Assembly (NCBI RefSeq): GCF_006517275.1
Contig: NZ_CP041191.1
Coordinates: forward strand, 496,001 to 560,000
Direction of reading: 5' to 3'
DNA length: 64,000 nt
From: Labrenzia sp. PHM005
GTDB taxonomy: Bacteria > Pseudomonadota > Alphaproteobacteria > Rhizobiales > Stappiaceae
Part shown: piece after piece, positions 1 to 64,000 of the stretch
How the letters are laid out: each line of letters opens with the position of its first letter
Position numbering within the stretch: position 1 is the first letter of the stretch
Translations under genes and position numbers: made by a program
The notes under the pieces: generated by a model
Database searches by the model: none
Told to the model about the DNA's origin: nothing
What the model saw: only the letters and a program-made list of their open reading frames with translations

Positions 1-269
1 GTGACAAAGGCGCCTTTCTGCTCGCATTCGTGAATGACGTTGAGCACGTCGCGCGTATCCCTGCCCAGGCGGTCGAGCCGGCAGACCAGCAGTTCGTCTT
101 CGGGGCGGAGAAATTCGATCACTGTTGAGAGTTCGGTGCGGCCGTCCCGGCTGGCGCCGGAGACCTTTTCGGCGCGAACGATGCCGCAGCCTTCCGCCTT
201 CAGTTTGCCGATTTGAACGTCCAGATCCTGGTCAGTGGTGCTGACCCTGGCATAGCCTATGCGCGCCAT
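1..269 (-). CDS. Serine recombinase (resolvase/invertase family), N-terminal part, cut by window edge
   Basis: Only the first 89 residues are in the window; the 3' part lies beyond position 1. The protein begins MARIGYARVST and keeps the hallmark YARVS motif, where Ser10 is the catalytic nucleophile and Arg8 a catalytic arginine. The downstream LVCRLDRLGRD segment is the second conserved block of this family. Members cut and rejoin DNA at short res/gix-type sites through a covalent serine-DNA link, acting in transposon cointegrate resolution or inversion. An AGGTGAC Shine-Dalgarno sequence sits just upstream of the ATG. It lies inside the integrative element that ends at 4077, so it is probably cargo of that element or part of a nested transposon. 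Resolvase and invertase cannot be told apart without the C-terminal helix-turn-helix. Confidence 0.9.
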   Translation of the reverse strand, partial: MARIGYARVSTTDQDLDVQIGKLKAEGCGIVRAEKVSGASRDGRTELSTVIEFLRPEDELLVCRLDRLGRDTRDVLNVIHECEQKGAFV

Positions 270-712
270 ATGTCACCTCAAGCTTTAGGCCTGAGGCTAC
301 GGTGTCACGAATAGTCGATGTCAACCCAGATGTTACATTGATCCAGTCGAACGCGTGACGTCACTTCCGGGTGTACTTTCCTGTTACAACTAAGCACACA
401 AGCCCAGAGAACCCAATATTCTCATTGATCGGCTAGCGGGTAAGTTCCGGCCCCAAACAGAGCATCGCGAGAGATGCGCTCTATGACTTCTTTGCACGCC
501 ATTTTGGGCATTCACCTTAAATGCAGCTGATCCTAAACACCGACCACCAAGTTCCTGGGCCACCTCGATGACAGGGGACCTAGTTCGTCAACCAGCTACC
601 TATACTTGCAGAGCTTTGAGTAGTAGGTAGGAGCCCCAGCAGCAGTTCACACAGGCCGCGCCGGTGAAAGTGGGTTCTGCTTAGAAGGCAAAAATACTTT
701 GAGGTCTTTTCC
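270..712. promoter_or_regulatory. Intergenic region between divergent recombinase and nucleotidyltransferase genes; possible res/operator sites
   Basis: I see no convincing coding sequence here. Immediately upstream of the recombinase, at about 290-365, are repeated TGTCA-like words (around 304, 319 and 331) and a perfect 10-bp palindrome GTGACGTCAC at 355-364. Serine resolvases usually bind TGTC-containing subsites directly upstream of their own gene, so this could be the recombination site and operator. The match is loose and was made by eye. The rest must contain the promoter of the gene starting at 713, but no clear -35/-10 pair stands out. Confidence 0.3.
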
Positions 713-2266
713 ATGCTCCAACGCCCCGCCGTCATCGACGACCTGCAGGTCATCCTCTCAGATTGGGTCACTTCGTTAGACTCGCCCAAGCTGCTGGGCG
801 CGTTTCTTTTCGGAAGCACAGTCAATGAAGACGGCGTTCGATTTCAACCGGACATGGGCGATCTCGACGTTATCGTCGTGGTTGACTGGGAATCCGTGTC
901 CCCGGGGGAGCGCATCGCACAAATCAACCAGTTGCGTGATGCGAAGCTAGATCTGGAAACAAATCTTTTCCGTAAGCTGAGCAGGGAGAACGGATCCAAA
1001 CAAATTGTAAGTCTCGTTCCGATCACCCCATTCGAAGTTGATCAAGCTGTCCACAAGGATGGAGTGAACCACATTCTAACCGGCGCGAGGGCATACGATC
1101 TCTTCAAGAAATGTGAGATTGATAGCCTCAACGGTGGCCAATCTTCCTCTCCTCTGGAGAATCATCATCGGACGGTCCTGAATTTCGTTCAGAAGAAACG
1201 TGCCGAAGCACTGTCGGTCACGCCCAACGGTCGAGGTGGCATGGCTCCTGCTGCTCATGATGATCCGGTCCCGAAGGAGCTGATCCGAAATTTCGCCGTT
1301 GCCACCGCCGATCTGGAAAAGCATTCGGACATCTCCGAACTCAGACGCGGCTTGAAAGAAATTGGCATTTTTGCTTCCGAAGCGGCTGACTGGACTCCGC
1401 TGGCGAGCCAGTTTGCGAGTTGGTTTGAAGTTCGGCAAGGCGCACGCGGTGAGGTGGACCCGGTCATCAGCCATGACCATTACCTCCTCCTCGTCGAGGC
1501 CATCTACGATCGCGTGCGACAGCAATATGTGGGATCCAACAGCGCCCAATTCACCGGCACGATGATCGGCAGCGTGACGATACCGGCCACGGAACCCGCA
1601 CTGCCCTCCTCTCACCGCTTGAAGTCAACGTTCCGAGTCACGCTTTCAGACAAGCTGGGAGGATCGAAAAGCGATGTACTTCGCTCCATTCGCGCAGCCC
1701 GCGCGAATATGAAGGCCCGAGTAACCAACCCCTTCGAGATCCTATTCGAGGAACAAGCCGACGCTGACGAGCTTCTCGCGATAGATGACGCAATGCTGGA
1801 CAGCAAGAAGCACCGGAGGAAGGTGGAGGCCTTCGAGCGGAGAACTCTGATCGCAGCGAGACAAGAGCTTTGGACTCAAGGCGTTGAACTTATTCTGTAT
1901 TATGGCGGATCTTTGTTCCATGGCGATGAAGAGGTGATCGAGGAGGCATGTAGGACCGCCATTCGCAACTGGTTCTCTATTGCCGCTACTAACGTAGTCA
2001 ATCCAGGCGGCATGTTTGAGGCCTTTCATACCCACCTCTATCCGTCTCACGGAATGGCTCTCAGCTTCTCTGCCGAAGCGTCGCCCGCGAACCTCTTTGA
2101 ACCTAAACCTCTTTGCTCACTAGAGCCGCATAACCTTGCGAAAGGCTTCGTTCCCAATCTCGTCTCGAAATATTTGTACTTCGTCTCGCAACCGGCGCGT
2201 GCCAAGCTTTGCGAAAAGAGGGACATAATCTTCAACGTGTCCTTTTGGGACTATGGCTTGAAATGA
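713..2266 (+). CDS. Nucleotidyltransferase-fold protein of unknown function, island cargo
   Basis: A 517-residue protein whose N-terminus has the polymerase-beta-type nucleotidyltransferase signature: GS at residues 34-35 followed by the metal-binding pair D50 and D52 in GDLDVIVVVD. A further acidic cluster (E108, D110) is a possible third carboxylate. The roughly 400 residues that follow match nothing I recognise; they look largely helical, with no membrane segment or signal peptide. The start is supported by GAGG twelve bases before the ATG. It stands alone in a genomic island between a serine recombinase and the integrase. CD-NTases of CBASS, MNT/HEPN toxins and other defence enzymes share this fold, but no adjacent effector, HEPN or regulatory gene is visible. 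I would not assign a substrate. Confidence 0.65.
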   Translation: MLQRPAVIDDLQVILSDWVTSLDSPKLLGAFLFGSTVNEDGVRFQPDMGDLDVIVVVDWESVSPGERIAQINQLRDAKLDLETNLFRKLSRENGSKQIVSLVPITPFEVDQAVHKDGVNHILTGARAYDLFKKCEIDSLNGGQSSSPLENHHRTVLNFVQKKRAEALSVTPNGRGGMAPAAHDDPVPKELIRNFAVATADLEKHSDISELRRGLKEIGIFASEAADWTPLASQFASWFEVRQGARGEVDPVISHDHYLLLVEAIYDRVRQQYVGSNSAQFTGTMIGSVTIPATEPALPSSHRLKSTFRVTLSDKLGGSKSDVLRSIRAARANMKARVTNPFEILFEEQADADELLAIDDAMLDSKKHRRKVEAFERRTLIAARQELWTQGVELILYYGGSLFHGDEEVIEEACRTAIRNWFSIAATNVVNPGGMFEAFHTHLYPSHGMALSFSAEASPANLFEPKPLCSLEPHNLAKGFVPNLVSKYLYFVSQPARAKLCEKRDIIFNVSFWDYGLK

Positions 2267-2614
2267 GCGAGCGGACGGTCAGCGGAAAGCTTGGATAACG
2301 ATCATCCCATACTGCATCTTTGCACGATACACTCGTAGCGGCCTTCAAGCGAATGTCTCCAGTTTCGGCTCCGGCCGTAAGCGGTACTGTTATTATACGT
2401 GGTCAGCGGGAACTAGTTGTGCTTTGTGCGAACGTCAGTAACCTCCGCTGAGCACCCGTTGGGTCGGATCGCAGCAAAAGTCCGCTGCCGTCCTTTTTTG
2501 GTTTTCGTTCGCTGCGGAACGAATGGCTGCTTTAAAGACAAGTCGGAGAGCCGCTGATTGTCCGCCCTGGGGACACAAAGCGGCGGTACATTAAGTCAAA
2601 GCTGAATGATTAAC
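2267..2614. other. Non-coding gap between convergent genes in the island
   Basis: No gene is evident. The region separates the nucleotidyltransferase gene from the 3' end of the integrase. It contains a 7-bp inverted repeat (TTCGTTC/GAACGAA) at 2504-2523. That stem is not followed by a T-run on either strand, so I do not call it an intrinsic terminator. Confidence 0.5.
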
Positions 2615-3871
2615 CTACGCGTTATTCCGACGTCGCGAGACTTGAAGCTCAAAAGCGCTAAAAACAACTTCGCCAATCCGATCTGAAGCTTCCCTTATTG
2701 GGCTTTCTTCCAGATGCGTATACCTCTGGGTGGTGGCAATGTCCTTATGCCCTAGTAGTTCCTTAACAACATGAATAGACGCACCTGCCTCGATTGCAAA
2801 ACTTGCGAAGGAGTGCCTCAAATCATGAAGCCGCAGCTTCTCGTCGCCGAGCATCTTCCTTACCTTTTTCCAGACTTTCATAGTCCCCGAATAAGACCCT
2901 TCCGTTCGGTCACTGGCAAACATGTATGTGCTATTCGGATCGCTATGACGTCTCACCCAATCGTTTAAAAGATCAAATGCAGCCCGGTTCAGCGGCAGGG
3001 TCTTTTGCCCGGTTTTAGAGTCCATCAATCTCAGCAGGCGTGCCTTCTGGTCAAACTCGCTCCACTTCAGGTTCTGGATTTCGCCAAGCCGTGCGCCGGT
3101 GACTGATAGAAGCCTTATGATCGTAATCGCGGCGGGATTGACCTCTTGGTCTTCCAGCGTTCTCAAAATCTCGCCAAGCTTACTCATCTCAGTTTTCGAG
3201 AGGAACCGATTGCATTTTTGGTCTGAGTAACGCTTAACGCCAGTCACCGGGTTCTGGTCGATAATGCCAGCTTTCTTTGCGTATGTAAGGATGCCGCCCA
3301 GCAAGCCGACGGTTCGCGTTGCCGTCCCTTTTCCGCCTTTGACCACCGCTTTGCCGCGTTTTTTGGTTTTCTCGATTTTTGCGGTTTTACCGTCCGCAAC
3401 GTCCTTCAGAAACTTGGTTACGTGAGCAGCGGACAAATCCTTGACCCGCATCTTGCCAAGTAACGGCACAATGTGACGATTGATACGTCCTCGGTCGGTA
3501 TCAATCGTCGATTGCTTCTTGGTACCAACGCCATCGAGAAGGTACTGATCACATAGCTCCGACACGGTGATTGATTTCTTCATTGCAGAACGTTCAGCCG
3601 CAGGATCATTTCCGCTGGCAACCAAACCCAGAAGCTTTTGTGCCTCGTTGCGCGCTTGGTCCGGTGCCCAGGGCGATCCGTGTTTTCCGATCGTAAAACG
3701 GCATAACTTGCCACGCCGTCCGCCTGCGGTTCGATATTGAACGATGTAGATCTTCGACCCGGCAGGCGTAACTTTCAGGCCAAACCCCTTTAGCGTCTCA
3801 TCCCAGAAAAATGTGTCTTTGGTCAAAGGCTGAACGCCATCGACGAACTTTTTTGTGATTTTTACCTGCAC
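2615..3871 (-). CDS. Tyrosine recombinase / integrase of the genomic island
   Basis: A phage/island-type integrase of about 418 residues. The N-terminus is an arm-type DNA-binding domain of the DUF4102 kind (FFWDETLKGFGLKV), then a core-binding domain, then the catalytic domain. All catalytic residues are visible: Arg in TGARLGE (about 261), H-x-x-R in HDLRHSFAS (about 349-352), His in LLGHKD (about 375) and Tyr in TQRYTH (about 384). It integrates DNA at a tRNA gene by forming a 3'-phosphotyrosine intermediate. The 5' end faces the tRNA-Arg remnant about 160 bp away, the usual int-next-to-att arrangement. I chose GTG at 3871, preceded by GAGG; a TTG at 3889 is the upstream alternative. Confidence 0.93.
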   Translation of the reverse strand: MQVKITKKFVDGVQPLTKDTFFWDETLKGFGLKVTPAGSKIYIVQYRTAGGRRGKLCRFTIGKHGSPWAPDQARNEAQKLLGLVASGNDPAAERSAMKKSITVSELCDQYLLDGVGTKKQSTIDTDRGRINRHIVPLLGKMRVKDLSAAHVTKFLKDVADGKTAKIEKTKKRGKAVVKGGKGTATRTVGLLGGILTYAKKAGIIDQNPVTGVKRYSDQKCNRFLSKTEMSKLGEILRTLEDQEVNPAAITIIRLLSVTGARLGEIQNLKWSEFDQKARLLRLMDSKTGQKTLPLNRAAFDLLNDWVRRHSDPNSTYMFASDRTEGSYSGTMKVWKKVRKMLGDEKLRLHDLRHSFASFAIEAGASIHVVKELLGHKDIATTQRYTHLEESPIREASDRIGEVVFSAFELQVSRRRNNA

Positions 3872-4030
3872 TTCCAACCTCGCTAGCAATCACATAGCAA
3901 TCACCTGAGTTGGAATTTTAGGCAGAGCACGGGAACGAATTAAAGCTGAATTTTCACTAAGATATTGATTTATATGTGTAAAATGATTCATATGGGTTTA
4001 GCGGGAACACACGGGAAGTCCTGTCTGGCA

Positions 4031-4077
4031 CCCTCCGAAGGCAGAGGTCAGAGGTTCGAATCCTCTCGGGTGCGCCA
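4031..4077 (+). other. Island attachment site: 3' fragment of tRNA-Arg (anticodon CCG)
   Basis: These 47 bp read as the 3' part of a tRNA-Arg: the anticodon loop CTCCGAA, the 3' anticodon stem GGCAG, the T-arm AGAGG-TTCGAAT-CCTCT, the 3' acceptor strand CGGGTGC and GCCA. The 5' acceptor strand, D-arm and 5' anticodon stem are missing, because the upstream sequence does not fit a tRNA. Integrases of this type recombine into the 3' half of a tRNA gene and leave one intact gene and one such fragment. The integrase lies directly to the left, so the element extends leftward and the intact tRNA-Arg(CCG) should be at its far end, outside the window. The chromosomal backbone resumes at 4078. Confidence 0.88.
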
Positions 4078-4201
4078 AACTCACGCCCGAACAGGCACCA
4101 GCTATTACCTAACTCAATGGGCCGGCTTAGAGCGAATAACGGCAGACAACAGCTGGTCCTTAAGAGTAGGCGTTTTTCTCGTTACTTTGCGGGGGAAGGT
4201 C

Positions 4202-5428
4202 CTATTTGTGTGAACGGTCCGTATCCCGCTCGGTGCGCGCCCAACCACTTCGTTTTGGCTTGAAAACAGCCATTGGGTACTTCGCGAACCGGACCAGCAA
4301 ATGGGCCACAAGCCCCAATAAATCCCGTACGGGGATGAGATCTCGACCATACTTCCACCAAGCTGCCAATGTCGTGATCAAAAAAGCGACCATCGCGCCA
4401 AGAGCCAATCCAAGCGGAAAAAAGGGCAGTTTCAGCAAGGCAGTGACGATCAACGCACTCACCACCGCAACACCTTGCAAAAATACTAGGATCGTCAAAG
4501 GTGGAACCAAGATACTCAAGGCTAAGGCAACCGCAGAAAACTTGCGCATGGCAATGAGCCTAGGCAGACGTTTCAGGGCCGTTCTCATTAGCGAAAGATG
4601 CCCCCGAACCCATCTTGACCGCTGCGTCGTGGCGCCATCCAAAGATTGAGGCAAAGGGCTCAGGATGATCGCCTCATTACAGAAAATGGGAGACTTGCCG
4701 GCGGAAGCGAGATCAAACCCCAGTTTCATGTCTTCCACCAGATGCCCATGCGCCAGATTTGCCCTAGCCAGAACGTTCCAAGGGAACGCCATCCCGCTAC
4801 CGGTGAGCAGAGATGGACCGCCCAAGTTGAAACCCCCGAGGGGACGGATCCAGTTTTTGAGACGAAACATAAAGACGGAAACTTTCTGGGCAATATTGTC
4901 TTGAGACTCTGTCATCAAGTAACGAGCCTGGGCAGGGCGGTCACGATGAAGCGCCACCCGACGGATCCGGTCTAACGCTGAGGCTTCCGGTACACAATCA
5001 GCATCCAAAATCACCACACAGTTCGGTGGATTTGTTTCAAGATGCCGAACGCCAAAATCTAAGGCGTACCCCTTTCCGCGGCGATCCGGATCAGTTCGTT
5101 CGATCACTTCTGCCCCGTTTCGGAACGCGACCGCCGCGGTATCATCGGAGCAGTTGTCAGCAACAACCAGGATCCTATCACCCGGATACAGTCCCTTCTG
5201 GCTTGCTTTCAAGGTGTCCGCCAAACCGGCTTCCTCATTATGCGCCGGAATGAGGACGACCATCGGGACGCGCGCTTCAGAACACTGAATTTGCCGTTTT
5301 GGCAAAAAAACGGCTGCAAGAACTTCGATACAGTAGACAGCTGTCAAGACAAGGGTGATCGACACCCAAACCAAAAGCCCGGTGTAGGTGGCGGCTTCCA
5401 ATAGAGCTATTGTATCGGTTGCCAGCAT
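4202..5428 (-). CDS. Glycosyltransferase family 2, membrane-associated
   Basis: About 408 residues. An N-terminal transmembrane helix is followed by a GT-A domain with IPAHNEE, the DAD metal-binding motif (about residues 142-144), an HLVEDMKLG segment that holds the acceptor ED, and QRSRW, the QxxRW motif of processive-type transferases. Two or three further hydrophobic segments lie near the C-terminus. It should add a sugar to a lipid-linked glycan on the cytoplasmic side. I chose ATG 5428 because AGGAG lies eight bases upstream; the longest open frame begins with TTG at 5461. It runs in the same direction as the GH9 gene upstream, 129 bp apart, suggesting one unit at the edge of the exopolysaccharide locus. 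Confidence 0.85.
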   Translation of the reverse strand: MLATDTIALLEAATYTGLLVWVSITLVLTAVYCIEVLAAVFLPKRQIQCSEARVPMVVLIPAHNEEAGLADTLKASQKGLYPGDRILVVADNCSDDTAAVAFRNGAEVIERTDPDRRGKGYALDFGVRHLETNPPNCVVILDADCVPEASALDRIRRVALHRDRPAQARYLMTESQDNIAQKVSVFMFRLKNWIRPLGGFNLGGPSLLTGSGMAFPWNVLARANLAHGHLVEDMKLGFDLASAGKSPIFCNEAIILSPLPQSLDGATTQRSRWVRGHLSLMRTALKRLPRLIAMRKFSAVALALSILVPPLTILVFLQGVAVVSALIVTALLKLPFFPLGLALGAMVAFLITTLAAWWKYGRDLIPVRDLLGLVAHLLVRFAKYPMAVFKPKRSGWARTERDTDRSHK

Positions 5429-5557
5429 TCGGCAGGCTCCTGCAAGATTCACGGATGACAAGTTATCAACCCCAGCAACTGGAAGTCACCACAAGGCATC
5501 TGCACTGTCATAAGCGCTGCCGGTCAACCTGTCTTGCCTTTGATGGGATTGATTTGC

Positions 5558-8293
5558 CTAATCTGCATCGATTTGCCCATCGAGATAGATGGCCAGTGCA
5601 GCGACCGGTCCGATCGTCTGGTGCACGGTGTATTCCTGTTGAATGATCACCCCTGGGAACTCGATCAGATTCTCGAAATACGGGATTGCAAACCGCGATG
5701 GCTCGACCTTGGTGTTTTGACTCTGTGACTTCAACCCAACTTCGGCAAGCGGAGACCACGACGGCCCAAAGATCCACCCATAAGCAAAAGCGTTCGCCGG
5801 GGCCCAGCCGTAGATTGTGATCCCCGGTGGAGCGTGAACGCCCATCGCGCGATGGTCTTCGTGAAGCGGATGCAATATTTGCCGCGCTCCCACCCCAGTC
5901 ATAAGGCTCATCCCAGTCTGGTTGGCACCCAGCAGACCATTCAGGGTATCGAGCACAAGCCCAATTATGGCGTTGTCACCTGTCAACAAGTGCGTGCGCA
6001 TAGCCAACTGCGCCATGCCAGAATTTGGCGGGCCGCCTTGTCCCCAGCCCGCAGGAGCGTAGGGATGCTTCATACTGGGATAGGTGTTCGTTTCCTGGGC
6101 CTCCAGTAGAAGCGCAGTTTCTGATTTGAAGAGACTTTCCAGAGATTTGCGAATGCCTGAGTCCGTTTTCGAACTGTTGATGTAATCCCAGGCGGCATCG
6201 CTCTTTTCCTGATACAAGTCCCAATTTCCCCTGAGCTGTTCTTCTGCGGCTGTTCGAAATCTCTGTTCTCCGGTTGTGCGATAGAGGGAACTGGCTGCAA
6301 CAACGCGTCGCGTTTCAGCTTCCTCCTCCAACTTCGAACGTATTTCCGGCCAGCCGTCAGAGTTTGAATAGGCTCCAGCAACCAAACCTGCAATCGCATC
6401 AGCGTAGAAGGTATCCATGTCGGAAAGCCCAACCTCAGCGGCGTCCCAGGCCCTGAAGGCACTGTCCAGATAGACAGCCGCGAGATCAGATTTGCCGTGT
6501 ATTTCTAAATGCCGTGCAAGGCTCCCTGCGATTGCGGCATAAGTGTAGCTGCTACTGATATCGGGTGCATATGTAAAAACAGGAAGCGTTTCCAGAAAAC
6601 TTGCGGTGCCCAGCACAGGATGCCCAGCGCTTTCAATTCCGCCCCGAATAGTTCCGTCAGGGCCTTGCAGCCTGCGGAAAAAGTCGATTGTCCAGATGGC
6701 TTCATGGAGGAGATCCGGCAGATCGGCAGTGCCGGTATAAAGCTCTGGATCCAGAAGCTCTGAGGATTTCGGAATGCCATAGGACGTACTCAAACGGTCC
6801 GCTGGCAGATAATCAAGAAGATCGAGAAACAGGCGGGACACACGAAGATGCACGATATGGCGATCCCAATCACCAGCATCCATGTAGCCTCCCCAATAGC
6901 CGGCCCCGGCCGGTTTTCCATTGCGCCAGGTGCTATTGACCGCATCCTCAAACGGCACAAGCCCCAATTTGCCATGGCTTGAGAACGACAGGGGCAAGAC
7001 GCTTTCGGCGATTTCCACATTAAGACCTGGAACGAAGGCGGCCGGTCGTTCAAATCCAAACCGCCCATCCAGCGCGATCCCGCTGCGATGATTGTAGAGC
7101 CCTCCAACCGCAGTCTTCCCAATCTCTTTCCAATGATCCGAAGACACCTGAAACACATCGGACACGCCGAGTCCGTCCACACGAATTCGGTAGTTCCCGT
7201 TCTGAGTTGGCAACCAATCGCTGTAATCCATCTCAAAAACGTAGGTACCGGCCCGGCTAGCCGAATAAGCTCGACGTGCGGTGGCTCCTGGAGCCACTGT
7301 GGCTGGCAGCGGCAACTGACTGTCGAGAATTTCGATCGTCTCTAAAGAAACAGCACCGACTGTGGCGAACACTGCGGCAGCATCTTCGGCGCCGGACAGC
7401 CTCTGAAGCACAATACGCTCGCCAGTTTGAAAATCATGTCCTGGTATAGTGATTGACGCGGCCCCGGATGTCTCGATCCCGGTTACGGGCACCGGTGGCT
7501 CTCCGAGGGCCGCGTAATCGATCAGCGGTGACCCCAGTCCATTCCATGGTTCTTCCGCGTCCGGCAACGACTTGAGTTTTATTTCGGCGGAATACACAAC
7601 GGAATCCGCATCATCCAGAATTGAGAACCGGTCCAGGCCGTAACTGCCGAAATCAACCGCGCCGGCATTTGGACCTCCTGGAACCCACACTGCGAGAAAT
7701 GCTTTTTTTGAATGATCCTCGGCGGCGTGTCCGGCCTGTGTGGACCGGATGCCTAGTGCGCGTGTTTTGGATGGGTCATAGGTAAAGGTGGTCTCGGGAA
7801 ATAGGTCACCGGGCCAGCTGAGGGTGTGTGTCCCGGGCTCCAAAGAACGGTTTAACTTCAGAAACACCTGGTGTTTCATCGCCGCTGCCGTCTGGCTGCG
7901 ACCGGATGATGACCGATAGAAGCCGGAATCGTAGGGCAGCGATTTCCTGTAGACAGACGTGATGGCAGGCTGGCCGTTGAATTGATATTCGTCAGCCTGA
8001 TCGATAACCGCTCTGTCAAGCAACTCAGCCGGAGGCGTATCTGCCAGCCTGAGATTACTCCTCTCAGGGCCAACAACCATCCCCCATGTGTCACCATATT
8101 CAATCCACTCACCCACTGGTTCATTGAGCGGATCTTCAAGCTTAATAATCTCTCCGCGGCCGAAGTTGGGGTCTCTAATCTCGACACTGATCATGTCGGG
8201 CGTTGCAATTGTGATTTCCCAGATGCGTAAGTCTTTCGCGGAACCAGCGTCCACAACCAGCAAAGACCAGACAATCCCCAGCCATAATCTCAT
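5558..8293 (-). CDS. Secreted glycoside hydrolase family 9 (endoglucanase-like)
   Basis: A large exported protein (about 911 residues from ATG 8293; an in-frame ATG at 8320 adds nine). MRLWLGIVWSLLVVDAGSA is a plausible signal peptide. The N-terminal half resembles the beta-sandwich/Ig-like region that precedes many GH9 catalytic domains. The catalytic domain carries YMDAGDWDRH, where two Asp residues position the water in GH9 inverting enzymes, a DLPDLLHE segment, and near the end QQEYTVHQTIGPVA, whose Glu fits the general acid. GH9 enzymes cut beta-1,4-glucans. In an exopolysaccharide locus it may trim, release or size the polymer. It is divergent from the polymerase gene. Neither candidate start has a strong ribosome-binding site. 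Confidence 0.82.
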   Translation of the reverse strand: MRLWLGIVWSLLVVDAGSAKDLRIWEITIATPDMISVEIRDPNFGRGEIIKLEDPLNEPVGEWIEYGDTWGMVVGPERSNLRLADTPPAELLDRAVIDQADEYQFNGQPAITSVYRKSLPYDSGFYRSSSGRSQTAAAMKHQVFLKLNRSLEPGTHTLSWPGDLFPETTFTYDPSKTRALGIRSTQAGHAAEDHSKKAFLAVWVPGGPNAGAVDFGSYGLDRFSILDDADSVVYSAEIKLKSLPDAEEPWNGLGSPLIDYAALGEPPVPVTGIETSGAASITIPGHDFQTGERIVLQRLSGAEDAAAVFATVGAVSLETIEILDSQLPLPATVAPGATARRAYSASRAGTYVFEMDYSDWLPTQNGNYRIRVDGLGVSDVFQVSSDHWKEIGKTAVGGLYNHRSGIALDGRFGFERPAAFVPGLNVEIAESVLPLSFSSHGKLGLVPFEDAVNSTWRNGKPAGAGYWGGYMDAGDWDRHIVHLRVSRLFLDLLDYLPADRLSTSYGIPKSSELLDPELYTGTADLPDLLHEAIWTIDFFRRLQGPDGTIRGGIESAGHPVLGTASFLETLPVFTYAPDISSSYTYAAIAGSLARHLEIHGKSDLAAVYLDSAFRAWDAAEVGLSDMDTFYADAIAGLVAGAYSNSDGWPEIRSKLEEEAETRRVVAASSLYRTTGEQRFRTAAEEQLRGNWDLYQEKSDAAWDYINSSKTDSGIRKSLESLFKSETALLLEAQETNTYPSMKHPYAPAGWGQGGPPNSGMAQLAMRTHLLTGDNAIIGLVLDTLNGLLGANQTGMSLMTGVGARQILHPLHEDHRAMGVHAPPGITIYGWAPANAFAYGWIFGPSWSPLAEVGLKSQSQNTKVEPSRFAIPYFENLIEFPGVIIQQEYTVHQTIGPVAALAIYLDGQIDAD

Positions 8294-8397
8294 ACAGAAA
8301 GCAGAGCGCACATCATCCATTAACGGAATCTCGTTATTTGAAACTAGGTTCAGGCTAAGATCGGCCTAAATGACAAAAAAAGCCTGAATTAAGGTCG

Positions 8398-9774
8398 GTG
8401 CGAATTGTGAAGATTGCGTTCGTTCTCATCGTTTTGTGCTGCACACTACCGCTCGTGCTGCTTGTAAAGCGCTATGAAGTCCTTTCGCGCGTTTTCTGGA
8501 TTTCTTTTGGCGCAGCAGCGTTTTTTATGACCATCGTCCCGCTCCTTGATATCGGTGTGATCAATGCACCCGATGGTTGGGTTGGTTTTGTCTATGGCAT
8601 CGAAATATCCGTCGTAGATTACCTAGCCGTTGTTGCGTTCTTCGTCCTCCCGCGGCACAGGACCTCTTGGCTGTTTTTCCTTCCATTTGTTATTTTCACT
8701 GCCATCGCAGCGGTACCAGTGCCAAACGCCGCAAATCCAATGGTTGCGTCGTTCGGGGTGTGGCAATTTGCGAAGGTGTCCTTTATTGCCGCAATAGTTG
8801 CCCGAGCCTGCGCTTTTGAAGAAGTGCCTTACCTGCTCTTGCGCGGCATGGCGTTTGGCATTATGGCCCAATTGGTTGCATCCCTGTGGCAGCGTTTTGG
8901 TTTAGGATATACTCAAGCCCCAGGCCTTTTCCTGCATCAAAATACACTTGGGATGATCGCCCACTTCGTGCTTTATCCTTATCTGTTTATGCTCCTTACC
9001 CAAAGCCGAGGAACGTTCTGGAATGGCCTAGTAATTCTTTCCGTCTTGTGCTGCATCCTGTTAACTGCTTCTCGCGGGGCAGTTGGTTTTACGGTGATTG
9101 GTATTGGCCTCACCTTTGTGATCGCCTCACTGACTGGTCTAACCAACCGTATCATGGCAGCCGTCGCCCTGGCCGGACTCGTGGCTCTGGCACTTGCGCC
9201 CGCGACCTATATTGTTTTTGAAAAGAGATTTGAACGCTCTACACTCAGAGAAGATGTTTACGACGAGCGCGAAGCGTTCAACAGGGCCGCAGACTTAATA
9301 AGAGACGACTTTCCGGCAGGGGTCGGTTTTAGTCACTACACCTATACACTCAAGCGATACAATTATTCGCAGCTCGCAGGCGTTCACCAAAACGAAGGCA
9401 ATATTAACAATATCGTTCATGACGCCTACCGGCTGATCGGTGTTGAAACCGGGCGCGCGGGTCTGCTTTCATATTACGTTATGCTCGCAGTGCCTTTAAT
9501 CACTGCATTTTTTGTTGGATGGCGCCGCCGCCCGACGCCCGATGGTGGGTTGCTTTTAGGCTTTGGCATGGCATTGCTCATTGTATACCTCCACTCCCTA
9601 TTTGAATGGATTTTCCTGATCAAACAGGTGCAAATCGTATTTGCTATCGTAGTTGGCATGACGTTTGGAATTGCAAGTCGGAGCTATGCTGCTGAGCAAT
9701 CCATCCAACAAGTGACCGCCAGCATCAACACCAACGGTGTGCCCACGTTCAATGCCGGGGAATTGAGCAAATGA
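8398..9774 (+). CDS. Wzy-like O-antigen/exopolysaccharide polymerase (O-antigen ligase family)
   Basis: A 458-residue polytopic inner-membrane protein with at least ten hydrophobic segments and one large periplasmic loop (about residues 270-350). The LFLHQNTLGMIAH and LLTASRGAVG segments match the pattern of the O-antigen ligase/polymerase (Wzy_C) superfamily. It would join repeat units on the periplasmic side in the Wzx/Wzy pathway. The start is GTG at 8398 with AAGG just upstream. It is divergent from the GH9 gene with only about 100 bp between, so both promoters must be packed there. Polymerase and ligase cannot be separated by sequence alone; the neighbouring export genes favour polymerase. 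Confidence 0.82.
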   Translation: MRIVKIAFVLIVLCCTLPLVLLVKRYEVLSRVFWISFGAAAFFMTIVPLLDIGVINAPDGWVGFVYGIEISVVDYLAVVAFFVLPRHRTSWLFFLPFVIFTAIAAVPVPNAANPMVASFGVWQFAKVSFIAAIVARACAFEEVPYLLLRGMAFGIMAQLVASLWQRFGLGYTQAPGLFLHQNTLGMIAHFVLYPYLFMLLTQSRGTFWNGLVILSVLCCILLTASRGAVGFTVIGIGLTFVIASLTGLTNRIMAAVALAGLVALALAPATYIVFEKRFERSTLREDVYDEREAFNRAADLIRDDFPAGVGFSHYTYTLKRYNYSQLAGVHQNEGNINNIVHDAYRLIGVETGRAGLLSYYVMLAVPLITAFFVGWRRRPTPDGGLLLGFGMALLIVYLHSLFEWIFLIKQVQIVFAIVVGMTFGIASRSYAAEQSIQQVTASINTNGVPTFNAGELSK

Positions 9775-9945
9775 ACAGGTTTACTCTTGGTGGCTCGGAA
9801 TCACGCGTACGAGCGTATAGGTTTCCGTAACCATAAGGATCGATATACTGTTACAAATTTCAATGGTTAGATTTCATTCGGCTCGTTTTTACAATTTTGA
9901 ACTAAATCCGACACTCACAGTGCTACGATCATACCTAAAGTATAT

Positions 9946-11262
9946 GTGGTGGAGCGGGAATTGCGGTTTATTCCGAACACAAATACGAGACGATTTTCAA
10001 CAGAGACAGTCGGCATTTTTCTATTGCTGGTTTTCGCGCTGCCGGTGCTCAGTTTAGGCGGTTCGAACCCGACTGCAGCTAATGAATACAGTCTCGGTAT
10101 TCAGGACCGTCTGCGTATCTATGTGGCAGAGTGGCCTGCCCTTACCGATGAATTTGAAGTTGGCGCTTCTGGCAGTGTGGTGCTGCCTATTGTGGGCGAG
10201 GTAAACGCAGCAGGTCTTGCTCCCAGAGAGCTGGCCATGGAGATCGCTGAACGACTCCAAGAGCAAGCCAAACTTCGAACGCTTCCAAATGTAGCCGTCG
10301 ACATCTCAGCCTACCGGCCGTTTTACATTCTAGGAGCAGTTACATCGCCCGGAGAATACGCATATCGGCCTGGAATGCTGGTGCTCAATGCATTGAGTAT
10401 TGCCGGAGGTGTCTATCGTCCGCCTAGCCAGTCGGAATGGGGCCTTGAAAGCTCCGCTATCAACACCTTGGGTGAACTCAGAACACTTAGAAGCCAAGCC
10501 GCCGATCTGGAAGCGGAAAAAATCCGTTATCAAGCTCAAGCAAAAGGGGAAACACAGTTTCCGTCGTTTCCAGAGAATGCCGCCCCAAATCTTGCTCGGG
10601 CGCTCGCGGAGCAAGCTCTGCTGTTTAGAGCTTCGCTTCAACGGTTTAATAATGAGAAGAAATCACTGACAACGGCGATTACGTTATTTGAGGGTCAAAT
10701 CACTCTGCTAAACCAGCAGTTAGAAGACGCCAAACTCAAACTGGATTCATTCCAAACGGAGTTGGAGAAGATTCAGAACTTGATCAAAGAGGGCTACGGT
10801 TCGCCTCGTCTGCTACCGCTCAACCGCGAAATCGCTGATGGACAGTTGGAGAAAAAGCGGCTTGAGATTGGACTCTTGCGCGCAAAACAGGAGCTTGAGA
10901 CGGCGCGTATTGAGCTTCGAGATCATGAAGCGAACTACCTCGGCGACGCGGAAACGCAACTTGTGAGGATAAGGTCTGAGTTGCGGGCCAATCTAGAACG
11001 AGTCAAGACGCAGGAGAGCCTTGTCAATTCCGCAAGCGGTTTCACAGACCGGCAGCAGCTCGATAATCAGATTAGCCTGCCACAGAGTCTTAAGTTTACG
11101 ATCATTCGTACGGTCAGCGGTGAGGTTCAAACGCTGAACGCCGAGGAAACGACAAGTGTTGACCCCGGCGATATCGTGAAGGTCGCACGCTTTGGAGACG
11201 ACGACTTGTCCGGAGCAATTCCTCAGAGAGTTTCATCCGGCAGTCTTCGACTTGGAGAATAA
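9946..11262 (+). CDS. Polysaccharide export protein, ExoF/Wza-like (OPX family)
   Basis: 438 residues with an N-terminal hydrophobic segment that can serve as a signal sequence. YSLGIQDRLRIYV and the following stretch form the polysaccharide-export (Poly_export) domain, then a SLBB-like part with YILGAVTSPGEY. Residues from about 180 to 380 are rich in Leu/Glu/Lys heptads and predict a long coiled coil, as in rhizobial ExoF rather than enteric Wza. No lipobox Cys is visible. It should connect the inner-membrane co-polymerase with the outer membrane. The start is GTG at 9946 with no strong Shine-Dalgarno sequence. The co-polymerase gene follows after 6 bp, so the two are co-transcribed. Confidence 0.85.
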   Translation: MVERELRFIPNTNTRRFSTETVGIFLLLVFALPVLSLGGSNPTAANEYSLGIQDRLRIYVAEWPALTDEFEVGASGSVVLPIVGEVNAAGLAPRELAMEIAERLQEQAKLRTLPNVAVDISAYRPFYILGAVTSPGEYAYRPGMLVLNALSIAGGVYRPPSQSEWGLESSAINTLGELRTLRSQAADLEAEKIRYQAQAKGETQFPSFPENAAPNLARALAEQALLFRASLQRFNNEKKSLTTAITLFEGQITLLNQQLEDAKLKLDSFQTELEKIQNLIKEGYGSPRLLPLNREIADGQLEKKRLEIGLLRAKQELETARIELRDHEANYLGDAETQLVRIRSELRANLERVKTQESLVNSASGFTDRQQLDNQISLPQSLKFTIIRTVSGEVQTLNAEETTSVDPGDIVKVARFGDDDLSGAIPQRVSSGSLRLGE

Positions 11263-11268
11263 GATAAA

Positions 11269-12840
11269 TTGGACGTTCCTTCTCTTCCAAAAACAGCTGC
11301 AAGATCGCTGCCCGTATCAAACGGCTCTACTTATGACTGGCAGTGGATGGCACGCGCTCTGATCGAGCGTTCGTGGGTGGTCATTCTCATACCGGCGATT
11401 TTTTGTGTATTGGCAGTCGCTTATGTGCTTGTTAGACCTGCTACGTTTCAGGCATCCGCAACACTGGATGTTGTAAACTTGCGCCTTTTGCCAGGTGGAG
11501 GCTCAGGTGTGTTTCTGCCCGAAGTTCAAGCCTTGCCGACGTTTCTTGACACGCAGCAACAGATTATCGGGTCAACCTCAATCATCACAGCAGCGATTGA
11601 TGCTTTGGAAGGCACACCCTCAGAAAATGAATTTGACGGCGCAAAAACTGTTTCAGCTATCAAGGAATTGGAAGCTTTCCGTCGAGGGTTGATTGTTTCC
11701 CGTATAGGGCAAAGCAATCTCATTAATATAGGCTTCCGCTCCGACGATCCGCAAACGTCAGCAAATACAGTGAATGCAGTTGTCGATGCGTATCTGGCCA
11801 AACTGGAACAGGACCGACTGGAAACCGCGGAAGCGGCAAGCGGCTGGCTTCAGGAGCAACTTCGTTCTGTCGGACCAAGGGCAACGGTTGTATCAGCGGC
11901 CTACCCGCCAATCCACAAGAGCAACACACGAGGTCTGCATATCATAGCTGTCGCGGGTATAATCGGTGGTTTCATAGGCCTGTTTTCCGCCCTTATGTTG
12001 TCTTTCTTTGACAAGCGTATCCGAAACCCAGAGCAGCTCGCCGGGATCATCGGACAGCCCTGCCTTGGAGTGGACAAGTCAAATCCTCAGACAAAAAAGA
12101 AGACTGGCGCTCTGGCCGCAGATAATGCCCCCCCGGCGTTTCACGCCAAGGGTGAGTTTGATAACTCGGCTCTGTTCAATGTTGCGTCGCTGATACAAAG
12201 TTCAGCTTCGGAAACCGGCAACCGTATGCGCTATGTCGGAATTACGTCACTGCAAAAGGAAAACAGCAGTACTGTGGTCTCCGAGCAACTAGCGCGTCTT
12301 ATTTCAGCGCCTGATCACAAAGTCCTATTGGTTGACGCAGACCCGTACGGAAGTGGTACTTCGTCCGAAAACAGTATTTCGGAGAGTGGGCGAGGTTTGA
12401 TCGATATGCTTGTGGGCAATGGCTCATTATCCGAAGAGAACGTCAAAAAGGAAACGGATACCGGTCTTTCGATCCTTTCCGTTGGCACTGTCAAAAACCC
12501 TCAACAGGCCGGACAACAGATCTGGTCCGATAGATTGCGGGAATTGAAACCCTCATTCCGCCAATATGATTTGGTGATTTTCAATTTGCCGCCGTTGTTT
12601 GCTTCAGCAGATGTTGGCGCGGCGTCCAAGTATCTTGATTCTATCGTTTTCGTCGCTGAATGGGCGAAGACATCACAATCTGACCTGGCAACCGCACTCG
12701 ACTTGAACCCGGCCATTCATAAGAAAATTATCGGCTCCGTTCTGATAAATGCCAAAGAGAACCCGTTGATTTTTCTGTTTTCGCCAGTGGCAAATTTTTT
12801 GCGAAAGCAAAGGGTATTTCTATCCGGTGCCGCTAAGTGA
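11269..12840 (+). CDS. Wzz/ExoP-like polysaccharide co-polymerase with degenerate BY-kinase domain
   Basis: 523 residues from a TTG start preceded by GGAG. It has a Wzz domain with a first transmembrane helix near residues 35-55, a periplasmic part, a proline-bearing second helix near residues 222-245, and a C-terminal BY-kinase-like domain. Two features are odd. The periplasmic part jumps from ASGWLQEQL straight to RSVGPRATVVSAAYPP, so the long coiled coil usual in ExoP/Wzc is missing in frame. In the kinase domain the Walker A position (about 324-335) reads SLQKENSST without GK(S/T), Walker A' VLLVDADP is kept, and Walker B reads LVIFNLPP with Asn for Asp. No Tyr cluster follows. It probably controls chain length and export without kinase activity. 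Confidence 0.85.
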   Translation: MDVPSLPKTAARSLPVSNGSTYDWQWMARALIERSWVVILIPAIFCVLAVAYVLVRPATFQASATLDVVNLRLLPGGGSGVFLPEVQALPTFLDTQQQIIGSTSIITAAIDALEGTPSENEFDGAKTVSAIKELEAFRRGLIVSRIGQSNLINIGFRSDDPQTSANTVNAVVDAYLAKLEQDRLETAEAASGWLQEQLRSVGPRATVVSAAYPPIHKSNTRGLHIIAVAGIIGGFIGLFSALMLSFFDKRIRNPEQLAGIIGQPCLGVDKSNPQTKKKTGALAADNAPPAFHAKGEFDNSALFNVASLIQSSASETGNRMRYVGITSLQKENSSTVVSEQLARLISAPDHKVLLVDADPYGSGTSSENSISESGRGLIDMLVGNGSLSEENVKKETDTGLSILSVGTVKNPQQAGQQIWSDRLRELKPSFRQYDLVIFNLPPLFASADVGAASKYLDSIVFVAEWAKTSQSDLATALDLNPAIHKKIIGSVLINAKENPLIFLFSPVANFLRKQRVFLSGAAK

Positions 12841-14090
12841 CATCACAAACCTCGTGCTCCAATAAGCCGAACAGCATTGCAATCGGTTACGTTCTGAACA
12901 CGTATCCTGTCCCCAGCGCGACTTTCATTCGGCGGGAGATCCACGCTCTTGAGGATTTGGGGTTCAAAGTCACAAGGTTTGCCTGCCGAAAATTTGCGGA
13001 GGACCTTGTAGATCCAAAAGATCAGAGCGAAGCTGCACGAACTGAGTATTTGCTGGACGGAAGACTTACCGACCTCCTGCTGGCGTCCGTACGCGAGCTT
13101 CTCACGAACTTCACTGGTTTTTGGCGAGCGCTCCCGGTTTGGAAACAACTGGTCTCGAATGCCGGAGGGGGTTTCGTCCGGCATGTCGCATACTTAATGC
13201 AAGCAGCAAGCCTCCGCCAAAAGGCAAGGCGGGCCGGAGTTCAGCATCTCCATGCACATTTTGGAACCAACGCCGCCGCTATCGCGATGCTGTCGCATTC
13301 TCTGGGCGGGCCCAACTACAGTTTCACAGCTCATGGCCCGAATGAGTTTGAAAATCCGCCGAAACAGAGTTTTGCGCTGAAAATCCAAAATGCAGCCTTC
13401 GTGTTGGCCATTTCGGATTACTGCAAAAATCTACTCGCCAGTTTCACCCAAATGACTGAGGACGTTCAGAAAATTCATATTGCGCGCTGCGGATTAGAAT
13501 TGGCCGAGTACGGTCCACAGCTCCCCGTCACCTCCACCAACAACACCTTTGTCTGCGTTGGAAGGCTATGCCCCGAAAAAGGACAGGTCCATATTCCTGC
13601 TGCTGTTTCGACACTGATAGCGGACTTTCCCGATATCAAAGTCATCCTGGTTGGCGACGGAGAGAGCCGCGCTGATGTGGAAGCTGCGATCAAAGAACAT
13701 GCCGTCGAGCAACATGTCATCATGCATGGGTGGGGCTCAAACTCGGAAGTCCAAGACTTCATAAAGTCGTCACGCGCCCTTGTTCTCCCGAGTTATGCAG
13801 AAGGTCTTCCGATCGTTTTGATGGAGGCTTTGGCCCTGACCCGCCCAGTCATAACGACAACAATTGCAGGCATTCCAGAACTGGTGGATGCCTCTTGCGG
13901 CTGGCTGATTGAGCCGGGCGATGAAGAAGCATTGGCGAACGCATTCCGCTCTGCCCTGTCGGAAGATCCCAAAACACTCCAGGCCATGGGCGAGGCCGGT
14001 CATCAGCGCGTCACGGCCATGCACGATGTCAGCAAGCTGGCAAAAAACATTGGACATCACATAACCAATACCCTCGCTTCGCACGACTAA
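12837..14090 (+). CDS. Glycosyltransferase family 4
   Basis: 417 residues with the GT-B two-domain fold. The N-terminal half contains YVLNTYPVPSATFIRREI, typical of the WcaL/AmsK-like colanic-acid transferases, and HLHAHFGT. The C-terminal half has the donor-site pattern FVCVGRLCPEKGQ, then LVLPSYAEGLPIVLMEALA, which is the E-x7-E region of GT4. It would add a sugar to the growing repeat unit in the cytoplasm. Its GTG start overlaps the stop of the co-polymerase gene by 4 bp (GTGA), so translation is coupled and it belongs to the polymerase/export transcript. The donor sugar cannot be read from the sequence. Confidence 0.88.
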   Translation: MTSQTSCSNKPNSIAIGYVLNTYPVPSATFIRREIHALEDLGFKVTRFACRKFAEDLVDPKDQSEAARTEYLLDGRLTDLLLASVRELLTNFTGFWRALPVWKQLVSNAGGGFVRHVAYLMQAASLRQKARRAGVQHLHAHFGTNAAAIAMLSHSLGGPNYSFTAHGPNEFENPPKQSFALKIQNAAFVLAISDYCKNLLASFTQMTEDVQKIHIARCGLELAEYGPQLPVTSTNNTFVCVGRLCPEKGQVHIPAAVSTLIADFPDIKVILVGDGESRADVEAAIKEHAVEQHVIMHGWGSNSEVQDFIKSSRALVLPSYAEGLPIVLMEALALTRPVITTTIAGIPELVDASCGWLIEPGDEEALANAFRSALSEDPKTLQAMGEAGHQRVTAMHDVSKLAKNIGHHITNTLASHD

Positions 14091-14191
14091 CGTGAATTAA
14101 GAGTATCAAGCTCAAGAACAGCTCCCGCAGTAATTTGAAACGGCACATCACCATTCACTAAGCTGTCTTTTTGAATTGAGCCCCAGTTGTC

Positions 14192-14902
14192 TCATGCTTT
14201 ATTTGTGACCTTGCCCTCGTTTAGTACAGTCAACACCTCTTGTTTGCACAACTCAGAAGCAGCTTTGCGACGGTAAAAAACATAGCTCTTGGTGAAACCG
14301 AACTTTCGTTCTGTCCAAATCTCTGCATCTGGAAAGAGTGATTCCAGCTCGTTTTTTAAGACTACGGTTGTTTCCATCATCATTTCAGTCCAGGCAGGAA
14401 GGCGATTGTGCCACCGCCTCAAAAAGAAACGTCGTACAAACTCAGGATAAAACCACCAAAAAAGCATGTAACAATGAGCTTCTACGGGAAACCAGATCGA
14501 TGGCGTCTGTACCCAATACAGAGGCGCTAGACGTCGGACTTCTTTCGCCATGTCTGCACGCTTCAATCTGTCCCCGACATGCTCTATCACACTGTTAGAA
14601 AAGACAATGTCGAAGCTATTGTCTGCAGGTAATTTCACATGACAAGCATCTCCCTCAAGGATGGTAATGGTATGCCGAGATACGGGAGGGATTAAAGAAT
14701 TATACCCCGGAAGATTCATGATGGTAATATTCAACGGTACAGGGCAATCGTCCCAGAACTGTGGTGCGCCTCCAAGATCCAGTATGCGCTCTCCACCACA
14801 AATTCCCATACGGCAAATGAAGGTGTTCATTCGGTATTTCCGCATTCGTTTCGAAAACACCGTTTTCAAAGGCTGGACAACACTAAACTTCATAAACTGC
14901 AT
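14192..14902 (-). CDS. Class I SAM-dependent methyltransferase
   Basis: About 236 residues. GGERILDLGGAPQFW is motif I for S-adenosylmethionine binding, TILEGDACHVKLP fits motif II, and FDIVFSNSVIEHV is the post-II/III region of the UbiE-like methyltransferase fold. The C-terminal part is rich in Trp and aromatic residues and may form an amphipathic surface. I chose ATG 14902, preceded by GAGG nine bases away; the frame is open to 14923. It lies between exopolysaccharide genes and could methylate a sugar or cap the glycan, but the substrate is inferred from context only. It is convergent with the upstream GT4 and has the same orientation as the GT2 gene to its right. Confidence 0.75.
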   Translation of the reverse strand: MQFMKFSVVQPLKTVFSKRMRKYRMNTFICRMGICGGERILDLGGAPQFWDDCPVPLNITIMNLPGYNSLIPPVSRHTITILEGDACHVKLPADNSFDIVFSNSVIEHVGDRLKRADMAKEVRRLAPLYWVQTPSIWFPVEAHCYMLFWWFYPEFVRRFFLRRWHNRLPAWTEMMMETTVVLKNELESLFPDAEIWTERKFGFTKSYVFYRRKAASELCKQEVLTVLNEGKVTNKA

Positions 14903-15051
14903 GCTTAACGGCCTCATGTGCATAAATACATCAGTCTTGTACCAGGCTTCTCCCTAAAACGACGCGCTAGGACACTAGGTAAACGGAAAATATGTCCTTA
15001 GTATTTTCTTATGCTATTGATAATGAATAACACGCTATCCAAAGCGCAAAT

Positions 15052-16023
15052 CTATTTATATTCAATAAGTGTTGCCCTGCGGGCGAGATGCCTATTCAAA
15101 TGAAACATCAACACGCCCCTTGCTTCTGCAAACTTCCCTAAAACGTCGTAAAAACCGATCAAAGCAGGTTGACCGTTCTTAGAGGAGCGAATTGCTAATC
15201 TGGCAATTTGTGCTGGATATGCCAGCAACAACAGCCAAGTTTCTGGAAAGAGAAAGCCGCCAAGACCAGCGATCACAGGAAGAACACCGCCCCAGAAAAC
15301 GGCCCGAACGACATTTGTTTGCCAGATTTTCTTTGGTGAATTTCGGTGCCGCCAGGAAACTTCCGCGAATGCGTGCCCAGCCCGGACCGAACGTTTCCAC
15401 CATTGGGTTATCCGGTGCATATTGGCATCGTGGAGGGTCATCTCTGCGTCAAGCCGCCAGATTCTCCAGCCCTTCTCCCGCAGTCGCAAGCACATCTCCG
15501 GTTCTTCACCAGCGATCAGGTCATCATGGTATCCACCGACATCATTGAACGCTGATCCGCGGACCAAGCAGTCTCCCCCGCATTCCTGCCGCTCGCCGAT
15601 CGGAGTATTCCACTCAATATCGCACATGGTGTTGTAAATAGAAGCTTCGGGAAACCGTTCCCGCCGCCGGCCAAACACAACCGCGACATCAGGGTTCGTC
15701 TCCAAAAACTCCTGAGCGGCCTTTAGCCAACCTGCATCCAATTGACAGTCTCCGTCAATGAACTGAATGAAATCGGTACTTGGATAGTCTCGAAGAAGCC
15801 TGCGATAACCAGCGTTTCGGGCCCGGGCTGCGGTGAAGGGGCGATCCGACGGTAAGATTTCAACTTGAAAACCGGCATCCTCGGCCCATTGGACGCTATC
15901 GTCCGTTGATCCGGAATCGACATACACGATCCGGTCAGACCGCCCTTGAACAGATCGTATGCAGGTCTGAAACCGCTCACCTTCGTTCCGGCCTATGATC
16001 ACGATTCCGATCGTCATCCACAT
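15052..16023 (-). CDS. Glycosyltransferase family 2
   Basis: About 323 residues. It begins with IGIVIIGRNEG and has YVDSGSTDDS and FIDGDCQ, the GT-A nucleotide-sugar and DxD-like metal sites, followed by GGYHDDLIAGEEPEMCLRLR, the acceptor-site region with the catalytic carboxylate. The C-terminal 80 residues carry hydrophobic segments that probably anchor it to the membrane. The start is uncertain: ATG at 16023 or 16017, with the open frame reaching 16047. It follows the flippase gene in the same direction with little or no gap, so the two are probably translated from one mRNA. Confidence 0.85.
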   Translation of the reverse strand: MWMTIGIVIIGRNEGERFQTCIRSVQGRSDRIVYVDSGSTDDSVQWAEDAGFQVEILPSDRPFTAARARNAGYRRLLRDYPSTDFIQFIDGDCQLDAGWLKAAQEFLETNPDVAVVFGRRRERFPEASIYNTMCDIEWNTPIGERQECGGDCLVRGSAFNDVGGYHDDLIAGEEPEMCLRLREKGWRIWRLDAEMTLHDANMHRITQWWKRSVRAGHAFAEVSWRHRNSPKKIWQTNVVRAVFWGGVLPVIAGLGGFLFPETWLLLLAYPAQIARLAIRSSKNGQPALIGFYDVLGKFAEARGVLMFHLNRHLARRATLIEYK

Positions 16024-16036
16024 AGATCCATTATCA

Positions 16037-17392
16037 TCACACCGCACCAGTTGAAAGGAGCGGGAAAACAGCCTCTAGCGATGTTCCATAGCCTGCTGCT
16101 GCGCGTCCCCACATCAAACCCGCTGTTGCCGCTATGACAATCAACGTCATTAACAAGTCATGCCAAAGGAAGGATGTCTTCTCCCGAACAGCTCCAACCG
16201 CAAGCGGCAGATAACGAATGACTTCGCCAGCAGCTAAACCTATCAATGCACCGGGAAGCCCCAGCCATTGGTAACCCAACGGAAGTAAAAGGAGGATACC
16301 AACCAGCTTGAAAGAGTTTGCCACCACGCCGTAAACAGGTTTGCTCAGCCCAAGAAGGGTATATTCTGAAAACCTGGATATAATTGCGCCCCATGTGCCG
16401 ACGAGAAGCATGGAGAGGATCCAGCCTGCATCTGCATAACGCGGGTCGTAAATGATCCATACGGCAACATCTGAAAAAGCAATACCGAAAGCAACGCCGA
16501 AGGCCGCCAGCGTTAGAAGCTTTGTTCTGAGCGCAAGAAGGTCTGTACGTATCTCGGAACGCGTCGCCGCATGTTTGGCGGATACCATCGGAAAAATAAG
16601 CGAATATCCCAGTCGCCCGGCCAAAAACGCAGGTAGATCCGCGATCGTTCGAGCGATGGCGTAAACGCCTACGGTTGCCAGGGGAATGGTCTTGGCCAAG
16701 TATAATTTATCGAAATTCATACAAAGAAACGACAATAAGGACGACAGGAACATCCATTTCCCGAACGAAAAGATCTCACGGACATAACCCCGGTTCCATT
16801 CTAACCAGTTCCGCGCCCTAGGAAGGAGATAGCTGAGCCCGACCCGGAAGAATGCGGCAAACAGTCCAGAAATCAGGATCGACCATATTGTTGGGCTCAT
16901 ATAGGCAAAGAAGATGATTAGCATTGCAGTCACGAAATCGCACGAAAGCTCGAAAAGGTTCATGCGCGCAAACTGAAGGTTCCGCTGCAGATAGAAGATA
17001 GACGTCGACGTCAGACCAAGAATGATGATCGTAACCGCGCTCAGTTGAATTGCAGTCGCCTGAATCTCATACAAATTGGCCAATGGATAAGCTGCGACAC
17101 AAAGGATCGCGCACAAAAAGAGAGACCGCACAAACTGCAAGGTCCAAGCGGCGTTTTGGAAAGACCGATCGTCAGCGTTCCGGCTACGGACAACATTCTG
17201 CGCAAGGCCCACATCGGTCAAAAGTTCGATGCCTGATCTGAAAGTTGAAAGCACCATAGCAATGCCGAAGATTTCCGGCGTGATGAGCCTTGACAGCACC
17301 ACATTGGAGATAAAGCGTATTCCGGTCGTTCCACCAAAAGAGGCGATTGTCCATATCGCCCCGGTCATCGCTTTCTTTTGCGTAATCGCCAC
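16037..17392 (-). CDS. Wzx-like oligosaccharide flippase (PST family)
   Basis: 451 residues with about 12-14 hydrophobic segments and few charged loops, in the MATE/PST (Polysacc_synt) pattern. It opens with AITQKKAMTGAIWTIAS and FISNVVLSRLITPEIFG, a signature typical of lipopolysaccharide/exopolysaccharide flippases related to WzxC. It would move undecaprenyl-linked repeat units to the periplasm for the polymerase at 8398. The start is GTG at 17392 with GAGG ten bases upstream. It is divergent from the WecB/CpsF-type gene at 17722 across a 329-bp AT-rich gap. Confidence 0.85.
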   Translation of the reverse strand: MAITQKKAMTGAIWTIASFGGTTGIRFISNVVLSRLITPEIFGIAMVLSTFRSGIELLTDVGLAQNVVRSRNADDRSFQNAAWTLQFVRSLFLCAILCVAAYPLANLYEIQATAIQLSAVTIIILGLTSTSIFYLQRNLQFARMNLFELSCDFVTAMLIIFFAYMSPTIWSILISGLFAAFFRVGLSYLLPRARNWLEWNRGYVREIFSFGKWMFLSSLLSFLCMNFDKLYLAKTIPLATVGVYAIARTIADLPAFLAGRLGYSLIFPMVSAKHAATRSEIRTDLLALRTKLLTLAAFGVAFGIAFSDVAVWIIYDPRYADAGWILSMLLVGTWGAIISRFSEYTLLGLSKPVYGVVANSFKLVGILLLLPLGYQWLGLPGALIGLAAGEVIRYLPLAVGAVREKTSFLWHDLLMTLIVIAATAGLMWGRAAAGYGTSLEAVFPLLSTGAV

Positions 17393-17721
17393 TTGGGCTA
17401 AGCCTCTCGAAACAAAGTATGAATCACCTCGACAATTGGACGAGATGATGCGCTTTCTTTAAACATGCGTTTTCTAACTTGTCGATTTTTGGGAGCTATG
17501 TTTTTTGTTTCCGCAATTGAAGTAGCCAGTTATTAAGGATCCAATCGCGATCTCATTGAAGGAGCCTTAGATACTGTATATCTTTCAGCTGGTTAAAAAA
17601 TCTGTCTTTCTAACCTAATACACGCCTGCTTGCAGTTTGTTAATCTCGTTTACATATATGCAAAATATTGAGATTTCTGAGGTTTTCCAATCCCGGAATT
17701 GGCCCCTGTTGAACGAGTCAC
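17393..17721. promoter_or_regulatory. AT-rich divergent intergenic region in the exopolysaccharide locus
   Basis: No gene is seen. The region separates the minus-strand flippase/GT2 genes from the plus-strand WecB/CpsF and GT4 genes and is clearly more AT-rich than its neighbours. It must carry promoters for both directions. I see several TTGxxx and TATxxT words but no pair convincing enough to name. Confidence 0.4.
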
Positions 17722-18507
17722 ATGACGATTAGCACAGATCAATCGCCAAAGGATCCGCTGCCCTCAGCACGCCAGTCGTCATTCTCTCAATGCCAGTTTA
17801 TGGGATTGGAGTTTGATATAGGCGAGCAGGCAGAATGGTTGCCGCTCATCCTTAATATGAAGCCACAGACATTCGAGTTTTTTGTCACTCCGAACGTTTA
17901 TCACGTCATCCTTCTGGAGCGCGATATGCAGGTCGTATCGGCTTATGACGATGCTCGTTGGAAGGTCTGCGACAGCAAGATCTTAAGCCGGCTGGCACAC
18001 TCCCAGAATTTGGATCTGAAAGTGTATCCGGGGGCCGACATCGTACAGGACCTACTCGCAGATCCGAAGGCCCAAGATTTGCGTTTCGCTATCATAGGCC
18101 CCGACCTTTCCCAGATTGATACGCTGCGAACCAGATATCCCGATGTGGACATACAACACATACCGTCTGGGATCATGGACCGAAGAACACCAGAATGGGA
18201 GAAGGTTTTGACTGCTGCCGAAGCATGTCATGCGGACATCTTCCTGATTTGCCTATCGTTTCCAAAACAAGAGTATTTTGCTCAGGACCTGAAACGCCGT
18301 GGGAATGCCTCGGGTGTCGGCCTGTGCGTTGGCGCGAGCATTGACTTTCTGACCGGCCGGCAAAAACGCGCACCGGAGTGGATCCGTGCCTGTGGAATGG
18401 AGTGGGCTTTCCGGCTAGTGACGAACCCAAAACGGATGTGGCGCCGCTACCTCTGGGATGGCCCAAAAATCATATGGATGTTTTTAAAATGGCGCCATCA
18501 ATCCTGA
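17722..18507 (+). CDS. WecB/TagA/CpsF family glycosyltransferase (GT26)
   Basis: 261 residues. The family pattern is clear: FFVTPNVYHVILLERD near the start, CDSKILSR, LRFAIIGPD, FLICLSFPKQEYF, GVGLCVGASIDFLTGRQKRAP, and the final MEWAFRLVTNPKRMWRRY that ends nearly all members. These enzymes commonly add the second sugar (often an N-acetyl-mannosaminuronate or glucuronate-type residue) to an undecaprenyl-diphosphate-linked primer. The first-sugar phosphoglycosyltransferase is not in this window. It is followed by a GT4 gene in the same orientation, so the two are likely co-transcribed. Confidence 0.9.
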   Translation: MTISTDQSPKDPLPSARQSSFSQCQFMGLEFDIGEQAEWLPLILNMKPQTFEFFVTPNVYHVILLERDMQVVSAYDDARWKVCDSKILSRLAHSQNLDLKVYPGADIVQDLLADPKAQDLRFAIIGPDLSQIDTLRTRYPDVDIQHIPSGIMDRRTPEWEKVLTAAEACHADIFLICLSFPKQEYFAQDLKRRGNASGVGLCVGASIDFLTGRQKRAPEWIRACGMEWAFRLVTNPKRMWRRYLWDGPKIIWMFLKWRHQS

Positions 18508-18581
18508 AGATCAAAAAATAAGGGACCTTGGTTCCTGACAGGTGGAAAACAGCGCGTTGGCAGGGTCGCAGCGAAGCGGTT

Positions 18582-19898
18582 ATGCATCTCGCTTGGGAGA
18601 TACAATTGAAAAAACCTCGCGTCCTAATCCTTGCGGATGATTGTAATCCTGATTGGCCTTCGCTTCCGGTCGTTGGCTATAAATATGGGCTTTCCTTGGC
18701 AAAGTTCTGCGATGTCACCATCGCCACCCATCTCCGGAATCGCGAAAACATTGAGAAGGATCCGCGATCTAAGGGTGTCGACTTTCGTTACGTTGATAAT
18801 GAATACGTCGCAAGACCGATCCACCGCTTCTCAACCTGGATCAGAGGCGGCGGTAAGGTGGCATGGTCCTTGGCAATGATTTTTAAGTATCCGGCGTATC
18901 TCACTTTTGAGTGGGAAGTTTGGAAAACCTTCAAAAACGCTCTTATATCCGGCGAATACGATTTGGTGCATCGGATTACGCCAATGTCACCGACAATGCC
19001 AAGCTACATTGCCGGCAAATCGCCGGTTCCATTTGTCATCGGACCTTTGAACGGCAACCTGGATTGGCCGAAAGAATTCCGCTCTGAACAAAGTCGGGAA
19101 AAAGAGCGGGCCCGGGCGCTCAGAGACTTCTACAAGTACCTCCCCTATTCTTCCGCAACGTACAAAAATGCCAAGCTGATCCTTGCTGCCTTTGACCACA
19201 CAGCAAGGGACTTGCCGGAAAGCGCGTCCTCAAAGGTCGTGAGCTTTCCTGAAGTTGGCTTCGATCCTGAGTGGTTTAACACAACGGATAGGAAACCAGC
19301 ATTTGCCGGAGATACGCCATACAACTTCGCCTTCGTCGGGCGCTTGGTGCCTTACAAAGTCCCAGAGGTCGCAATTCGTGCCTTTTGCGAAAGCGACATT
19401 CTGGCAAGGCACAAGCTTCACATTGTCGGTGAGGGGCCAGAACGAGACCGTCTCGAAGAGATCGTCAGGCAAACCGGGCGCACTGATAGTGTCGTTTTTC
19501 ATGGCTGGATCGACCAGAAGGACGTCGGTCAATTTTTCAAAACCGTAGACGGGTTCGTCTTCCCTTCCATTCGCGAACTTGGCGCCGGTGTGGTGGTCGA
19601 AGCCATGGCGTCGGGGTGCGTGAATTTCGTAACCAACTACGGCGCCCCCGGTGATCTAGTGTCGGCAGATCGCGGCTTTCGTATAGAACTAAATAACCTC
19701 GATACAATGGTCGCGGGATACCGGCAAGCTATGGAAGAGGCTGTCACCAATCCAGGCAACCAGCACCTGAAGGCCAAGACTGCCGAGGAGTACGCCAGTG
19801 CCTGCTTGACCTGGAACCGTAAGGCTGCGCTGACTGTTCTCTATTATGACGACATAATAGCCGGCCGGCCGGTTACCGACCGCCGAGACTACACTTAA
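18582..19898 (+). CDS. Glycosyltransferase family 4
   Basis: About 438 residues with a GT-B fold. The N-terminal domain begins KKPRVLILADDC. The C-terminal domain has FAFVGRLVPYKVPEVAIRAF, LHIVGEGPERDRLE, VVFHGWIDQKD and FVFPSIRELGAGVVVEAMA, covering the donor-binding loop and the E-x7-E motif of GT4. The start is ambiguous: ATG 18582 is used, but TTG 18606 has the better Shine-Dalgarno (GGGAG seven bases away) and would begin MKKPRV; the frame opens at TTG 18528. It is downstream of the CpsF-type gene and convergent with the polyketide synthase. Confidence 0.88.
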   Translation: MHLAWEIQLKKPRVLILADDCNPDWPSLPVVGYKYGLSLAKFCDVTIATHLRNRENIEKDPRSKGVDFRYVDNEYVARPIHRFSTWIRGGGKVAWSLAMIFKYPAYLTFEWEVWKTFKNALISGEYDLVHRITPMSPTMPSYIAGKSPVPFVIGPLNGNLDWPKEFRSEQSREKERARALRDFYKYLPYSSATYKNAKLILAAFDHTARDLPESASSKVVSFPEVGFDPEWFNTTDRKPAFAGDTPYNFAFVGRLVPYKVPEVAIRAFCESDILARHKLHIVGEGPERDRLEEIVRQTGRTDSVVFHGWIDQKDVGQFFKTVDGFVFPSIRELGAGVVVEAMASGCVNFVTNYGAPGDLVSADRGFRIELNNLDTMVAGYRQAMEEAVTNPGNQHLKAKTAEEYASACLTWNRKAALTVLYYDDIIAGRPVTDRRDYT

Positions 19899-19941
19899 TT
19901 TACGACAAAACCGATGCTGGTCTCCATCAAGTTATCCCGCA

Positions 19942-22900
19942 TCATTCAGCAGCAATCCTGGGCTTATCAGCGTCAGTTGCGTGCGCAGTCCCTTTTTCCA
20001 AAGATTTCCTCATTCGGCTAGCCAGTACCTGAATATACGGATTGAGCACCATTGAGTCATGGTCTCCAGGTACCTCGACAATCGACAGTTCTGAAACAAA
20101 CGGGGACCAGCCGTTGTCTTCACGAAGAATGTTCAGACCATCCTGAAGACGACGGCCGCCGGAAATCTTATAAAGCACCTCAGCCTTTGGCCGGTACAGG
20201 ACAACCGGTCCACTATATGGCCGAACCTCATAAGCATTATGCGCCCGCATGAAGGCCACACGGATCCGTTCGTTGTTAAAACTTTCTGCGGTTGCTTGAT
20301 CCCCGGCCGCATTCTTTTGAGCTTCTGTTCGAGCGCGCCACTCTCTCCGGTTGCGCAACCAAACACTGAAAAACTTGGCTTTATTTTTTTGAAGATCCTG
20401 CCACTTGATCATCACACGATCAATGAGGGAGAGGTGAACCTGTTCGGGTACAGGTGTGTCCAGCAAAATGACTTCGGCAACCTCTTCACCTTGTGCAGCA
20501 AGCTGTTGGGCCATTTCATAGGCAACGATCCCACCACCTGAGAACCCGCCGAGCATGTACGGCCCGTGTGGCTGGACCTGGCGGATTTCGGCAAGGTAAT
20601 CCCGCGCCATCTCTTCGAAGGTTTCGTGGGGTTCTTGATTTCCGAAGAGGCCGCGGGCCTGAAGTCCATAGACTGGCCGGTCGCGCCCAACGAGAAGGGC
20701 CAGCTGACGCAGGTTCAGGATGTTGCCGAACATGCCAGCGCAGATGAACAAAGGTGTCGCCGCAGTTCCGGGACCTTTGCTCATTGAAACCAGATGCACA
20801 GTTTCATCGGCTTTCGCCGTTTGTTCAGGTGTCGCCCCAGCTGATGTATCCCCTTCACTGGCGACACCATGTGAGGCCAGCAATTCGGCGCACTCGGCAA
20901 TTGTCGGAGCGTCGAAGAGGACGGACATGGGCAAATCGACACCATAAGTCTGGCGGATCATTCGGAACAGACGGACCGCGATAAGAGAATGTCCACCGAT
21001 ATCAAAGAAGTCATCGTGAATACCAATCTTCTCAATTCCGAGCAGCTCGGACCAGTATTCGGCCAGCTTGATCTCAAGTGGATTTCTTGGTGCTTCGTAG
21101 GCACTGTCAAGGTCGGGACGCTCAAAGAGCTGTCCATCCTGTACTTCTCGCGATTGCGCCTCAGCCTCGGCATTTTTCTTCAGCAGATCCAACGGCATCG
21201 TCGAGATGATCGGCTGTGCTTCGCCCGTCGCCAATGCCCGCTGCAGGGTCTCAAATCCTTGCTCTGGCGGAATGCCCTGCTTGACTTGGGCTGCAAGCTT
21301 GTAGAGCGCGGTTGCGTCCTGGCTTGCCCCGGTTTTAACGTCCTTTGCAAAACCAATGTCATTTGAGAGGCGTTTTACCGTCAAACAATCGGCTTCAATA
21401 ACCACCGTCCCATCGGGCCGCATGACGGTAATATCAAAACTGCCGAAACCGTCACCGTGTGCATTCTCATCGACAAATCGGACATGTGCGATCACGTCGG
21501 ATGGCAACGTTTCATACAGGCGGATCGCGGTGTAGGAGACGGGCGCCCAGAGGACACCGGAGCTCTTGAAGTCTTCAATAAGCTCCATTGCACAGCCGGT
21601 CGCGATATCGAGCAAGCCGGGATGAGCGTGAGTTGTTTCCGTATAATCTGTCTCGAAATCAGAGGCGGCGGTCAGGCGTGCCAGCGCTTCCCCACGCCCA
21701 AGCGACAGACTGCGCAACACATCCCACCGCGGCCCGAACCTGATATGATGCGCCTGAGCTGACGGCATCGTACCGTCGTCAGGTGCGTATCGGATATCGG
21801 TCCAGCGCGCCTGAGCTTGAAGGTCTTCAAGTTGCACAGGCAGTGGGATCGATTTGAGCGGACAAACCAGAGCTTCGGCGTAAACCTCCATCTCGGCGGA
21901 CGGATCTTCAGTTTCTGTTGCCGCGACAATGGCTTTCAAGGTGCCATTTCCCTGGGCCTGGAAACGGACCCGTATGTTCCGAGCCTGACCGTCGTCCAGG
22001 CCAAGCGGCTTAAAGAACACAAGATCGCGGATATCCGGGCGCTGGTCCAAATCCAGTTCTGAATAGGCTTGCGCGATCAGCTCGATGTACCCGGTGCCCG
22101 GCAATATCGCATCGCCTGAAACGAGCCTGTGCTCGTTCCACATCCAGTGCTTTTGCGTGCTTGCCGTGAATTCCAGCCAGCGCGTGTTGGAAGCATCGGC
22201 AATCCAGCGCTCGAACAAGGGGCCCTTGGCCGCCCCAAGCGTTGTTGCCGTCTCTGAAACAGCCGCCTCACTCGAAACCGCGCGCGCGGCCAGACCAACA
22301 TCGCTCCAGATGCCCCAGTGAACCGCGACCGTCCTGCGGCCACTGTCCCCGCTCTTGCTCTCAGCATAGGCGTTCAGAAACGCATTGGCAGCGACGTAAT
22401 CAATCTGGCCAATGGGCGCAGTGTCCGTGCTGGTTGATGAGAACAACACCATCAGATCCAAGGGCTCGTCGGCAAACACCATGTCCAGAACGCGTGTGCC
22501 GTGAACCTTGGGCGCCAGAACTTTCTGAGTGTTTTCAAGGCTCTTCAGTTGCACGAGATCATCGTCAACAATGCCCGCCGCGTGCAAGACGCCACTGATA
22601 GAACCAAACCGGGCCTTCGCTGCGGCAACAGCTGCGGTCACCTCTTCTGGGTTGGTGACATCAGCCGTTGCGTAAAGCACCCTCCCGCCCAGCACCTCGA
22701 GTTCAGAAAGACGGATCAACGCCTGGACACCCGGGTCATCACCGGAATGCGTGCGCAGATAGGTCTCCCGCTCCTGCTCCTCCGGCAGGCTGCGGCGTCC
22801 GACCAAAACGATGTTCGCATCGTATTCTTCAACGAGAGCCTTTGCGAAAATCATCGCCAGATCGCCAAGACCGCCAGTGATGAAATAGGTGCCGCCTTTT

Positions 22901-25900
22901 TGGAACTGACCTTCGAATTGCCCGTGTTCTAAGGACAAACGCCCGTAGGTCCGCTGCCATCTGCGGCTACCCCGATGGGCCACAATCTCGTTGGACGGCT
23001 TTGCGAAAAGCTCGTCCCACAGGTCGTCGAGCGCGCTCCATTGGGACTGTGTATTCGCAACCACTTCGATATCTAAGTCAATCAAGCGAGCCGAAAGGCC
23101 GGAAAGCTCCTTGGGCAAGACCTGAACCGGACCGAGGACCGTCGATTTGGACGGATACACGACAGGCTCGTCATCCACGCTCATCATTTTGTTTGTCAAA
23201 ACAGTAAGGTGCACCTCCTCGACGGCAGATTGCTCGTCAAGTGCCTGAGCAAGATAAAGCAGACTGTAGAAGCCGTCTTCCTGCATTTTTTCAAAGAAGT
23301 TGGAACCGGGCCGGTGGCTTTCATCCTGTGTCAGCAGCCAGCCGTGAACGATGTTTCGAGGAAAAGGGCCATCCTCGAGGATCCCCGTCACCAGGGCGTC
23401 GTAGCCCGGTTTGCCTTCCTCGCTGCACAGGATGTAAGTGTGGGGGTCGACCTTGGCGAACACATCTCCGCGCTGAACGGCCGTGACCTGATGTCCTGCG
23501 CTCTTCAACCTGCCGACAAGCTGTTCTCCTGTACCGGTATCGTCGAGAAAAATCAGCCAGGACTGAGGCTCTTTATCCGCCCCCGTGACAAAATCGGGAA
23601 TCGACCGTTTCCAAGCCGGACGGTATCCCCAGTCGCGCATGTCCTTTTGGCGCAAGAGAGGAATATCCATCCCTGCCTGATCGCCCTGCGTAACACTGCG
23701 CTTGACAAAATAGTGCTGCTGCTGAAACGCATAGGGCGGCAGTGAAACCCGCTTGGGGCCAAAGTCCCGCCAGCAACGCTCGACATCCGCCTTCAAGCCT
23801 GTGGCCCAGCACCGTCCGACTGCAGTCAGGAAAGACAGACGGTCATCCGTATTATCGTCGGCATGCGGCAGCGTGTTGAAGACCTGATTGGCGGTCACGT
23901 CCGCTTGCAACTTGGCCAGCGAGGACAAGGTTTTTCCCGGACCAACCTCTATATAAATCCGCTTCGGATCTGCGCTCAGACGGGTCATGCCGGCGCCGAA
24001 CTGAACGGTCGAGCGCAAATGCCGGACCCAATAGGACGGATCACAGGCCTCCGCATCCGTGAGCCAGTCTCCCGTAAGATTGGACATGATCGGAATTTGC
24101 GGTCGATTGAGTGCAATGCTGCGCAAGTACCGTTCAAACTCGGGCAGGATTTCCTCAAGCATCCGCGAATGCGCCGCGATATCGATGGCAATGCGGGTTG
24201 CGTCGATATCCTTTTCAAGGAGCGCATTCTGGAAGTCTGCCAGATCCCCGTCCCGCCCGGAAACAACGCAGAGTTCTGGCGCATTGACCGAAGCCATATC
24301 GAGAGTTTCCGGCATCAGCGCGCGGACTTCGGCCTCACTCAATGGGATGCTGAGCATGCCGCCGCGGTCGACCGTATCAAAGAGTTTGCCCCGGAGGTGA
24401 ACAAGGCCAACTGCGTCGCGATAGCTGAGGACGCCCGAGATACAGGCAGCTGTGTTCTCGCCCATGGAATGGCCGATCAATGCGGTCGGCTGGACACCCC
24501 AGCTCATCCACAAACGGGCCAGCGAAACTTCCAGGATCAAGATGGCCGGCAATTGCAGGGACGGTGTCAAGAAGCCATCGGCCGCCTGCCCAAGATCGGA
24601 GCCATCGGGCGGGAACCAAAGCTCCCGGATCCGGGCAGCCGTTTCGGACGGAAGGAAGCTTAGTCCTTCATCGACACTCTGGCGGAATGAACTGTCTTCC
24701 TGATTGAGCCGGTAGGCCATGCCGGGATGTTGTGCCCCGCCCCCCGGAAACAGGTACGTCGCGGTGCCGGGATGATCGCTGGCCTGATGAAGGGCGAGCC
24801 TTTTGGGCTGTTCACCGCGCAAGACAGCAATCGCATCGGCACGGCCCCGCACGGCTGCGATCTGACGGTGTTCGAAAGGCTTCCGACCATGAAAGAGCGT
24901 CTCGGCCGTGCTGGCCAGAGACAATGCTGGATTATTTTCCAGAGCATCCGCAAGACGCATGGCTGTGCCCGCCAGCCCCTTTTTTGCCTTGGCCGACAAG
25001 AGAATGAGTTGGGGCTCTTCGTCAAACCGCCCGCTATCATCGGCAACCATCGGCGCCTTTTCCAGAATGACGTGGGCGTTTGTTCCGCCAACGCCAAGTG
25101 AATTGACGGCGGCCCGTTGAGGACCGGCGGCCACCGGCCAGGGGGTCAGCGTGTCATTCACAACAAACGGGCTGTTCGCAAAATCGATTGATGGATTGGG
25201 TTTCTCGTATCCAAGGCTTGGCGGTATTTCACCATTCTTCAGCGCCAATGAGGCCTTGATCAGGCTAACAACACCGGCAGCCGTGTCCAAATGGCCAATG
25301 TTGGATTTCACGGATCCGACACGGCAATAGCCGGTTTGGCTGGTGCTTTGACGAAACGCCTGGGTCAGGGCTTCGATTTCAATCGGATCGCCGAGATATG
25401 TGCCGGTTCCGTGACATTCGACATACTGAATGGTGTCGGCTTCGATCCCGCCGAGCGCCTGCGCCTCGATGATCGCTTCCGCCTGTCCGGTCACGCTCGG
25501 TGCAAGGTAGCCTGCCTTGCTGTGACCGTCGTTGTTGATGGCCGACGCCTTGATCACCGCATGAATGTTGTCGCCGTCAGCAATTGCGTCCTCGAGACGT
25601 CGCAGGACGACAACCCCAACGCCACTGCCAAAGATCGTGCCTGCAGCCCGATGATCGAACGGTCGGCAATGCCCGTCCGGCGAGAGGATTTCGCCATCCT
25701 GAAAGACATACCCACGACGATGCGGCAGATCGATGGTCACACCGCCGGCCAGAGCCATATCGGTTTCGCCGTTCAACAGGCTTTGACAAGCGTAGTGAAC
25801 CGCGACAAGCGAGGTTGAGCAGGCCGTCTGGACGTTGACACTCGGGCCTTTGAGATCGAAAGCGTAAGAGGCGCGGGTCGCCAAAAAGTCCTTGTCGTTA

Positions 25901-26370
25901 CCGGTATGGCGAAGCAGGAACATGCCCACCTGATCCATCAGCTGCCGGTCACTGCAGACGTTGAAATAGAAATAGCTGCCCATGCCGCAGCCGGCATAAA
26001 CACCAACAGGACCTTCGATGGTTTCAGGCGGACGCCCGGCATCTTCGATCGCTTCCCAGGCACACTCGAGAAAGTGCCGGTGCTGCGGATCCATGATCGC
26101 GGCTTCCTTCGGGCTCAGCCCGAAAAACTCCGGATCGAACAGCTCCATGTCCGGAATATCCGCCGTCCGGGGAATGTAATTCGGCTGTGCGGCCTTCACC
26201 GGATCTTCGCCAGATGCTTCGAGTTCCGCGTCGCTCAGCGTGCGCACCGATTCAACACCGTTTCTGAGATTTTCCCAGAATTCGCCGGTGTTCCGTGCAC
26301 CTGGAACACGAAGAGCCATCCCGACGATTGCAACATCGTTCAGGCCGGCATCGGTTGATCCTATTGTCAT
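19942..26370 (-). CDS. Modular type I polyketide synthase: KS-AT-KR-DH-ACP-TE
   Basis: 2142 residues, one complete module. The ketosynthase (about 10-440) has Cys184 in QTACSTS, His320 in CHGTGT and His360 in SNIGHLD. The acyltransferase (about 535-850) has Ser635 in GHSMG; at the specificity position it reads IAAHS, neither malonyl HAFH nor methylmalonyl YASH. The ketoreductase (from about 1150) has ITGGLGDLA and an intact catalytic S/Y/N set (SSTST...DYVAANAF) plus a DDD after HAAGIV, suggesting B-type. The dehydratase (about 1400-1650) has HRLVSGDAILP and HPGLLDIATG. The carrier protein has GGHSL near 1795 and the thioesterase GFSGGG near 1943 with a late GDHDSM histidine. With a terminal TE it would release the final product. 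It is divergent from the NRPS at 26708. Confidence 0.92.
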   Translation of the reverse strand: MTIGSTDAGLNDVAIVGMALRVPGARNTGEFWENLRNGVESVRTLSDAELEASGEDPVKAAQPNYIPRTADIPDMELFDPEFFGLSPKEAAIMDPQHRHFLECAWEAIEDAGRPPETIEGPVGVYAGCGMGSYFYFNVCSDRQLMDQVGMFLLRHTGNDKDFLATRASYAFDLKGPSVNVQTACSTSLVAVHYACQSLLNGETDMALAGGVTIDLPHRRGYVFQDGEILSPDGHCRPFDHRAAGTIFGSGVGVVVLRRLEDAIADGDNIHAVIKASAINNDGHSKAGYLAPSVTGQAEAIIEAQALGGIEADTIQYVECHGTGTYLGDPIEIEALTQAFRQSTSQTGYCRVGSVKSNIGHLDTAAGVVSLIKASLALKNGEIPPSLGYEKPNPSIDFANSPFVVNDTLTPWPVAAGPQRAAVNSLGVGGTNAHVILEKAPMVADDSGRFDEEPQLILLSAKAKKGLAGTAMRLADALENNPALSLASTAETLFHGRKPFEHRQIAAVRGRADAIAVLRGEQPKRLALHQASDHPGTATYLFPGGGAQHPGMAYRLNQEDSSFRQSVDEGLSFLPSETAARIRELWFPPDGSDLGQAADGFLTPSLQLPAILILEVSLARLWMSWGVQPTALIGHSMGENTAACISGVLSYRDAVGLVHLRGKLFDTVDRGGMLSIPLSEAEVRALMPETLDMASVNAPELCVVSGRDGDLADFQNALLEKDIDATRIAIDIAAHSRMLEEILPEFERYLRSIALNRPQIPIMSNLTGDWLTDAEACDPSYWVRHLRSTVQFGAGMTRLSADPKRIYIEVGPGKTLSSLAKLQADVTANQVFNTLPHADDNTDDRLSFLTAVGRCWATGLKADVERCWRDFGPKRVSLPPYAFQQQHYFVKRSVTQGDQAGMDIPLLRQKDMRDWGYRPAWKRSIPDFVTGADKEPQSWLIFLDDTGTGEQLVGRLKSAGHQVTAVQRGDVFAKVDPHTYILCSEEGKPGYDALVTGILEDGPFPRNIVHGWLLTQDESHRPGSNFFEKMQEDGFYSLLYLAQALDEQSAVEEVHLTVLTNKMMSVDDEPVVYPSKSTVLGPVQVLPKELSGLSARLIDLDIEVVANTQSQWSALDDLWDELFAKPSNEIVAHRGSRRWQRTYGRLSLEHGQFEGQFQKGGTYFITGGLGDLAMIFAKALVEEYDANIVLVGRRSLPEEQERETYLRTHSGDDPGVQALIRLSELEVLGGRVLYATADVTNPEEVTAAVAAAKARFGSISGVLHAAGIVDDDLVQLKSLENTQKVLAPKVHGTRVLDMVFADEPLDLMVLFSSTSTDTAPIGQIDYVAANAFLNAYAESKSGDSGRRTVAVHWGIWSDVGLAARAVSSEAAVSETATTLGAAKGPLFERWIADASNTRWLEFTASTQKHWMWNEHRLVSGDAILPGTGYIELIAQAYSELDLDQRPDIRDLVFFKPLGLDDGQARNIRVRFQAQGNGTLKAIVAATETEDPSAEMEVYAEALVCPLKSIPLPVQLEDLQAQARWTDIRYAPDDGTMPSAQAHHIRFGPRWDVLRSLSLGRGEALARLTAASDFETDYTETTHAHPGLLDIATGCAMELIEDFKSSGVLWAPVSYTAIRLYETLPSDVIAHVRFVDENAHGDGFGSFDITVMRPDGTVVIEADCLTVKRLSNDIGFAKDVKTGASQDATALYKLAAQVKQGIPPEQGFETLQRALATGEAQPIISTMPLDLLKKNAEAEAQSREVQDGQLFERPDLDSAYEAPRNPLEIKLAEYWSELLGIEKIGIHDDFFDIGGHSLIAVRLFRMIRQTYGVDLPMSVLFDAPTIAECAELLASHGVASEGDTSAGATPEQTAKADETVHLVSMSKGPGTAATPLFICAGMFGNILNLRQLALLVGRDRPVYGLQARGLFGNQEPHETFEEMARDYLAEIRQVQPHGPYMLGGFSGGGIVAYEMAQQLAAQGEEVAEVILLDTPVPEQVHLSLIDRVMIKWQDLQKNKAKFFSVWLRNRREWRARTEAQKNAAGDQATAESFNNERIRVAFMRAHNAYEVRPYSGPVVLYRPKAEVLYKISGGRRLQDGLNILREDNGWSPFVSELSIVEVPGDHDSMVLNPYIQVLASRMRKSLEKGTAHATDADKPRIAAE

Positions 26371-26707
26371 TTCAATTTTCCGGAAACGGTATTTCGCCTC
26401 AATTTGTTGCGCGCACCATATCTGTAAATATTTAGCATAGTGTTAGGCCGACTGAGATATGCAAACGGCAATTTGGTTTTCGTGTGATCAAACGCAGATC
26501 ACCAAAATACACCCAAACGCCGACCCTAAATCTTAATTAATTTTAATAAACAGGCCCTTTCACGTGTGTATTAAGAGAATTTGGACAAACATCCGTAAAT
26601 TCTCGGATAAATTAACGTGTTCTTCGAGGGTATATGCATACTTGTCCTCGAACTCTTTTCACAAAGAATTTGCGAATGCCCAGATTGCGTCATCCAAGGG
26701 AACCTAA
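26371..26707. promoter_or_regulatory. Divergent control region between the PKS and the NRPS
   Basis: AT-rich and without a gene. It must hold both promoters of the biosynthetic locus. At 26484-26502 there is a perfect 6-bp dyad, GTGATC-N7-GATCAC, embedded in similar flanks, the size expected for a dimeric regulator. At 26623-26652 a 7-bp stem (TTCGAGG/CCTCGAA) with an inner GTAT/ATAC pairing lies 55 bp before the NRPS start and would be in its mRNA leader. The NRPS start has AAGGGAA as its ribosome-binding site. No regulator gene lies in the locus. Confidence 0.45.
26484..26502. promoter_or_regulatory. Candidate operator, GTGATC-N7-GATCAC
   Basis: A perfect dyad with 6-bp arms and a 7-bp spacer, midway between the divergent PKS and NRPS starts. 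Its geometry suits a GntR/LacI/LuxR-like dimer. The cognate regulator is unknown, and the call rests on symmetry and position only. Confidence 0.35.
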
Positions 26708-29700
26708 ATGCTTGATTGTCTCCTAATAGGCGATGAATCCCTCCTTGTTCAGTGTGGCGAACACCTGAAAGATCGCGGACACCGCATTGTTGCGGTTGTT
26801 TCATCCAATCCGGCTCTTCACAACTGGGCAGAAGCCCAAGGTATTTTGGCAACAGAGTGGGGCAACTCTCTTGAGGATGCTACGGCAGGCTTTCACTTCG
26901 ACTGGCTATTCAGCATTGCCAATCTGAGGATGCTTCCCGACACCGTTTGGCAACGGGCGCGCGCCGGTGCGGTGAATTTTCACGACGGACCTCTGCCACG
27001 ATACGCAGGTCTCAATGCACCGGCTTGGGCCATCCTCGAGGGTGAACAGCGCTTCGGTGTCACCTGGCATGAGATAGTGTCAGGTGCGGACAAGGGCCGG
27101 ATCTACACGCAAGCTGACTTTGACATCAGCCCCGACGAGACCAGCCTCACCTTGAATGCCAAATGCTTTGAGGCCGGTTACACAAGTTTTGTCGATCTCA
27201 TCGCCAAAGTGGACAGCAATACGCTAAACGGAATTGCGCAGGATTTTTCAAAACGCAGCTACTTCGGAAAAAACAAGCGCCCGACGCTTTCCGGAACACT
27301 CGACCTATCCCGGACATCAGAGGAGCTGTCGCGGCTTTTCCGGGCCCTTAGCTTCGGAGAGGGGTACGCGAACCCACTGGTCACGCCAAAATTGCGAACC
27401 AATCGCGGTCTATTCAAGATTACCAAACTCGATTTAACGCCGCCCGGTACTCCAAACGGGCCTGCCGGGACTGTTCTGCAGACCGGTCCAGACGGCGTGC
27501 TTGTAGCCACCGGCGACCAACCGATTTTGCTGGACGGTATTGCGATTGGCTCGGACGCAAACCTGGCACAGTCCGTAACGCTCAATGAACAACTACCTAT
27601 CTATTCTGCCGAAGAAGCGGCCGTCCTCGATGCCGCAGTCCTCGATGCCGTCCGTCATGAAGATGCAGATATTGCCACGATCAAAACGCTCGAAATACCG
27701 AGCCTTTTCGGAATCAAGGACGACGCTGAACGTGTGGCTGCGCCAGAAGTCCTGCCGTTGTCACTTCCCTCCTCAATGGCATCGCAGGACACCATTGCGG
27801 CAATCGTCCTGTTTGTCGGAAGGTTCTCGGGCCAAGACCATTTTGGTCTCGCTTATCTCGGACCAAAGAGCCCGTCGGTCGCGGATCAGTTTCCTGGCCA
27901 TTTTTCGGAAAGCCTTCCATTTCCGATCAATATCGATTGGCAGCGGCCCTTAAGCGCCCTTTATGACGACATCAATGCCAAGTTGGCGCAATTGCGGGAC
28001 AGGACTGCCCCCCTGTCCGATCTGATCTCCCGGGTGCCCGGGATGGCGCGGCCGGCATATACAATCGGAATTGTTGAAACCGAAGCAGCGAACACGCGGC
28101 CGGAGCTTCTGGCCGACTGTGCACTGACATTTAACGTTTCTGCCCAGGGCAAGGCTGCGCTGATCTTCGATCCGTCGCGGCTCTCGGCCGAAACGGCAAG
28201 ACAGTTTGCCAAGCGCGTTGAACTCGTTGCTGCTGTCCTATCTGACAAGGAACAAGTGGCCGCAGATGTCGCCATGATGTCCGAGGACGAGCGTGACCTT
28301 GTACTCAATCGCTGGAACGCGTCTGCCACGGATGTGGATCTGGAGATCTGCGTTCATCAGATGATTGAACGTCAGGCGGAGGCAACGCCGGACGCTCCGG
28401 CAGTTGCGCTGCACGATCAGTCCATCAGCTACCGGGAGCTGAACGGGCGCGCAAATCGCGTTGCCATGGAACTGCAAACACTCGGCGCAAGACCGGACAA
28501 GCTTGTCGGGTTGAACATTCCCCGGTCCATTGAGATGGTCTGCGGTGCCCTTGGAATTTTGAAATCGGGCGCTGCTTACGTTCCACTCGATCCCGACTTC
28601 CCAAATGATCGTCTGACCTACATGGTCGAAGACAGCGGTGCATCGGTTATCCTGTCCAGCCGCGCACTTCCAGAGCCGCTTACGGCGCCTGGTGTCCGGA
28701 CCGTGTTCATTGAGGACGTTCTGGCGCGCATTGCCTCAGCAGAACAGCCACAGACCGGCGTTCAATCAGACAATCTCGCTTATGTGATCTACACATCAGG
28801 TTCGACCGGACGGCCGAAGGGCGTGATGGTCGAGCACCGGAATGTCGTCAATTTCTTTGCAGGAATGGACGATCGCATTGAAATCGATCAGCAAGAACAA
28901 CCGGTCTGGCTTGCTGTCACAAGTCTTTCCTTCGACATCTCCGTCCTTGAACTTTTCTGGACCCTGACCCGCGGCTTCAAGGTCGTCATTCATTCCTCTG
29001 AAACGGCAACCTCGCAGGACAGCACAACACCTGAAGCGCAAGGCTCCGGGAAGGCGGCAAACGTCGATTTTGGGCTGTTTTTCTGGGGCTACAATGAAGG
29101 CGCCGGTCGCGACCTTTACAAGCTGCTCCTGGAGGGTGCCAAATTTGCCGACGAAAACGGCTTCACATCGGTCTGGACGCCAGAGCGCCATTTCCATTCC
29201 TTTGGTGGCCTTTATCCCAATCCGTCCGTTTCCGGTGCAGCGGTTGCGGCCGTTACGAGGAATCTCTCGATCCGAGCCGGCAGCTGCGTGCTTCCCCTTC
29301 ACCACCCGGCACGGGTTGCCGAGGAGTGGTCGGTGATCGACAACCTTAGCAACGGCCGGGTCGCCCTTGCTTTTGCGTCCGGCTGGATGCCCGAGGACTT
29401 TGTGCTACGCCCGGAAAACAGGCCGCCGAACAACAAGGCGGCCATGTACCGGGACATTGAAACCGTTCGGAAACTCTGGCGTGGAGACGCGGTGGACTTT
29501 GATTCCGGCGACAAGACTGTCAGCGTCGTCACGCAGCCTCGACCCGTTCAAAACGAACTGCCGGTCTGGCTAACCACAGCTGGTAACCCTGAGACTTATC
29601 GGGATGCAGCCCGCAACGGGGCCAATGTTTTGACCCACCTTCTCGGGCAATCCATCGATGAGCTGGCTGGCAAGATCAAGATCTATCGGGACACCCTGAT

Positions 29701-31351
29701 TGAATGCGGCCGCAATCCGAATGACTACAAGGTCACCCTGATGCTGCACACGCTCCTCGGAGAGGACCGGGATGAGGTGATGGACCGCGCGCGTGGTCCA
29801 ATGAAGGAATATCTACGCAGCGCGGCAGCGTTGATTAAGCAATACGCTTGGGCGTTTCCAGCTTTCAAGAAGCCGGAAGGTGCGAGCAATCCAATGGATA
29901 TCGACCTGCAGACGCTCTCGGAAGACGAGCTGGACGCGATCCTGGAGTTTGCATTCCTACGCTACTTTGAAGACAGCGGGCTGTTCGGTACGGTCTCCGA
30001 TGCGCTCAAGCGCGTGGAACAAATCAGTGCCATCGGTGTCAACGAGGTCGCCTGCTTAATCGATTTTGGTGTGCCTCAGGACATCGCCCTTGACCGGTTG
30101 AAGCCCTTGGCCGAGGTTGTTCGGCGCGTAAACGCGGGCGAAGTACAAATGCCCGTCGAGCATACACCGCCCGTCGGCGCGGGCCTCGCCGCAGACCTTG
30201 CCCGCCACAACGTCACGCACATGCAGTGCACGCCGTCCATGGCGCGGATGTTCCTCACCCGCGAAGAAGATCGGGCAGCATTTTCCAGGATCCAGCATCT
30301 CTATATCGGTGGGGAACCGTTCCCGGGGTCGCTCCTGAAGGACATTCGGGCATGCACTTCGGCCTCGGTCACAAACATGTATGGCCCGACCGAGACGACG
30401 ATCTGGTCATCGACTGCAAAAGTGGGCGCTCCTGAGCAGACAATTCCGCTGGGAACGCCAATTGCCAACACCCAGCTCTATGTGCTTGACGCCAGAAATG
30501 AACCTGCAGCTCCGGGCCAACCCGGCGAACTGTTCATAGGTGGCGAAGGAGTCACACGCGGATATTTCCAGCGTCCGGAGCTGACCGAAGAGCGGTTCGT
30601 GACAAACCCGTTCGCGCCCGGCCGCATGTACCGTACCGGAGATCTCGTATGCAGGCTTGAAGATGGCAGCCTGCAATTCCTGGGGCGAACGGACCACCAG
30701 GTTAAGGTGCGGGGATACCGGATCGAGCTTGGTGAAATCGAGTCCCGGATTGCTGCGCATTCCGGCGTGGTCGAGACCGTTGTCACCGCACGCGAAGACC
30801 GGGCTGATGATGTCCGGTTGGTCGCCTATGTTCGGACCCGGTCTGGATCGCTCGACGAAGCCGTGTTGCGCTCGGAGCTGCATGACGCGCTGCCGGAATA
30901 CATGGTTCCCGCTCATTTCGTCGTGTTGGAGGCTTTCCCGCTCACACCAAATGCAAAGATTGACCGGAAAGCTCTGCCAGCACCTGATGCAACGGTTCGC
31001 GAGACGGCCCAAAGTGCCTTTGTCGCGCCAGAGAGCGACATGCAGAAATCCATCGCGGATGCATATCAGCGGATCCTCGGGCTGAGCCAGGTGGGGCAGA
31101 ACGACAACTTCTTCAACCTTGGCGGACATTCCCTGCTTGCGGTCCAGCTCCACCGGGACCTGAAAGTCAGTGTGGCTCCAAATCTAACAATCACCGACAT
31201 CTTCCGTTTTCCGACCGTTGGCGGCCTTGCCGGACACCTGACGGACGGCGGCCGCGCTGATGAGCGCCTCGGCGAAGTTGCAAGCAGGGCGGCCAAGCGC
31301 CGGGCGGCGCTAAGCGCACGGCGGCAAGCCCTCTCCGGGAACCGGGGGTGA
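26708..31351 (+). CDS. Hybrid NRPS: formyltransferase - partial condensation - adenylation with inserted luciferase-like monooxygenase - PCP
   Basis: 1547 residues. Residues 1-190 are a formyltransferase-like domain with N90 and H92 in NFHDGPLP and D128 in GADKG, matching the catalytic Asn/His/Asp of Fmt-type enzymes. Residues about 355-540 resemble only the C-terminal half of a condensation domain; no HHxxxDG is present. The adenylation domain starts near 549 (YTSGSTGRPKG, SFDISVLELF), is interrupted at about 786-1140 by an FMN-dependent luciferase-like monooxygenase (VDFGLFFWGYNEG ... WTPERHFHSFGG), and resumes to NMYGPTETT and NAKIDRKAL. The carrier Ser lies in GGHSLLAVQL near 1475. This is the architecture of the MupA/Atu3671 family. 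Hand alignment gives the specificity code D-I-L-Q-Y-G-M-I-W-K, close to the glycine code. Confidence 0.9.
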   Translation: MLDCLLIGDESLLVQCGEHLKDRGHRIVAVVSSNPALHNWAEAQGILATEWGNSLEDATAGFHFDWLFSIANLRMLPDTVWQRARAGAVNFHDGPLPRYAGLNAPAWAILEGEQRFGVTWHEIVSGADKGRIYTQADFDISPDETSLTLNAKCFEAGYTSFVDLIAKVDSNTLNGIAQDFSKRSYFGKNKRPTLSGTLDLSRTSEELSRLFRALSFGEGYANPLVTPKLRTNRGLFKITKLDLTPPGTPNGPAGTVLQTGPDGVLVATGDQPILLDGIAIGSDANLAQSVTLNEQLPIYSAEEAAVLDAAVLDAVRHEDADIATIKTLEIPSLFGIKDDAERVAAPEVLPLSLPSSMASQDTIAAIVLFVGRFSGQDHFGLAYLGPKSPSVADQFPGHFSESLPFPINIDWQRPLSALYDDINAKLAQLRDRTAPLSDLISRVPGMARPAYTIGIVETEAANTRPELLADCALTFNVSAQGKAALIFDPSRLSAETARQFAKRVELVAAVLSDKEQVAADVAMMSEDERDLVLNRWNASATDVDLEICVHQMIERQAEATPDAPAVALHDQSISYRELNGRANRVAMELQTLGARPDKLVGLNIPRSIEMVCGALGILKSGAAYVPLDPDFPNDRLTYMVEDSGASVILSSRALPEPLTAPGVRTVFIEDVLARIASAEQPQTGVQSDNLAYVIYTSGSTGRPKGVMVEHRNVVNFFAGMDDRIEIDQQEQPVWLAVTSLSFDISVLELFWTLTRGFKVVIHSSETATSQDSTTPEAQGSGKAANVDFGLFFWGYNEGAGRDLYKLLLEGAKFADENGFTSVWTPERHFHSFGGLYPNPSVSGAAVAAVTRNLSIRAGSCVLPLHHPARVAEEWSVIDNLSNGRVALAFASGWMPEDFVLRPENRPPNNKAAMYRDIETVRKLWRGDAVDFDSGDKTVSVVTQPRPVQNELPVWLTTAGNPETYRDAARNGANVLTHLLGQSIDELAGKIKIYRDTLIECGRNPNDYKVTLMLHTLLGEDRDEVMDRARGPMKEYLRSAAALIKQYAWAFPAFKKPEGASNPMDIDLQTLSEDELDAILEFAFLRYFEDSGLFGTVSDALKRVEQISAIGVNEVACLIDFGVPQDIALDRLKPLAEVVRRVNAGEVQMPVEHTPPVGAGLAADLARHNVTHMQCTPSMARMFLTREEDRAAFSRIQHLYIGGEPFPGSLLKDIRACTSASVTNMYGPTETTIWSSTAKVGAPEQTIPLGTPIANTQLYVLDARNEPAAPGQPGELFIGGEGVTRGYFQRPELTEERFVTNPFAPGRMYRTGDLVCRLEDGSLQFLGRTDHQVKVRGYRIELGEIESRIAAHSGVVETVVTAREDRADDVRLVAYVRTRSGSLDEAVLRSELHDALPEYMVPAHFVVLEAFPLTPNAKIDRKALPAPDATVRETAQSAFVAPESDMQKSIADAYQRILGLSQVGQNDNFFNLGGHSLLAVQLHRDLKVSVAPNLTITDIFRFPTVGGLAGHLTDGGRADERLGEVASRAAKRRAALSARRQALSGNRG

Positions 31352-31361
31352 CGGCACAGCC

Positions 31362-32033
31362 ATGCTTTGGAATCTCTTTCCGAGCGAGGTTAAGATCGCC
31401 GTGGGAGATCCGCGCGCCAGAAAACCGACCGGATATCCGGATGAGGAAACCCATGTGGCCAATGCGGTTACGTCGCGCCGGTCGGAGTTTTTTGCTGGAC
31501 GGGAGTGCGCCCGCAAAGCGATGCGAGACCTTGGCTTTCAGCCAACTGCCATTGGTGTACGCCCCGATCGCAGTCCGATCTGGCCCAACGGTTTGATTGG
31601 CACCATCAGCCACAGCAGAACACTGTGTCTCGCGGCGGTCGCGCTGCAGAATGACGATGCTCTCTCAATCGGACTCGATATTGAACCCGATTCACCTCTC
31701 CCCGAAGACATGTGGGACACCATTTGTACTTCAAACGAACGTAGCTGGCTTGCCGGGCTACCTAGTGACCAACGGACTCGGCAGGCACTCAGGATGTTTA
31801 CGGCCAAGGAAAGTGCTTACAAGGCGCAGTACCCGCTCACGCAGGAGTTTTTGGAGTTTGAGGATCTGGAAATCGCATTTTACGGACATGATTTCTCCGC
31901 AGTGTTCCAGCGCAGTGTCCCGAGCTTTGCCAAGGGGACAAAACTGCGGGGCCGCCAGGTGATTTATCACGGGCATGTCGTGTCAGCGGTCTGTGTCGGA
32001 TCTGATCAATTCAACAAAGGCGCAGTGTCATGA
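31362..32033 (+). CDS. 4'-phosphopantetheinyl transferase, EntD/Sfp type
   Basis: 223 residues. The three family motifs are present: GTISHS (P1/P2 region), GLDIE near residue 105 with the Mg-binding Asp, and FTAKESAYKAQYP with the W/FxxKEAxxK-type signature. It moves the phosphopantetheine arm of CoA onto carrier-protein serines, here presumably the PKS ACP and the NRPS PCP. It starts 10 bp after the NRPS stop and its own stop overlaps the next ATG by 4 bp, so it is part of the NRPS transcript. A dedicated activating enzyme argues that the megasynthases are a self-contained functional locus. Confidence 0.93.
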   Translation: MLWNLFPSEVKIAVGDPRARKPTGYPDEETHVANAVTSRRSEFFAGRECARKAMRDLGFQPTAIGVRPDRSPIWPNGLIGTISHSRTLCLAAVALQNDDALSIGLDIEPDSPLPEDMWDTICTSNERSWLAGLPSDQRTRQALRMFTAKESAYKAQYPLTQEFLEFEDLEIAFYGHDFSAVFQRSVPSFAKGTKLRGRQVIYHGHVVSAVCVGSDQFNKGAVS

Positions 32034-33274
32034 GCGAAAGAGCAGACCAGCGCGGTGGACGAGTGCTTTTCGTCACCGCTGTACGGTTGCGCAGAGGACC
32101 GAGGGGTTTGCAGCTGGATGACCAGACCTGCGCCGGCCTTTCCCAGTGGGCCAAAAGTTTCGAACATGTCACTTATATGGGCATTGAGCAGCCCACCGAT
32201 CTGGAAGACGACACCACGGTCACCTGGATCGATATTGCCGACCTTGACTGCCGCGACCAGCTCACGGTCGTTGCGCTCCCGTTCGCATATAAAATCGGAC
32301 GATTTTTCAAAGACTACACATCAACCCGGCAGGCGCTTGCCGAAGAGATCGCCAAAGCAGATCACTTGTGTTTCACGCTCGGCTACTTGTTTGGTGACTG
32401 GGCCGCTGTGGCAGCTCTGGAAGCGATCAAACAAAATCGGGACTATGCCGTTTGGTTTGACCGGGTCGAGCACGATGTTATTCGCAGAACGCTGCCCGCG
32501 ATACCGCTTAAGCGGCGGATCAAGGAAGTCGTGACGCTGCCCGTGATGGTCCGGTACCATGAGTATCTGATCCGGCACAGCAAACTAGGCTTGTTTCAGG
32601 GGCAAGATACGCTGAGGGCCTATGCGGCCCATTCAGACAACCCCCATTGTGTTTATGATGTTCACACGCAGTCCAGCGATTTGATCAGTGCGGCAGCGCA
32701 GGAAGAGAAAACCAAACGCGCGCAACTCGGCGCGCCGCTCAAAATCCTTTATGTGGGGCGCGTCTCGGAGATGAAGGGACCGCTCGATTGGGTCGAGGCT
32801 ATCTCGAATGCGGTCCAAGCCGGTGTCCCATTGCAAGCAAAGTGGATCGGAGACGGTCCTCTTCTGACAGATATGAAGCAAAGAATTTCAACGCTTAAGC
32901 TGGAAACTCAAATCGAATTGCCAGGATTTTCGTCTGACCGGAAGGCAATTCTTACGGAAATGCGCGATGCCGATCTTTTCGTCTATTGCCACAAGACGCA
33001 GGAATCGCCCCGATGCCTTATTGAGGCGCTTGTCTCAGGGTGCCCGATCGTGGGCTACCAATCGTCATACTCCGATGACCTTGTAAGCCAAAATGGCGGC
33101 GGGATCGGCACGCCGCTCAATGACCCAGCAGCCCTTAGTGTGGAACTCCAGAACCTGAACCATGATAGGGGCCGTCTGGCTCAGCTTGTAAAGGCTGCCG
33201 CCGCAGATGGAAGCCGGTTCGACGAACAAACCCTTTATGCCCATAGAGCCGGCCTCATTCGAGAGTATGCGTGA
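32030..33274 (+). CDS. Glycosyltransferase family 4 coupled to the PKS/NRPS locus
   Basis: 414 residues, GT-B fold. The C-terminal domain has LKILYVGRVSEMKGPLDWVE, AKWIGDGPL, ELPGFSSDRK and DLFVYCHKTQESPRCLIEAL, covering the donor loop and E-x7-E region. The N-terminal half is less typical but includes RVLFVTAV and a hydrophobic alpha/beta pattern. It overlaps the phosphopantetheinyl transferase by 4 bp (ATGA) and the next gene by 4 bp, so translation is coupled. Its membership in the NRPS transcript suggests it either glycosylates the PKS/NRPS product or builds the glycan that receives it; the sequence cannot decide between these. Confidence 0.85.
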   Translation: MSERADQRGGRVLFVTAVRLRRGPRGLQLDDQTCAGLSQWAKSFEHVTYMGIEQPTDLEDDTTVTWIDIADLDCRDQLTVVALPFAYKIGRFFKDYTSTRQALAEEIAKADHLCFTLGYLFGDWAAVAALEAIKQNRDYAVWFDRVEHDVIRRTLPAIPLKRRIKEVVTLPVMVRYHEYLIRHSKLGLFQGQDTLRAYAAHSDNPHCVYDVHTQSSDLISAAAQEEKTKRAQLGAPLKILYVGRVSEMKGPLDWVEAISNAVQAGVPLQAKWIGDGPLLTDMKQRISTLKLETQIELPGFSSDRKAILTEMRDADLFVYCHKTQESPRCLIEALVSGCPIVGYQSSYSDDLVSQNGGGIGTPLNDPAALSVELQNLNHDRGRLAQLVKAAAADGSRFDEQTLYAHRAGLIREYA

Positions 33275-34398
33275 TGACCTGGGTTCGGGTATTTTTGATT
33301 TTGGGCTGTGGGCTGTTCCTGACAATCGCCGTTACCGTTACGGTCGTCTCTTTGTCCAGTGGACCGGCCCTGACGACAACCGGCTTTCCATCCCTGCCTC
33401 AAGACGGTGAGACACCTGCCGTGCAAAAGATCTTCATTTCCGGGCACAGCCTGACCGATCGTCCAATGCCCGAGATGCTGGCGGCAATTGCTAAGAGCTC
33501 CGGACAACCGGTCACCTGGAACATGCAGCATATCGGCGGCTCTTCGATCAAACAGCGCAGCCATGGACTGGACGACCAGTCGCCCTGGTCCGGATACAGT
33601 GACGGGACGGATCGGGACGGTGCCCCCATCAATGTCTTGGAGACGCTCGCTGCCAGTCCTGCAGAGGATACCCAGCCTTATGATGTATTCTTGATCACCG
33701 AACAACACCGTCTGCTGGATTCCCTCGTGTGGCAGGAAACCCCTCGGTTCCTCCGGGCATATCAGGATGTGTATCACGCGCATAATCCGACTGGACAAAG
33801 CTACTTCTACGCGCCCTGGCTGGATGTTGCGAACCTTGAAGATCCATCTTCATGGATCACCTATGAACGCAAGGCCTGGCCAGTCTGGCAATGTGCCGTT
33901 GCAACTGTCAACGCAGGGCTCGCGAATGACGGCCGGGAAGACAGGATCATGCTGGTCCCGGCTTCGCTGGCATTGGCCGACCTAGTGGAGCAGCTGACCT
34001 CTGCGCCGGCAGGGCTGCCAGGTTTCAAGGATATGCCTGCGCAAGATATCCTTGCCGCATTGTTCAGTGACAGTGTTCACCTGACCCCCTTGGGCAACTC
34101 GTTCATGGCAGCCATTGTCTATGGCACACTGTCGGGACGTTCCATACCGCAGACAGAATTTGCAAACCTGCCCGATGACCAGTCAGCAACCCTTCAGGAC
34201 ATCGCCAATCGTTTCATTACGACCTATCGCACCCAGATGCCAACCTTCGGCGAGAGCTGCACGGAAATGGTGCCACCCTCCTTCAAGGTCGCCTACCCGG
34301 CCTACACCGAAGAAATGGCGAGACAAAGTGGAACCGGTTTCTTAAAGGCCCGGCTCCAGCGTCTCAAGGAAACCCTGAGCTATTTCCGGCGCCTTTGA
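33271..34398 (+). CDS. Membrane-anchored SGNH/GDSL-like hydrolase
   Basis: 375 residues. A single hydrophobic segment at about 7-28 acts as a signal anchor, placing the rest in the periplasm. IFISGHSLTD (Ser60) corresponds to the GDS block with Ser as nucleophile, HIGGSS near 88-92 fits the oxyanion Gly block, and SDSVHLTPLGN near 265-274 supplies the D-x-x-H pair. SGNH enzymes add or remove O-acyl groups. The GTG start overlaps the glycosyltransferase stop by 4 bp, with an alternative ATG at 33274. As the last gene of the NRPS-led operon it is a candidate for placing the product on a glycan, or for removing it, in the periplasm. I do not recognise a closer subfamily. Confidence 0.7.
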   Translation: MMTWVRVFLILGCGLFLTIAVTVTVVSLSSGPALTTTGFPSLPQDGETPAVQKIFISGHSLTDRPMPEMLAAIAKSSGQPVTWNMQHIGGSSIKQRSHGLDDQSPWSGYSDGTDRDGAPINVLETLAASPAEDTQPYDVFLITEQHRLLDSLVWQETPRFLRAYQDVYHAHNPTGQSYFYAPWLDVANLEDPSSWITYERKAWPVWQCAVATVNAGLANDGREDRIMLVPASLALADLVEQLTSAPAGLPGFKDMPAQDILAALFSDSVHLTPLGNSFMAAIVYGTLSGRSIPQTEFANLPDDQSATLQDIANRFITTYRTQMPTFGESCTEMVPPSFKVAYPAYTEEMARQSGTGFLKARLQRLKETLSYFRRL

Positions 34399-34441
34399 CG
34401 GTGCATGGACGATGTCACCATCTGGCGTTGTTTCCTGGCAA

Positions 34442-35284
34442 TCAGTCCGCGATCACTTCCTGGCGTTGGGAGCCAAGGCCCTCGATGCCGAGTTCAACGA
34501 CATCTCCGGCTTTCAGATAACGGGGCGGTTTCATGCCCATGCCGACACCCGGAGGTGTCCCGGTGGAGATAACATCTCCGGGATGGAGCGTCATAAACTG
34601 GCTCAGATAGGAGATGAGGTGCTTGACCGAATAGACCATGGTGCGGGTCGAGCCGTCCTGAACCTTTTCGCCGTTCACCGACAGCCAGAGTTTCAAGTCC
34701 TGAGGATCGGCAACTTCATCGCGTGTGACCAGCCATGGGCCGAGCGGACCAAAACTGTCACAGGATTTCCCCTTGGTCCATTGACCGGCACGCTCGGCTT
34801 GATAGGCGCGCTCGGAAACGTCATTGGCGACAGCATACCCAGCAATGTGAGCCAACGCGTCGTCTTCAGTGACGTATTTGGCCGTTTTACCGATGATGAC
34901 CGCCAGCTCAACTTCCCAATCGGTTTTCTCGCTGCCACGCGGTAGCAAGGTCGGATCGTTGGGGCCACAGATGGCGCTGGTGGCCTTCATGAAGATGATC
35001 GGCTCCGGTGGCACTTCCATGCCCGCTTCTTCTGCGTGATCCGCATAGTTGAGGCCAATGCAAATGAACTTGCCAGTCCCGGCAACAGCCGGTCCAAGGC
35101 GTGTGCCGGGGGTAACCTCCGGCAGGTTCTGCGTGTCGATGCCGTGCAATGCGGACAGGCCAACATCGGACAGAACCGCACCGCTGATATCCGGCACGAT
35201 GCCAGTCAGATCCCGGATCTTGCCATCACCGTCCAGAAGACCCGGTTTTTCGGCGCCTGGCGCTCCATGCCGCAGCAGTTTCAT
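34442..35284 (-). CDS. Fumarylacetoacetate hydrolase (FAH) family protein
   Basis: 280 residues. The FAH fold is clear from FICIGLNYADHAEEAGM, KATSAICGPNDP, DWEVELAVIIGK with its metal-binding Glu residues, YAVANDVSERAYQ, KSCDSFGPLGPWL, and VISTGTPPGVGMG. Members cleave C-C bonds or decarboxylate or hydrate 2-keto acids (ureidoglycolate lyase-like, 2-hydroxyhepta-2,4-diene-1,7-dioate isomerase-like, acylpyruvase). The substrate is unknown. A GGGGGA ribosome-binding site precedes the ATG. It lies at the end of a run of minus-strand genes with glutathione transferase and creatinase, but the gap of 160 bp leaves room for its own promoter. Confidence 0.85.
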   Translation of the reverse strand: MKLLRHGAPGAEKPGLLDGDGKIRDLTGIVPDISGAVLSDVGLSALHGIDTQNLPEVTPGTRLGPAVAGTGKFICIGLNYADHAEEAGMEVPPEPIIFMKATSAICGPNDPTLLPRGSEKTDWEVELAVIIGKTAKYVTEDDALAHIAGYAVANDVSERAYQAERAGQWTKGKSCDSFGPLGPWLVTRDEVADPQDLKLWLSVNGEKVQDGSTRTMVYSVKHLISYLSQFMTLHPGDVISTGTPPGVGMGMKPPRYLKAGDVVELGIEGLGSQRQEVIAD

Positions 35285-35444
35285 GTCTTGGTCCCCCAGT
35301 CGGCCCGATCACTTGCACTGGCAACTAAATCGCATGTTCGAAGCCGAACGGAAACCACAGTTATTGAAAAAAATACGGAGCTTCTGACGAAGGCGGGAGA
35401 CTACGGATAATACCAGAGCCTCCAGCCGACAGTTTCAGGATCTG

Positions 35445-36077
35445 TTATGCGCCCGGGATTTTCATCGCTGAGAAATCAATCATGATGTTTTCACGATAGG
35501 CCGGTCTCAAGCACAAATTGTCGTAATAGGCCTTCAGTCCGGGTAAGTCGGCCCGGTCGAAATCGAGTTCGAAATAGCGGTAGAGCAAGCCACCGATTTG
35601 GAAATCGACCAAATTCAACTCCTCACCACCAAAATAGGGGCCTTTGATGTTGGCCTCAAAGATCGCCATAGCCTGCTTCAAGGCGGCTTCCGCCTGGGCA
35701 ACGGCAGCATTGTTGCGGTCTTCGACCGTCACCCGGATTTTCTGCAGGAAAATTGTCGGGATCAAGGGAACATATATGTGCTGGCGGGACATGTCCGCCC
35801 ATCGCTCGATTTGGGCCGCTGCCATCGGATCGGCAGGATGATTGCCGAACTTACGCATCAAATAACGAAGAATCGTGGCAGCTTCCGCAATCGACTGGCC
35901 ATCCTCTTCAAGAACGGGAACCAGTCCCAGCGGGTTCATCGCGCGGAACTCCGGTGTGTCGGTCCCGCCAAAGGGCCCGCCAACATCCAGGCGCTCATAG
36001 TCAACACCCAGTTCTTCCAGACACCAGATGACTGGCTGCACATTGGCGGAGGTGATGCGTCCATGAATTTTGATCAT
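35445..36077 (-). CDS. Glutathione S-transferase family protein
   Basis: 210 residues. The N-terminal thioredoxin-like domain reads IKIHGRITSANVQPVIWCLEEL, with LVPVLEEDGQSIAEAATILRYL supplying the cis-Pro and the GSH gamma-glutamyl-binding E/S pair. The C-terminal all-alpha domain has LNLVDFQIGGLLYR. Ser9 or the nearby Asn could be the thiol-activating residue. A GGGAG site precedes the ATG. It may detoxify or isomerise an intermediate of the neighbouring catabolic genes, since GST/FAH pairs occur in aromatic pathways, but nothing in the sequence fixes the substrate. Confidence 0.87.
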   Translation of the reverse strand: MIKIHGRITSANVQPVIWCLEELGVDYERLDVGGPFGGTDTPEFRAMNPLGLVPVLEEDGQSIAEAATILRYLMRKFGNHPADPMAAAQIERWADMSRQHIYVPLIPTIFLQKIRVTVEDRNNAAVAQAEAALKQAMAIFEANIKGPYFGGEELNLVDFQIGGLLYRYFELDFDRADLPGLKAYYDNLCLRPAYRENIMIDFSAMKIPGA

Positions 36078-36191
36078 TGAGAAAGGCTCCCGAATTCTGG
36101 CAAGGAAAAATCAGTCGCCGGGATAATGGCGTTTCAAGTCCGATCCGCCAATATCCCAGAATTCGGATTGCTGCACAATTCGTCCGATCAA

Positions 36192-36232
36192 CCTGTTGGC
36201 GAAGGACAATTCGCATCGCCTTCGCCAACAGG
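36192..36232 (-). terminator. Strong stem-loop just downstream of creatinase
   Basis: A perfect 14-bp inverted repeat (CCTGTTGGCGAAGG and its complement) with a 13-base loop lies 8 bp after the creatinase stop. No T-run follows on the minus strand, so it may be a 3'-end stabilising hairpin or a Rho-assisted end rather than a classical intrinsic terminator. Confidence 0.5.
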
Positions 36233-36239
36233 AGGCGCC

Positions 36240-37469
36240 TTACCGCTTTGGAATAATGTTGTGCTCAGGACCAAACGGAAAGCCGGTGATGTTTTCCGCG
36301 CCGTCGTCACCCACGATCAGGATGTCATGTTCGCGATACCCACCTGCGCCCGGCGTGCCCTCCGGGATCATGATCATCGGCTCCATGGAGACAACCATGC
36401 CCGGTTCCAGAACCGTTTCAACGTCTTCACGCAGTTCTACCGAGGCTTCCCGTCCATAATAATGGCTGAGCACTCCGAAGGAGTGGCCATAGCCAAAGCT
36501 GCGGTACTGCAGCAGGTCGTGACTGCGGTAGATGTCGTTGAGCTCTGCTGCGATCTCTGAGCATTTGGCGCCAGGCTTGATCAGCTTCAGGCCTTCTCGG
36601 TGGACATGACAGTTGACCTCCCAAAGGCGCAAATGTTCATCCGAAGCATGTTCACAAAACAGGGTGCGTTCTAGGGCTGTGTAGTAACCGAAGATCATGG
36701 GGAAACAGTTGAGGCTGAGGATATCACCGGCTTCGACCACCTTGTTGGTGACCGGATTGTGGGCACCATCGGTATTGATGCCAGACTGGAACCAGGTCCA
36801 GGTATCCATCAGTTCGACAAACGGGAAGGACTTTGCGATTTCGCGGATCATGGCATTGGTGGAGGCGATCGCAACTTCATGCTCGGGCACACCCGCCTGA
36901 ACCGCATCCACCAAGGCTGCCCCGCCCAAATCACCAATACGGGTGCTTTCGCGGATGAGTTTGTGTTCTTCTGCGCTTTTGATCGTCCGCTGCGCCATAG
37001 AATCGGCTGCGACATCAACGAGCTCGACCCCCGGCAATGCGGCTTCGAGAAGTTTGAGGAGATCCAGGGAGACGTGATCGAACTCAATGCCAATGCGCCG
37101 GACACTAGCGTTCGGCAGGCCGAGCAACTGCTGGATGGCGTAGAAATAATTGTCCCGGCGCCAGTCGGTGTAGATCAGTGTATCGCCATGGGTGCGGCGC
37201 CAAGGCTGACCGCCGTCGATCCCGGCAGCAATGGTGGTTGCCTTGTCCTGGGTGACGAGAAAACCGTATTTCCGGCCGAAATAACAGTACAGGAAGCCGG
37301 AGTAGTAGCAGATGTTGTGATAAGAGGTGAACAGGCAGGCGTCGATATCACGATCAGCCATCAGCTTTCTAAGCTTTGCCTGGCGGCTGTCCATCTCCTG
37401 AGGCGAGAACGGCGAAAAAGCTTTTTCGCCATTATTCATTTCATAAATGCGGATCATGTCGTCGCTCAT
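36240..37469 (-). CDS. Creatinase (creatine amidinohydrolase)
   Basis: 409 residues, pita-bread (M24) fold without the metal ligands of aminopeptidases. It follows the well-known Pseudomonas creatinase almost throughout: FTSYHNICYYSGFLYC, GGQPWRRT, IYTDWRRDNY, ELMDTWTWFQSGINTDGAH, LSLNCFPMI, YGHSFGVLSHYYGRE and VSMEPMIM. The catalytic His is H237 in GAHNPV. It hydrolyses creatine to sarcosine and urea in the cytoplasm. No sarcosine oxidase or urease genes are adjacent, although an FAD amine-type oxidase lies at 57250. It is downstream of a complete ABC transporter in the same direction, separated by a terminator and a structured leader. Confidence 0.93.
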   Translation of the reverse strand: MSDDMIRIYEMNNGEKAFSPFSPQEMDSRQAKLRKLMADRDIDACLFTSYHNICYYSGFLYCYFGRKYGFLVTQDKATTIAAGIDGGQPWRRTHGDTLIYTDWRRDNYFYAIQQLLGLPNASVRRIGIEFDHVSLDLLKLLEAALPGVELVDVAADSMAQRTIKSAEEHKLIRESTRIGDLGGAALVDAVQAGVPEHEVAIASTNAMIREIAKSFPFVELMDTWTWFQSGINTDGAHNPVTNKVVEAGDILSLNCFPMIFGYYTALERTLFCEHASDEHLRLWEVNCHVHREGLKLIKPGAKCSEIAAELNDIYRSHDLLQYRSFGYGHSFGVLSHYYGREASVELREDVETVLEPGMVVSMEPMIMIPEGTPGAGGYREHDILIVGDDGAENITGFPFGPEHNIIPKR

Positions 37470-37512
37470 GGCGGTCTCCTTTTGTGCGCCAGTTTCTCCA
37501 TTGAGCCTGGAA

Positions 37513-37554
37513 ACAAAAAAAAGCGGGCCGGCTTCTTGTCAGAAGCCGGCCCGC
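37513..37554 (-). terminator. Intrinsic terminator between the ABC transporter operon and creatinase
   Basis: On the minus strand a perfect 14-bp GC-rich stem (37523-37536 paired with 37541-37554) with a 4-base loop is followed by eight consecutive T. This is a textbook Rho-independent terminator. It ends only about 45 bases before the creatinase start, so it either closes the transporter operon or works as an attenuator in the creatinase leader. Confidence 0.9.
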
Positions 37555-37582
37555 CAGGCCCAATATTCAATTGTCGTGCTGC

Positions 37583-37627
37583 CGGAACGGTGATCCGTCC
37601 ACCCGGTGACTGGCGTTCCGCCACCGG
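37583..37627 (-). promoter_or_regulatory. Structured leader with mutually exclusive stems upstream of creatinase
   Basis: Two pairings compete for the same bases. CGGAACG at 37583-37589 pairs with CGTTCCG at 37614-37620. The hairpin 37603-37627 (CCGGTG/CACCGG with an inner GGCG-GAA-CGCC) uses the same 37614-37620 segment. Alternative stems followed by an intrinsic terminator and then a start codon is the layout of an attenuator or riboswitch. I could not match it to glycine or guanidine riboswitch consensus elements. Confidence 0.35.
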
Positions 37628-37729
37628 TCTTTAAGAAACAGCTGAACTGATCCATACCTTATGTTTCTTACAAAGGCACGCTCAATTCCGTCATTCTTTG
37701 AGCAATTCCGGACGGATTGCTCCGAAAGA

Positions 37730-38584
37730 TTAGCCGGGTGACAAACCTCTCAAACGTTCCGACCGGCGCCGCAGCAGTTCAAGAACCGTCAGCAGTGCGA
37801 TTGAGATGGCAACCATCAGAGAGGCCACGGCCAAAATGGTTGGCGAGATTTGTTCGCGCAGCCCGGTGAACATCTGCCACGGCAAGGTCTTTTGACCCGC
37901 CGACCCCAGGAACAGCACCACGACCACTTCATCGAACGAGGTGATGAAGGCGAACAGCGCGCCCGAGACGACACCTGGAATGATCAACGGCATCTGCACC
38001 TTGAAGAAGGTGGTCACCGGATTTGCGCCCATGGAGGCTGCTGCCCGGACGAGGCTGCGGTCAAAGCCGACGAGAGTCGCTGTCACTGTGATGATGACAA
38101 ACGGTGTTCCGAGCGCCGCATGGGCCAGAACCACGCCCCAGTAAGTGCCCTGCAGGCCGATGCGGGAGTAGAAGAAGTACATGCCGGCCGCAGAAATGAT
38201 CAGCGGAACGATCATAGGGGAAATCAGAACCGCCATGATCGCCGGCTTGTAGGGCACATGGCTTTGCGACAGGCCGATCGCTGCCAGTGTGCCGAAGCCT
38301 GTCGCCAGGATGGTCGCCACCGGAGCAATCAGAACCGAGTTTGTCAGCGCCTGCTGCCAGTCCGGGTTGGTGAAGAAGTCGTTGTAGTGCTTGAAGGAGT
38401 ACCCTTCAGGACTCAGCGCCAGCATTTCCTTTGTAAAGGTGAAGAAATCCTGGGCGTTGAAGCTCAAGGGCAAGATCACCAGGATCGGAAAGATCAGGAA
38501 AAAGAAGATCAGTCCGCAGATGATCCGGAAGGTATAGAACCACGTCCGTTGCAGGGGGGACGCATAGGGAGGAAGTGCACTCAT
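37730..38584 (-). CDS. ABC transporter permease, PotC-like (polyamine/opine type)
   Basis: 284 residues with six predicted transmembrane helices. The EAA-type cytoplasmic loop reads VRAAASMGANPVTTFFKVQMPLIIPG, the docking site for the ATPase. The order of genes and the sequence style match the spermidine/putrescine class (PotC subunit). It starts 6 bp after the partner permease ends. A 7-bp dyad (GAGCAAT/ATTGCTC) follows the stop and could form a 3' hairpin. Transport of creatine or a related guanidino compound is an inference from the creatinase neighbour. Confidence 0.88.
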   Translation of the reverse strand: MSALPPYASPLQRTWFYTFRIICGLIFFFLIFPILVILPLSFNAQDFFTFTKEMLALSPEGYSFKHYNDFFTNPDWQQALTNSVLIAPVATILATGFGTLAAIGLSQSHVPYKPAIMAVLISPMIVPLIISAAGMYFFYSRIGLQGTYWGVVLAHAALGTPFVIITVTATLVGFDRSLVRAAASMGANPVTTFFKVQMPLIIPGVVSGALFAFITSFDEVVVVLFLGSAGQKTLPWQMFTGLREQISPTILAVASLMVAISIALLTVLELLRRRSERLRGLSPG

Positions 38585-38590
38585 ATCGTC

Positions 38591-39856
38591 CTATCCCAGT
38601 TTAACGTTGTCAATGCCGACGATGCGATCGTAGACGACGAAAAGAACAAGAACCGCAACGAGCAGCAAGGTTCCAAGCGCGGCCGCCAATCCCCAGTTCA
38701 ACGACGAGGAGATGTGGTACGCGATCCGGTTGGAAATAAAGATGCCCGAAGTCCCGCCCACCAATTCCGGCGTGATGTAGTAGCCGATGGACAGGATGAA
38801 GACGAGAACAGCCCCCGCGCCGATACCTGGCACAGACTGCGGGAAGTAAACCCGCCAGAAGGCGATCCAGTCATTGGCACCAAGGCTCTTGGCCGCCCGT
38901 ACATAGGTCGGTGAAATGGTTTTCATCACCGAGAACAGCGGCAGGATCATAAACGGCAGCAGAATGTGCGTCATCGCAATGATCGTACCGGTCTGGTTGT
39001 TGATCATCACCAGCCGGTTGGCATCGCCGACGATACCGATCCAGACAAGGAAATCATTGATCACCCCCTGTTGCTGGAGCAGCACCTTCCAGGCAGAGGT
39101 CCGCACAAGCAGTGATGTCCAGAAGGGTAGAAGCACCAGGATCATCAAGAGGTTGGATGTTCTTAGCGGCAAAGATGCCAACAGGAAGGCAATCGGATAT
39201 CCGAGCAGAAGACAGGATATCGTAATCATGATGGACAGAAACAGCGTCCGCCCAAACAAGAACATGTAAATGCGTTCATCGGCCGGTTTGAGCTCTATGC
39301 CCTCAGCGGTGCGGTGCGCATCAACGGAATTCAAAAAATAGCCATCGGTGTACCGCGGCGAGAACTGTTTGAGCACCTGCCAGGTGCCCACCTGACCCCA
39401 TTTTTTGTCTGCCTTGACGAACTGCTCCATGAACGGACCAGCTTCATCCATCCGTTTGATCCGGCGGCCGGTCTTACGGAACAAGCTAGAGATACCGCTC
39501 TGTTCATAGTTCAAACGGGATCCCAAACGGGTGTGGGTCTTTTCTTCAACGGCAACAACCATGTCGCCATAAAGTGCGGCAAAGACAGCTTCATCGGGCA
39601 CGTTGCCGCTTTCAGGATCCCAATCCTGCAAGGCAATCACGGTCCGCGGCAGCGTGTCCGCCATGATGCCGTTTTCCACTGAGCGGAACAGCATGTCGGC
39701 GATCGGCGCGACGAAGGTGATAAGAACAAAAATCAGCAAAGGCGCAATCAGCGCAAGGGACCGCATCTTTTCGCGGCGCAACGCAGTCGCGAGCGCGGCC
39801 TTTAGCGGTTTGCCGTCTTGCGTTGTGAGAACTTCACCGGCAGTGGTATCGCTCAT
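38591..39856 (-). CDS. ABC transporter permease, PotB-like with extended periplasmic insert
   Basis: 421 residues from ATG 39856 (GGAAG nine bases upstream; the open frame extends to 39913). After a first transmembrane helix (ALIAPLLIFVLITFVAP) comes a long hydrophilic insert of about 150 residues before the remaining five helices, longer than E. coli PotB. The EAA loop reads VRAAKSLGANDWIAFWRVYFPQSVPG. It pairs with the PotC-like permease. The large insert after helix 1 is a known feature of some alphaproteobacterial polyamine-type permeases and may contact the binding protein. Confidence 0.88.
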   Translation of the reverse strand: MSDTTAGEVLTTQDGKPLKAALATALRREKMRSLALIAPLLIFVLITFVAPIADMLFRSVENGIMADTLPRTVIALQDWDPESGNVPDEAVFAALYGDMVVAVEEKTHTRLGSRLNYEQSGISSLFRKTGRRIKRMDEAGPFMEQFVKADKKWGQVGTWQVLKQFSPRYTDGYFLNSVDAHRTAEGIELKPADERIYMFLFGRTLFLSIMITISCLLLGYPIAFLLASLPLRTSNLLMILVLLPFWTSLLVRTSAWKVLLQQQGVINDFLVWIGIVGDANRLVMINNQTGTIIAMTHILLPFMILPLFSVMKTISPTYVRAAKSLGANDWIAFWRVYFPQSVPGIGAGAVLVFILSIGYYITPELVGGTSGIFISNRIAYHISSSLNWGLAAALGTLLLVAVLVLFVVYDRIVGIDNVKLG

Positions 39857-39884
39857 GAAACATGTCTTCCGAACTCGAAGGTAA

Positions 39885-39911
39885 GTTCCAGGCAGAAGAC
39901 CCGCCTGGAAC
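39885..39911 (-). promoter_or_regulatory. Intercistronic stem-loop between binding-protein and permease genes
   Basis: A perfect 9-bp stem (GTTCCAGGC/GCCTGGAAC) with a 9-base loop sits directly after the binding-protein stop and before the PotB-like start, with no T-run. Such hairpins commonly stabilise the upstream binding-protein mRNA and lower expression of the permeases. Confidence 0.55.
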
Positions 39912-39926
39912 AAGGGCTAACCAATT

Positions 39927-41027
39927 TTACTGGGCAAGCCATGCCTGGAATTTCGCGTCGATGTCGTCGCGATAATCCGCCCACCACTCATAGTTATAGA
40001 GGAAGGTGTTTTTGGCGTTGTTCGGATCGGTCGGCATGTGCGGAGCCATGTCGATGCCGAGGGATGCGTGCTTGCCGACGAGCGGTGCAGAGGACTTACG
40101 TGCCGGGCCATAGGAGATGTACTTGGCCTGGTCAGCAAGACGCTGCGTGTCGGTTGCGAACTTCACATAGTCCTTAACAGCGGCAAGGCGCTCATCGGAA
40201 AGACCAGCCGGGATGATCCAACCGTCAAGGTCGAACACCTGAGCGTCCCACAGCATTTTCACCGGCTGCTTCTGCTCTTCGATCAGAGCAAACAGACGGC
40301 CATTGTAGGTAGAACCGATCACGACTTCTTTGTCAGCCAGCAGCTGCGGAGTTTCCGCACCAGCAGACCACCAGATGACGTCGTCTTTGATAGTGTCGAG
40401 TTTTGCCAGCGCGCGGTTCAAACCTTCTTCGGTCTCAAGAACGCTGTAGACGTCTTCTTTCGGCACGCCATCACACAGGAGGGCCCACTCAACGTTGTTG
40501 ATCGGACGCTTTTCCAGAGACCGCTTGCCCGGGAAGGTGGCCGTGTCGAAGACTGCACAAATGTCGCTAGGCTCTTTTCCGCCCCACTCGGCAACGTCAG
40601 AACGGTAGCCGAAAGTAGTGGAGTAAACGATCTGCGGAATGAAGCACTCGGAGACAAGCAGGTCGCCAAAGTCGTCAGCAGCAGATGTTCCATCTGGAGC
40701 AGCGGCCAGATCGGTTGCCGGGTCGATTTCCAGAGCCAGGCCTTCGTCACACAGACGGATGGCATCAGACGCTACAACGTCAACCAAGTCCCAGGTGATG
40801 TTGCCGGCTTCGTTCATGGCGCGCAGCTTGGCGACAGCTTCAGCGGACGATTCATCATTGATGATGTTCACGTCCGGATTCTTTTCCATGTACGGCTTGT
40901 GATACGCATTGTTCTGCGATGCAGAATATGCGCCACCCCAAGATACGATCGTCATGTCTGCCGCAAGTGCCGCAGTGCCGGCAAAGGCCATAGCGGTACC
41001 GGCAAGAACCAAAGTCTTGAGCTTCAT
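39927..41027 (-). CDS. ABC transporter substrate-binding protein, PotD/PotF-like
   Basis: 366 residues with a clear signal peptide (MKLKTLVLAGTAMAFAGTAALA, cleavage after ALA). The mature protein begins ADMTIVSWGGAYSASQ and follows the extracellular solute-binding family 1 pattern of polyamine/opine transporters (WDLVDV, IYS-like VYSTTFGYRSD, VIWWSAGAETPQLL, FDLDGWIIPAG). An even number of Cys residues in the mature part may form disulfides. AGAGGGAG precedes the start. It is second in the four-gene transporter operon. The ligand is not readable; creatine is plausible because of the adjacent creatinase. Confidence 0.9.
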   Translation of the reverse strand: MKLKTLVLAGTAMAFAGTAALAADMTIVSWGGAYSASQNNAYHKPYMEKNPDVNIINDESSAEAVAKLRAMNEAGNITWDLVDVVASDAIRLCDEGLALEIDPATDLAAAPDGTSAADDFGDLLVSECFIPQIVYSTTFGYRSDVAEWGGKEPSDICAVFDTATFPGKRSLEKRPINNVEWALLCDGVPKEDVYSVLETEEGLNRALAKLDTIKDDVIWWSAGAETPQLLADKEVVIGSTYNGRLFALIEEQKQPVKMLWDAQVFDLDGWIIPAGLSDERLAAVKDYVKFATDTQRLADQAKYISYGPARKSSAPLVGKHASLGIDMAPHMPTDPNNAKNTFLYNYEWWADYRDDIDAKFQAWLAQ

Positions 41028-41110
41028 TTTGAATAGCTCCCTCTTTTAGGAATTAACGGATTTATCTCCGTTGATTTCGCTGACGGCCGAAGTCCGGCCG
41101 CCTTGCGACT

Positions 41111-42205
41111 TTAGACAACAGCGTCGAGCGCTTTACAGTCATTCAACGCCCAGCCCACTGGGACTGTGTCGCCGACATGCAGCTTGCGCTTCTCTCCGCG
41201 GTTGCGAACTTTTACGATGAACTCATCATTTCCAGCGACATTCATGCGAACGCGAATATGATCGCCGAGGTAGATCAGTTCTTCGATCCGGCCATTGACC
41301 AGGTTGTCCATTTCGTCGTGGGTATCGAACTCCACGCGTTCTGGACGCAAAGACAGGGTGGTTTTGTCACCGACAGCTGAAACGTTGACCTTGTCGGCCT
41401 TCAGCTGAGTCCCATCATCCAGCTCGACCAGGCACTCCTCGCCCTGGATTTCTTTTACCTTGCCGTTCAGCTTGTTGTTTTCACCGATAAACTGAGCAAC
41501 GAAAGAATTCTGCGGATCTTCATAAAGATCATCCGGCGTCGACAATTGTTGAATAACGCCATCGTTAAAGACCGCGACCCGGTCCGACATGGTCAGGGCT
41601 TCAGTCTGATCGTGGGTCACATAGACGACAGTCACGCCCAGATTTTCGTGGATGTGTTTGATCTCATACTGCATCTGCTCACGCAGTTGCTTGTCGAGTG
41701 CGCCGAGCGGTTCATCCATCAGAACCAGCTCCGGATCGAACACAAGCGCACGGGCCACTGCGACACGCTGCTGCTGACCACCAGACAACTGGGCTGGACG
41801 GCGGTTGCCGAATGTACCGAGCTCAACCATGTCCAAAGCCCGTTGCACTTTCTCCTGCTGTTCAGCCTTGCCTACATTCCGCACTTGAAGCGGGAACGCC
41901 AGGTTTTCAGCCACCGTCATATGCGGAAACAGCGCATAGTTCTGGAACACCATGCCAATGCCCCGCTTGTGCGGAGGAACATTGTTGATCGGGCGATCAT
42001 TCAGGTAAATCTCGCCATGTGTGGCAGGCTCAAAGCCCGCCAGCATCATCAAGCAGGTGGTTTTGCCGGAACCGGACGGACCGAGCATGGTCAAAAATTC
42101 GCCCGGCGGGATATCCAGATTGAGATTCTTTACGACAAGGCTTTCGCCGTCATAGCTTTTTTGAACGCTGTCATACTTAACAGCAGCGCCCCGAGTATCC
42201 GCCAT
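41111..42205 (-). CDS. ABC transporter ATP-binding protein, PotA-like
   Basis: 364 residues from ATG 42205, which has GGGGA just upstream; the open frame reaches 42265. Walker A is GPSGSGKTT, the Q-loop is VFQNYALFPHMTV, the signature is LSGGQQQRVAVARAL, Walker B is ELVLMDEP and the switch His is in YVTHDQTEA. The C-terminal third is a TOBE-type regulatory domain (LSLRPERVEF). It is first in the minus-strand operon potA-like, potD-like, potB-like, potC-like, so the operon promoter lies between 42206 and 42885. Confidence 0.93.
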   Translation of the reverse strand: MADTRGAAVKYDSVQKSYDGESLVVKNLNLDIPPGEFLTMLGPSGSGKTTCLMMLAGFEPATHGEIYLNDRPINNVPPHKRGIGMVFQNYALFPHMTVAENLAFPLQVRNVGKAEQQEKVQRALDMVELGTFGNRRPAQLSGGQQQRVAVARALVFDPELVLMDEPLGALDKQLREQMQYEIKHIHENLGVTVVYVTHDQTEALTMSDRVAVFNDGVIQQLSTPDDLYEDPQNSFVAQFIGENNKLNGKVKEIQGEECLVELDDGTQLKADKVNVSAVGDKTTLSLRPERVEFDTHDEMDNLVNGRIEELIYLGDHIRVRMNVAGNDEFIVKVRNRGEKRKLHVGDTVPVGWALNDCKALDAVV

Positions 42206-42885
42206 TGTGTCCCCAAATCTGGTTTGTTCGTTTTTATATCCACTTTGACAATATCCATCCCGCAAGCCCCCTCACCGAATGTTATCGTTTCAGCAGTTCG
42301 CGTAGAAAAACAAAATTCCTATCCCTTTGAAAGGGGTCGAGGAAAAAAAATGGATATTTTTTAATCACATGCCGATTTAATATTTTGCAGCGCGGCATAT
42401 TGCGGGAAAGAATACTGGTCAATTTGTTCCAGATCGAAAAATATATTCACCCTTGCATGAGGCCCTTTTAATCCCTGAACTGGCCTCACTTAGCGGCAAG
42501 GCGCGGCACTTTTCACGGATAAGTTGCCACGCATGTTTCCAGCTCCCAACCATCCCGCAGCGCAAAACACTCTTCGGCACCGCAAACAGAGCTTGTACCG
42601 TTTTAACGATCTGCAAATCTGCAAAAAGCGTCGACCGGCGAAAAAGTGCTCGTACCGGGAACCCCGGGCGATCCGTCTCCATGTGGTCGGCCCAAAAAAT
42701 ATGATCCGAGCCTAAAATACAAAAAGGCATATTGATCAGGGTCAGCGGCGTGGCGGGCAGTCTGTGCAGACGCCTCAAAAACTTCATCATCAAAGACTGA
42801 GCCAATGTCTTTAAGACAATCAGGTGGAGCGGCGCTCTGTCCCCTGTGCAAGTCTTTGATGATCCGGTAAGTTCCGCTTCGATCT
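42206..42885. promoter_or_regulatory. Long divergent intergenic region: transporter promoter, regulator operators
   Basis: 680 bp between the PotA-like gene and the HTH/PBP regulator. No open frame in it looks like a real gene. Near the transporter side is a 13-base dyad CCCTTTGAAAGGG (42323-42335) in AT-rich DNA, a possible operator. Near the regulator side is a cluster of GTCTTT-containing dyads (separate entry). The middle 42370-42780 shows nothing I can name. Confidence 0.45.
42786..42863. promoter_or_regulatory. Cluster of GTCTTT dyads upstream of the HTH/PBP regulator
   Basis: A perfect 13-bp inverted repeat, ATCATCAAAGACT at 42786-42798 and its complement at 42851-42863, brackets a perfect palindrome TGTCTTTAAGACA at 42806-42818. 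All share the half-site GTCTT(T). The right arm lies 23 bp before the ATG at 42886. The layout suggests cooperative binding by a dimeric regulator, most simply autoregulation by the adjacent gene, or DNA looping between the outer arms. Confidence 0.5.
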
Positions 42886-43776
42886 ATGGGGACGCATGTG
42901 ACACAGACTGACGGACAGCAGCCGGATTATCTAACGACACGCGAGGTCGCCGACCTCCTGCGTGTCAAGGAACGCAAGGTCTATGATCTTGCGGCTGCAG
43001 ATGAAATCCCGCATAGGCGGATCACCGGAAAACTGTTGTTCCCCGCATCCGAAATCCGTGCCTGGATTGAAGGGTCCGGTTCACTGGTGCCCGAAGATCG
43101 CCCGGCGGTTGTCACAGGGTCCCACGACCCGCTGCTTGACTGGGCCATTCGGGATTCGGCCTGCGGCCTGGCCACCCTGTTCAACGGCAGCCGCGATGGC
43201 CTTGATTGTTTTGCCGAAAACGGCGCCGCCCTTTCCGGGCTACACATCCCGGAAGACGATGGCTGGAACAAAAAATCGGTTGCCGGGCTTGGCATAGGTT
43301 ATTGTGTTCTTATCGGCTGGGCCGTGCGCAAACGCGGCCTGTTGTTGTCGGACGCAGCACAGGGATCTGTAAGCTCCATTGCGGATTTGAAGGAAAAACG
43401 TGTGGTCCGCCGCCAACCTGGGGCTGGCGCCGCCGCGCTTTTTGTAAAGCTTCTTCAAGATGCCGGGCTGGACGAAACCGATCTTCTACCATCCGGCGGT
43501 TATGCACATACAGAGAGCGAAGCGGCTGCGGCCGTTGCCAGCGGGGATGCGGACGCCGCTCTGGGCGTTGAAGCCATGGCACGGCAATACAAACTCGGGT
43601 TTGTGCCACTGATGGACGAAGGGTTTGATCTTCTGATCGACAGAAAATCTTACTTTACCGGTCCCGTGCAGCGCCTCTTGAGTTTTACCCAAACAGAGCA
43701 GTTTCAAAGCAAGGCCGAGACTATGGGCGGTTATGATCTCAGCCCACTTGGCCGCGTCCGCTGGCTCTCTCCATAA
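42886..43776 (+). CDS. One-component regulator: excisionase-type HTH fused to a periplasmic-binding-like domain
   Basis: 296 residues. Residues about 14-60 are a MerR/excisionase-like HTH_17 domain (YLTTREVADLLRVKERKVYDLAA). Residues about 85-290 resemble the cytosolic PBP-like sensor domain of molybdate/tungstate-type regulators, with LATLFNGSRDGLDCF, SVAGLGIGYCVLIGWA, RRQPGAGAAALF and GDADAALGVEAMARQY, patterned on ModA-like binding proteins without a signal peptide. It probably binds a small anion or metabolite and controls transcription. The start could also be GTG 42898, with GGGGA five bases upstream. No molybdate transporter or molybdoenzyme is nearby, so the ligand is open. Confidence 0.8.
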   Translation: MGTHVTQTDGQQPDYLTTREVADLLRVKERKVYDLAAADEIPHRRITGKLLFPASEIRAWIEGSGSLVPEDRPAVVTGSHDPLLDWAIRDSACGLATLFNGSRDGLDCFAENGAALSGLHIPEDDGWNKKSVAGLGIGYCVLIGWAVRKRGLLLSDAAQGSVSSIADLKEKRVVRRQPGAGAAALFVKLLQDAGLDETDLLPSGGYAHTESEAAAAVASGDADAALGVEAMARQYKLGFVPLMDEGFDLLIDRKSYFTGPVQRLLSFTQTEQFQSKAETMGGYDLSPLGRVRWLSP

Positions 43777-43795
43777 CGACTGAAACCCGGAACCC

Positions 43796-44263
43796 ATGAC
43801 AGATATCCGTCCACACGAAGTTTTTGTCCCCACAACACCGCCAGACGATGCCCAATTGCGGTTTATCGGTAAGATCCACACGCCGTGGAACGACCGCAAA
43901 GAGTGCCCGCGTCGCGGTGATCCGGATGAGGGACCTCTTTGCAAAATCGAGATTTATGAGCCCTGGGTTCAGGCCCTGAAAGGTGTGGAATCCTTCGACA
44001 GCATGGAAGTGTTATACTGGCTGGATCAGGCACGGCGGGATCTGGTGATCCAAAATCCGGCGCATTCCGGCGACGTGCGTGGCACTTTTGCCCTGCGCTC
44101 GCCGAACCGGCCAAACCCGATCGCAACGTCAATGGTCAAACTTGTTTCGGTTGAGGGTCCGATGCTCACAGTACGTGGCTTGGATTGCCTGAATGGGACA
44201 CCCTTGGTCGATCTGAAACCCGACCGCTGCGCCTTTACCGACAAACCACGGTCCAACGGCTGA
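43796..44263 (+). CDS. trmO: tRNA (N6-threonylcarbamoyladenosine37-N6)-methyltransferase TrmO
   Basis: 155 residues, the short bacterial/archaeal TsaA/YaeB form. FIGKIHTPWNDRKECPR is the N-terminal family motif, and GVESFDSMEVLYWLDQ, RGTFALRSPNRPNPIATSMVKL and GLDCLNGTPLVDLKP are the conserved beta-barrel segments that bind S-adenosylmethionine. It methylates t6A37 of tRNA-Thr and improves decoding. It begins 19 bp after the HTH/PBP regulator and in the same direction, so the pair is probably co-transcribed; a functional link is not obvious. TsaA-fold proteins occur near molybdenum-related genes in some genomes, which may fit the regulator. Confidence 0.88.
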   Translation: MTDIRPHEVFVPTTPPDDAQLRFIGKIHTPWNDRKECPRRGDPDEGPLCKIEIYEPWVQALKGVESFDSMEVLYWLDQARRDLVIQNPAHSGDVRGTFALRSPNRPNPIATSMVKLVSVEGPMLTVRGLDCLNGTPLVDLKPDRCAFTDKPRSNG

Positions 44264-44350
44264 TCCACGGAACAAACGCCTTTTTGGTGGCTTGACAGAC
44301 GCTCCGTAAGATTGCCAATCCTTGGGCCACAATCAATTGGGAGGGTTCTT

Positions 44351-46456
44351 ATGGGAACGGCACCGCAGGCTCCGGTCAGCACAGTGAATGACGTGGTTTC
44401 CGTTGAAAAACGGGGCGCTATTGCGCTGATTGCGCTTAATAATCCGCCGGTGAATGCGGCATCTCATGCCCTGCGCCAGGGCATTCAACAGGCCGTCGAA
44501 GCTCTCCAAAAAGACCCAGATGTCGAAGCTATCGGCCTCTATGGCGAGGGCCGAACTTTCATTGCCGGCGCCGATATTCGCGAGTTCGGCAAACCACCCC
44601 AGGACCCTTGGCTGCCGGACCTCTGCAGCTTCCTGGAAAACTCGGAAACACCAATCGTCTGCGTCATCCACGGCACCGCGCTTGGCGGTGGGCTGGAAGT
44701 CGCGATGAGCTGTCATGCCCGCATTGCGCTGCCGGGAACCAAAGTTGGCCTTCCAGAAGTAACGCTTGGCATTTTGCCGGGCGCCGGCGGCACCCAGCGT
44801 GCGCCGCGCCTTGCTGGCGTTGCGGCATCGCTTGACATGATCACCAGCGGCAAACCGATTTCAGCCGACAAAGCGCTTGAGATCGGGCTGATCGACAGAA
44901 TTGAAGATGGATCGCCGCGCGACATTGCACTCCAAGCCGCTCAAGAGCTGGCGGCAGCCACCTTGATCCATTGCAGGACGGGAAATCTGGAAACAAACCC
45001 GGATCCAGAAGCCATTGCAGCCGTGCGGCAAAAACTTCAGAAAACCCAACCGCTGCTGTTTTCGCCGCACAAATGTGTCGATGCAGTCGAAGCCAGCACG
45101 CTGCCGCTTGCTGAAGGCCTGAAAAAGGAACGAGGCTATTTCCAGGAATGTATGGAAAGCCCGCAGCGGGCCGGTCTGATCCATGCATTTTTCGCCGAAC
45201 GCGCCGTTGCGAAAATCCCCGAAGCCAAAGAAACACCGCGCGAGATTGGCAGTATCGGCGTAATCGGTGGCGGCACCATGGGCTCCGGAATTGCGACGGC
45301 CTGTTTGCTGGCCGGTTATGACGTCACATTGACCGAACGCGATCAGGCCGGGCTCGATCGCGGACTGGCAACGATCACCAAGAACCTTGAAGGGGCGGTC
45401 AAACGCGGCAAGCTGGCAGCCGACAAAAAAGACCTGATCCTGTCTGGAAAACTGTCGTCGGCCGTAGACCTCAGCGCCCTATCCCAAGCAGACCTGATAA
45501 TCGAGGCCGTTTTTGAAGAAATGGACGTGAAGCGCAGCATCTTCACGGAGCTCGACAAGGTGGCGAAAGACGGCGCGGTGCTGGCGTCCAACACCTCCTA
45601 TCTCGACATCGACGAGATCGCCTCCGTCACCAACCGGCCGCAGGACGTGATCGGCCTGCACTTCTTCTCGCCAGCCCATGTCATGCGCTTGCTTGAGGTC
45701 GTTGCCGCCAACAAGACCGCGCCTGATGTGGTCGCGACCGGCTTTGCCCTGGCCAAGAAACTGAAAAAAGTTGCTGTCCGCGCTGGTGTTTGCGACGGCT
45801 TCATCGGCAACCGCATCCTGTCTTTCTATAAGCGCGCAGCGGACTACATGATGATGGACGGCGCTTCGCCGGTGGAAATCGATACCGCGATGACCGATTT
45901 CGGTTTTGCCATGGGGCCTTATCAAGTCTATGACCTTGCCGGGCTCGACATCAGCTGGGCCACCAACAAACGGCGCGCGGCGACTCGTCCCGCAATTGAA
46001 CGCTACATTCCGATCCTCGACCGGATTTGCGAAGAGGGCTGGTTCGGCCGCAAAACCGGACGCGGTTTCTACATCTATGACGACGACGGCATCCGCCCGA
46101 ATCCGGACGCGCTCAAGATCATCGATGAAGAACGGGCAAAAGCCGGTATCACGCCGAAGAAATTCACACCGGAGGAAATCGTCAGCCGGTTCATAACGGC
46201 AATGATTTCTGAAGCGATCCGGGTGCTGGAAGACGGCATCGCGCTGAGGCCAATCGACATCGATGCGGTCTATCTCTTTGGCTATGGCTTCCCGCGCTTC
46301 CGCGGCGGCCCGATGCACACAGCCGACCAGATTGGTGCGGCGGAACTGGTCAAACGGATCGAAAAATTCGCCCGCGAAGATGGGTATTATTGGCAAGTTC
46401 CAGGTCTTCTCCGCCACATGGCTGAAACCGGCGGAAGCTTTGCTGAAAAGAATTAG
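44351..46456 (+). CDS. Fused enoyl-CoA hydratase / 3-hydroxyacyl-CoA dehydrogenase (FadB/FadJ-type alpha subunit)
   Basis: 701 residues from ATG 44351, which has GGGAGGG upstream (frame open from 44312). Residues about 1-190 are a crotonase domain with GADIREFG and the oxyanion-hole pattern GTALGGGLEVAMSCH, plus the catalytic Glu region VGLPEVTLGILPGAGGTQ. Residues about 300-480 are the NAD-binding dehydrogenase domain (GGGTMGSGIATA, ASNTSYLDIDEIA, IGLHFFSPAHVM). Two C-terminal helical domains follow, with GFIGNRILSFY and YGFPRFRGGPMH. It catalyses steps two and three of beta-oxidation. It stands alone on the plus strand, convergent with the acyl-CoA degradation operon, with no thiolase gene beside it. 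Confidence 0.93.
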   Translation: MGTAPQAPVSTVNDVVSVEKRGAIALIALNNPPVNAASHALRQGIQQAVEALQKDPDVEAIGLYGEGRTFIAGADIREFGKPPQDPWLPDLCSFLENSETPIVCVIHGTALGGGLEVAMSCHARIALPGTKVGLPEVTLGILPGAGGTQRAPRLAGVAASLDMITSGKPISADKALEIGLIDRIEDGSPRDIALQAAQELAAATLIHCRTGNLETNPDPEAIAAVRQKLQKTQPLLFSPHKCVDAVEASTLPLAEGLKKERGYFQECMESPQRAGLIHAFFAERAVAKIPEAKETPREIGSIGVIGGGTMGSGIATACLLAGYDVTLTERDQAGLDRGLATITKNLEGAVKRGKLAADKKDLILSGKLSSAVDLSALSQADLIIEAVFEEMDVKRSIFTELDKVAKDGAVLASNTSYLDIDEIASVTNRPQDVIGLHFFSPAHVMRLLEVVAANKTAPDVVATGFALAKKLKKVAVRAGVCDGFIGNRILSFYKRAADYMMMDGASPVEIDTAMTDFGFAMGPYQVYDLAGLDISWATNKRRAATRPAIERYIPILDRICEEGWFGRKTGRGFYIYDDDGIRPNPDALKIIDEERAKAGITPKKFTPEEIVSRFITAMISEAIRVLEDGIALRPIDIDAVYLFGYGFPRFRGGPMHTADQIGAAELVKRIEKFAREDGYYWQVPGLLRHMAETGGSFAEKN

Positions 46457-46508
46457 CCGCTAAATGCTGCCCTTGAAGCCAGCCCCTTCAAACATCCTCT
46501 CCGGATTT

Positions 46509-46609
46509 GTCGCCCCAGCGAAGGCTGGGGCCCAGTAATCTCAAGAATAGCTATTCTTGTAAGTCTCTGACGTCCTCGAGTACTGGATCCCAGCCAGCGC
46601 TGGGATGAC
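46509..46609. repeat. Extragenic palindromic repeat element
   Basis: Between two convergent genes lies a roughly 100-bp imperfect inverted repeat. Its left end holds CCCCAGCGAAGGCTGGGG followed by CCCAGTA; its right end holds TACTGGATCCCAGC and AGCGCTGGGATGAC. The centre has AAGAATAGCTATTCTT, itself a palindrome. This is the style of intergenic repeats common in alphaproteobacteria, often dispersed in many copies and found at 3' ends of convergent genes. It may act as a bidirectional transcript end. Confidence 0.7.
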
Positions 46610-46636
46610 ATTCTTGGTGAGGGTGGCTCCGCAACG

Positions 46637-47425
46637 TTAAACCGCAGTCAGGCCGCCATCGACCGAGATGGCCTGACCGTGGACCGCTGTGTTGTCGGAG
46701 GCCGCAAGCCAGAGCACTGCCGATATAACCTCTTCTGACCGAATGACCCGGCCCATGGGGCTGCGTTTTGTGAAAGCCGCATCAATCTCGCCGACCGGTC
46801 TGTTCTGGCTTTCCGCCATGGCTTCTGAAAAATTCTGATACATCGCGGTTTGTGCAAAAGACGGACACACCGCATTGATGCGCACACCGGTTCGCCCGGT
46901 CTCATCTGCAGCAGATCGGGTCAGGCCGATGACCGCGTGTTTTGAGGCCGCATAGGCCGACAACATCCCCGCGCCGACCAGGCCACCGGCCGAGGCCATG
47001 TTGATGATGGCGCCCCGGCCGGCCTTCTGCATCACCGGGATCTGATACTTCATGCCCAGAAACACGCCGCGCACATTGACGGCAAACATCCGGTCGAGAT
47101 CTTCGACAGGTAGGCTGGTCAACGGTTTGAGATCATGACAAATCCCGGCGTTATTGAAGGCAATGTCGAGGGATCCGAACCGGTCCATGACCTGCCCGAT
47201 GTGCGCTTTGGTCTGCGTCTCATCACCGACGTCATAGGTTTCAATCCAGACATCCGCTCCGGTCTCCTGAAGCTCCGCCTTGATCCGCTCAAGACCCGCT
47301 TCGTCCCGGTCCGACAAAGCCAGCCGGGCGCCGGATTCAGCGAATTTCCGCGCAGCTTCTGCCCCGAACCCACCAGCGGCGCCGGTGATCATCACTGTTT
47401 GACCAGAAAATCTCTGTTCAGCCAT
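46637..47425 (-). CDS. Short-chain dehydrogenase/reductase (SDR)
   Basis: 262 residues from ATG 47425, with GGAGG nine bases upstream. TGAAGGFGAEAARKF is the TGxxxGxG cofactor motif, FNNAGI is the NNAG motif, and the active site is Ser (in INMASAGG) with Y-x-x-x-K in SAYAASKHAVIG. The Asp in ALSDRDEAG suggests NAD preference. The ATG overlaps the end of the phosphotransferase gene by 8 bp. As the last gene of the seven-gene operon it probably oxidises a 3-hydroxyacyl-CoA or a related alcohol. Confidence 0.9.
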   Translation of the reverse strand: MAEQRFSGQTVMITGAAGGFGAEAARKFAESGARLALSDRDEAGLERIKAELQETGADVWIETYDVGDETQTKAHIGQVMDRFGSLDIAFNNAGICHDLKPLTSLPVEDLDRMFAVNVRGVFLGMKYQIPVMQKAGRGAIINMASAGGLVGAGMLSAYAASKHAVIGLTRSAADETGRTGVRINAVCPSFAQTAMYQNFSEAMAESQNRPVGEIDAAFTKRSPMGRVIRSEEVISAVLWLAASDNTAVHGQAISVDGGLTAV

Positions 47426-48443
47426 GCTGGATTGCCTCCAGGCCGCCCGCTGCAAACATTGGAACGGCCTTCCCCAATCTCAAGCCTTGTTCTGGATTGG
47501 AAGCATTGCCGTCGAGCGCGCGTTTTTTGACGCCTTGCAGAATGGCGCCCATGCGGAAGAAACAGAACGCTAGATAGAAACCAAAATCCGGAATGCCGGA
47601 AAGCCCCATGCGGGCGCAATAAGCTTCGACAAACTCTTGATCTTCCGGGATGCCCAGCGCTTTCCGGTCAACACCGGCAAGGCCGCGGCCTTCTTTGCCG
47701 GTCGGGCACTGCCACTGCATGATCAAAGCCGCCAGATCGGCAAAGGGATGGCCGATGGTCGAGAGTTCCCAATCCAGCACCGCAACACATTTGGGGCTGT
47801 CTTCGGCAAACAGCATGTTATCGATCCGATAGTCGCCATGAACCAGGGTTCTGCGGCCGTCGTCCTCAGGAATGTTGCTGTCCAGCCAGGCGATCAGCTC
47901 ATCCATTTCCGGAATGGTCCCGGTTTCACTGGCCCGGTACTGCTTGGTCCAGCGATCAATCTGACGGCGATAATAGTTTCCGGTTGGACCGAAGTCTGAC
48001 AAACCAACAGCCTCCAGATCCACCGAATGGATCGCGGCCAGAACCCGGTTCATTTCGGCATAGATCGCGGACCGGGTGGTATTATCGACTTCCTGAATTC
48101 TCGGATCATCGAAGTTCCGGCCGGCCACCAAATCCATGATGTAGAAGGATGAGCCGATGACACTGTCGTCCTCACACAGCACGTGCATGTTGGCGACCGG
48201 AACGTCTGTCGCCGCCAGCGCTTTTTGCACCCGAAACTCGCGGTCAACCGCATGCGCGGATTTCAGCAATACACCGGGAGGTTTGCGGCGCAAGACATAA
48301 GCGCCCGACAGCGAAGTCAGCCGGAAGGTCGGGTTTGACTGCCCCCGGTTGAACTTATCCGCCGACAGCGGCCCTTTAAAGCCTGGCAGGTTGTTTTCCA
48401 GCCAGGGTGTCAGCCCTTCAAGATCCAGTCCGGTGGCAGTCAT
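47418..48443 (-). CDS. Phosphotransferase family protein (APH-like, ACAD10/11 N-terminal type)
   Basis: 341 residues from ATG 48443, preceded by AGGGACC; the open frame runs further upstream into the acyl-CoA dehydrogenase gene and is not used. FNRGQSNPTFRLTS with YVLRRKPPG gives the nucleotide loop and Lys, TLVHGDYRIDNMLF is the catalytic loop with the H-G-D Asp, and AVLDWELSTIGHPFADLA holds the metal-binding Asp. Proteins of this type are found fused to or beside acyl-CoA dehydrogenases, where they phosphorylate 4-hydroxyacyl-CoA in human ACAD11-type pathways. The adjacent dehydrogenase gene supports that role here. Confidence 0.87.
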   Translation of the reverse strand: MTATGLDLEGLTPWLENNLPGFKGPLSADKFNRGQSNPTFRLTSLSGAYVLRRKPPGVLLKSAHAVDREFRVQKALAATDVPVANMHVLCEDDSVIGSSFYIMDLVAGRNFDDPRIQEVDNTTRSAIYAEMNRVLAAIHSVDLEAVGLSDFGPTGNYYRRQIDRWTKQYRASETGTIPEMDELIAWLDSNIPEDDGRRTLVHGDYRIDNMLFAEDSPKCVAVLDWELSTIGHPFADLAALIMQWQCPTGKEGRGLAGVDRKALGIPEDQEFVEAYCARMGLSGIPDFGFYLAFCFFRMGAILQGVKKRALDGNASNPEQGLRLGKAVPMFAAGGLEAIQHG

Positions 48444-48453
48444 GATCCGGTCC

Positions 48454-49692
48454 CTAAGTGGCGTTGGAGTATTTGCGCAGTTCGACACGAGCAACCTGCC
48501 GGCGGTGCACCGCATCCGGGCCATCGGCAAAGCGCAGGGTCCGGAGATTCGTCCACATGGAAGCCAGCGGGAAGTCCTGGCTGATTCCGGCAGCGCCATG
48601 CACCTGCATCGCTTCATCGACAACCTTGAGCGCCATCAGAGGCGCTACAACCTTGATCTTGCTGATCCAGGGCTGTGCTGCCCGAGTACCTTGGGTGTCC
48701 ATCATCCAGGCGGCTTTCAGACAGAGCAGCCGGGCCATTTCGATTTCCATACGCGCATTGGCGATGATGTCGTGGTTGGCTCCAAGATCTGCCAGTTTCT
48801 TGCCAAAGGCTTCGCGGCTGAGCGCCCGTTTGCACAAAAGCTCCAACGCCCGTTCCGCCTGGCCGATGGCGCGCATGCAGTGATGAATGCGGCCCGGACC
48901 GAGACGGCCCTGCGCCACCTCAAAGCCGCGCCCCCGGCCGAGCACCAGATCAGCCTCCGGCACACGGACGTTGGTGAAGCGGATGTGCATATGGCCGTGC
49001 GGGGCATCATCGGTGTTGAAGACATGCATTGGCCGCAGGACTTCCAGCCCCTCCGTTTCCGCTGACAGCAGGAACATGGAGTGGCGACTGTGCTTGTGCG
49101 CGTCTGGATCTGTGCAGGCCATGACGATATAGAGCTGGCAGCGGCTGTCGCCGGCGCCACTCGCCCACCATTTGTCGCCATTCAGAATCCAATCATCACC
49201 ATCTTTGACTGCCGAAAGCGCGATGTTGGTGGCGTCGGAAGACGCTTCATCCGGCTCTGTCATCAGGTAGGCCGAGCGGATTTCGCCATTCAAGAGCGGC
49301 TTCAGCCAGCGCTCCTTGTGGGCTTCGGTGCCGTACCGCTCCAGCACCTCCATGTTGCCGGTGTCCGGCGCGTTGCAGTTAAAGACCTCTGCCGCAATCC
49401 CGACCTTGCCCATCTCCTCGGCGAGATAGGCGTATTCCACGGTGGTCAGGCCGTAGCCGCGTTCGCTGTCGGTCAGCCAGAAATTCCAAAGCCCGCGTTC
49501 CTTGGCCTTGGCTTTCAAGCTCTCAAGAATTTCGATCTGCCGGTCTGTGTGCAAGAACCGGTCGCCGGAGGGATGACGGCCGATTTCGTCATGATATTCG
49601 GTGTCGAGTGGGGCAATTTCGGTTTCCACCATCCGGCGGACTTGCTCAATCAGCGGACGCACCCGGTCCGTTACTCCAAGATCCATGTTCAT
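48454..49692 (-). CDS. Acyl-CoA dehydrogenase (ACAD10/11-like)
   Basis: 412 residues. Pattern of the FAD-dependent acyl-CoA dehydrogenases: AYLAEEMGKVGIAAEVFNC, LMTEPDEASSDATNI (flavin-binding loop), WILNGDKWWASGAGD, GRGRGFEVAQGRLGPGRIHHCMR and QVHGAAGISQDFPLA, which ends the active-site domain. It introduces a trans-2 double bond into an acyl-CoA. It sits directly between the nitronate monooxygenase gene (4 bp gap) and the phosphotransferase gene (10 bp gap), clearly one operon. The chain type is unknown; ACAD10/11 relatives accept branched or 4-hydroxy acyl chains. Confidence 0.92.
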   Translation of the reverse strand: MNMDLGVTDRVRPLIEQVRRMVETEIAPLDTEYHDEIGRHPSGDRFLHTDRQIEILESLKAKAKERGLWNFWLTDSERGYGLTTVEYAYLAEEMGKVGIAAEVFNCNAPDTGNMEVLERYGTEAHKERWLKPLLNGEIRSAYLMTEPDEASSDATNIALSAVKDGDDWILNGDKWWASGAGDSRCQLYIVMACTDPDAHKHSRHSMFLLSAETEGLEVLRPMHVFNTDDAPHGHMHIRFTNVRVPEADLVLGRGRGFEVAQGRLGPGRIHHCMRAIGQAERALELLCKRALSREAFGKKLADLGANHDIIANARMEIEMARLLCLKAAWMMDTQGTRAAQPWISKIKVVAPLMALKVVDEAMQVHGAAGISQDFPLASMWTNLRTLRFADGPDAVHRRQVARVELRKYSNAT

Positions 49693-49696
49693 TTCC

Positions 49697-50683
49697 TCAA
49701 CAGATTTCGGCGCGCATCCGGGCGATGGCGGCCTCGTATTCTTGTTCCAACCGGTCGACCAGTTTTCCGGTTGGTTCCACAGCCTTGATGGCAGCGATGC
49801 CCTGACCTGAACCCCAAATGTCCCGCCAGGCTTTGGGTTGGCTCCCCCCGTCCGGCATTACAGACGGCTGCCATTCGGCTGGCAGGTTGTTTGGGTCCAG
49901 GCCGTGCTGGCTGATGGACGCTTTCAGATAGCTCGCAGGGTGACCGGTAAAGAGCGAAGTAAGGAAAACGTCTTCCGACGTCCCCTCCACCATCATCTGC
50001 TTGTAATTATCGCTGGCATCGGCTTCTTCCGTGGCCACAAATGGCGATCCGATATAGCCGAGGTCCGCCCCGAGAACCCGGGCTGCCAACAAGGCTTCGC
50101 CCGTTGAAATCGACCCCGCAAGCAACAACGGTCCGTCAAACCATTCCCGGATTTCCCGAACGAAAGCAAAGGGTGACAGAGGTCCGGCATGCCCGCCAGC
50201 TCCCGAACAGACGGCAATCAGACCGTCCGCCCCTTTGTCGATGGCCTTTCGGGCGTAGGTGTTGTTGACGACGTCGTGCAGGGCAATGCCGCCGCAGGAA
50301 TGGGCCGCCTCATTGACGTCGACACGAGCCCCCATGGAAGTGATCCAGATCGGCACTTTCCAGCGCGCACATATCTCAACATCACGTTCCAGCCGCTCAT
50401 TGGATCGATGTACAATCTGGTTCACTGCAAAAGGTGCGGCCGGTTTGTCTGGATTGGCCTGATTGTAGCAGTCCAACTCCTCGGTGATTTCCTTCAACCA
50501 CGCCTCGAGTACCACGGGCCCGCCAGGTTCGTCCCGGGCATTTAGCGCGGGAAAACTACCGATCACACCAGCCTTGCACTGAGCAATCACCAGCTTGGGG
50601 CAGGAGACGATGAAGAGCGGCGCAGCGACGGCCGGCAGCCTCAAGTTTTGCAGAGCTTTGGGCAGCTCCCGTTTTTGCAGCAT
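49697..50683 (-). CDS. Nitronate monooxygenase / 2-nitropropane dioxygenase family flavoprotein
   Basis: 328 residues from ATG 50683, with GGGAGG immediately upstream. TIM-barrel FMN enzyme with PAVAAPLFIVSCPKLVIAQCKAGVIG at the start, VNQIVHRSNERLE, GADGLIAVCSGAGGHAGP with the FMN phosphate-binding glycines, LLLAGSISTGEALLAARVLGADLGYIGSPF. True nitronate monooxygenases oxidise alkyl nitronates, but many family members have other or unknown substrates. Its place inside an acyl-CoA operon suggests a reductase-like or isomerase-like step on an unsaturated acyl-CoA rather than nitronate detoxification; that is inference. Confidence 0.85.
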   Translation of the reverse strand: MLQKRELPKALQNLRLPAVAAPLFIVSCPKLVIAQCKAGVIGSFPALNARDEPGGPVVLEAWLKEITEELDCYNQANPDKPAAPFAVNQIVHRSNERLERDVEICARWKVPIWITSMGARVDVNEAAHSCGGIALHDVVNNTYARKAIDKGADGLIAVCSGAGGHAGPLSPFAFVREIREWFDGPLLLAGSISTGEALLAARVLGADLGYIGSPFVATEEADASDNYKQMMVEGTSEDVFLTSLFTGHPASYLKASISQHGLDPNNLPAEWQPSVMPDGGSQPKAWRDIWGSGQGIAAIKAVEPTGKLVDRLEQEYEAAIARMRAEIC

Positions 50684-50718
50684 TGGTCCTCCCACCAACG
50701 AAATCCGTTTTCTTGGCC

Positions 50719-51207
50719 TTAAGTCGAGCCGTCTTTCAGATAAAAGCGGTTGAGCCAGTCCGCGGACAGGGCTGGCCGGTTTTCGCCCTCAATCTCAACA
50801 GTCGCAGCCCAGGTAAAATCGAGTTCCGCCGGTTTCAGAGACTTGAGGTTTTTCAAGGTAAAGCGGCCGCGAATGCGCGCACCCGCCTTGACCGGGCTTA
50901 AGAACCGCACACGGTCAAAACCGTAGTTGATGCCCATGACAGCACCGGCAATCTTTGGCTGTGCTTCCAGCCCCATTGCAGACAACAGCGAAAGCGTCAG
51001 AAACCCATGCGCGATTGTGCCGCCAAACGGTGTTTTGGCGGCGGCAGTTGGATCGACATGAATGAACTGATGATCCTTGGTCACATCTGCAAATCCATCG
51101 ATCATAGGCTGATCAATAAGATGCCAGGACGAGACACCCACTTCCTGGCCGATGAGGCTCTCGAGAGCCTCAACCGGCAAGACGTTTTCTTGCACGTCCG
51201 GGATCAC
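50719..51207 (-). CDS. MaoC-like (R)-enoyl-CoA hydratase
   Basis: 162 residues from GTG 51207, which overlaps the stop of the SDR gene by 4 bp (GTGA). Hot-dog fold with SSWHLIDQPMIDGFADVTKDHQFIHVDP, giving the catalytic Asp/His pair of the hydratase-2 motif, and TPFGGTIAHGFLTLSLLSAM. YGFDRVRFLSPVKAGARIRG completes the family pattern. It hydrates trans-2-enoyl-CoA to the (R)-3-hydroxy form. Together with the SDR genes it provides a hydratase/dehydrogenase pair separate from the FadB-type fusion at 44351. Confidence 0.9.
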   Translation of the reverse strand: MIPDVQENVLPVEALESLIGQEVGVSSWHLIDQPMIDGFADVTKDHQFIHVDPTAAAKTPFGGTIAHGFLTLSLLSAMGLEAQPKIAGAVMGINYGFDRVRFLSPVKAGARIRGRFTLKNLKSLKPAELDFTWAATVEIEGENRPALSADWLNRFYLKDGST

Positions 51208-52025
51208 CCATAGGCCTCCTGGAAGAGATCCGGGCCGGTCTCGACATTGATGCCGCCGCTGACCGGGATGATCGCCCCTGTGACATAGCCGCCGCCAGCC
51301 CCGCACAGGTACTGCAGTGCGGCCGCAATATCTTCCGGGCAGCCGACACGGCCGAGTGGAACCTGGGCACCAACTTTGCCACGGACATTTTCATCCGCAG
51401 TCGCAAAGGCGGTCATCTTGCTGACGAAAGGTCCGGGAGCCAGGGCATTGACCGTAACCCGCCGCCCGGCAAGCTCCTTTGCTAGAATTTTCGTGAGGTG
51501 ATGGACCGCCGCTTTGGAGGCTGCATAGCTGTAGGCCCGGTCACCATGGGGTGTTTCGCCCATCACAGAGCCGACATTGACCACCCGCGCTGGATTGTCA
51601 TCTGACGCGGCTGCATCAAGCATCGGCAACAAGCTCTGCGTCAGATGAAAAAGCCCGGTGACATTGAGACGCATCACCCGGTCCCAAGCTTCATAGGGGA
51701 ATTGGCCAAGCGGCATGCCCCAGCTGGTGCCGGCGTTATTCATCAAGATATCGAGCCGGTCGGCGCGCTTGCCGATTTCTGCAGTGAGCGCAGCTATCCC
51801 TTCTTCGGTTGCCACATCACCACTAAAGCCCTCTGCCTTGCCCGAATATCCGAGGTCATTCAGGTCCTCTGCCGCCCGCAAGCAGGCCTCTTCTTTGCGG
51901 CTGGCGATGAAGACCCGGGCACCAGCTGCAACCAGACCTTCGGCCGCCATACGGCCAATACCGGTTGCCCCGCCGGTGACCAGGGCAGTCTTGCCGGCAA
52001 GGCCAAACAGTTTTTCAGGTGTCAT
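51204..52025 (-). CDS. Short-chain dehydrogenase/reductase (SDR), RhlG/FabG-like
   Basis: 273 residues. TGGATGIGRMAAEGL is the cofactor motif, ASRKEEA suggests NADP preference through Arg, MNNAGTSWG is NNAG, and the active site is Ser in NVGSVMGE with Y-x-x-x-K in YAASKAAVHHLTK. The C-terminus GGGYVTGAIIPVSGGI is typical. Its ATG overlaps the acyl-CoA synthetase stop by 4 bp and its stop overlaps the MaoC start by 4 bp, so it is translationally coupled on both sides. Confidence 0.91.
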   Translation of the reverse strand: MTPEKLFGLAGKTALVTGGATGIGRMAAEGLVAAGARVFIASRKEEACLRAAEDLNDLGYSGKAEGFSGDVATEEGIAALTAEIGKRADRLDILMNNAGTSWGMPLGQFPYEAWDRVMRLNVTGLFHLTQSLLPMLDAAASDDNPARVVNVGSVMGETPHGDRAYSYAASKAAVHHLTKILAKELAGRRVTVNALAPGPFVSKMTAFATADENVRGKVGAQVPLGRVGCPEDIAAALQYLCGAGGGYVTGAIIPVSGGINVETGPDLFQEAYG

Positions 52026-53644
52026 GCAGTCCCCTCAGCGAATTCTTTGCGAAGGGTCAGTTTCGACACCTTGCCGGTTGCGGTCAGTGGCAAGGCATCG
52101 ACGTAAACAACGTCATCGGGCAGCTGCCATTTGGCAAAATGTTCTGCCAGCATATCGATGAGCTCGTCCTTGTTAGGTTGTGCCCCATCCCGGCCTTGCA
52201 CAATGAGAAGCGGGCGCTCGTCCCATTTCGGATGCGGAACCGCAATTACTGCGCAACTCGCCACTTCCGGATGGGACATGACGATGTTTTCCAAATCCAG
52301 CGAACTGATCCATTCACCACCCGACTTGATCAGATCTTTCGAGCGGTCAGTGATCACCAAAAAGCCGTCATCGGTGATGGCAGCGATGTCGCCGGTGCAA
52401 AACCAGCCCTCAGCATCAAACACCTGCTCAGAGGCTTCAGCGTTCTCAAAATAACCGGAGGTGATCGTGTTGCCGCGCACATAGAGATGGCCCGGCGTCT
52501 TGCCGTCATGCGGTAGGCGGTTGCCTTCATCATCAACAATCTTCAAGTCCACACCGAAAACCCGTCGGCCCTGGGACTGTTTGCGGTCAATACGGTCGCT
52601 CAAGCTCCAGTCGTCCATGCTCGGCGGCAGGTTACCCTGCGTACCTAACGGGCTCATCTCCGTCATGCCCCAAGCATGACAGACATTCACATTTCGACTT
52701 TCAAAACCCTCGATTAGCGAGCGCGGTGCGGCGGATCCGCCAACGACAATGTCTCCCAGACCTTCCGGCAAACGGCCTCGCTGATTGATTTCATTCATGA
52801 GACCTAGCCAAACTGTCGGAACGCCCCAAGCTGAGAAAACCTTTTCGCGGTCCAGAAGATCAAACAGGCTTTTCCCGTCCAATGCACCGCCCGGGAAAAT
52901 CATGCTGGCACCGGACAACGGCGCTGAATAGGGCAAGCCCCAGGCATTTACATGGAAGAGCGGCACGACAGGCAGAATTTTGCTGCCTTCTTGAAGCACC
53001 TTGGGAAGCGTTACACATAGACTGTAAGCATGCAGAACCGTGGAGCGGTGCGTATAGAGTGTTCCCTTGGGATTTCCGGTAGTGCCGGAGGTGTAACACA
53101 GGCCCGCGGCAGTATCTTCGGGGAAGTCCGGCCAGTCCATCGACTGGGACTGACCCTCCAGGATTTCCTCATAACAAAGAACACCATCCAGAGATGTCTC
53201 CGGCATATGCGCCCGGTCTGTCATAATGACGACCCTAAGGTCTGCCGGCAGGTGCTCGCGCAGCTTTTCAATGATCGGCACAAACGTCACATCGGTAAAC
53301 AGCAGCCGGTCCTTTGCATGATTGATGATGTAAATCATCTGCTCGGCCGACAAGCGCGGGTTGATCGTGTGGCAGACGCCCCCGATCCCGGAGATGCCAT
53401 AATAGAGTTCAAAATGCCGGTAGCCGTTCCAGGCCAGGGTTGCGACCCGGTCGCCAAGCCCGATCCCTAAGCCTTGAAGCCCATGAGCCAATTGCGCGAT
53501 CCGTCCGGTTGTTTCCTTGTAGGTTGTCCGGTGGATGTCGCCTTCGGTCCTGACCGAAACGATTTCGCTGTCTGGAAACGTATCCGCAGCAAATGTGATG
53601 AGGTCCGCAATTTTCAGCGGACGATGCATCATCTGTCCCTTCAT
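52022..53644 (-). CDS. Acyl-CoA synthetase (AMP-binding, FadD/AlkK-like)
   Basis: 540 residues. ANL superfamily ligase with GLCYTSGTTGNPKGTLYTH as the P-loop, AWGMTEMSPLGT (A5), GWFCTGDIAAI (A7), DRSKDLIKSGGEWIS (A8) and LTATGKVSKLTLR with the A10 lysine. It activates a medium/long-chain or branched fatty acid with ATP and CoA. First gene of the seven-gene operon, with a strong GGAGGAAA ribosome-binding site. An extended dyad 50-90 bp upstream may be the operator of the operon. Confidence 0.93.
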   Translation of the reverse strand: MKGQMMHRPLKIADLITFAADTFPDSEIVSVRTEGDIHRTTYKETTGRIAQLAHGLQGLGIGLGDRVATLAWNGYRHFELYYGISGIGGVCHTINPRLSAEQMIYIINHAKDRLLFTDVTFVPIIEKLREHLPADLRVVIMTDRAHMPETSLDGVLCYEEILEGQSQSMDWPDFPEDTAAGLCYTSGTTGNPKGTLYTHRSTVLHAYSLCVTLPKVLQEGSKILPVVPLFHVNAWGLPYSAPLSGASMIFPGGALDGKSLFDLLDREKVFSAWGVPTVWLGLMNEINQRGRLPEGLGDIVVGGSAAPRSLIEGFESRNVNVCHAWGMTEMSPLGTQGNLPPSMDDWSLSDRIDRKQSQGRRVFGVDLKIVDDEGNRLPHDGKTPGHLYVRGNTITSGYFENAEASEQVFDAEGWFCTGDIAAITDDGFLVITDRSKDLIKSGGEWISSLDLENIVMSHPEVASCAVIAVPHPKWDERPLLIVQGRDGAQPNKDELIDMLAEHFAKWQLPDDVVYVDALPLTATGKVSKLTLRKEFAEGTA

Positions 53645-53950
53645 GTGTTTCCTCCCAAAAACACTAAAGTAATTATCCCGCGATCATAGGCAGGTTTTTC
53701 AAGGTGAGACAAACGTCTCCTTGAGAAAAATGCCCTGCCGCAACGTCGGCCTGACTTGCAGCGCAATCGACTGCCAAACATTCTAAGGTTACGAAGCCGT
53801 TCGCAAGCGAATCAATTGCTGGGCGGTACCCACTTAGAAAGTGGCAACACCGTCCGCGGTCACCTTACGGCCAGTCTGAGGCGCCTGATAATTCTACTAA
53901 GGATCGAGTTGAAATGCAGTTCAACTGCGCTAGCAGCGGTCGAGGTCGGC
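53645..53950. promoter_or_regulatory. Promoter region of the acyl-CoA degradation operon
   Basis: No gene is evident. The clearest element is the dyad at 53695-53730 (separate entry). The remaining part toward the YegS-like gene shows nothing I can name; an open frame on the plus strand there has no family pattern. Confidence 0.4.
53695..53730. promoter_or_regulatory. Candidate operator: extended dyad with GAGAC-AAAC-GTCTC core
   Basis: The core GAGACAAACGTCTC (53706-53719) is a 5-bp perfect dyad around AAAC, extended outward by AAGG/CCTT and by T and A runs on the two sides. Located 51-86 bp before the acyl-CoA synthetase start, it suits a TetR-type fatty-acid regulator. Flanking runs are T on the left and A on the right, so on either strand the hairpin is not followed by a U-tract and is not a terminator. 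Confidence 0.4.
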
Positions 53951-54859
53951 TTAGCGAATGAGATTGATCCGGGCCGGATGGGTTTCGATTGCAAGACGAG
54001 TTTCATGGAGTGGTTCACCGTCAAGGTTCATCTGGATCTCGTCGCGCGTCTCAATCGTCACCGACCGCACCCGGCGCATGATCGCAATGTCCTGAAGGCG
54101 TGCTGGATCGCCCTCGAATAAGACCGCAAGCAATTCCGAGACTTTTCCCCGGTCGGGCATCGGCAGGATGGTCAAGTCCAGCAAACCATCGTCCAATTTG
54201 GCTTTGGGGCACAAGCGGATCCCGCCTCCCGCGCGGCGGCCATTGCCAATAGCAAGCGCCAGAAACGCGCCTTCCCATTGAAACCCTTCGGCTTCAATGC
54301 GCCCAGCGGAGGCGGCCAATTCTGAAAACCGGTGCAGCCCTGTGAAGAGATAGGCTGCCCCGCCAAACATTTTCTTCAGTTTGGGATCGGTTTGTGAGGT
54401 CACCTTGGTGCCAAAGCCGCCGGTTGCCATATTTACAAACACCCGGCCATTCACAGTGCCGATATCGGTCGGCTTTGGCGTCGCCCGGGCGGCAAAACGT
54501 AAACACGACATGATATCGGCCGGGTCTAGCCGGATGTGCCGGGCAAAGTCGTTGGCCGTTCCGAGCGGCAAAACTGCAAAAGCAAAGGGTGGAACCTCAT
54601 TGCCCGGCAACTGACCCAACACACCATCAACCACTTCATGGATCGTGCCGTCTCCGCCAGCACTCACCAGGACGTCGATTTTTGCCTCCTGATGCTCCCG
54701 CAATGCCTCTGCTGCAAACCTTTCCGTGTCTCCGGCCTCATACGTCACCCGGACAGAGACTTCATGGCCCATGGCCCGAACCGCTTCGACGGCAGAGCGG
54801 ACATCAACCCGCCCTGCGGATTTGCCGTTGAGGATGAGGCGCAGGTGACGTTTGTTCAA
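53951..54859 (-). CDS. YegS/DagK-like lipid kinase
   Basis: 302 residues. LRLILNGKSAG opens the diacylglycerol-kinase catalytic domain, VLVSAGGDGTIHEVVDG (about residues 62-78) is the GGDGT nucleotide motif, and AVLPLGTANDFARHI is the second conserved block. The C-terminal domain has GNGRRAGGGIRLCPKAKLDDGLLDL, typical of YegS. It phosphorylates diacylglycerol or another lipid at the inner membrane. It starts 25 bp after the LysR regulator gene ends, same strand, but a regulatory link is not obvious. Confidence 0.9.
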   Translation of the reverse strand: MNKRHLRLILNGKSAGRVDVRSAVEAVRAMGHEVSVRVTYEAGDTERFAAEALREHQEAKIDVLVSAGGDGTIHEVVDGVLGQLPGNEVPPFAFAVLPLGTANDFARHIRLDPADIMSCLRFAARATPKPTDIGTVNGRVFVNMATGGFGTKVTSQTDPKLKKMFGGAAYLFTGLHRFSELAASAGRIEAEGFQWEGAFLALAIGNGRRAGGGIRLCPKAKLDDGLLDLTILPMPDRGKVSELLAVLFEGDPARLQDIAIMRRVRSVTIETRDEIQMNLDGEPLHETRLAIETHPARINLIR

Positions 54860-54884
54860 ACTGATCTCCTAAGGTTCAAGGAAA

Positions 54885-55808
54885 TTATCCAGGCAACATG
54901 GTTTCGCGATCCGTGCGGGCCGATCTCGCCTCTTCCGCCAGCCATTTGCGGAAGGCGGCCACAACCGGTCGCATGGTCCGGCCTTCCGGATAGACAAAGA
55001 AATAGGCTGTCTCATGGCCGGGTGCGATATCGAACAGGCGCACCAAACGGCCAGAGGCCAGTTCCTGTTCAATGAAAAACCGCGGGATCAAGGCAGCACC
55101 GGCATGGTGGATCGCCGCTTCCGTGATCATGACGAATTGTTCGAATCGGGCACCTTGAAAGGCTGTGTCCGTTTCTACGCCCGCGCTGTCGAACCATTGC
55201 CGCCAGGCCAAAGGCCGGGTCGCCAACTGCAGGCGCGGGACACGCGTTAAGTCTTTTGGTGTACGGATATTGTGCCGGTCTCGGAAAGCCCGGGACGCCA
55301 CCGGAATGACTTCCTCATCAAACAGCTTTTCTGCAATTGCGCCGGCCCAAACCGGATCACCATGGTGAATTGCCCCGTCGAAGGGTTCTTCGTCAAAGTC
55401 AAACGGCTGCAAACGTACACTGAGATTTAATCCAGCATCCGGATATCGGCGGGCGAAGTCAGCAATCCTTGGCGCCAGCCAACGCGTACCGAAGGTTGGT
55501 AAAACCGCAAGATTGAGCACGTCCGCACTGCCGGCATAAGACATGACCTGGCGCGTCGCCGCTGTCATTTGCTCCAAAGCACCCCGAATATCATGAAGAT
55601 AAAGACGCCCCGCATCGGTCAAGACAATGCGTTGACGCACCCGGCGGAACAGCTCCACACCTAGCCGGTCTTCCAGATGACGCACCTGTTTCGAGACAGC
55701 CCCTTGCGTCAGATGCAGTTCTTCTGCCGCACGGGTGAAGCTCAAGTGCCTGGCCGCACATTCAAATGCGATCAGCGTATCGGCCGGCGGCACAAAAGCC
55801 CGCTTCAT
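54885..55808 (-). CDS. LysR-type transcriptional regulator divergent from gcdH
   Basis: 307 residues from ATG 55808 (AAGGAAAGAG upstream; frame open to 55916). The winged HTH reads HLSFTRAAEELHLTQGAVSKQVRHLE with TDAGRLYLHDIR, in the GcvA-like branch. The effector domain follows: VLNLAVLPTFGTRWLAPRI and GDPVWAGAIAEKLFDEEVIPVASR. It is divergent from glutaryl-CoA dehydrogenase across about 165 bp, the usual arrangement for a LysR activator and its target, so it probably controls gcdH in response to a glutarate/lysine-pathway metabolite. Confidence 0.9.
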   Translation of the reverse strand: MKRAFVPPADTLIAFECAARHLSFTRAAEELHLTQGAVSKQVRHLEDRLGVELFRRVRQRIVLTDAGRLYLHDIRGALEQMTAATRQVMSYAGSADVLNLAVLPTFGTRWLAPRIADFARRYPDAGLNLSVRLQPFDFDEEPFDGAIHHGDPVWAGAIAEKLFDEEVIPVASRAFRDRHNIRTPKDLTRVPRLQLATRPLAWRQWFDSAGVETDTAFQGARFEQFVMITEAAIHHAGAALIPRFFIEQELASGRLVRLFDIAPGHETAYFFVYPEGRTMRPVVAAFRKWLAEEARSARTDRETMLPG

Positions 55809-55973
55809 CTCTCTTTCCTTCACTTCATTCCATTTCGTCATGAATGATGGAGAAGGTTTCGCTTTTCTGCAAATGAATTTTGGGTATTTTTGCCGGAAAT
55901 AGAATGACCTGCCCAACTAAGGGTGCCCTTCGAACGATAGCGGCCGGCATATTCGCGGCCCGGGAGATCCATT

Positions 55974-57191
55974 ATGAATGCACCGGCAAATGTAAAATCG
56001 TCCCCTGCTGGCGGCGGCACCTTCAATTGGCAGGACCCGTTCCGCCTGCGCGATCAGCTGAAGGAAGACGAGCAGCTGATCATGGATACTGCGCACGCCT
56101 ATGCGCAGGACAAGCTTCTGCCACGTGTCATTGAAGCTTACCGCGAAGAAAAGACCGACCGGGAAATCTTCAATGAAATGGGCGAACTGGGCCTGCTTGG
56201 CGTTACCCTTCCGGAAGAATATGGCGGTGCTGGTGCGTCCTATGTTGCCTATGGCCTGGTGGCACGTGAAGTTGAAAGGGTCGACAGCGGCTACCGCTCC
56301 ATGATGAGCGTCCAGTCCTCTCTCGTCATGTATCCGATCTACGCCTATGGCTCGGAAGAGCAACGCAAAAAGTACCTACCGAAACTGGCCAGTGGTGAAT
56401 TTGTCGGCTGCTTTGGCTTGACCGAGCCGGACGCAGGATCTGACCCGGCCGGCATGCGCACCCGTGCAGAAAAAATCGACGGCGGCTACAAGCTCACCGG
56501 TTCGAAAATGTGGATCTCCAATTCTCCGATTGCGGATGTCTTTGTGGTCTGGGCGAAATCCGAAGCCCATGATGGCGCCATCCGCGGTTTTGTCCTTGAA
56601 AAAGGCATGAAAGGCCTCAGCGCACCGAAAGTTGGCGGCAAACTCTCCCTTCGTGCCTCGATCACCGGCGAAATCGTCATGGACAACGTCGAAGTCGGCG
56701 AAGATGCCCTCTTACCGAATGTGTCCGGCCTGAAAGGCCCGTTTGGCTGCCTCAACCGCGCCCGCTACGGTATCGCCTGGGGTTCCATGGGTGCTGCGGA
56801 AGACTGCTGGACCCGGGCTCGCCAATACGGCCTCGACCGCGAACAGTTCGGCCGCCCACTGGCACAAACCCAGCTGTTTCAGAAAAAACTGGCCGACATG
56901 CAGACTGAAATCTCTCTAGGCCTTCAGGCCGCGCTGCGAGTTGGTCAGCTGTTCGACGCTGGTCAGATGGCGCCAGAAATGATCTCCATCATCAAGCGCA
57001 ACAACTGTGGCAAGGCCCTGGACATTGCCCGTCAAGCCCGCGACATGCATGGCGGCAACGGAATTTCCGAGGAATACCATGTCATGCGCCATGCCCAGAA
57101 CCTGGAAACGGTCAACACCTACGAGGGCACGCACGATGTTCATGCCCTGATCCTCGGCCGTGCCCAGACCGGCTTGCAGGCATTTTTCTAA
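55974..57191 (+). CDS. gcdH: Glutaryl-CoA dehydrogenase
   Basis: 405 residues. Acyl-CoA dehydrogenase family with the glutaryl-CoA subtype pattern: [13 protein letters not shown] at the N-terminus, [55 protein letters not shown], and at the end [17 protein letters not shown] with the catalytic base Glu near 384 in [16 protein letters not shown]. Arg in [11 protein letters not shown] is in the expected region for glutaryl recognition. It oxidises and decarboxylates glutaryl-CoA to crotonyl-CoA in lysine, tryptophan and glutarate breakdown. A terminator follows at 57208. A LysR gene is divergent. Confidence 0.94.
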
Positions 57192-57207
57192 GATTTTTCT
57201 TCCTTGA

Positions 57208-57238
57208 GAAGCGGGCTACTCAGCCCGCTTCATTTTTC
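57208..57238 (+). terminator. Intrinsic terminator after gcdH
   Basis: A perfect 10-bp stem, GAAGCGGGCT/AGCCCGCTTC (57208-57217 with 57222-57231) and a 4-base loop, is followed by ATTTTTC. It lies 17 bp after the gcdH stop, so the oxidase gene at 57250 is reached only by read-through or its own promoter. Confidence 0.85.
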
Positions 57239-57249
57239 TCGGGGGCCAA

Positions 57250-58431
57250 ATGGCAAACCAAACTGCGGATGCCGTGATTATTGGCGGAGCCGTGATGGGC
57301 TCGTCTGTGGCGTGCCATCTCGCCCAGCGCGATGATTTTTCCGGACGGATCGTCGTCGTCGAAGCCGACCCAACTTACGAGATCTGTGCGTCCGCCCGGT
57401 CTGCGGCCTCCATCCGCCAGCAATTTTCCAGCGCAATCAACATCGAAATTTCGCTCTATGGCATCCGCTTTCTGCGCGAGATCGGCGCTGCACTCGCCGT
57501 TGATGGCGACCAGCCCGCCATCGATCTTCATGAAGGCGGCTATCTGTTTCTGGCGACGCCGGACAAACTGTCCATCCTTGAGGAAAATCATAAGCTTCAG
57601 CAGGAGCTTGGCGCGAATATCGGGTTTTATGACGCGGCCGGACTATCCGAGAAATTCCCTTGGTTGAACACGGACGATCTAACCGCCGGCTGCCACGGGA
57701 TCACGGGCGAGGGCTGGTTCGATGGTTACGGCCTGATGCAGGCCTTCCGCAAAAAGGCCCGTTCTCTTGGTGTTGACTATGTGTCCGGAAAAGCAGGTGT
57801 TGAACGCACATCGAACAGCGATTGGACGGTCCATCTGCCCGACGGGTCCACCATCAGCACTCCTGTTGTAGTCAACTGTGCGGGTGCGTCTGGGGGCGCC
57901 GAAATTTGCCGTCAGGCTGGGATCGACGTGCCCATCGTGGCCAAAAAACGCTGTGTCTTTACCTTCGAATGCCGCGATCAGCTTGAGCGGGTGCCGCTTT
58001 TGATCGATCCGACCGGCACCTATGTGCGTCCTGAAGGAACCGGCTATATCTGCGGCTCTGCGCCACCGGAAGATCAGGATCCGGACTGCTCCGATTTTGA
58101 CGTCGATTACGGTCTATTTGAAGAGCACATCTGGCCGGTTCTGGCTACGCGCGTTCCGGCCTTTGAAGCGATCAAGCCCGGTGCGGCTTGGGCCGGAACC
58201 TATGACATGAACCTTTTTGATCACAATGCTTTCCTGGGCACTGTCCCGGATATCGACGGGTTTTATCTGGCACTCGGATTTTCTGGTCACGGGTTACAGC
58301 AATCGCCAGCCGTCGGCCGCGGCCTCGCCGAACTGATTGCAGCCGGCAGCTATCAGACCCTTGATCTGACGCCTTTATCTATCGAGCGATTGGCCGCTGA
58401 CCAGCCGATCATCGAGAAGAACGTGGTCTAG
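57250..58431 (+). CDS. FAD-dependent oxidoreductase, DAO family (amine/amino-acid oxidase-like)
   Basis: 393 residues. ADAVIIGGAVMGSSVACHL is the FAD-binding GxGxxG-like start (here GGAVMG), followed by VVVEADPTYEICASARSAASIRQQF, where an acidic residue ends the second beta strand and the SARSA segment contacts FAD as in sarcosine/dimethylglycine oxidases. FYLALGFSGHGLQQSPAVGRGLAELI is the C-terminal FAD segment. It would oxidise a secondary amine or D-amino acid. Sarcosine, the creatinase product, is a possible substrate, but the genes are 20 kb apart. The start follows GGGGGCCAA closely. Confidence 0.87.
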   Translation: MANQTADAVIIGGAVMGSSVACHLAQRDDFSGRIVVVEADPTYEICASARSAASIRQQFSSAINIEISLYGIRFLREIGAALAVDGDQPAIDLHEGGYLFLATPDKLSILEENHKLQQELGANIGFYDAAGLSEKFPWLNTDDLTAGCHGITGEGWFDGYGLMQAFRKKARSLGVDYVSGKAGVERTSNSDWTVHLPDGSTISTPVVVNCAGASGGAEICRQAGIDVPIVAKKRCVFTFECRDQLERVPLLIDPTGTYVRPEGTGYICGSAPPEDQDPDCSDFDVDYGLFEEHIWPVLATRVPAFEAIKPGAAWAGTYDMNLFDHNAFLGTVPDIDGFYLALGFSGHGLQQSPAVGRGLAELIAAGSYQTLDLTPLSIERLAADQPIIEKNVV

Positions 58432-58753
58432 GCGCAAGTTACACAAGGCCATTTTCGCTTTGCCCCAAAGCGAAATAGATCGGCAATTGAATTCCGAAAT
58501 TGTTTTGATTTTTAAATGAAGGCAGGCTGCCTTTAAGGCCTCGTCAGGTAGACGAAGCTTGGCTGCTCCAACAATGTTCGCGCTCTAGCCCAGTGCAGAA
58601 GACAGAAATAGGTCTGGTGAGAGTCTTGCTCGGCGGGTTTTAGGCAGCAAGTCAGCTTCCGTGATAGTATTCAGTTGAAACTGTCTCGTCAGTCTGGTTT
58701 TCGAACCGAATTCACCTAAGAGTAATTTTTTGTGTTCATTGAGATTTCTCGCA
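58432..58753. other. Gap after the oxidase gene, with one stem-loop
   Basis: No gene. At 58453-58475 a perfect 10-bp stem (TTTCGCTTTG/CAAAGCGAAA) with a 3-base loop lies 22 bp after the oxidase stop and probably marks its transcript end, although no strong T-run follows. The remainder is AT-richer and contains the promoter of the next gene. Confidence 0.5.
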
Positions 58754-59614
58754 ATGAGGAGAGCTTGGGTGTTTTTTGGGCTAAGTACTAATTCGATATT
58801 GCGGCCACAATATTTGACCGGCGCAACTCTGGGCGCCTTTGTGTTTGGGATCGCGACATCTGTACTTCTGCCTTCAAATGTCTATTCCCAAGAAAAGAGC
58901 AAATTTTCAATTGTTTATGCTGCCGATTGGCCACCCATATCATACGGAGTCGGCGGAGAGGTCGATGGGATTCTACCGCGTTTGATGGGCAAAATATTTA
59001 CCGGAAACAATATCGTTGAAGTTGTTCATCATGGACTTCCGTGGGAACGGGCGCAGCATTTGTTTCGCCAGGGGAAGGTCGACGCGATGGTGGCCACGCC
59101 CACCACAAAGCGTTTGTCACATTCTGCGCGAAGCGCCGAAATTGCGATCCAAATTCCTTTTCAACCAATTGTTCGTCAGGGCAGCGAACTGGCAGACATA
59201 AGCCTGTTTGATGAGGACCTGAGCGCCCTGAAACATTACCGCTTTTGCGATGTTCTCGGGAATGGGTGGGCCAAAGAGTTTTATGGAAAAAGAGATATCA
59301 AGTATTCAGTCGCACCAACAATAGAGCATTGTATTCAACAACTTAACTTGAATCGTGTAGACATTGTGATTCATGCCCTTCCAGTATTAGAAGTCATCAG
59401 AGCTAAACTTGATTTGGAGATAGAATTGGAGATTCTTGATCTAACAGTAGATGGTGGTCATAGGTTTCCATTGATGGTTTCGAATAAATTCGAAGATCAA
59501 AAACGAGTCCTAGACAGTTTTGACACCAAGGTCACAGATTGGCAGCGGACAAACCGGCTAAATGAAATTATGGAAGAATTGGTGAATATGGAGAAGCAAA
59601 AAGTAGGATCGTGA
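58754..59614 (+). CDS. Orphan solute-binding protein, family 3-like
   Basis: About 286 residues. A hydrophobic segment (TGATLGAFVFGIATSVLL) is a signal peptide or anchor. The mature part reads FSIVYAADWPPISYGVGGEVDGILPRLM and VDAMVATPTTKRL, the pattern of family 3 solute-binding proteins, and ends in a charged helix. No transporter genes accompany it. Codon use and composition are AT-richer than neighbours, hinting at acquisition. Start is uncertain: ATG 58754 is used, GTG 58769 has a better AGGAGAG site, and the frame opens at TTG 58730. It may be a sensor-type or degenerate binding protein. Confidence 0.7.
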   Translation: MRRAWVFFGLSTNSILRPQYLTGATLGAFVFGIATSVLLPSNVYSQEKSKFSIVYAADWPPISYGVGGEVDGILPRLMGKIFTGNNIVEVVHHGLPWERAQHLFRQGKVDAMVATPTTKRLSHSARSAEIAIQIPFQPIVRQGSELADISLFDEDLSALKHYRFCDVLGNGWAKEFYGKRDIKYSVAPTIEHCIQQLNLNRVDIVIHALPVLEVIRAKLDLEIELEILDLTVDGGHRFPLMVSNKFEDQKRVLDSFDTKVTDWQRTNRLNEIMEELVNMEKQKVGS

Positions 59615-59644
59615 ATATTCTTACTTATCTATTTGAAATCGAAT

Positions 59645-60625
59645 TCATTCCGCTACTTGCAGAGCCGACTTCGAGCCTTGTCCATCATCACTCTCCGCCT
59701 CTTCAGAAGCACCATCTAATACTTCATCAAAACCGTCACTTTCCGGCTCGGCGACAGTCATTTCATCGGCTGGGGACGTTTCCGTTTCTAAATCCTCACC
59801 TACCGCCGACCCATCAGCCGATCGAAGAGCCTCACCTTTCATCTCTGCCCAGTCGACCGCCCTGGAAAAACAGTCCTCAAGGAACGCGCTTAGCCTCTGG
59901 ATGCGGGTTTTGTCCGGTTCAAACGGTGGTGATTCGTGCCGCAGATAGGCCCGCTGGGCAAACAACAACGTCAACGCATGAAGACCCAGGTCCGGCCGCC
60001 CAAAGGACTGGGTCAAAAATCCACCCTTCACCATCTCGTCAACGCCAACCGTATAGCCCTTCTGGCTTTTGAAAGAGCCGACCAGCAAATTGCGCAGATC
60101 CGGATCGCACGAAGTGCCATCCATGCTGCCAACGCTGATCACCGGCAAACCTTTGTCAGTCACCCCCTTGATCGTTGAGCGCATCGACTGACAATCCAGC
60201 ACAATAACCTTGTGGTGAAGTTTGAGAAGCCTGTCCACCTGTTGGCGCAGAGCCTTCAGGAAGGGCGTTGAAAACAGCAACACACGTTGTTCGACTTCTG
60301 TTTCTCCCGGCTCCTCCCCCTCTAGATAGAGCCGCTTTCCGTCCAGCGTTGTGACAGGACATAATGCGGAGGCCGGATCTTCAGATACATTCAGTGGTGT
60401 TTCCGGGTCGCGGTCGAGATCGATGACATACCGCGACACGGTTGATCTAACGACGGTTGCGTCAAGGTCCGGACTGAAACGCATGACATCTTCAAGGCGC
60501 CAGGAGACATCCGTCTGCAGCCGCCCGGTCGCATTTAACCGGCGTTCAACAACAGCAGGAATCTCCGTCCCGCTGTGTGGCAGGCATAAAACAAGTGGAC
60601 TCTGCCCCTCATCTATCAAAATCAT
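59645..60625 (-). CDS. N-formylglutamate amidohydrolase family protein
   Basis: 326 residues. SPLVLCLPHSGTEIPA contains the PHSG metal-ligand motif of the FGase family, with YVIDLDRDPETPLN and IVLDCQSMRS completing the usual blocks, and MVKGGFLTQSFGRP near the end. It would hydrolyse N-formyl-L-glutamate to glutamate and formate, as in histidine degradation, but no hut genes are adjacent. The last 50-60 residues are a strongly acidic tail (Glu/Asp/Ser-rich), not part of the usual domain. It is divergent from the aminotransferase gene. Confidence 0.85.
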   Translation of the reverse strand: MILIDEGQSPLVLCLPHSGTEIPAVVERRLNATGRLQTDVSWRLEDVMRFSPDLDATVVRSTVSRYVIDLDRDPETPLNVSEDPASALCPVTTLDGKRLYLEGEEPGETEVEQRVLLFSTPFLKALRQQVDRLLKLHHKVIVLDCQSMRSTIKGVTDKGLPVISVGSMDGTSCDPDLRNLLVGSFKSQKGYTVGVDEMVKGGFLTQSFGRPDLGLHALTLLFAQRAYLRHESPPFEPDKTRIQRLSAFLEDCFSRAVDWAEMKGEALRSADGSAVGEDLETETSPADEMTVAEPESDGFDEVLDGASEEAESDDGQGSKSALQVAE

Positions 60626-60995
60626 GCTGCACCGCCTAATTGACGATCCCGACGTGTCGTTACCTTGGATAATTTCCTTTGCGGAAACAAGACAATTTCG
60701 AGCCGCTGTGCCCGCGAGGTCTTCTCACGAGGAGAGCCACCGGGGATCTTTTATTAAATACAACAAATTATTCATTATCGACAAAATACGCACATATCGT
60801 CGCAACTGGCAATCAGGCCAATCGATCACAAAGATGGCAATTATCGACGTTGGAGGCAAACATCCATCGGCCTGACAAAGTCCTCTTGACCGGCGCTGAT
60901 CAGCGCGCGATGTTGCACGAAACCTACCCGGCCCGCGTGGCTGCATTACTTTCAGCTCCGTAAGGGCACAGCCCTAATCACATGAGGACACCGCC
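60626..60995. promoter_or_regulatory. Divergent promoter region between FGase and aminotransferase genes
   Basis: No gene. An AT-rich block at about 60750-60790 is the best promoter candidate. A 9-bp direct repeat ATTATCGAC occurs at 60775-60783 and 60841-60849. The aminotransferase start has a GAGGA ribosome-binding site. Confidence 0.4.
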
Positions 60996-62174
60996 ATGCC
61001 GCTTCGTTATGGCAAGGAATTTTTGATGATTCCGGGACCCACCAATGTTCCGGACGAAGTTTTGCGGGCCATGCACCGGCCAGCAATTGATATCTATGAA
61101 GGCCCCTTGCTGGAGACGACGGATTATTGCTTGTCCGGCCTCAAAAAGCTGTTCCGCACAGACGGCAAGACCTACATTTATGCCGCAAACGGCCATGGTG
61201 CCTGGGATGCAGCACTGACCAACACCCTAAACAGGGGCGACAAGATCCTTGTTCTCCATTCTGGTCTGTTTGCTGCAGGATGGGGCGAAGCATCCAAACT
61301 TCTAAATCTGAATGTCGAAGTGATGCCTGGAAGCTGGCAGGCAGCGGTCGATCCGGTAAAACTGGAAGAGCGTCTTCGGCAGGACACAAACCACGAAATC
61401 AAAGCTGTTCTGGTGGTCCAGGTGGACACGGCCTCGGGCGTATGGAACGACATCGCCGCATTACGCAAGGCGATCGACGCTGCCAGTCACCCCGCTCTCT
61501 TCATGGTCGACACCATCGCGTCTCTGGGATGCATGCCTTTTGAGATGGACGAATGGGGCGTCGATGTCGCCCTGACAGGGTCGCAGAAGGGATTAATGTC
61601 CCCGCCAGGGCTTTCTTTTGTCGCCGCTGGCCCGAAAGCCGACAAAGCCCATGAAACGGCCGATCTTCGCACAAATTATTTCGACTGGACCTTCCGCCAA
61701 GGGCCCGTGCACTACCAGAAATATTGCGGCACACCTCCAGAACACATGCTTTTTGCATTCCGCAAAGCATTGGAGATCGTATTCGAAGAAGGGCTCGAAC
61801 AGGTTTGGCAGCGCCATGCTCTGCTGGCTGATGCGACCAGAGCTGCAGTCACCGAGTGGGCTAAAGGCGGAGGCCTGGAATTCAACATCGAAGATCCACG
61901 CAACCGGTCGAACAGCGTGACCGTGGTTCGATTAACGGACAGCAAGCCGGAGCCGCTCAGAACCTTCACCCAGGAAGTCTGCGGGGTCACCATTGGCGGC
62001 ACGATTGGCGAACTGGAAGATCAAGGCATCCGCATCGCCCATATGGGACATGTCAACGCGGTGATGCTGCTTGGCACACTGTCCACCATCGAACTAGGGA
62101 TGGCAAAGCTTGGCATTGCGCATGGCAAGGGCGGCGTTCAAGCCGCGATCGACTATCTCGGCGGGGCGTTGTAA
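60996..62174 (+). CDS. Class V aminotransferase (serine/alanine/aspartate-glyoxylate type)
   Basis: 392 residues, fold-type I PLP enzyme. FLMIPGPTNVPDEVLRAM is the N-terminal family motif, AANGHGAWDAALTN contacts PLP, VDTIASLGCMPFEMDEWGVDV holds the PLP-ring Asp, and the Schiff-base Lys is in LTGSQKGLMSPPG. The Arg in RIAHMGHVN fits the substrate carboxylate site. It transfers an amino group to glyoxylate, producing glycine. The donor cannot be read: Ser, Ala and Asp (BhcA-like) relatives share these motifs, and no other beta-hydroxyaspartate cycle or serine-cycle genes are visible. Confidence 0.88.
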   Translation: MPLRYGKEFLMIPGPTNVPDEVLRAMHRPAIDIYEGPLLETTDYCLSGLKKLFRTDGKTYIYAANGHGAWDAALTNTLNRGDKILVLHSGLFAAGWGEASKLLNLNVEVMPGSWQAAVDPVKLEERLRQDTNHEIKAVLVVQVDTASGVWNDIAALRKAIDAASHPALFMVDTIASLGCMPFEMDEWGVDVALTGSQKGLMSPPGLSFVAAGPKADKAHETADLRTNYFDWTFRQGPVHYQKYCGTPPEHMLFAFRKALEIVFEEGLEQVWQRHALLADATRAAVTEWAKGGGLEFNIEDPRNRSNSVTVVRLTDSKPEPLRTFTQEVCGVTIGGTIGELEDQGIRIAHMGHVNAVMLLGTLSTIELGMAKLGIAHGKGGVQAAIDYLGGAL

Positions 62175-62193
62175 AGCGCCTGCCCGCCGGATG

Positions 62194-63660
62194 TCAGAGC
62201 CGCTCTTCCAGCCGGTCGCAAATCGTCCTTAGTACCTTGATCCGTGCATGTTTTTTGTTTTCCGACGAAACAAGCGTCCAAGGGGCATAATGGGTTGATG
62301 TCCGGTCAACCATATCCCCGGCTGCAATGGCATATTGGTCCCATTTCAGCCGGTTGCGCCAATCTTCGTCGGTGATCTTGTGTTGCTTGTATGCAGTCTC
62401 CTCACGCGCTTTGAAACGCTTGAGCTGCTCTTCTTCGGAAATCGCCAGCCAGAATTTGCAGACGAGGTAACCGAAGTCGGTGAGTTCCTGTTCGAACTCA
62501 TTGATTTCGTTGTAGGCGCGCAGCCAGTCGTCGTGTCCGGCAAAACCCTCGACCCGCTCAACCAGCACCCGCTCATACCAGGACCGGTCGAAAATCGCGA
62601 AATGGCCCTTTCGCGGTAAGCGCCGCCAAAACCGCCACAGATAAGGCCGTGCCTTTTCTTCGTCCGTGGGGGCGGAAATTGGATGAACCTTGTAGATGCG
62701 CGGATCAAGCGGCCGGATCACCCGCCGGATCGCGCCGCCCTTGCCGGCGGCATCGTTTCCCTGAAACACCAAAACAACGCCCGTTTTGGACATGGATTTG
62801 CGGTCAGACAGCTCCGAGAGTTTTGCCTGATACCGATCCCGAAGCTCTTCGTATTCCTTTTTTTCCAGCGTCTCGGTCAGATCGATCGCATCAACCGCTG
62901 TTTCCCGCTTAAGCCCCCCAACGACCGGCGGGGCGGCGACAGAAGTTGGCTCCCCATCTTCGAGCTTAAGTGTCATCGACCGGGCGACCGTTTGCCCCAG
63001 CGCCGCATCCCGGTATTCCGGATCTTGCGATGGGATCACAAACCAGGGCGCAAACCCCATGCTGGTTTCCAGGATGATTTTTTCACCTGTCTCACTGGCT
63101 TTCTTGTGGTGCTTAACCGCCGCCCAATCGGCAAGCACATGCCGGGCAGCATTTTTCTTTTCAATTTTCTTCAAGCGGTCTTTTTGAACGTCTTTGGGTA
63201 GAACAAACCAAAATTTCAGGATCAACACATCTTCATTTGCCAGCATCTCTTCAAATCGACGTATCCGGACAAGCGCCTTTTCAAACGCATCCTCATCGAT
63301 CTTCTTGTAGATTCTGTCGCGCAAAACCGACTGATACCAGCTGCCGAAGACAATCGCTGTATCCCCTTTTGCCGGCAGATCCCGCCAGTAGCGCCAGAGC
63401 GGCGGGCGCAACCGCGCTTCGTCCATGGGGTCTCCGTAGGCGTTACAGACCAGATGGCGCGCATCCATCCAGCCATAAAGCCGGGCCACCGCTTCACCCT
63501 TTCCCGCACCATCGAGACCGTCGACCAAGATGAGCGTGGAAAATTGTTTCTTTTCAATGACTGGGAGTTGAGCCGCCAGTAGAGCTTCGCGAATTTCCGG
63601 TTCCAATTTCTTAAAGGACTTTTTGGTCATCTTTTGCGGCATGCGCGCTGATTCAAACAT
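62194..63660 (-). CDS. Polyphosphate:AMP phosphotransferase (tandem PPK2, PAP type)
   Basis: 488 residues from ATG 63660, with GGAGGG just upstream and the expected MFESA beginning; the open frame reaches 63723. Two PPK2 domains are present. The N-terminal one has DGLDGAGKGEA but lacks the DRSWY motif (it reads FGSWYQ), so it is probably inactive. The C-terminal one has QGNDAAGKGGAIRR, LWRFWRRLPRKG and FDRSWYERVLVERV, all intact. It transfers phosphate from polyphosphate to AMP (making ADP) or related nucleotides. Convergent with the aminotransferase gene across 19 bp. Confidence 0.92.
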   Translation of the reverse strand: MFESARMPQKMTKKSFKKLEPEIREALLAAQLPVIEKKQFSTLILVDGLDGAGKGEAVARLYGWMDARHLVCNAYGDPMDEARLRPPLWRYWRDLPAKGDTAIVFGSWYQSVLRDRIYKKIDEDAFEKALVRIRRFEEMLANEDVLILKFWFVLPKDVQKDRLKKIEKKNAARHVLADWAAVKHHKKASETGEKIILETSMGFAPWFVIPSQDPEYRDAALGQTVARSMTLKLEDGEPTSVAAPPVVGGLKRETAVDAIDLTETLEKKEYEELRDRYQAKLSELSDRKSMSKTGVVLVFQGNDAAGKGGAIRRVIRPLDPRIYKVHPISAPTDEEKARPYLWRFWRRLPRKGHFAIFDRSWYERVLVERVEGFAGHDDWLRAYNEINEFEQELTDFGYLVCKFWLAISEEEQLKRFKAREETAYKQHKITDEDWRNRLKWDQYAIAAGDMVDRTSTHYAPWTLVSSENKKHARIKVLRTICDRLEERL

Positions 63661-63881
63661 CCAGCCCTCCAATTCCGGGTAATCTGAGGACATCTTGAAA
63701 CAGCATTCACGAAAAAACCACACTTCGACGCGTCCAAGCGCACCTTATGTGGCCGGAAAAAGAAAAATCCCTGTTGGAGGATGCAAACAGCACATATATG
63801 AAATCATGCCGAAGCCAAATTCGCGGCCTCGCCCTATTCGAGCATCTATGCCATTGAGCATTTTCAGACCGATGGACTTTC

Positions 63882-64000
63882 GTGACAGACTTTCTTGATC
63901 CCGTCCTGACTTTCATCGCCGACAATCCGTCTTTGGCCGGACTGATTTGTTTCCTGGCGGCAATGGGGGAGGCTTTGTTCCTCATAGGCTTGTTTGTGCC
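63882..64000 (+). CDS. DedA/SNARE-associated family membrane protein, start only
   Basis: The first 39 residues are in the window: a GTG start, a short amphipathic segment (LDPVLTFIADNPS), then a hydrophobic helix ending GEALFLIGLFVP, the E-x-x-x-x-x-G-x-x-x-P pattern at the start of DedA proteins, thought to act in membrane lipid (undecaprenyl/phospholipid) flipping. The rest lies past position 64000. No good Shine-Dalgarno sequence precedes the GTG. Identification rests on this short stretch only. Confidence 0.7.
   Translation, partial: MTDFLDPVLTFIADNPSLAGLICFLAAMGEALFLIGLFV

Follow-up and report, generated by a model that had tools for sequence, protein, structure and literature searches.

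A formyl-NRPS/PKS pair within a Wzx/Wzy-type exopolysaccharide locus of Labrenzia sp. PHM005: a candidate pathway for a small acyl substituent

What would an NRPS and a PKS be doing beside the genes for an exported polysaccharide? The question is raised by a 64,000-nucleotide stretch of Labrenzia sp. PHM005 (contig NZ_CP041191.1, positions 496,001 to 560,000), here called the window. The original prediction had described a PKS, a formyl-NRPS, a PPTase, a glycosyltransferase (GT) and an SGNH protein at this site, and all five ORFs are indeed there:

19942..26370, minus strand: type I PKS, 2142 aa, Pfam domain order KS-AT-KR-DH-ACP-TE (KR before DH)
26371..26707: intergenic stretch of 337 bp separating the divergent PKS and NRPS genes
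26708..31351, plus strand: NRPS, 1547 aa, with formyltransferase, A domain split by an MLM monooxygenase, and PCP
NRPS residues 1 to ~300: formyltransferase
NRPS residues ~471-558: C-lobe remnant of a C domain
NRPS residues ~548-768 and ~1150-1423: the two parts of the A domain
NRPS residues 789-1137: MLM monooxygenase, splitting the A domain
NRPS residues 1449-1511: PCP
31362..32033, plus strand: Sfp-type 4'-phosphopantetheinyl transferase (PPTase; Pfam 4PPT_N and ACPS)
32030..33274, plus strand: GT4-type glycosyltransferase (Pfam Glycos_transf_1), with a 4-bp overlap at the PPTase stop
33271..34398, plus strand: periplasmic-type SGNH hydrolase/transferase with an N-terminal hydrophobic helix and the motifs GHSL and D267xxH270

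The PKS and the NRPS are divergently oriented. NRPS and PPTase are separated by 10 bp, and the PPTase/GT4 and GT4/SGNH junctions are 4-bp overlaps, so that the operon genes are likely to be co-translated. The PPTase is one of three ACPS-family matches in the genome.

The NRPS carries a TIGR04020 luciferase-like monooxygenase (470.6 bits against a cut-off of 244.45) lodged between an A4-like FDIS (742-745) and an A5-like NMYGPTE (1223-1229), i.e., between A4 and A5. The A domain has the glycine-type code DILQYGMIWK (positions mapped by hand from the motifs), and DILQxGMIWK was read in 73 of 76 aligned NRPSs. The active-looking formyltransferase fused ahead of A-PCP is a feature of initiation modules, and in a fold search with a whole 560-residue NRPS model, which barely probed the second half, formyltransferase folds dominated the matches. 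No condensation domain was matched by Pfam, residues ~471-558 alone resembling the C-terminal part of C domains, and no TE was matched either. An ordinary C domain at residues 345-545 was considered and rejected, the match being to the C-lobe only and HHxxxDG not being seen there. The predicted "NRPS module" thus holds for an intact FT-A(MLM)-PCP, the term being generous for a protein in which the condensation domain survives as a C-lobe remnant.

Compared with the corresponding modules of myxothiazol and melithiazol assembly (MtaG and MelG), the window NRPS has an N-terminal formyltransferase where the C domain would be expected and no TE after the PCP, and should therefore start a chain rather than end it. 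The two types are alike in combining a glycine code with a monooxygenase between A4 and A5 (PMC10204066, PMC11342130), and a passage of PMC10204066 ascribes glycine hydroxylation to the myxothiazol/melithiazol domain. The code common to four glycine A domains with MOX is given in PMC12283262 as DILQLGMIWK. Glycine alpha-hydroxylation by a flavin monooxygenase is also described for solanimycin and skyllamycin in the part of PMC10204066 that deals with them; these are, in contrast, antibiotic assembly lines, and the SolF domain lies between a8 and a9. Linear gramicidin LgrA, whose chains gave the closest matches by sequence in the PDB, shares the formyltransferase ahead of A-PCP; the window protein differs from it in the C-lobe remnant between FT and A and in the monooxygenase inside A, as well as in its partner, a single PKS, and its polysaccharide setting.

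In the PKS, the KS, AT, KR, DH, ACP and TE motifs were all found (71 aligned sequences), and no ER domain was matched. The SGNH protein had no supporting Pfam or PDB sequence match, and the earlier assignment is backed by its predicted fold, which agrees with SGNH enzymes and resembles carbohydrate esterases; the catalytic Ser, Asp and His of that superfamily are present.

The genes adjoining the operon include the following:

5558..8320, minus strand: GH9-family glycoside hydrolase, member of the polysaccharide locus
8398..9774, plus strand: Wzy/O-antigen-ligase family polymerase (PF04932)
9946..11262, plus strand: Wza-type polysaccharide export protein (PF02563)
11269..12840, plus strand: Wzz/tyrosine-autokinase-like co-polymerase (PF02706)
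12837..14090, plus strand: GT4 glycosyltransferase, EpsE-like (below the NCBIfam cut-off)
14192..14923, minus strand: SAM methyltransferase
15052..16047, minus strand: GT2 glycosyltransferase
16037..17392, minus strand: Wzx-type flippase (PF13440)
17722..18507, plus strand: WecG/TagA/CpsF glycosyltransferase (PF03808)
18528..19898, plus strand: GT4 glycosyltransferase, EpsH-like (below the NCBIfam cut-off)

Flippase, polymerase, co-polymerase/kinase, exporter and GTs thus occur together at 8398-19898, as in a Wzx/Wzy-dependent locus. The prediction of flanking Wzx/Wzy-type genes is borne out on this left side; the right side holds unrelated metabolism (FAA hydrolase, GST, M24 peptidase, ABC transporter). 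A search limited to initiating phosphoglycosyltransferases of the Bac_transf type found none in the window; four Bac_transf copies lie elsewhere in the genome, the nearest ~130 kb from the operon. Pfam scanning of 45 window ORFs, some smaller ORFs falling outside the scan, gave no match to a TonB receptor, FecCD, MFS or MatE, in keeping with the claim that the locus has no siderophore receptor or exporter. The same 45 ORFs gave no MBOAT or Acyl_transf_3 match, and the attachment step is for this reason one without a clear enzyme in the window.

The link of the pair to polysaccharide genes is strong and extends well beyond Labrenzia. The marker for the locus occurs in about a third of the Rhodobacteraceae genomes sampled (84/248). 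With loci-derived profiles, at least one of six polysaccharide families was present in 57/58 relative loci of at least 24 kb, and at least two in 53/58. The profiles of the first tally were built from the same loci, and the count was repeated with the independent Pfam models for Wzz (PF02706) and Wzx (PF13440) in 20 Rhodobacteraceae genomes sampled from the 84 carriers. Wzz was found no more than 20 kb from the NRPS in 18/20 (background, 1.4% per point) and Wzx in 15/20 (background, 2.4% per point), far above background as the predicted neighbourhood would have it, although the loci are related by descent and binomial figures for the linkage overstate independence. In 11 of the 20 the locus Wzz was the sole Wzz match of the genome. 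Four of the 20 sampled 20-kb stretches had none of the six families, and two of these (G810 and G854) have a Wzz just outside.

Within the relative loci the PKS was present in 74/78, the PPTase in 55/78 and the SGNH gene in 36/78, profile limits and contig ends contributing to the misses of the latter two. In 14/20 sampled loci and in 3/5 annotated plasmid loci, PKS and NRPS have a GT2 gene between them. Not every locus has a GT adjoining the NRPS, those of Shinella and Hyphomicrobium being examples. Genes annotated "acyltransferase family" occur nearby in 2/5 annotated plasmid loci. On plasmid pUSP1 of Aminobacter MSH1, 13 of 28 queried window proteins are found together, all 13 being operon or polysaccharide genes; among its proteins, one 58% identical to the operon GT4 occupies the same position, and one 48% identical to the GH9 protein adjoins the same operon. 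A "Salinivenus" MAG, which by its record title lies outside Proteobacteria, has a GDSL hydrolase, PPTase, NRPS, GT2, PKS and DegT in a row. A neighbouring 845-aa protein in Ruegeria has an SGNH-like start followed by a long, seemingly glycosidase-like domain with an ELSNEVWN stretch; it had no relative in Pfam or NCBIfam and no convincing one in the PDB, and it carries no weight in the present reading.

A minority of relatives, mostly in a divergent clade, are without the polysaccharide link (G819/L106, G891/L109, L084, L085, L096/G634 and L067); the neighbours are a TPP enzyme, a GST and ZnuA in L084 and ABC transporters in L067. The marker was missing from all 11 other sampled members of the source organism's taxonomic family, which indicates that the locus comes and goes.

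We consider it somewhat probable (about 0.6) that the locus holds a dedicated route to a small acyl group, derived from formylglycine, which either decorates an exopolysaccharide made by the Wzx/Wzy route or forms part of its structure. The steps are deduced from the domains, starting from the observed gene content, motifs, operon spacing and conserved genomic link. The PPTase would arm the carrier proteins of both NRPS and PKS. The NRPS would adenylate glycine, load it onto its own PCP and N-formylate it with its own formyltransferase, whereupon the embedded flavin monooxygenase would hydroxylate the glycine alpha carbon to give N-formyl-alpha-hydroxyglycyl. The PKS would accept this unit, extend it once, probably with malonate, and reduce and dehydrate it, and the TE would release or transfer an acid of about four carbons. 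The very small product foreseen would agree with a single loading and a single extension module, release by the TE and a glycine code. The earlier "aminobutyryl" guess agrees with glycine plus one malonyl as a four-carbon acid, collapse of the carbinolamide to glyoxylyl being another possible route. In a last step, the operon GT and the periplasmic SGNH enzyme may place the group on the glycan, move it along or remove it. The proposal of glycan acyl decoration is well supported in its genomic half; the NRPS-to-PKS direction, the product and the presence of the acyl group on the glycan are what we infer from it. More tentatively, at somewhat short of even odds, there may be a class of alphaproteobacterial exopolysaccharides decorated or internally linked by such an NRPS/PKS-made group, with N-formyl-alpha-hydroxyglycine or glyoxylyl as the starter plus one malonate.

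Products of NRPS/PKS systems are mostly free metabolites. The pair could accordingly make a free signal, pigment, antioxidant or antimicrobial, perhaps glycosylated by the GT, with the exopolysaccharide merely co-located and co-expressed for a shared biofilm lifestyle, and the divergent relatives L084, L085 and L106, which keep the NRPS-PKS pair with no polysaccharide family detected, point that way. We regard this as unlikely, though to be taken seriously, given that PKS, GT, NRPS, PPTase and SGNH repeatedly form one run within Wzx/Wzy loci, that the GT sits inside the run in several lineages and that the scanned window ORFs include no MFS or MatE exporter.

Capsule-locus PKSs offer a precedent of setting: type I PKS genes of the wcbR/rkpA kind belong to rhizobial and Burkholderia capsule polysaccharide clusters (PMC3908369), and the passages on them in that source mention no NRPS, formyltransferase or monooxygenase partner. 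By this analogy, an iterative PKS, equipped here with KR, DH and TE, might make a lipid or acyl primer or anchor for the polysaccharide, headed by the formylglycine unit. This is improbable: the PKS lacks an ER match, the fixed pairing with FT-A(MLM)-PCP speaks for a defined starter, and the relatives L017 and L029 have Bac_transf, the usual undecaprenyl-type initiator, within the locus.

A siderophore pathway of the fabrubactin kind, as in the Atu3671 region of Agrobacterium fabrum, is suggested by the NCBI protein name "MupA/Atu3671 family", a name that refers to the monooxygenase domain (TIGR04020) which the two systems share. The comparison rests on the family name and on passages in PMC12971057, where the setting is a siderophore one, in contrast to a polysaccharide locus with no siderophore transport genes nearby. 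In the genomes tested, the homologous pairs did not stand beside such genes: in none of 34 carrier genomes (several contigs end earlier) was a TonB receptor closer than 45 kb to the monooxygenase domain, the nearest being ~50 kb (G763) and ~97 kb (G238) away; FecCD lay within 200 kb in 0/6 genomes; and the window has no Fur-box-like 19-mer at up to three mismatches. With all these searches negative, we reject the siderophore reading as strongly disfavoured and very improbable. Equally improbable is a chance neighbourhood of two unrelated clusters, which a patchy locus able to land anywhere might allow, but which the Pfam-based Wzz/Wzx counts reject for the main clade and the same 13 proteins on the Aminobacter plasmid also contradict.

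Targeted full-text searching of open-licence PMC papers returned no case of an exopolysaccharide locus that contains an NRPS/PKS pair, and the passages retrieved from PMC4062626, PMC4359443 and PMC3806328 contain nothing on this locus; should polysaccharides indeed be substituted with a group made on an assembly line, we have seen no earlier account of such a mode. Genome-mining tools may be reporting such loci among orphan clusters for siderophores or antibiotics.

Non-sugar groups set the gelling, sticking, metal binding and enzyme resistance of exopolysaccharides, and for most of those known the donor is a simple one (acetyl-CoA, PEP, succinyl-CoA, amino acids). A group made on an assembly line would, if the proposed pathway is correct, give biofilm polymers access to a far wider range of chemistry. 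The occurrence in many marine and soil bacteria of an assembly line of two enzymes, similar to those that usually produce antibiotics or iron carriers, within a sugar-polymer locus suggests that their polymers may carry a small, made-to-order group.

The window covers bases 496001-560000 of contig C2 in the 6.19-Mb source genome. The PKS, NRPS, PPTase, GT and SGNH genes of the original prediction are real, with open reading frames. The features are as follows.

713-2266, conflict-type nucleotidyltransferase, left edge of the window
2615-3889, tyrosine integrase, left edge of the window
5558-8320, GH9-family hydrolase
19942-26370, minus strand, PKS
26708-31351, plus strand, NRPS
31362-32033, plus strand, PPTase
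32030-33274, plus strand, GT4
33271-34398, plus strand, SGNH hydrolase

The NRPS and PPTase genes are separated by 10 bp, and the PPTase/GT4 and GT4/SGNH gene pairs overlap by 4 bp. The NRPS, 92 to 93% identical to proteins of Alphaproteobacteria bacterium AO1-B and uncultured Labrenzia, comprises a formyltransferase, a degenerate stretch, a split adenylation (A) domain, and a PCP. In 74 of 76 aligned NRPSs the formyltransferase retains its N90/H92/D128 triad, and all 76 have the PCP serine. Splitting the A domain between A4 and A5 is a MupA/Atu3671-family luciferase-like monooxygenase (TIGR04020, 470.6 bits). This position is shared with the myxothiazol/melithiazol modules. According to a section of PMC10204066, the monooxygenase of these modules lies between a4 and a5 and acts on glycine by hydroxylating its alpha carbon, after which carbinolamide cleavage yields a glyoxyl thioester; the same section describes solanimycin B as retaining the hydroxyl. 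Hand mapping from motifs gives the A domain a ten-residue code of DILQYGMIWK; DILQxGMIWK occurs in 73/76 aligned NRPSs, the remaining three deviating at one further position, and according to an excerpt of PMC12283262 four MOX-containing glycine A domains all have DILQLGMIWK. The PKS reads KS-AT-KR-DH-ACP-TE, with the KR ahead of the DH. Its KR S/Y/N set, ACP GGHSL and TE GxSxG are each present in 70/71 aligned PKSs, and the KS TACST motif in 68 (gapped in 3). Since the AT reads IAAHS in 67/71, malonate is the likely, though not certain, extender unit.

The genes on the left side of the PKS encode a GT2, the GH9 hydrolase, Wzy, Wza, Wzz/kinase, two GT4s, a methyltransferase, a GT2, Wzx and WecG; the scanned genes to the right of the SGNH gene belong to general metabolism and transport. 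The operon had been described as flanked by Wzx/Wzy-type genes; this holds on the left but not on the right, and the operon therefore forms the right end of the polysaccharide locus. No initiating Bac_transf was matched within the window; the source genome has four matches elsewhere, and four Wzz matches, one of them in this locus. The integrase and conflict-system nucleotidyltransferase (713-3889) at the left edge of the locus would fit a mobile island.

Scanning of sampled genome contigs, with the best 80 of 163 relatives kept, gave 78 loci. Profiles built from recurring neighbors in these same loci detected the PKS in 74, the PPTase in 55 and SGNH in 36; a GT2 family that often separates the PKS from the NRPS was detected in 52. 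Six polysaccharide families (Wzx, Wzz, kinase, Wzy, WecG and Wza) were counted: of the 58 loci spanning 24 kb or more, 57 carried one or more of these families and 53 carried two or more; 8/78 loci, mostly short, had none. In many Rhodobacteraceae loci, SGNH is adjoined by 845-aa proteins (e.g., L032:18457-20994) with an SGNH-like GHSL stretch at the start and then a long conserved domain for which neither Pfam nor NCBIfam gives a relative and the PDB gives no convincing one.

Because the first profiles derived from the loci themselves, a second test was made in the family of genome G343, taken as Rhodobacteraceae on account of the loci matching named records from that family, where TIGR04020 scored above cut-off in 84/248 genomes. 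For 20 of these 84 carriers a 20-kb stretch was fetched; all 20 stretches had a PKS match, 14 had a GT2 between PKS and NRPS, and 16 had at least two polysaccharide families (none in the other four). With Pfam models run on the 20 whole genomes, the NRPS had a Wzz no more than 20 kb away in 18 (background, 0.0144 per point) and a Wzx in 15 (background, 0.0236 per point); in 11 genomes the nearby Wzz was the only one. The contrast is large, although the binomial values (1e-31 for Wzz, 5e-21 for Wzx) are not independent evidence because the genomes are related. These data support the predicted polysaccharide context of the NRPS/PKS pair.

TIGR04020 exceeded its cut-off in 10/297 genomes of an order-wide and 13/387 of a class-wide sample, several with enzymes other than this NRPS. 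The source genome has a second TIGR04020 monooxygenase, a 373-aa stand-alone ORF about 270 kb from the NRPS (L095, G000:C2:788500-808400). It is preceded by a PKS frame of at least 3,311 aa with two KS and an ECH, in which no AT domain was matched; a separate AT gene is nearby, and the locus looks like a trans-AT PKS cluster. Labrenzia products include those of the labrenzin type (pederin family).

A siderophore pathway was rejected: in the genomes tested, the homologous pairs do not sit beside siderophore transport genes. None of 34 genomes has a TonB receptor less than 45 kb from the monooxygenase domain (some contigs being shorter; nearest, about 50 kb, in G763; wholly absent in 9/34), none of six has a FecCD permease within 200 kb, and the window has no Fur-box-like site.

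One stretch of Aminobacter sp. MSH1 plasmid pUSP1 encodes the PKS, NRPS, PPTase, GT, an SGNH-matching hypothetical protein and GH9, together with an O-antigen-ligase family protein, an export protein, a flippase, GTs, a methyltransferase and a YhjQ/BcsQ-annotated protein that matches the window Wzz. Of 28 queried window proteins, 13 match this stretch at 33 to 59% identity; a fourteenth match is an unrelated ABC ATPase. The GH9 hydrolase kept beside the operon on pUSP1 is 48% identical to that of the window. On plasmids of Ruegeria conchae, Ruegeria sp. SCSIO 43209 and Paracoccus liaowanqingii, PKS, GT2 and NRPS form a single run with 2- to 3-bp gaps or 4- to 14-bp overlaps, followed by the PPTase in R. 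conchae and Paracoccus and by a short ORF and a transposase in SCSIO 43209. Upstream of the R. conchae run are VPLPA-CTERM exosortase XrtD and rhamnose genes. Shinella zoogloeoides has a flippase, PKS, NRPS, PPTase, WecG, GT2 and a polyprenyl glycosylphosphotransferase. The locus occurs on plasmids and is missing from the other 11 genomes sampled in the window's own family, which suggests that it is mobile.

As the NRPS has no recognizable full condensation domain and no TE and the PKS ends in a TE, NRPS to PKS is the sensible direction, with which the NRPS-then-PKS gene order in relatives' loci L084, L067 and L070 agrees. Judging from domain content, the likely product is an acid with four carbons, built from a single glycine and a single malonate, which would be N-formylated, or nitrogen-free if the carbinolamide collapses, and which the TE could hydrolyze or transfer. 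A glycan link is suggested by location, by the operon GT and SGNH protein, and by the lack of any MFS or MatE exporter match among the 45 window ORFs scanned. The same ORFs include no recognized acyl-transfer enzyme; "acyltransferase family" annotations lie near two of the five named loci. A type I PKS within a polysaccharide locus has precedents in RkpA/WcbR (PMC3908369); compared with these, partnership with a formylating, glycine-oxidizing NRPS is a new feature.

Some relatives depart from this pattern. Within the listed part of the tree, the main clade does not include L083 (epimerase and GT4), L084, L085, L097 (Wzy and Wzz), L106, L067 (ABC transporters and PPTase) or L070 (pair surrounded by a GDSL hydrolase, PPTase, GT2 and DegT aminotransferase). 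None of the polysaccharide families was detected in L084 (neighbors include an upstream TPP enzyme and GST, and ZnuA), L085 or L106, which keep NRPS and PKS in tandem and possibly represent a free-metabolite version. In the 20-genome Rhodobacteraceae sample, G891 and G819 had neither Wzz nor Wzx near the NRPS and G810, G854 and G866 no Wzx, and the order-wide match G634 had no polysaccharide family within 20 kb. From the exceptions lacking a polysaccharide link, the ancestral role may therefore have been to make a free product, with the link to polysaccharide fixed in one clade.
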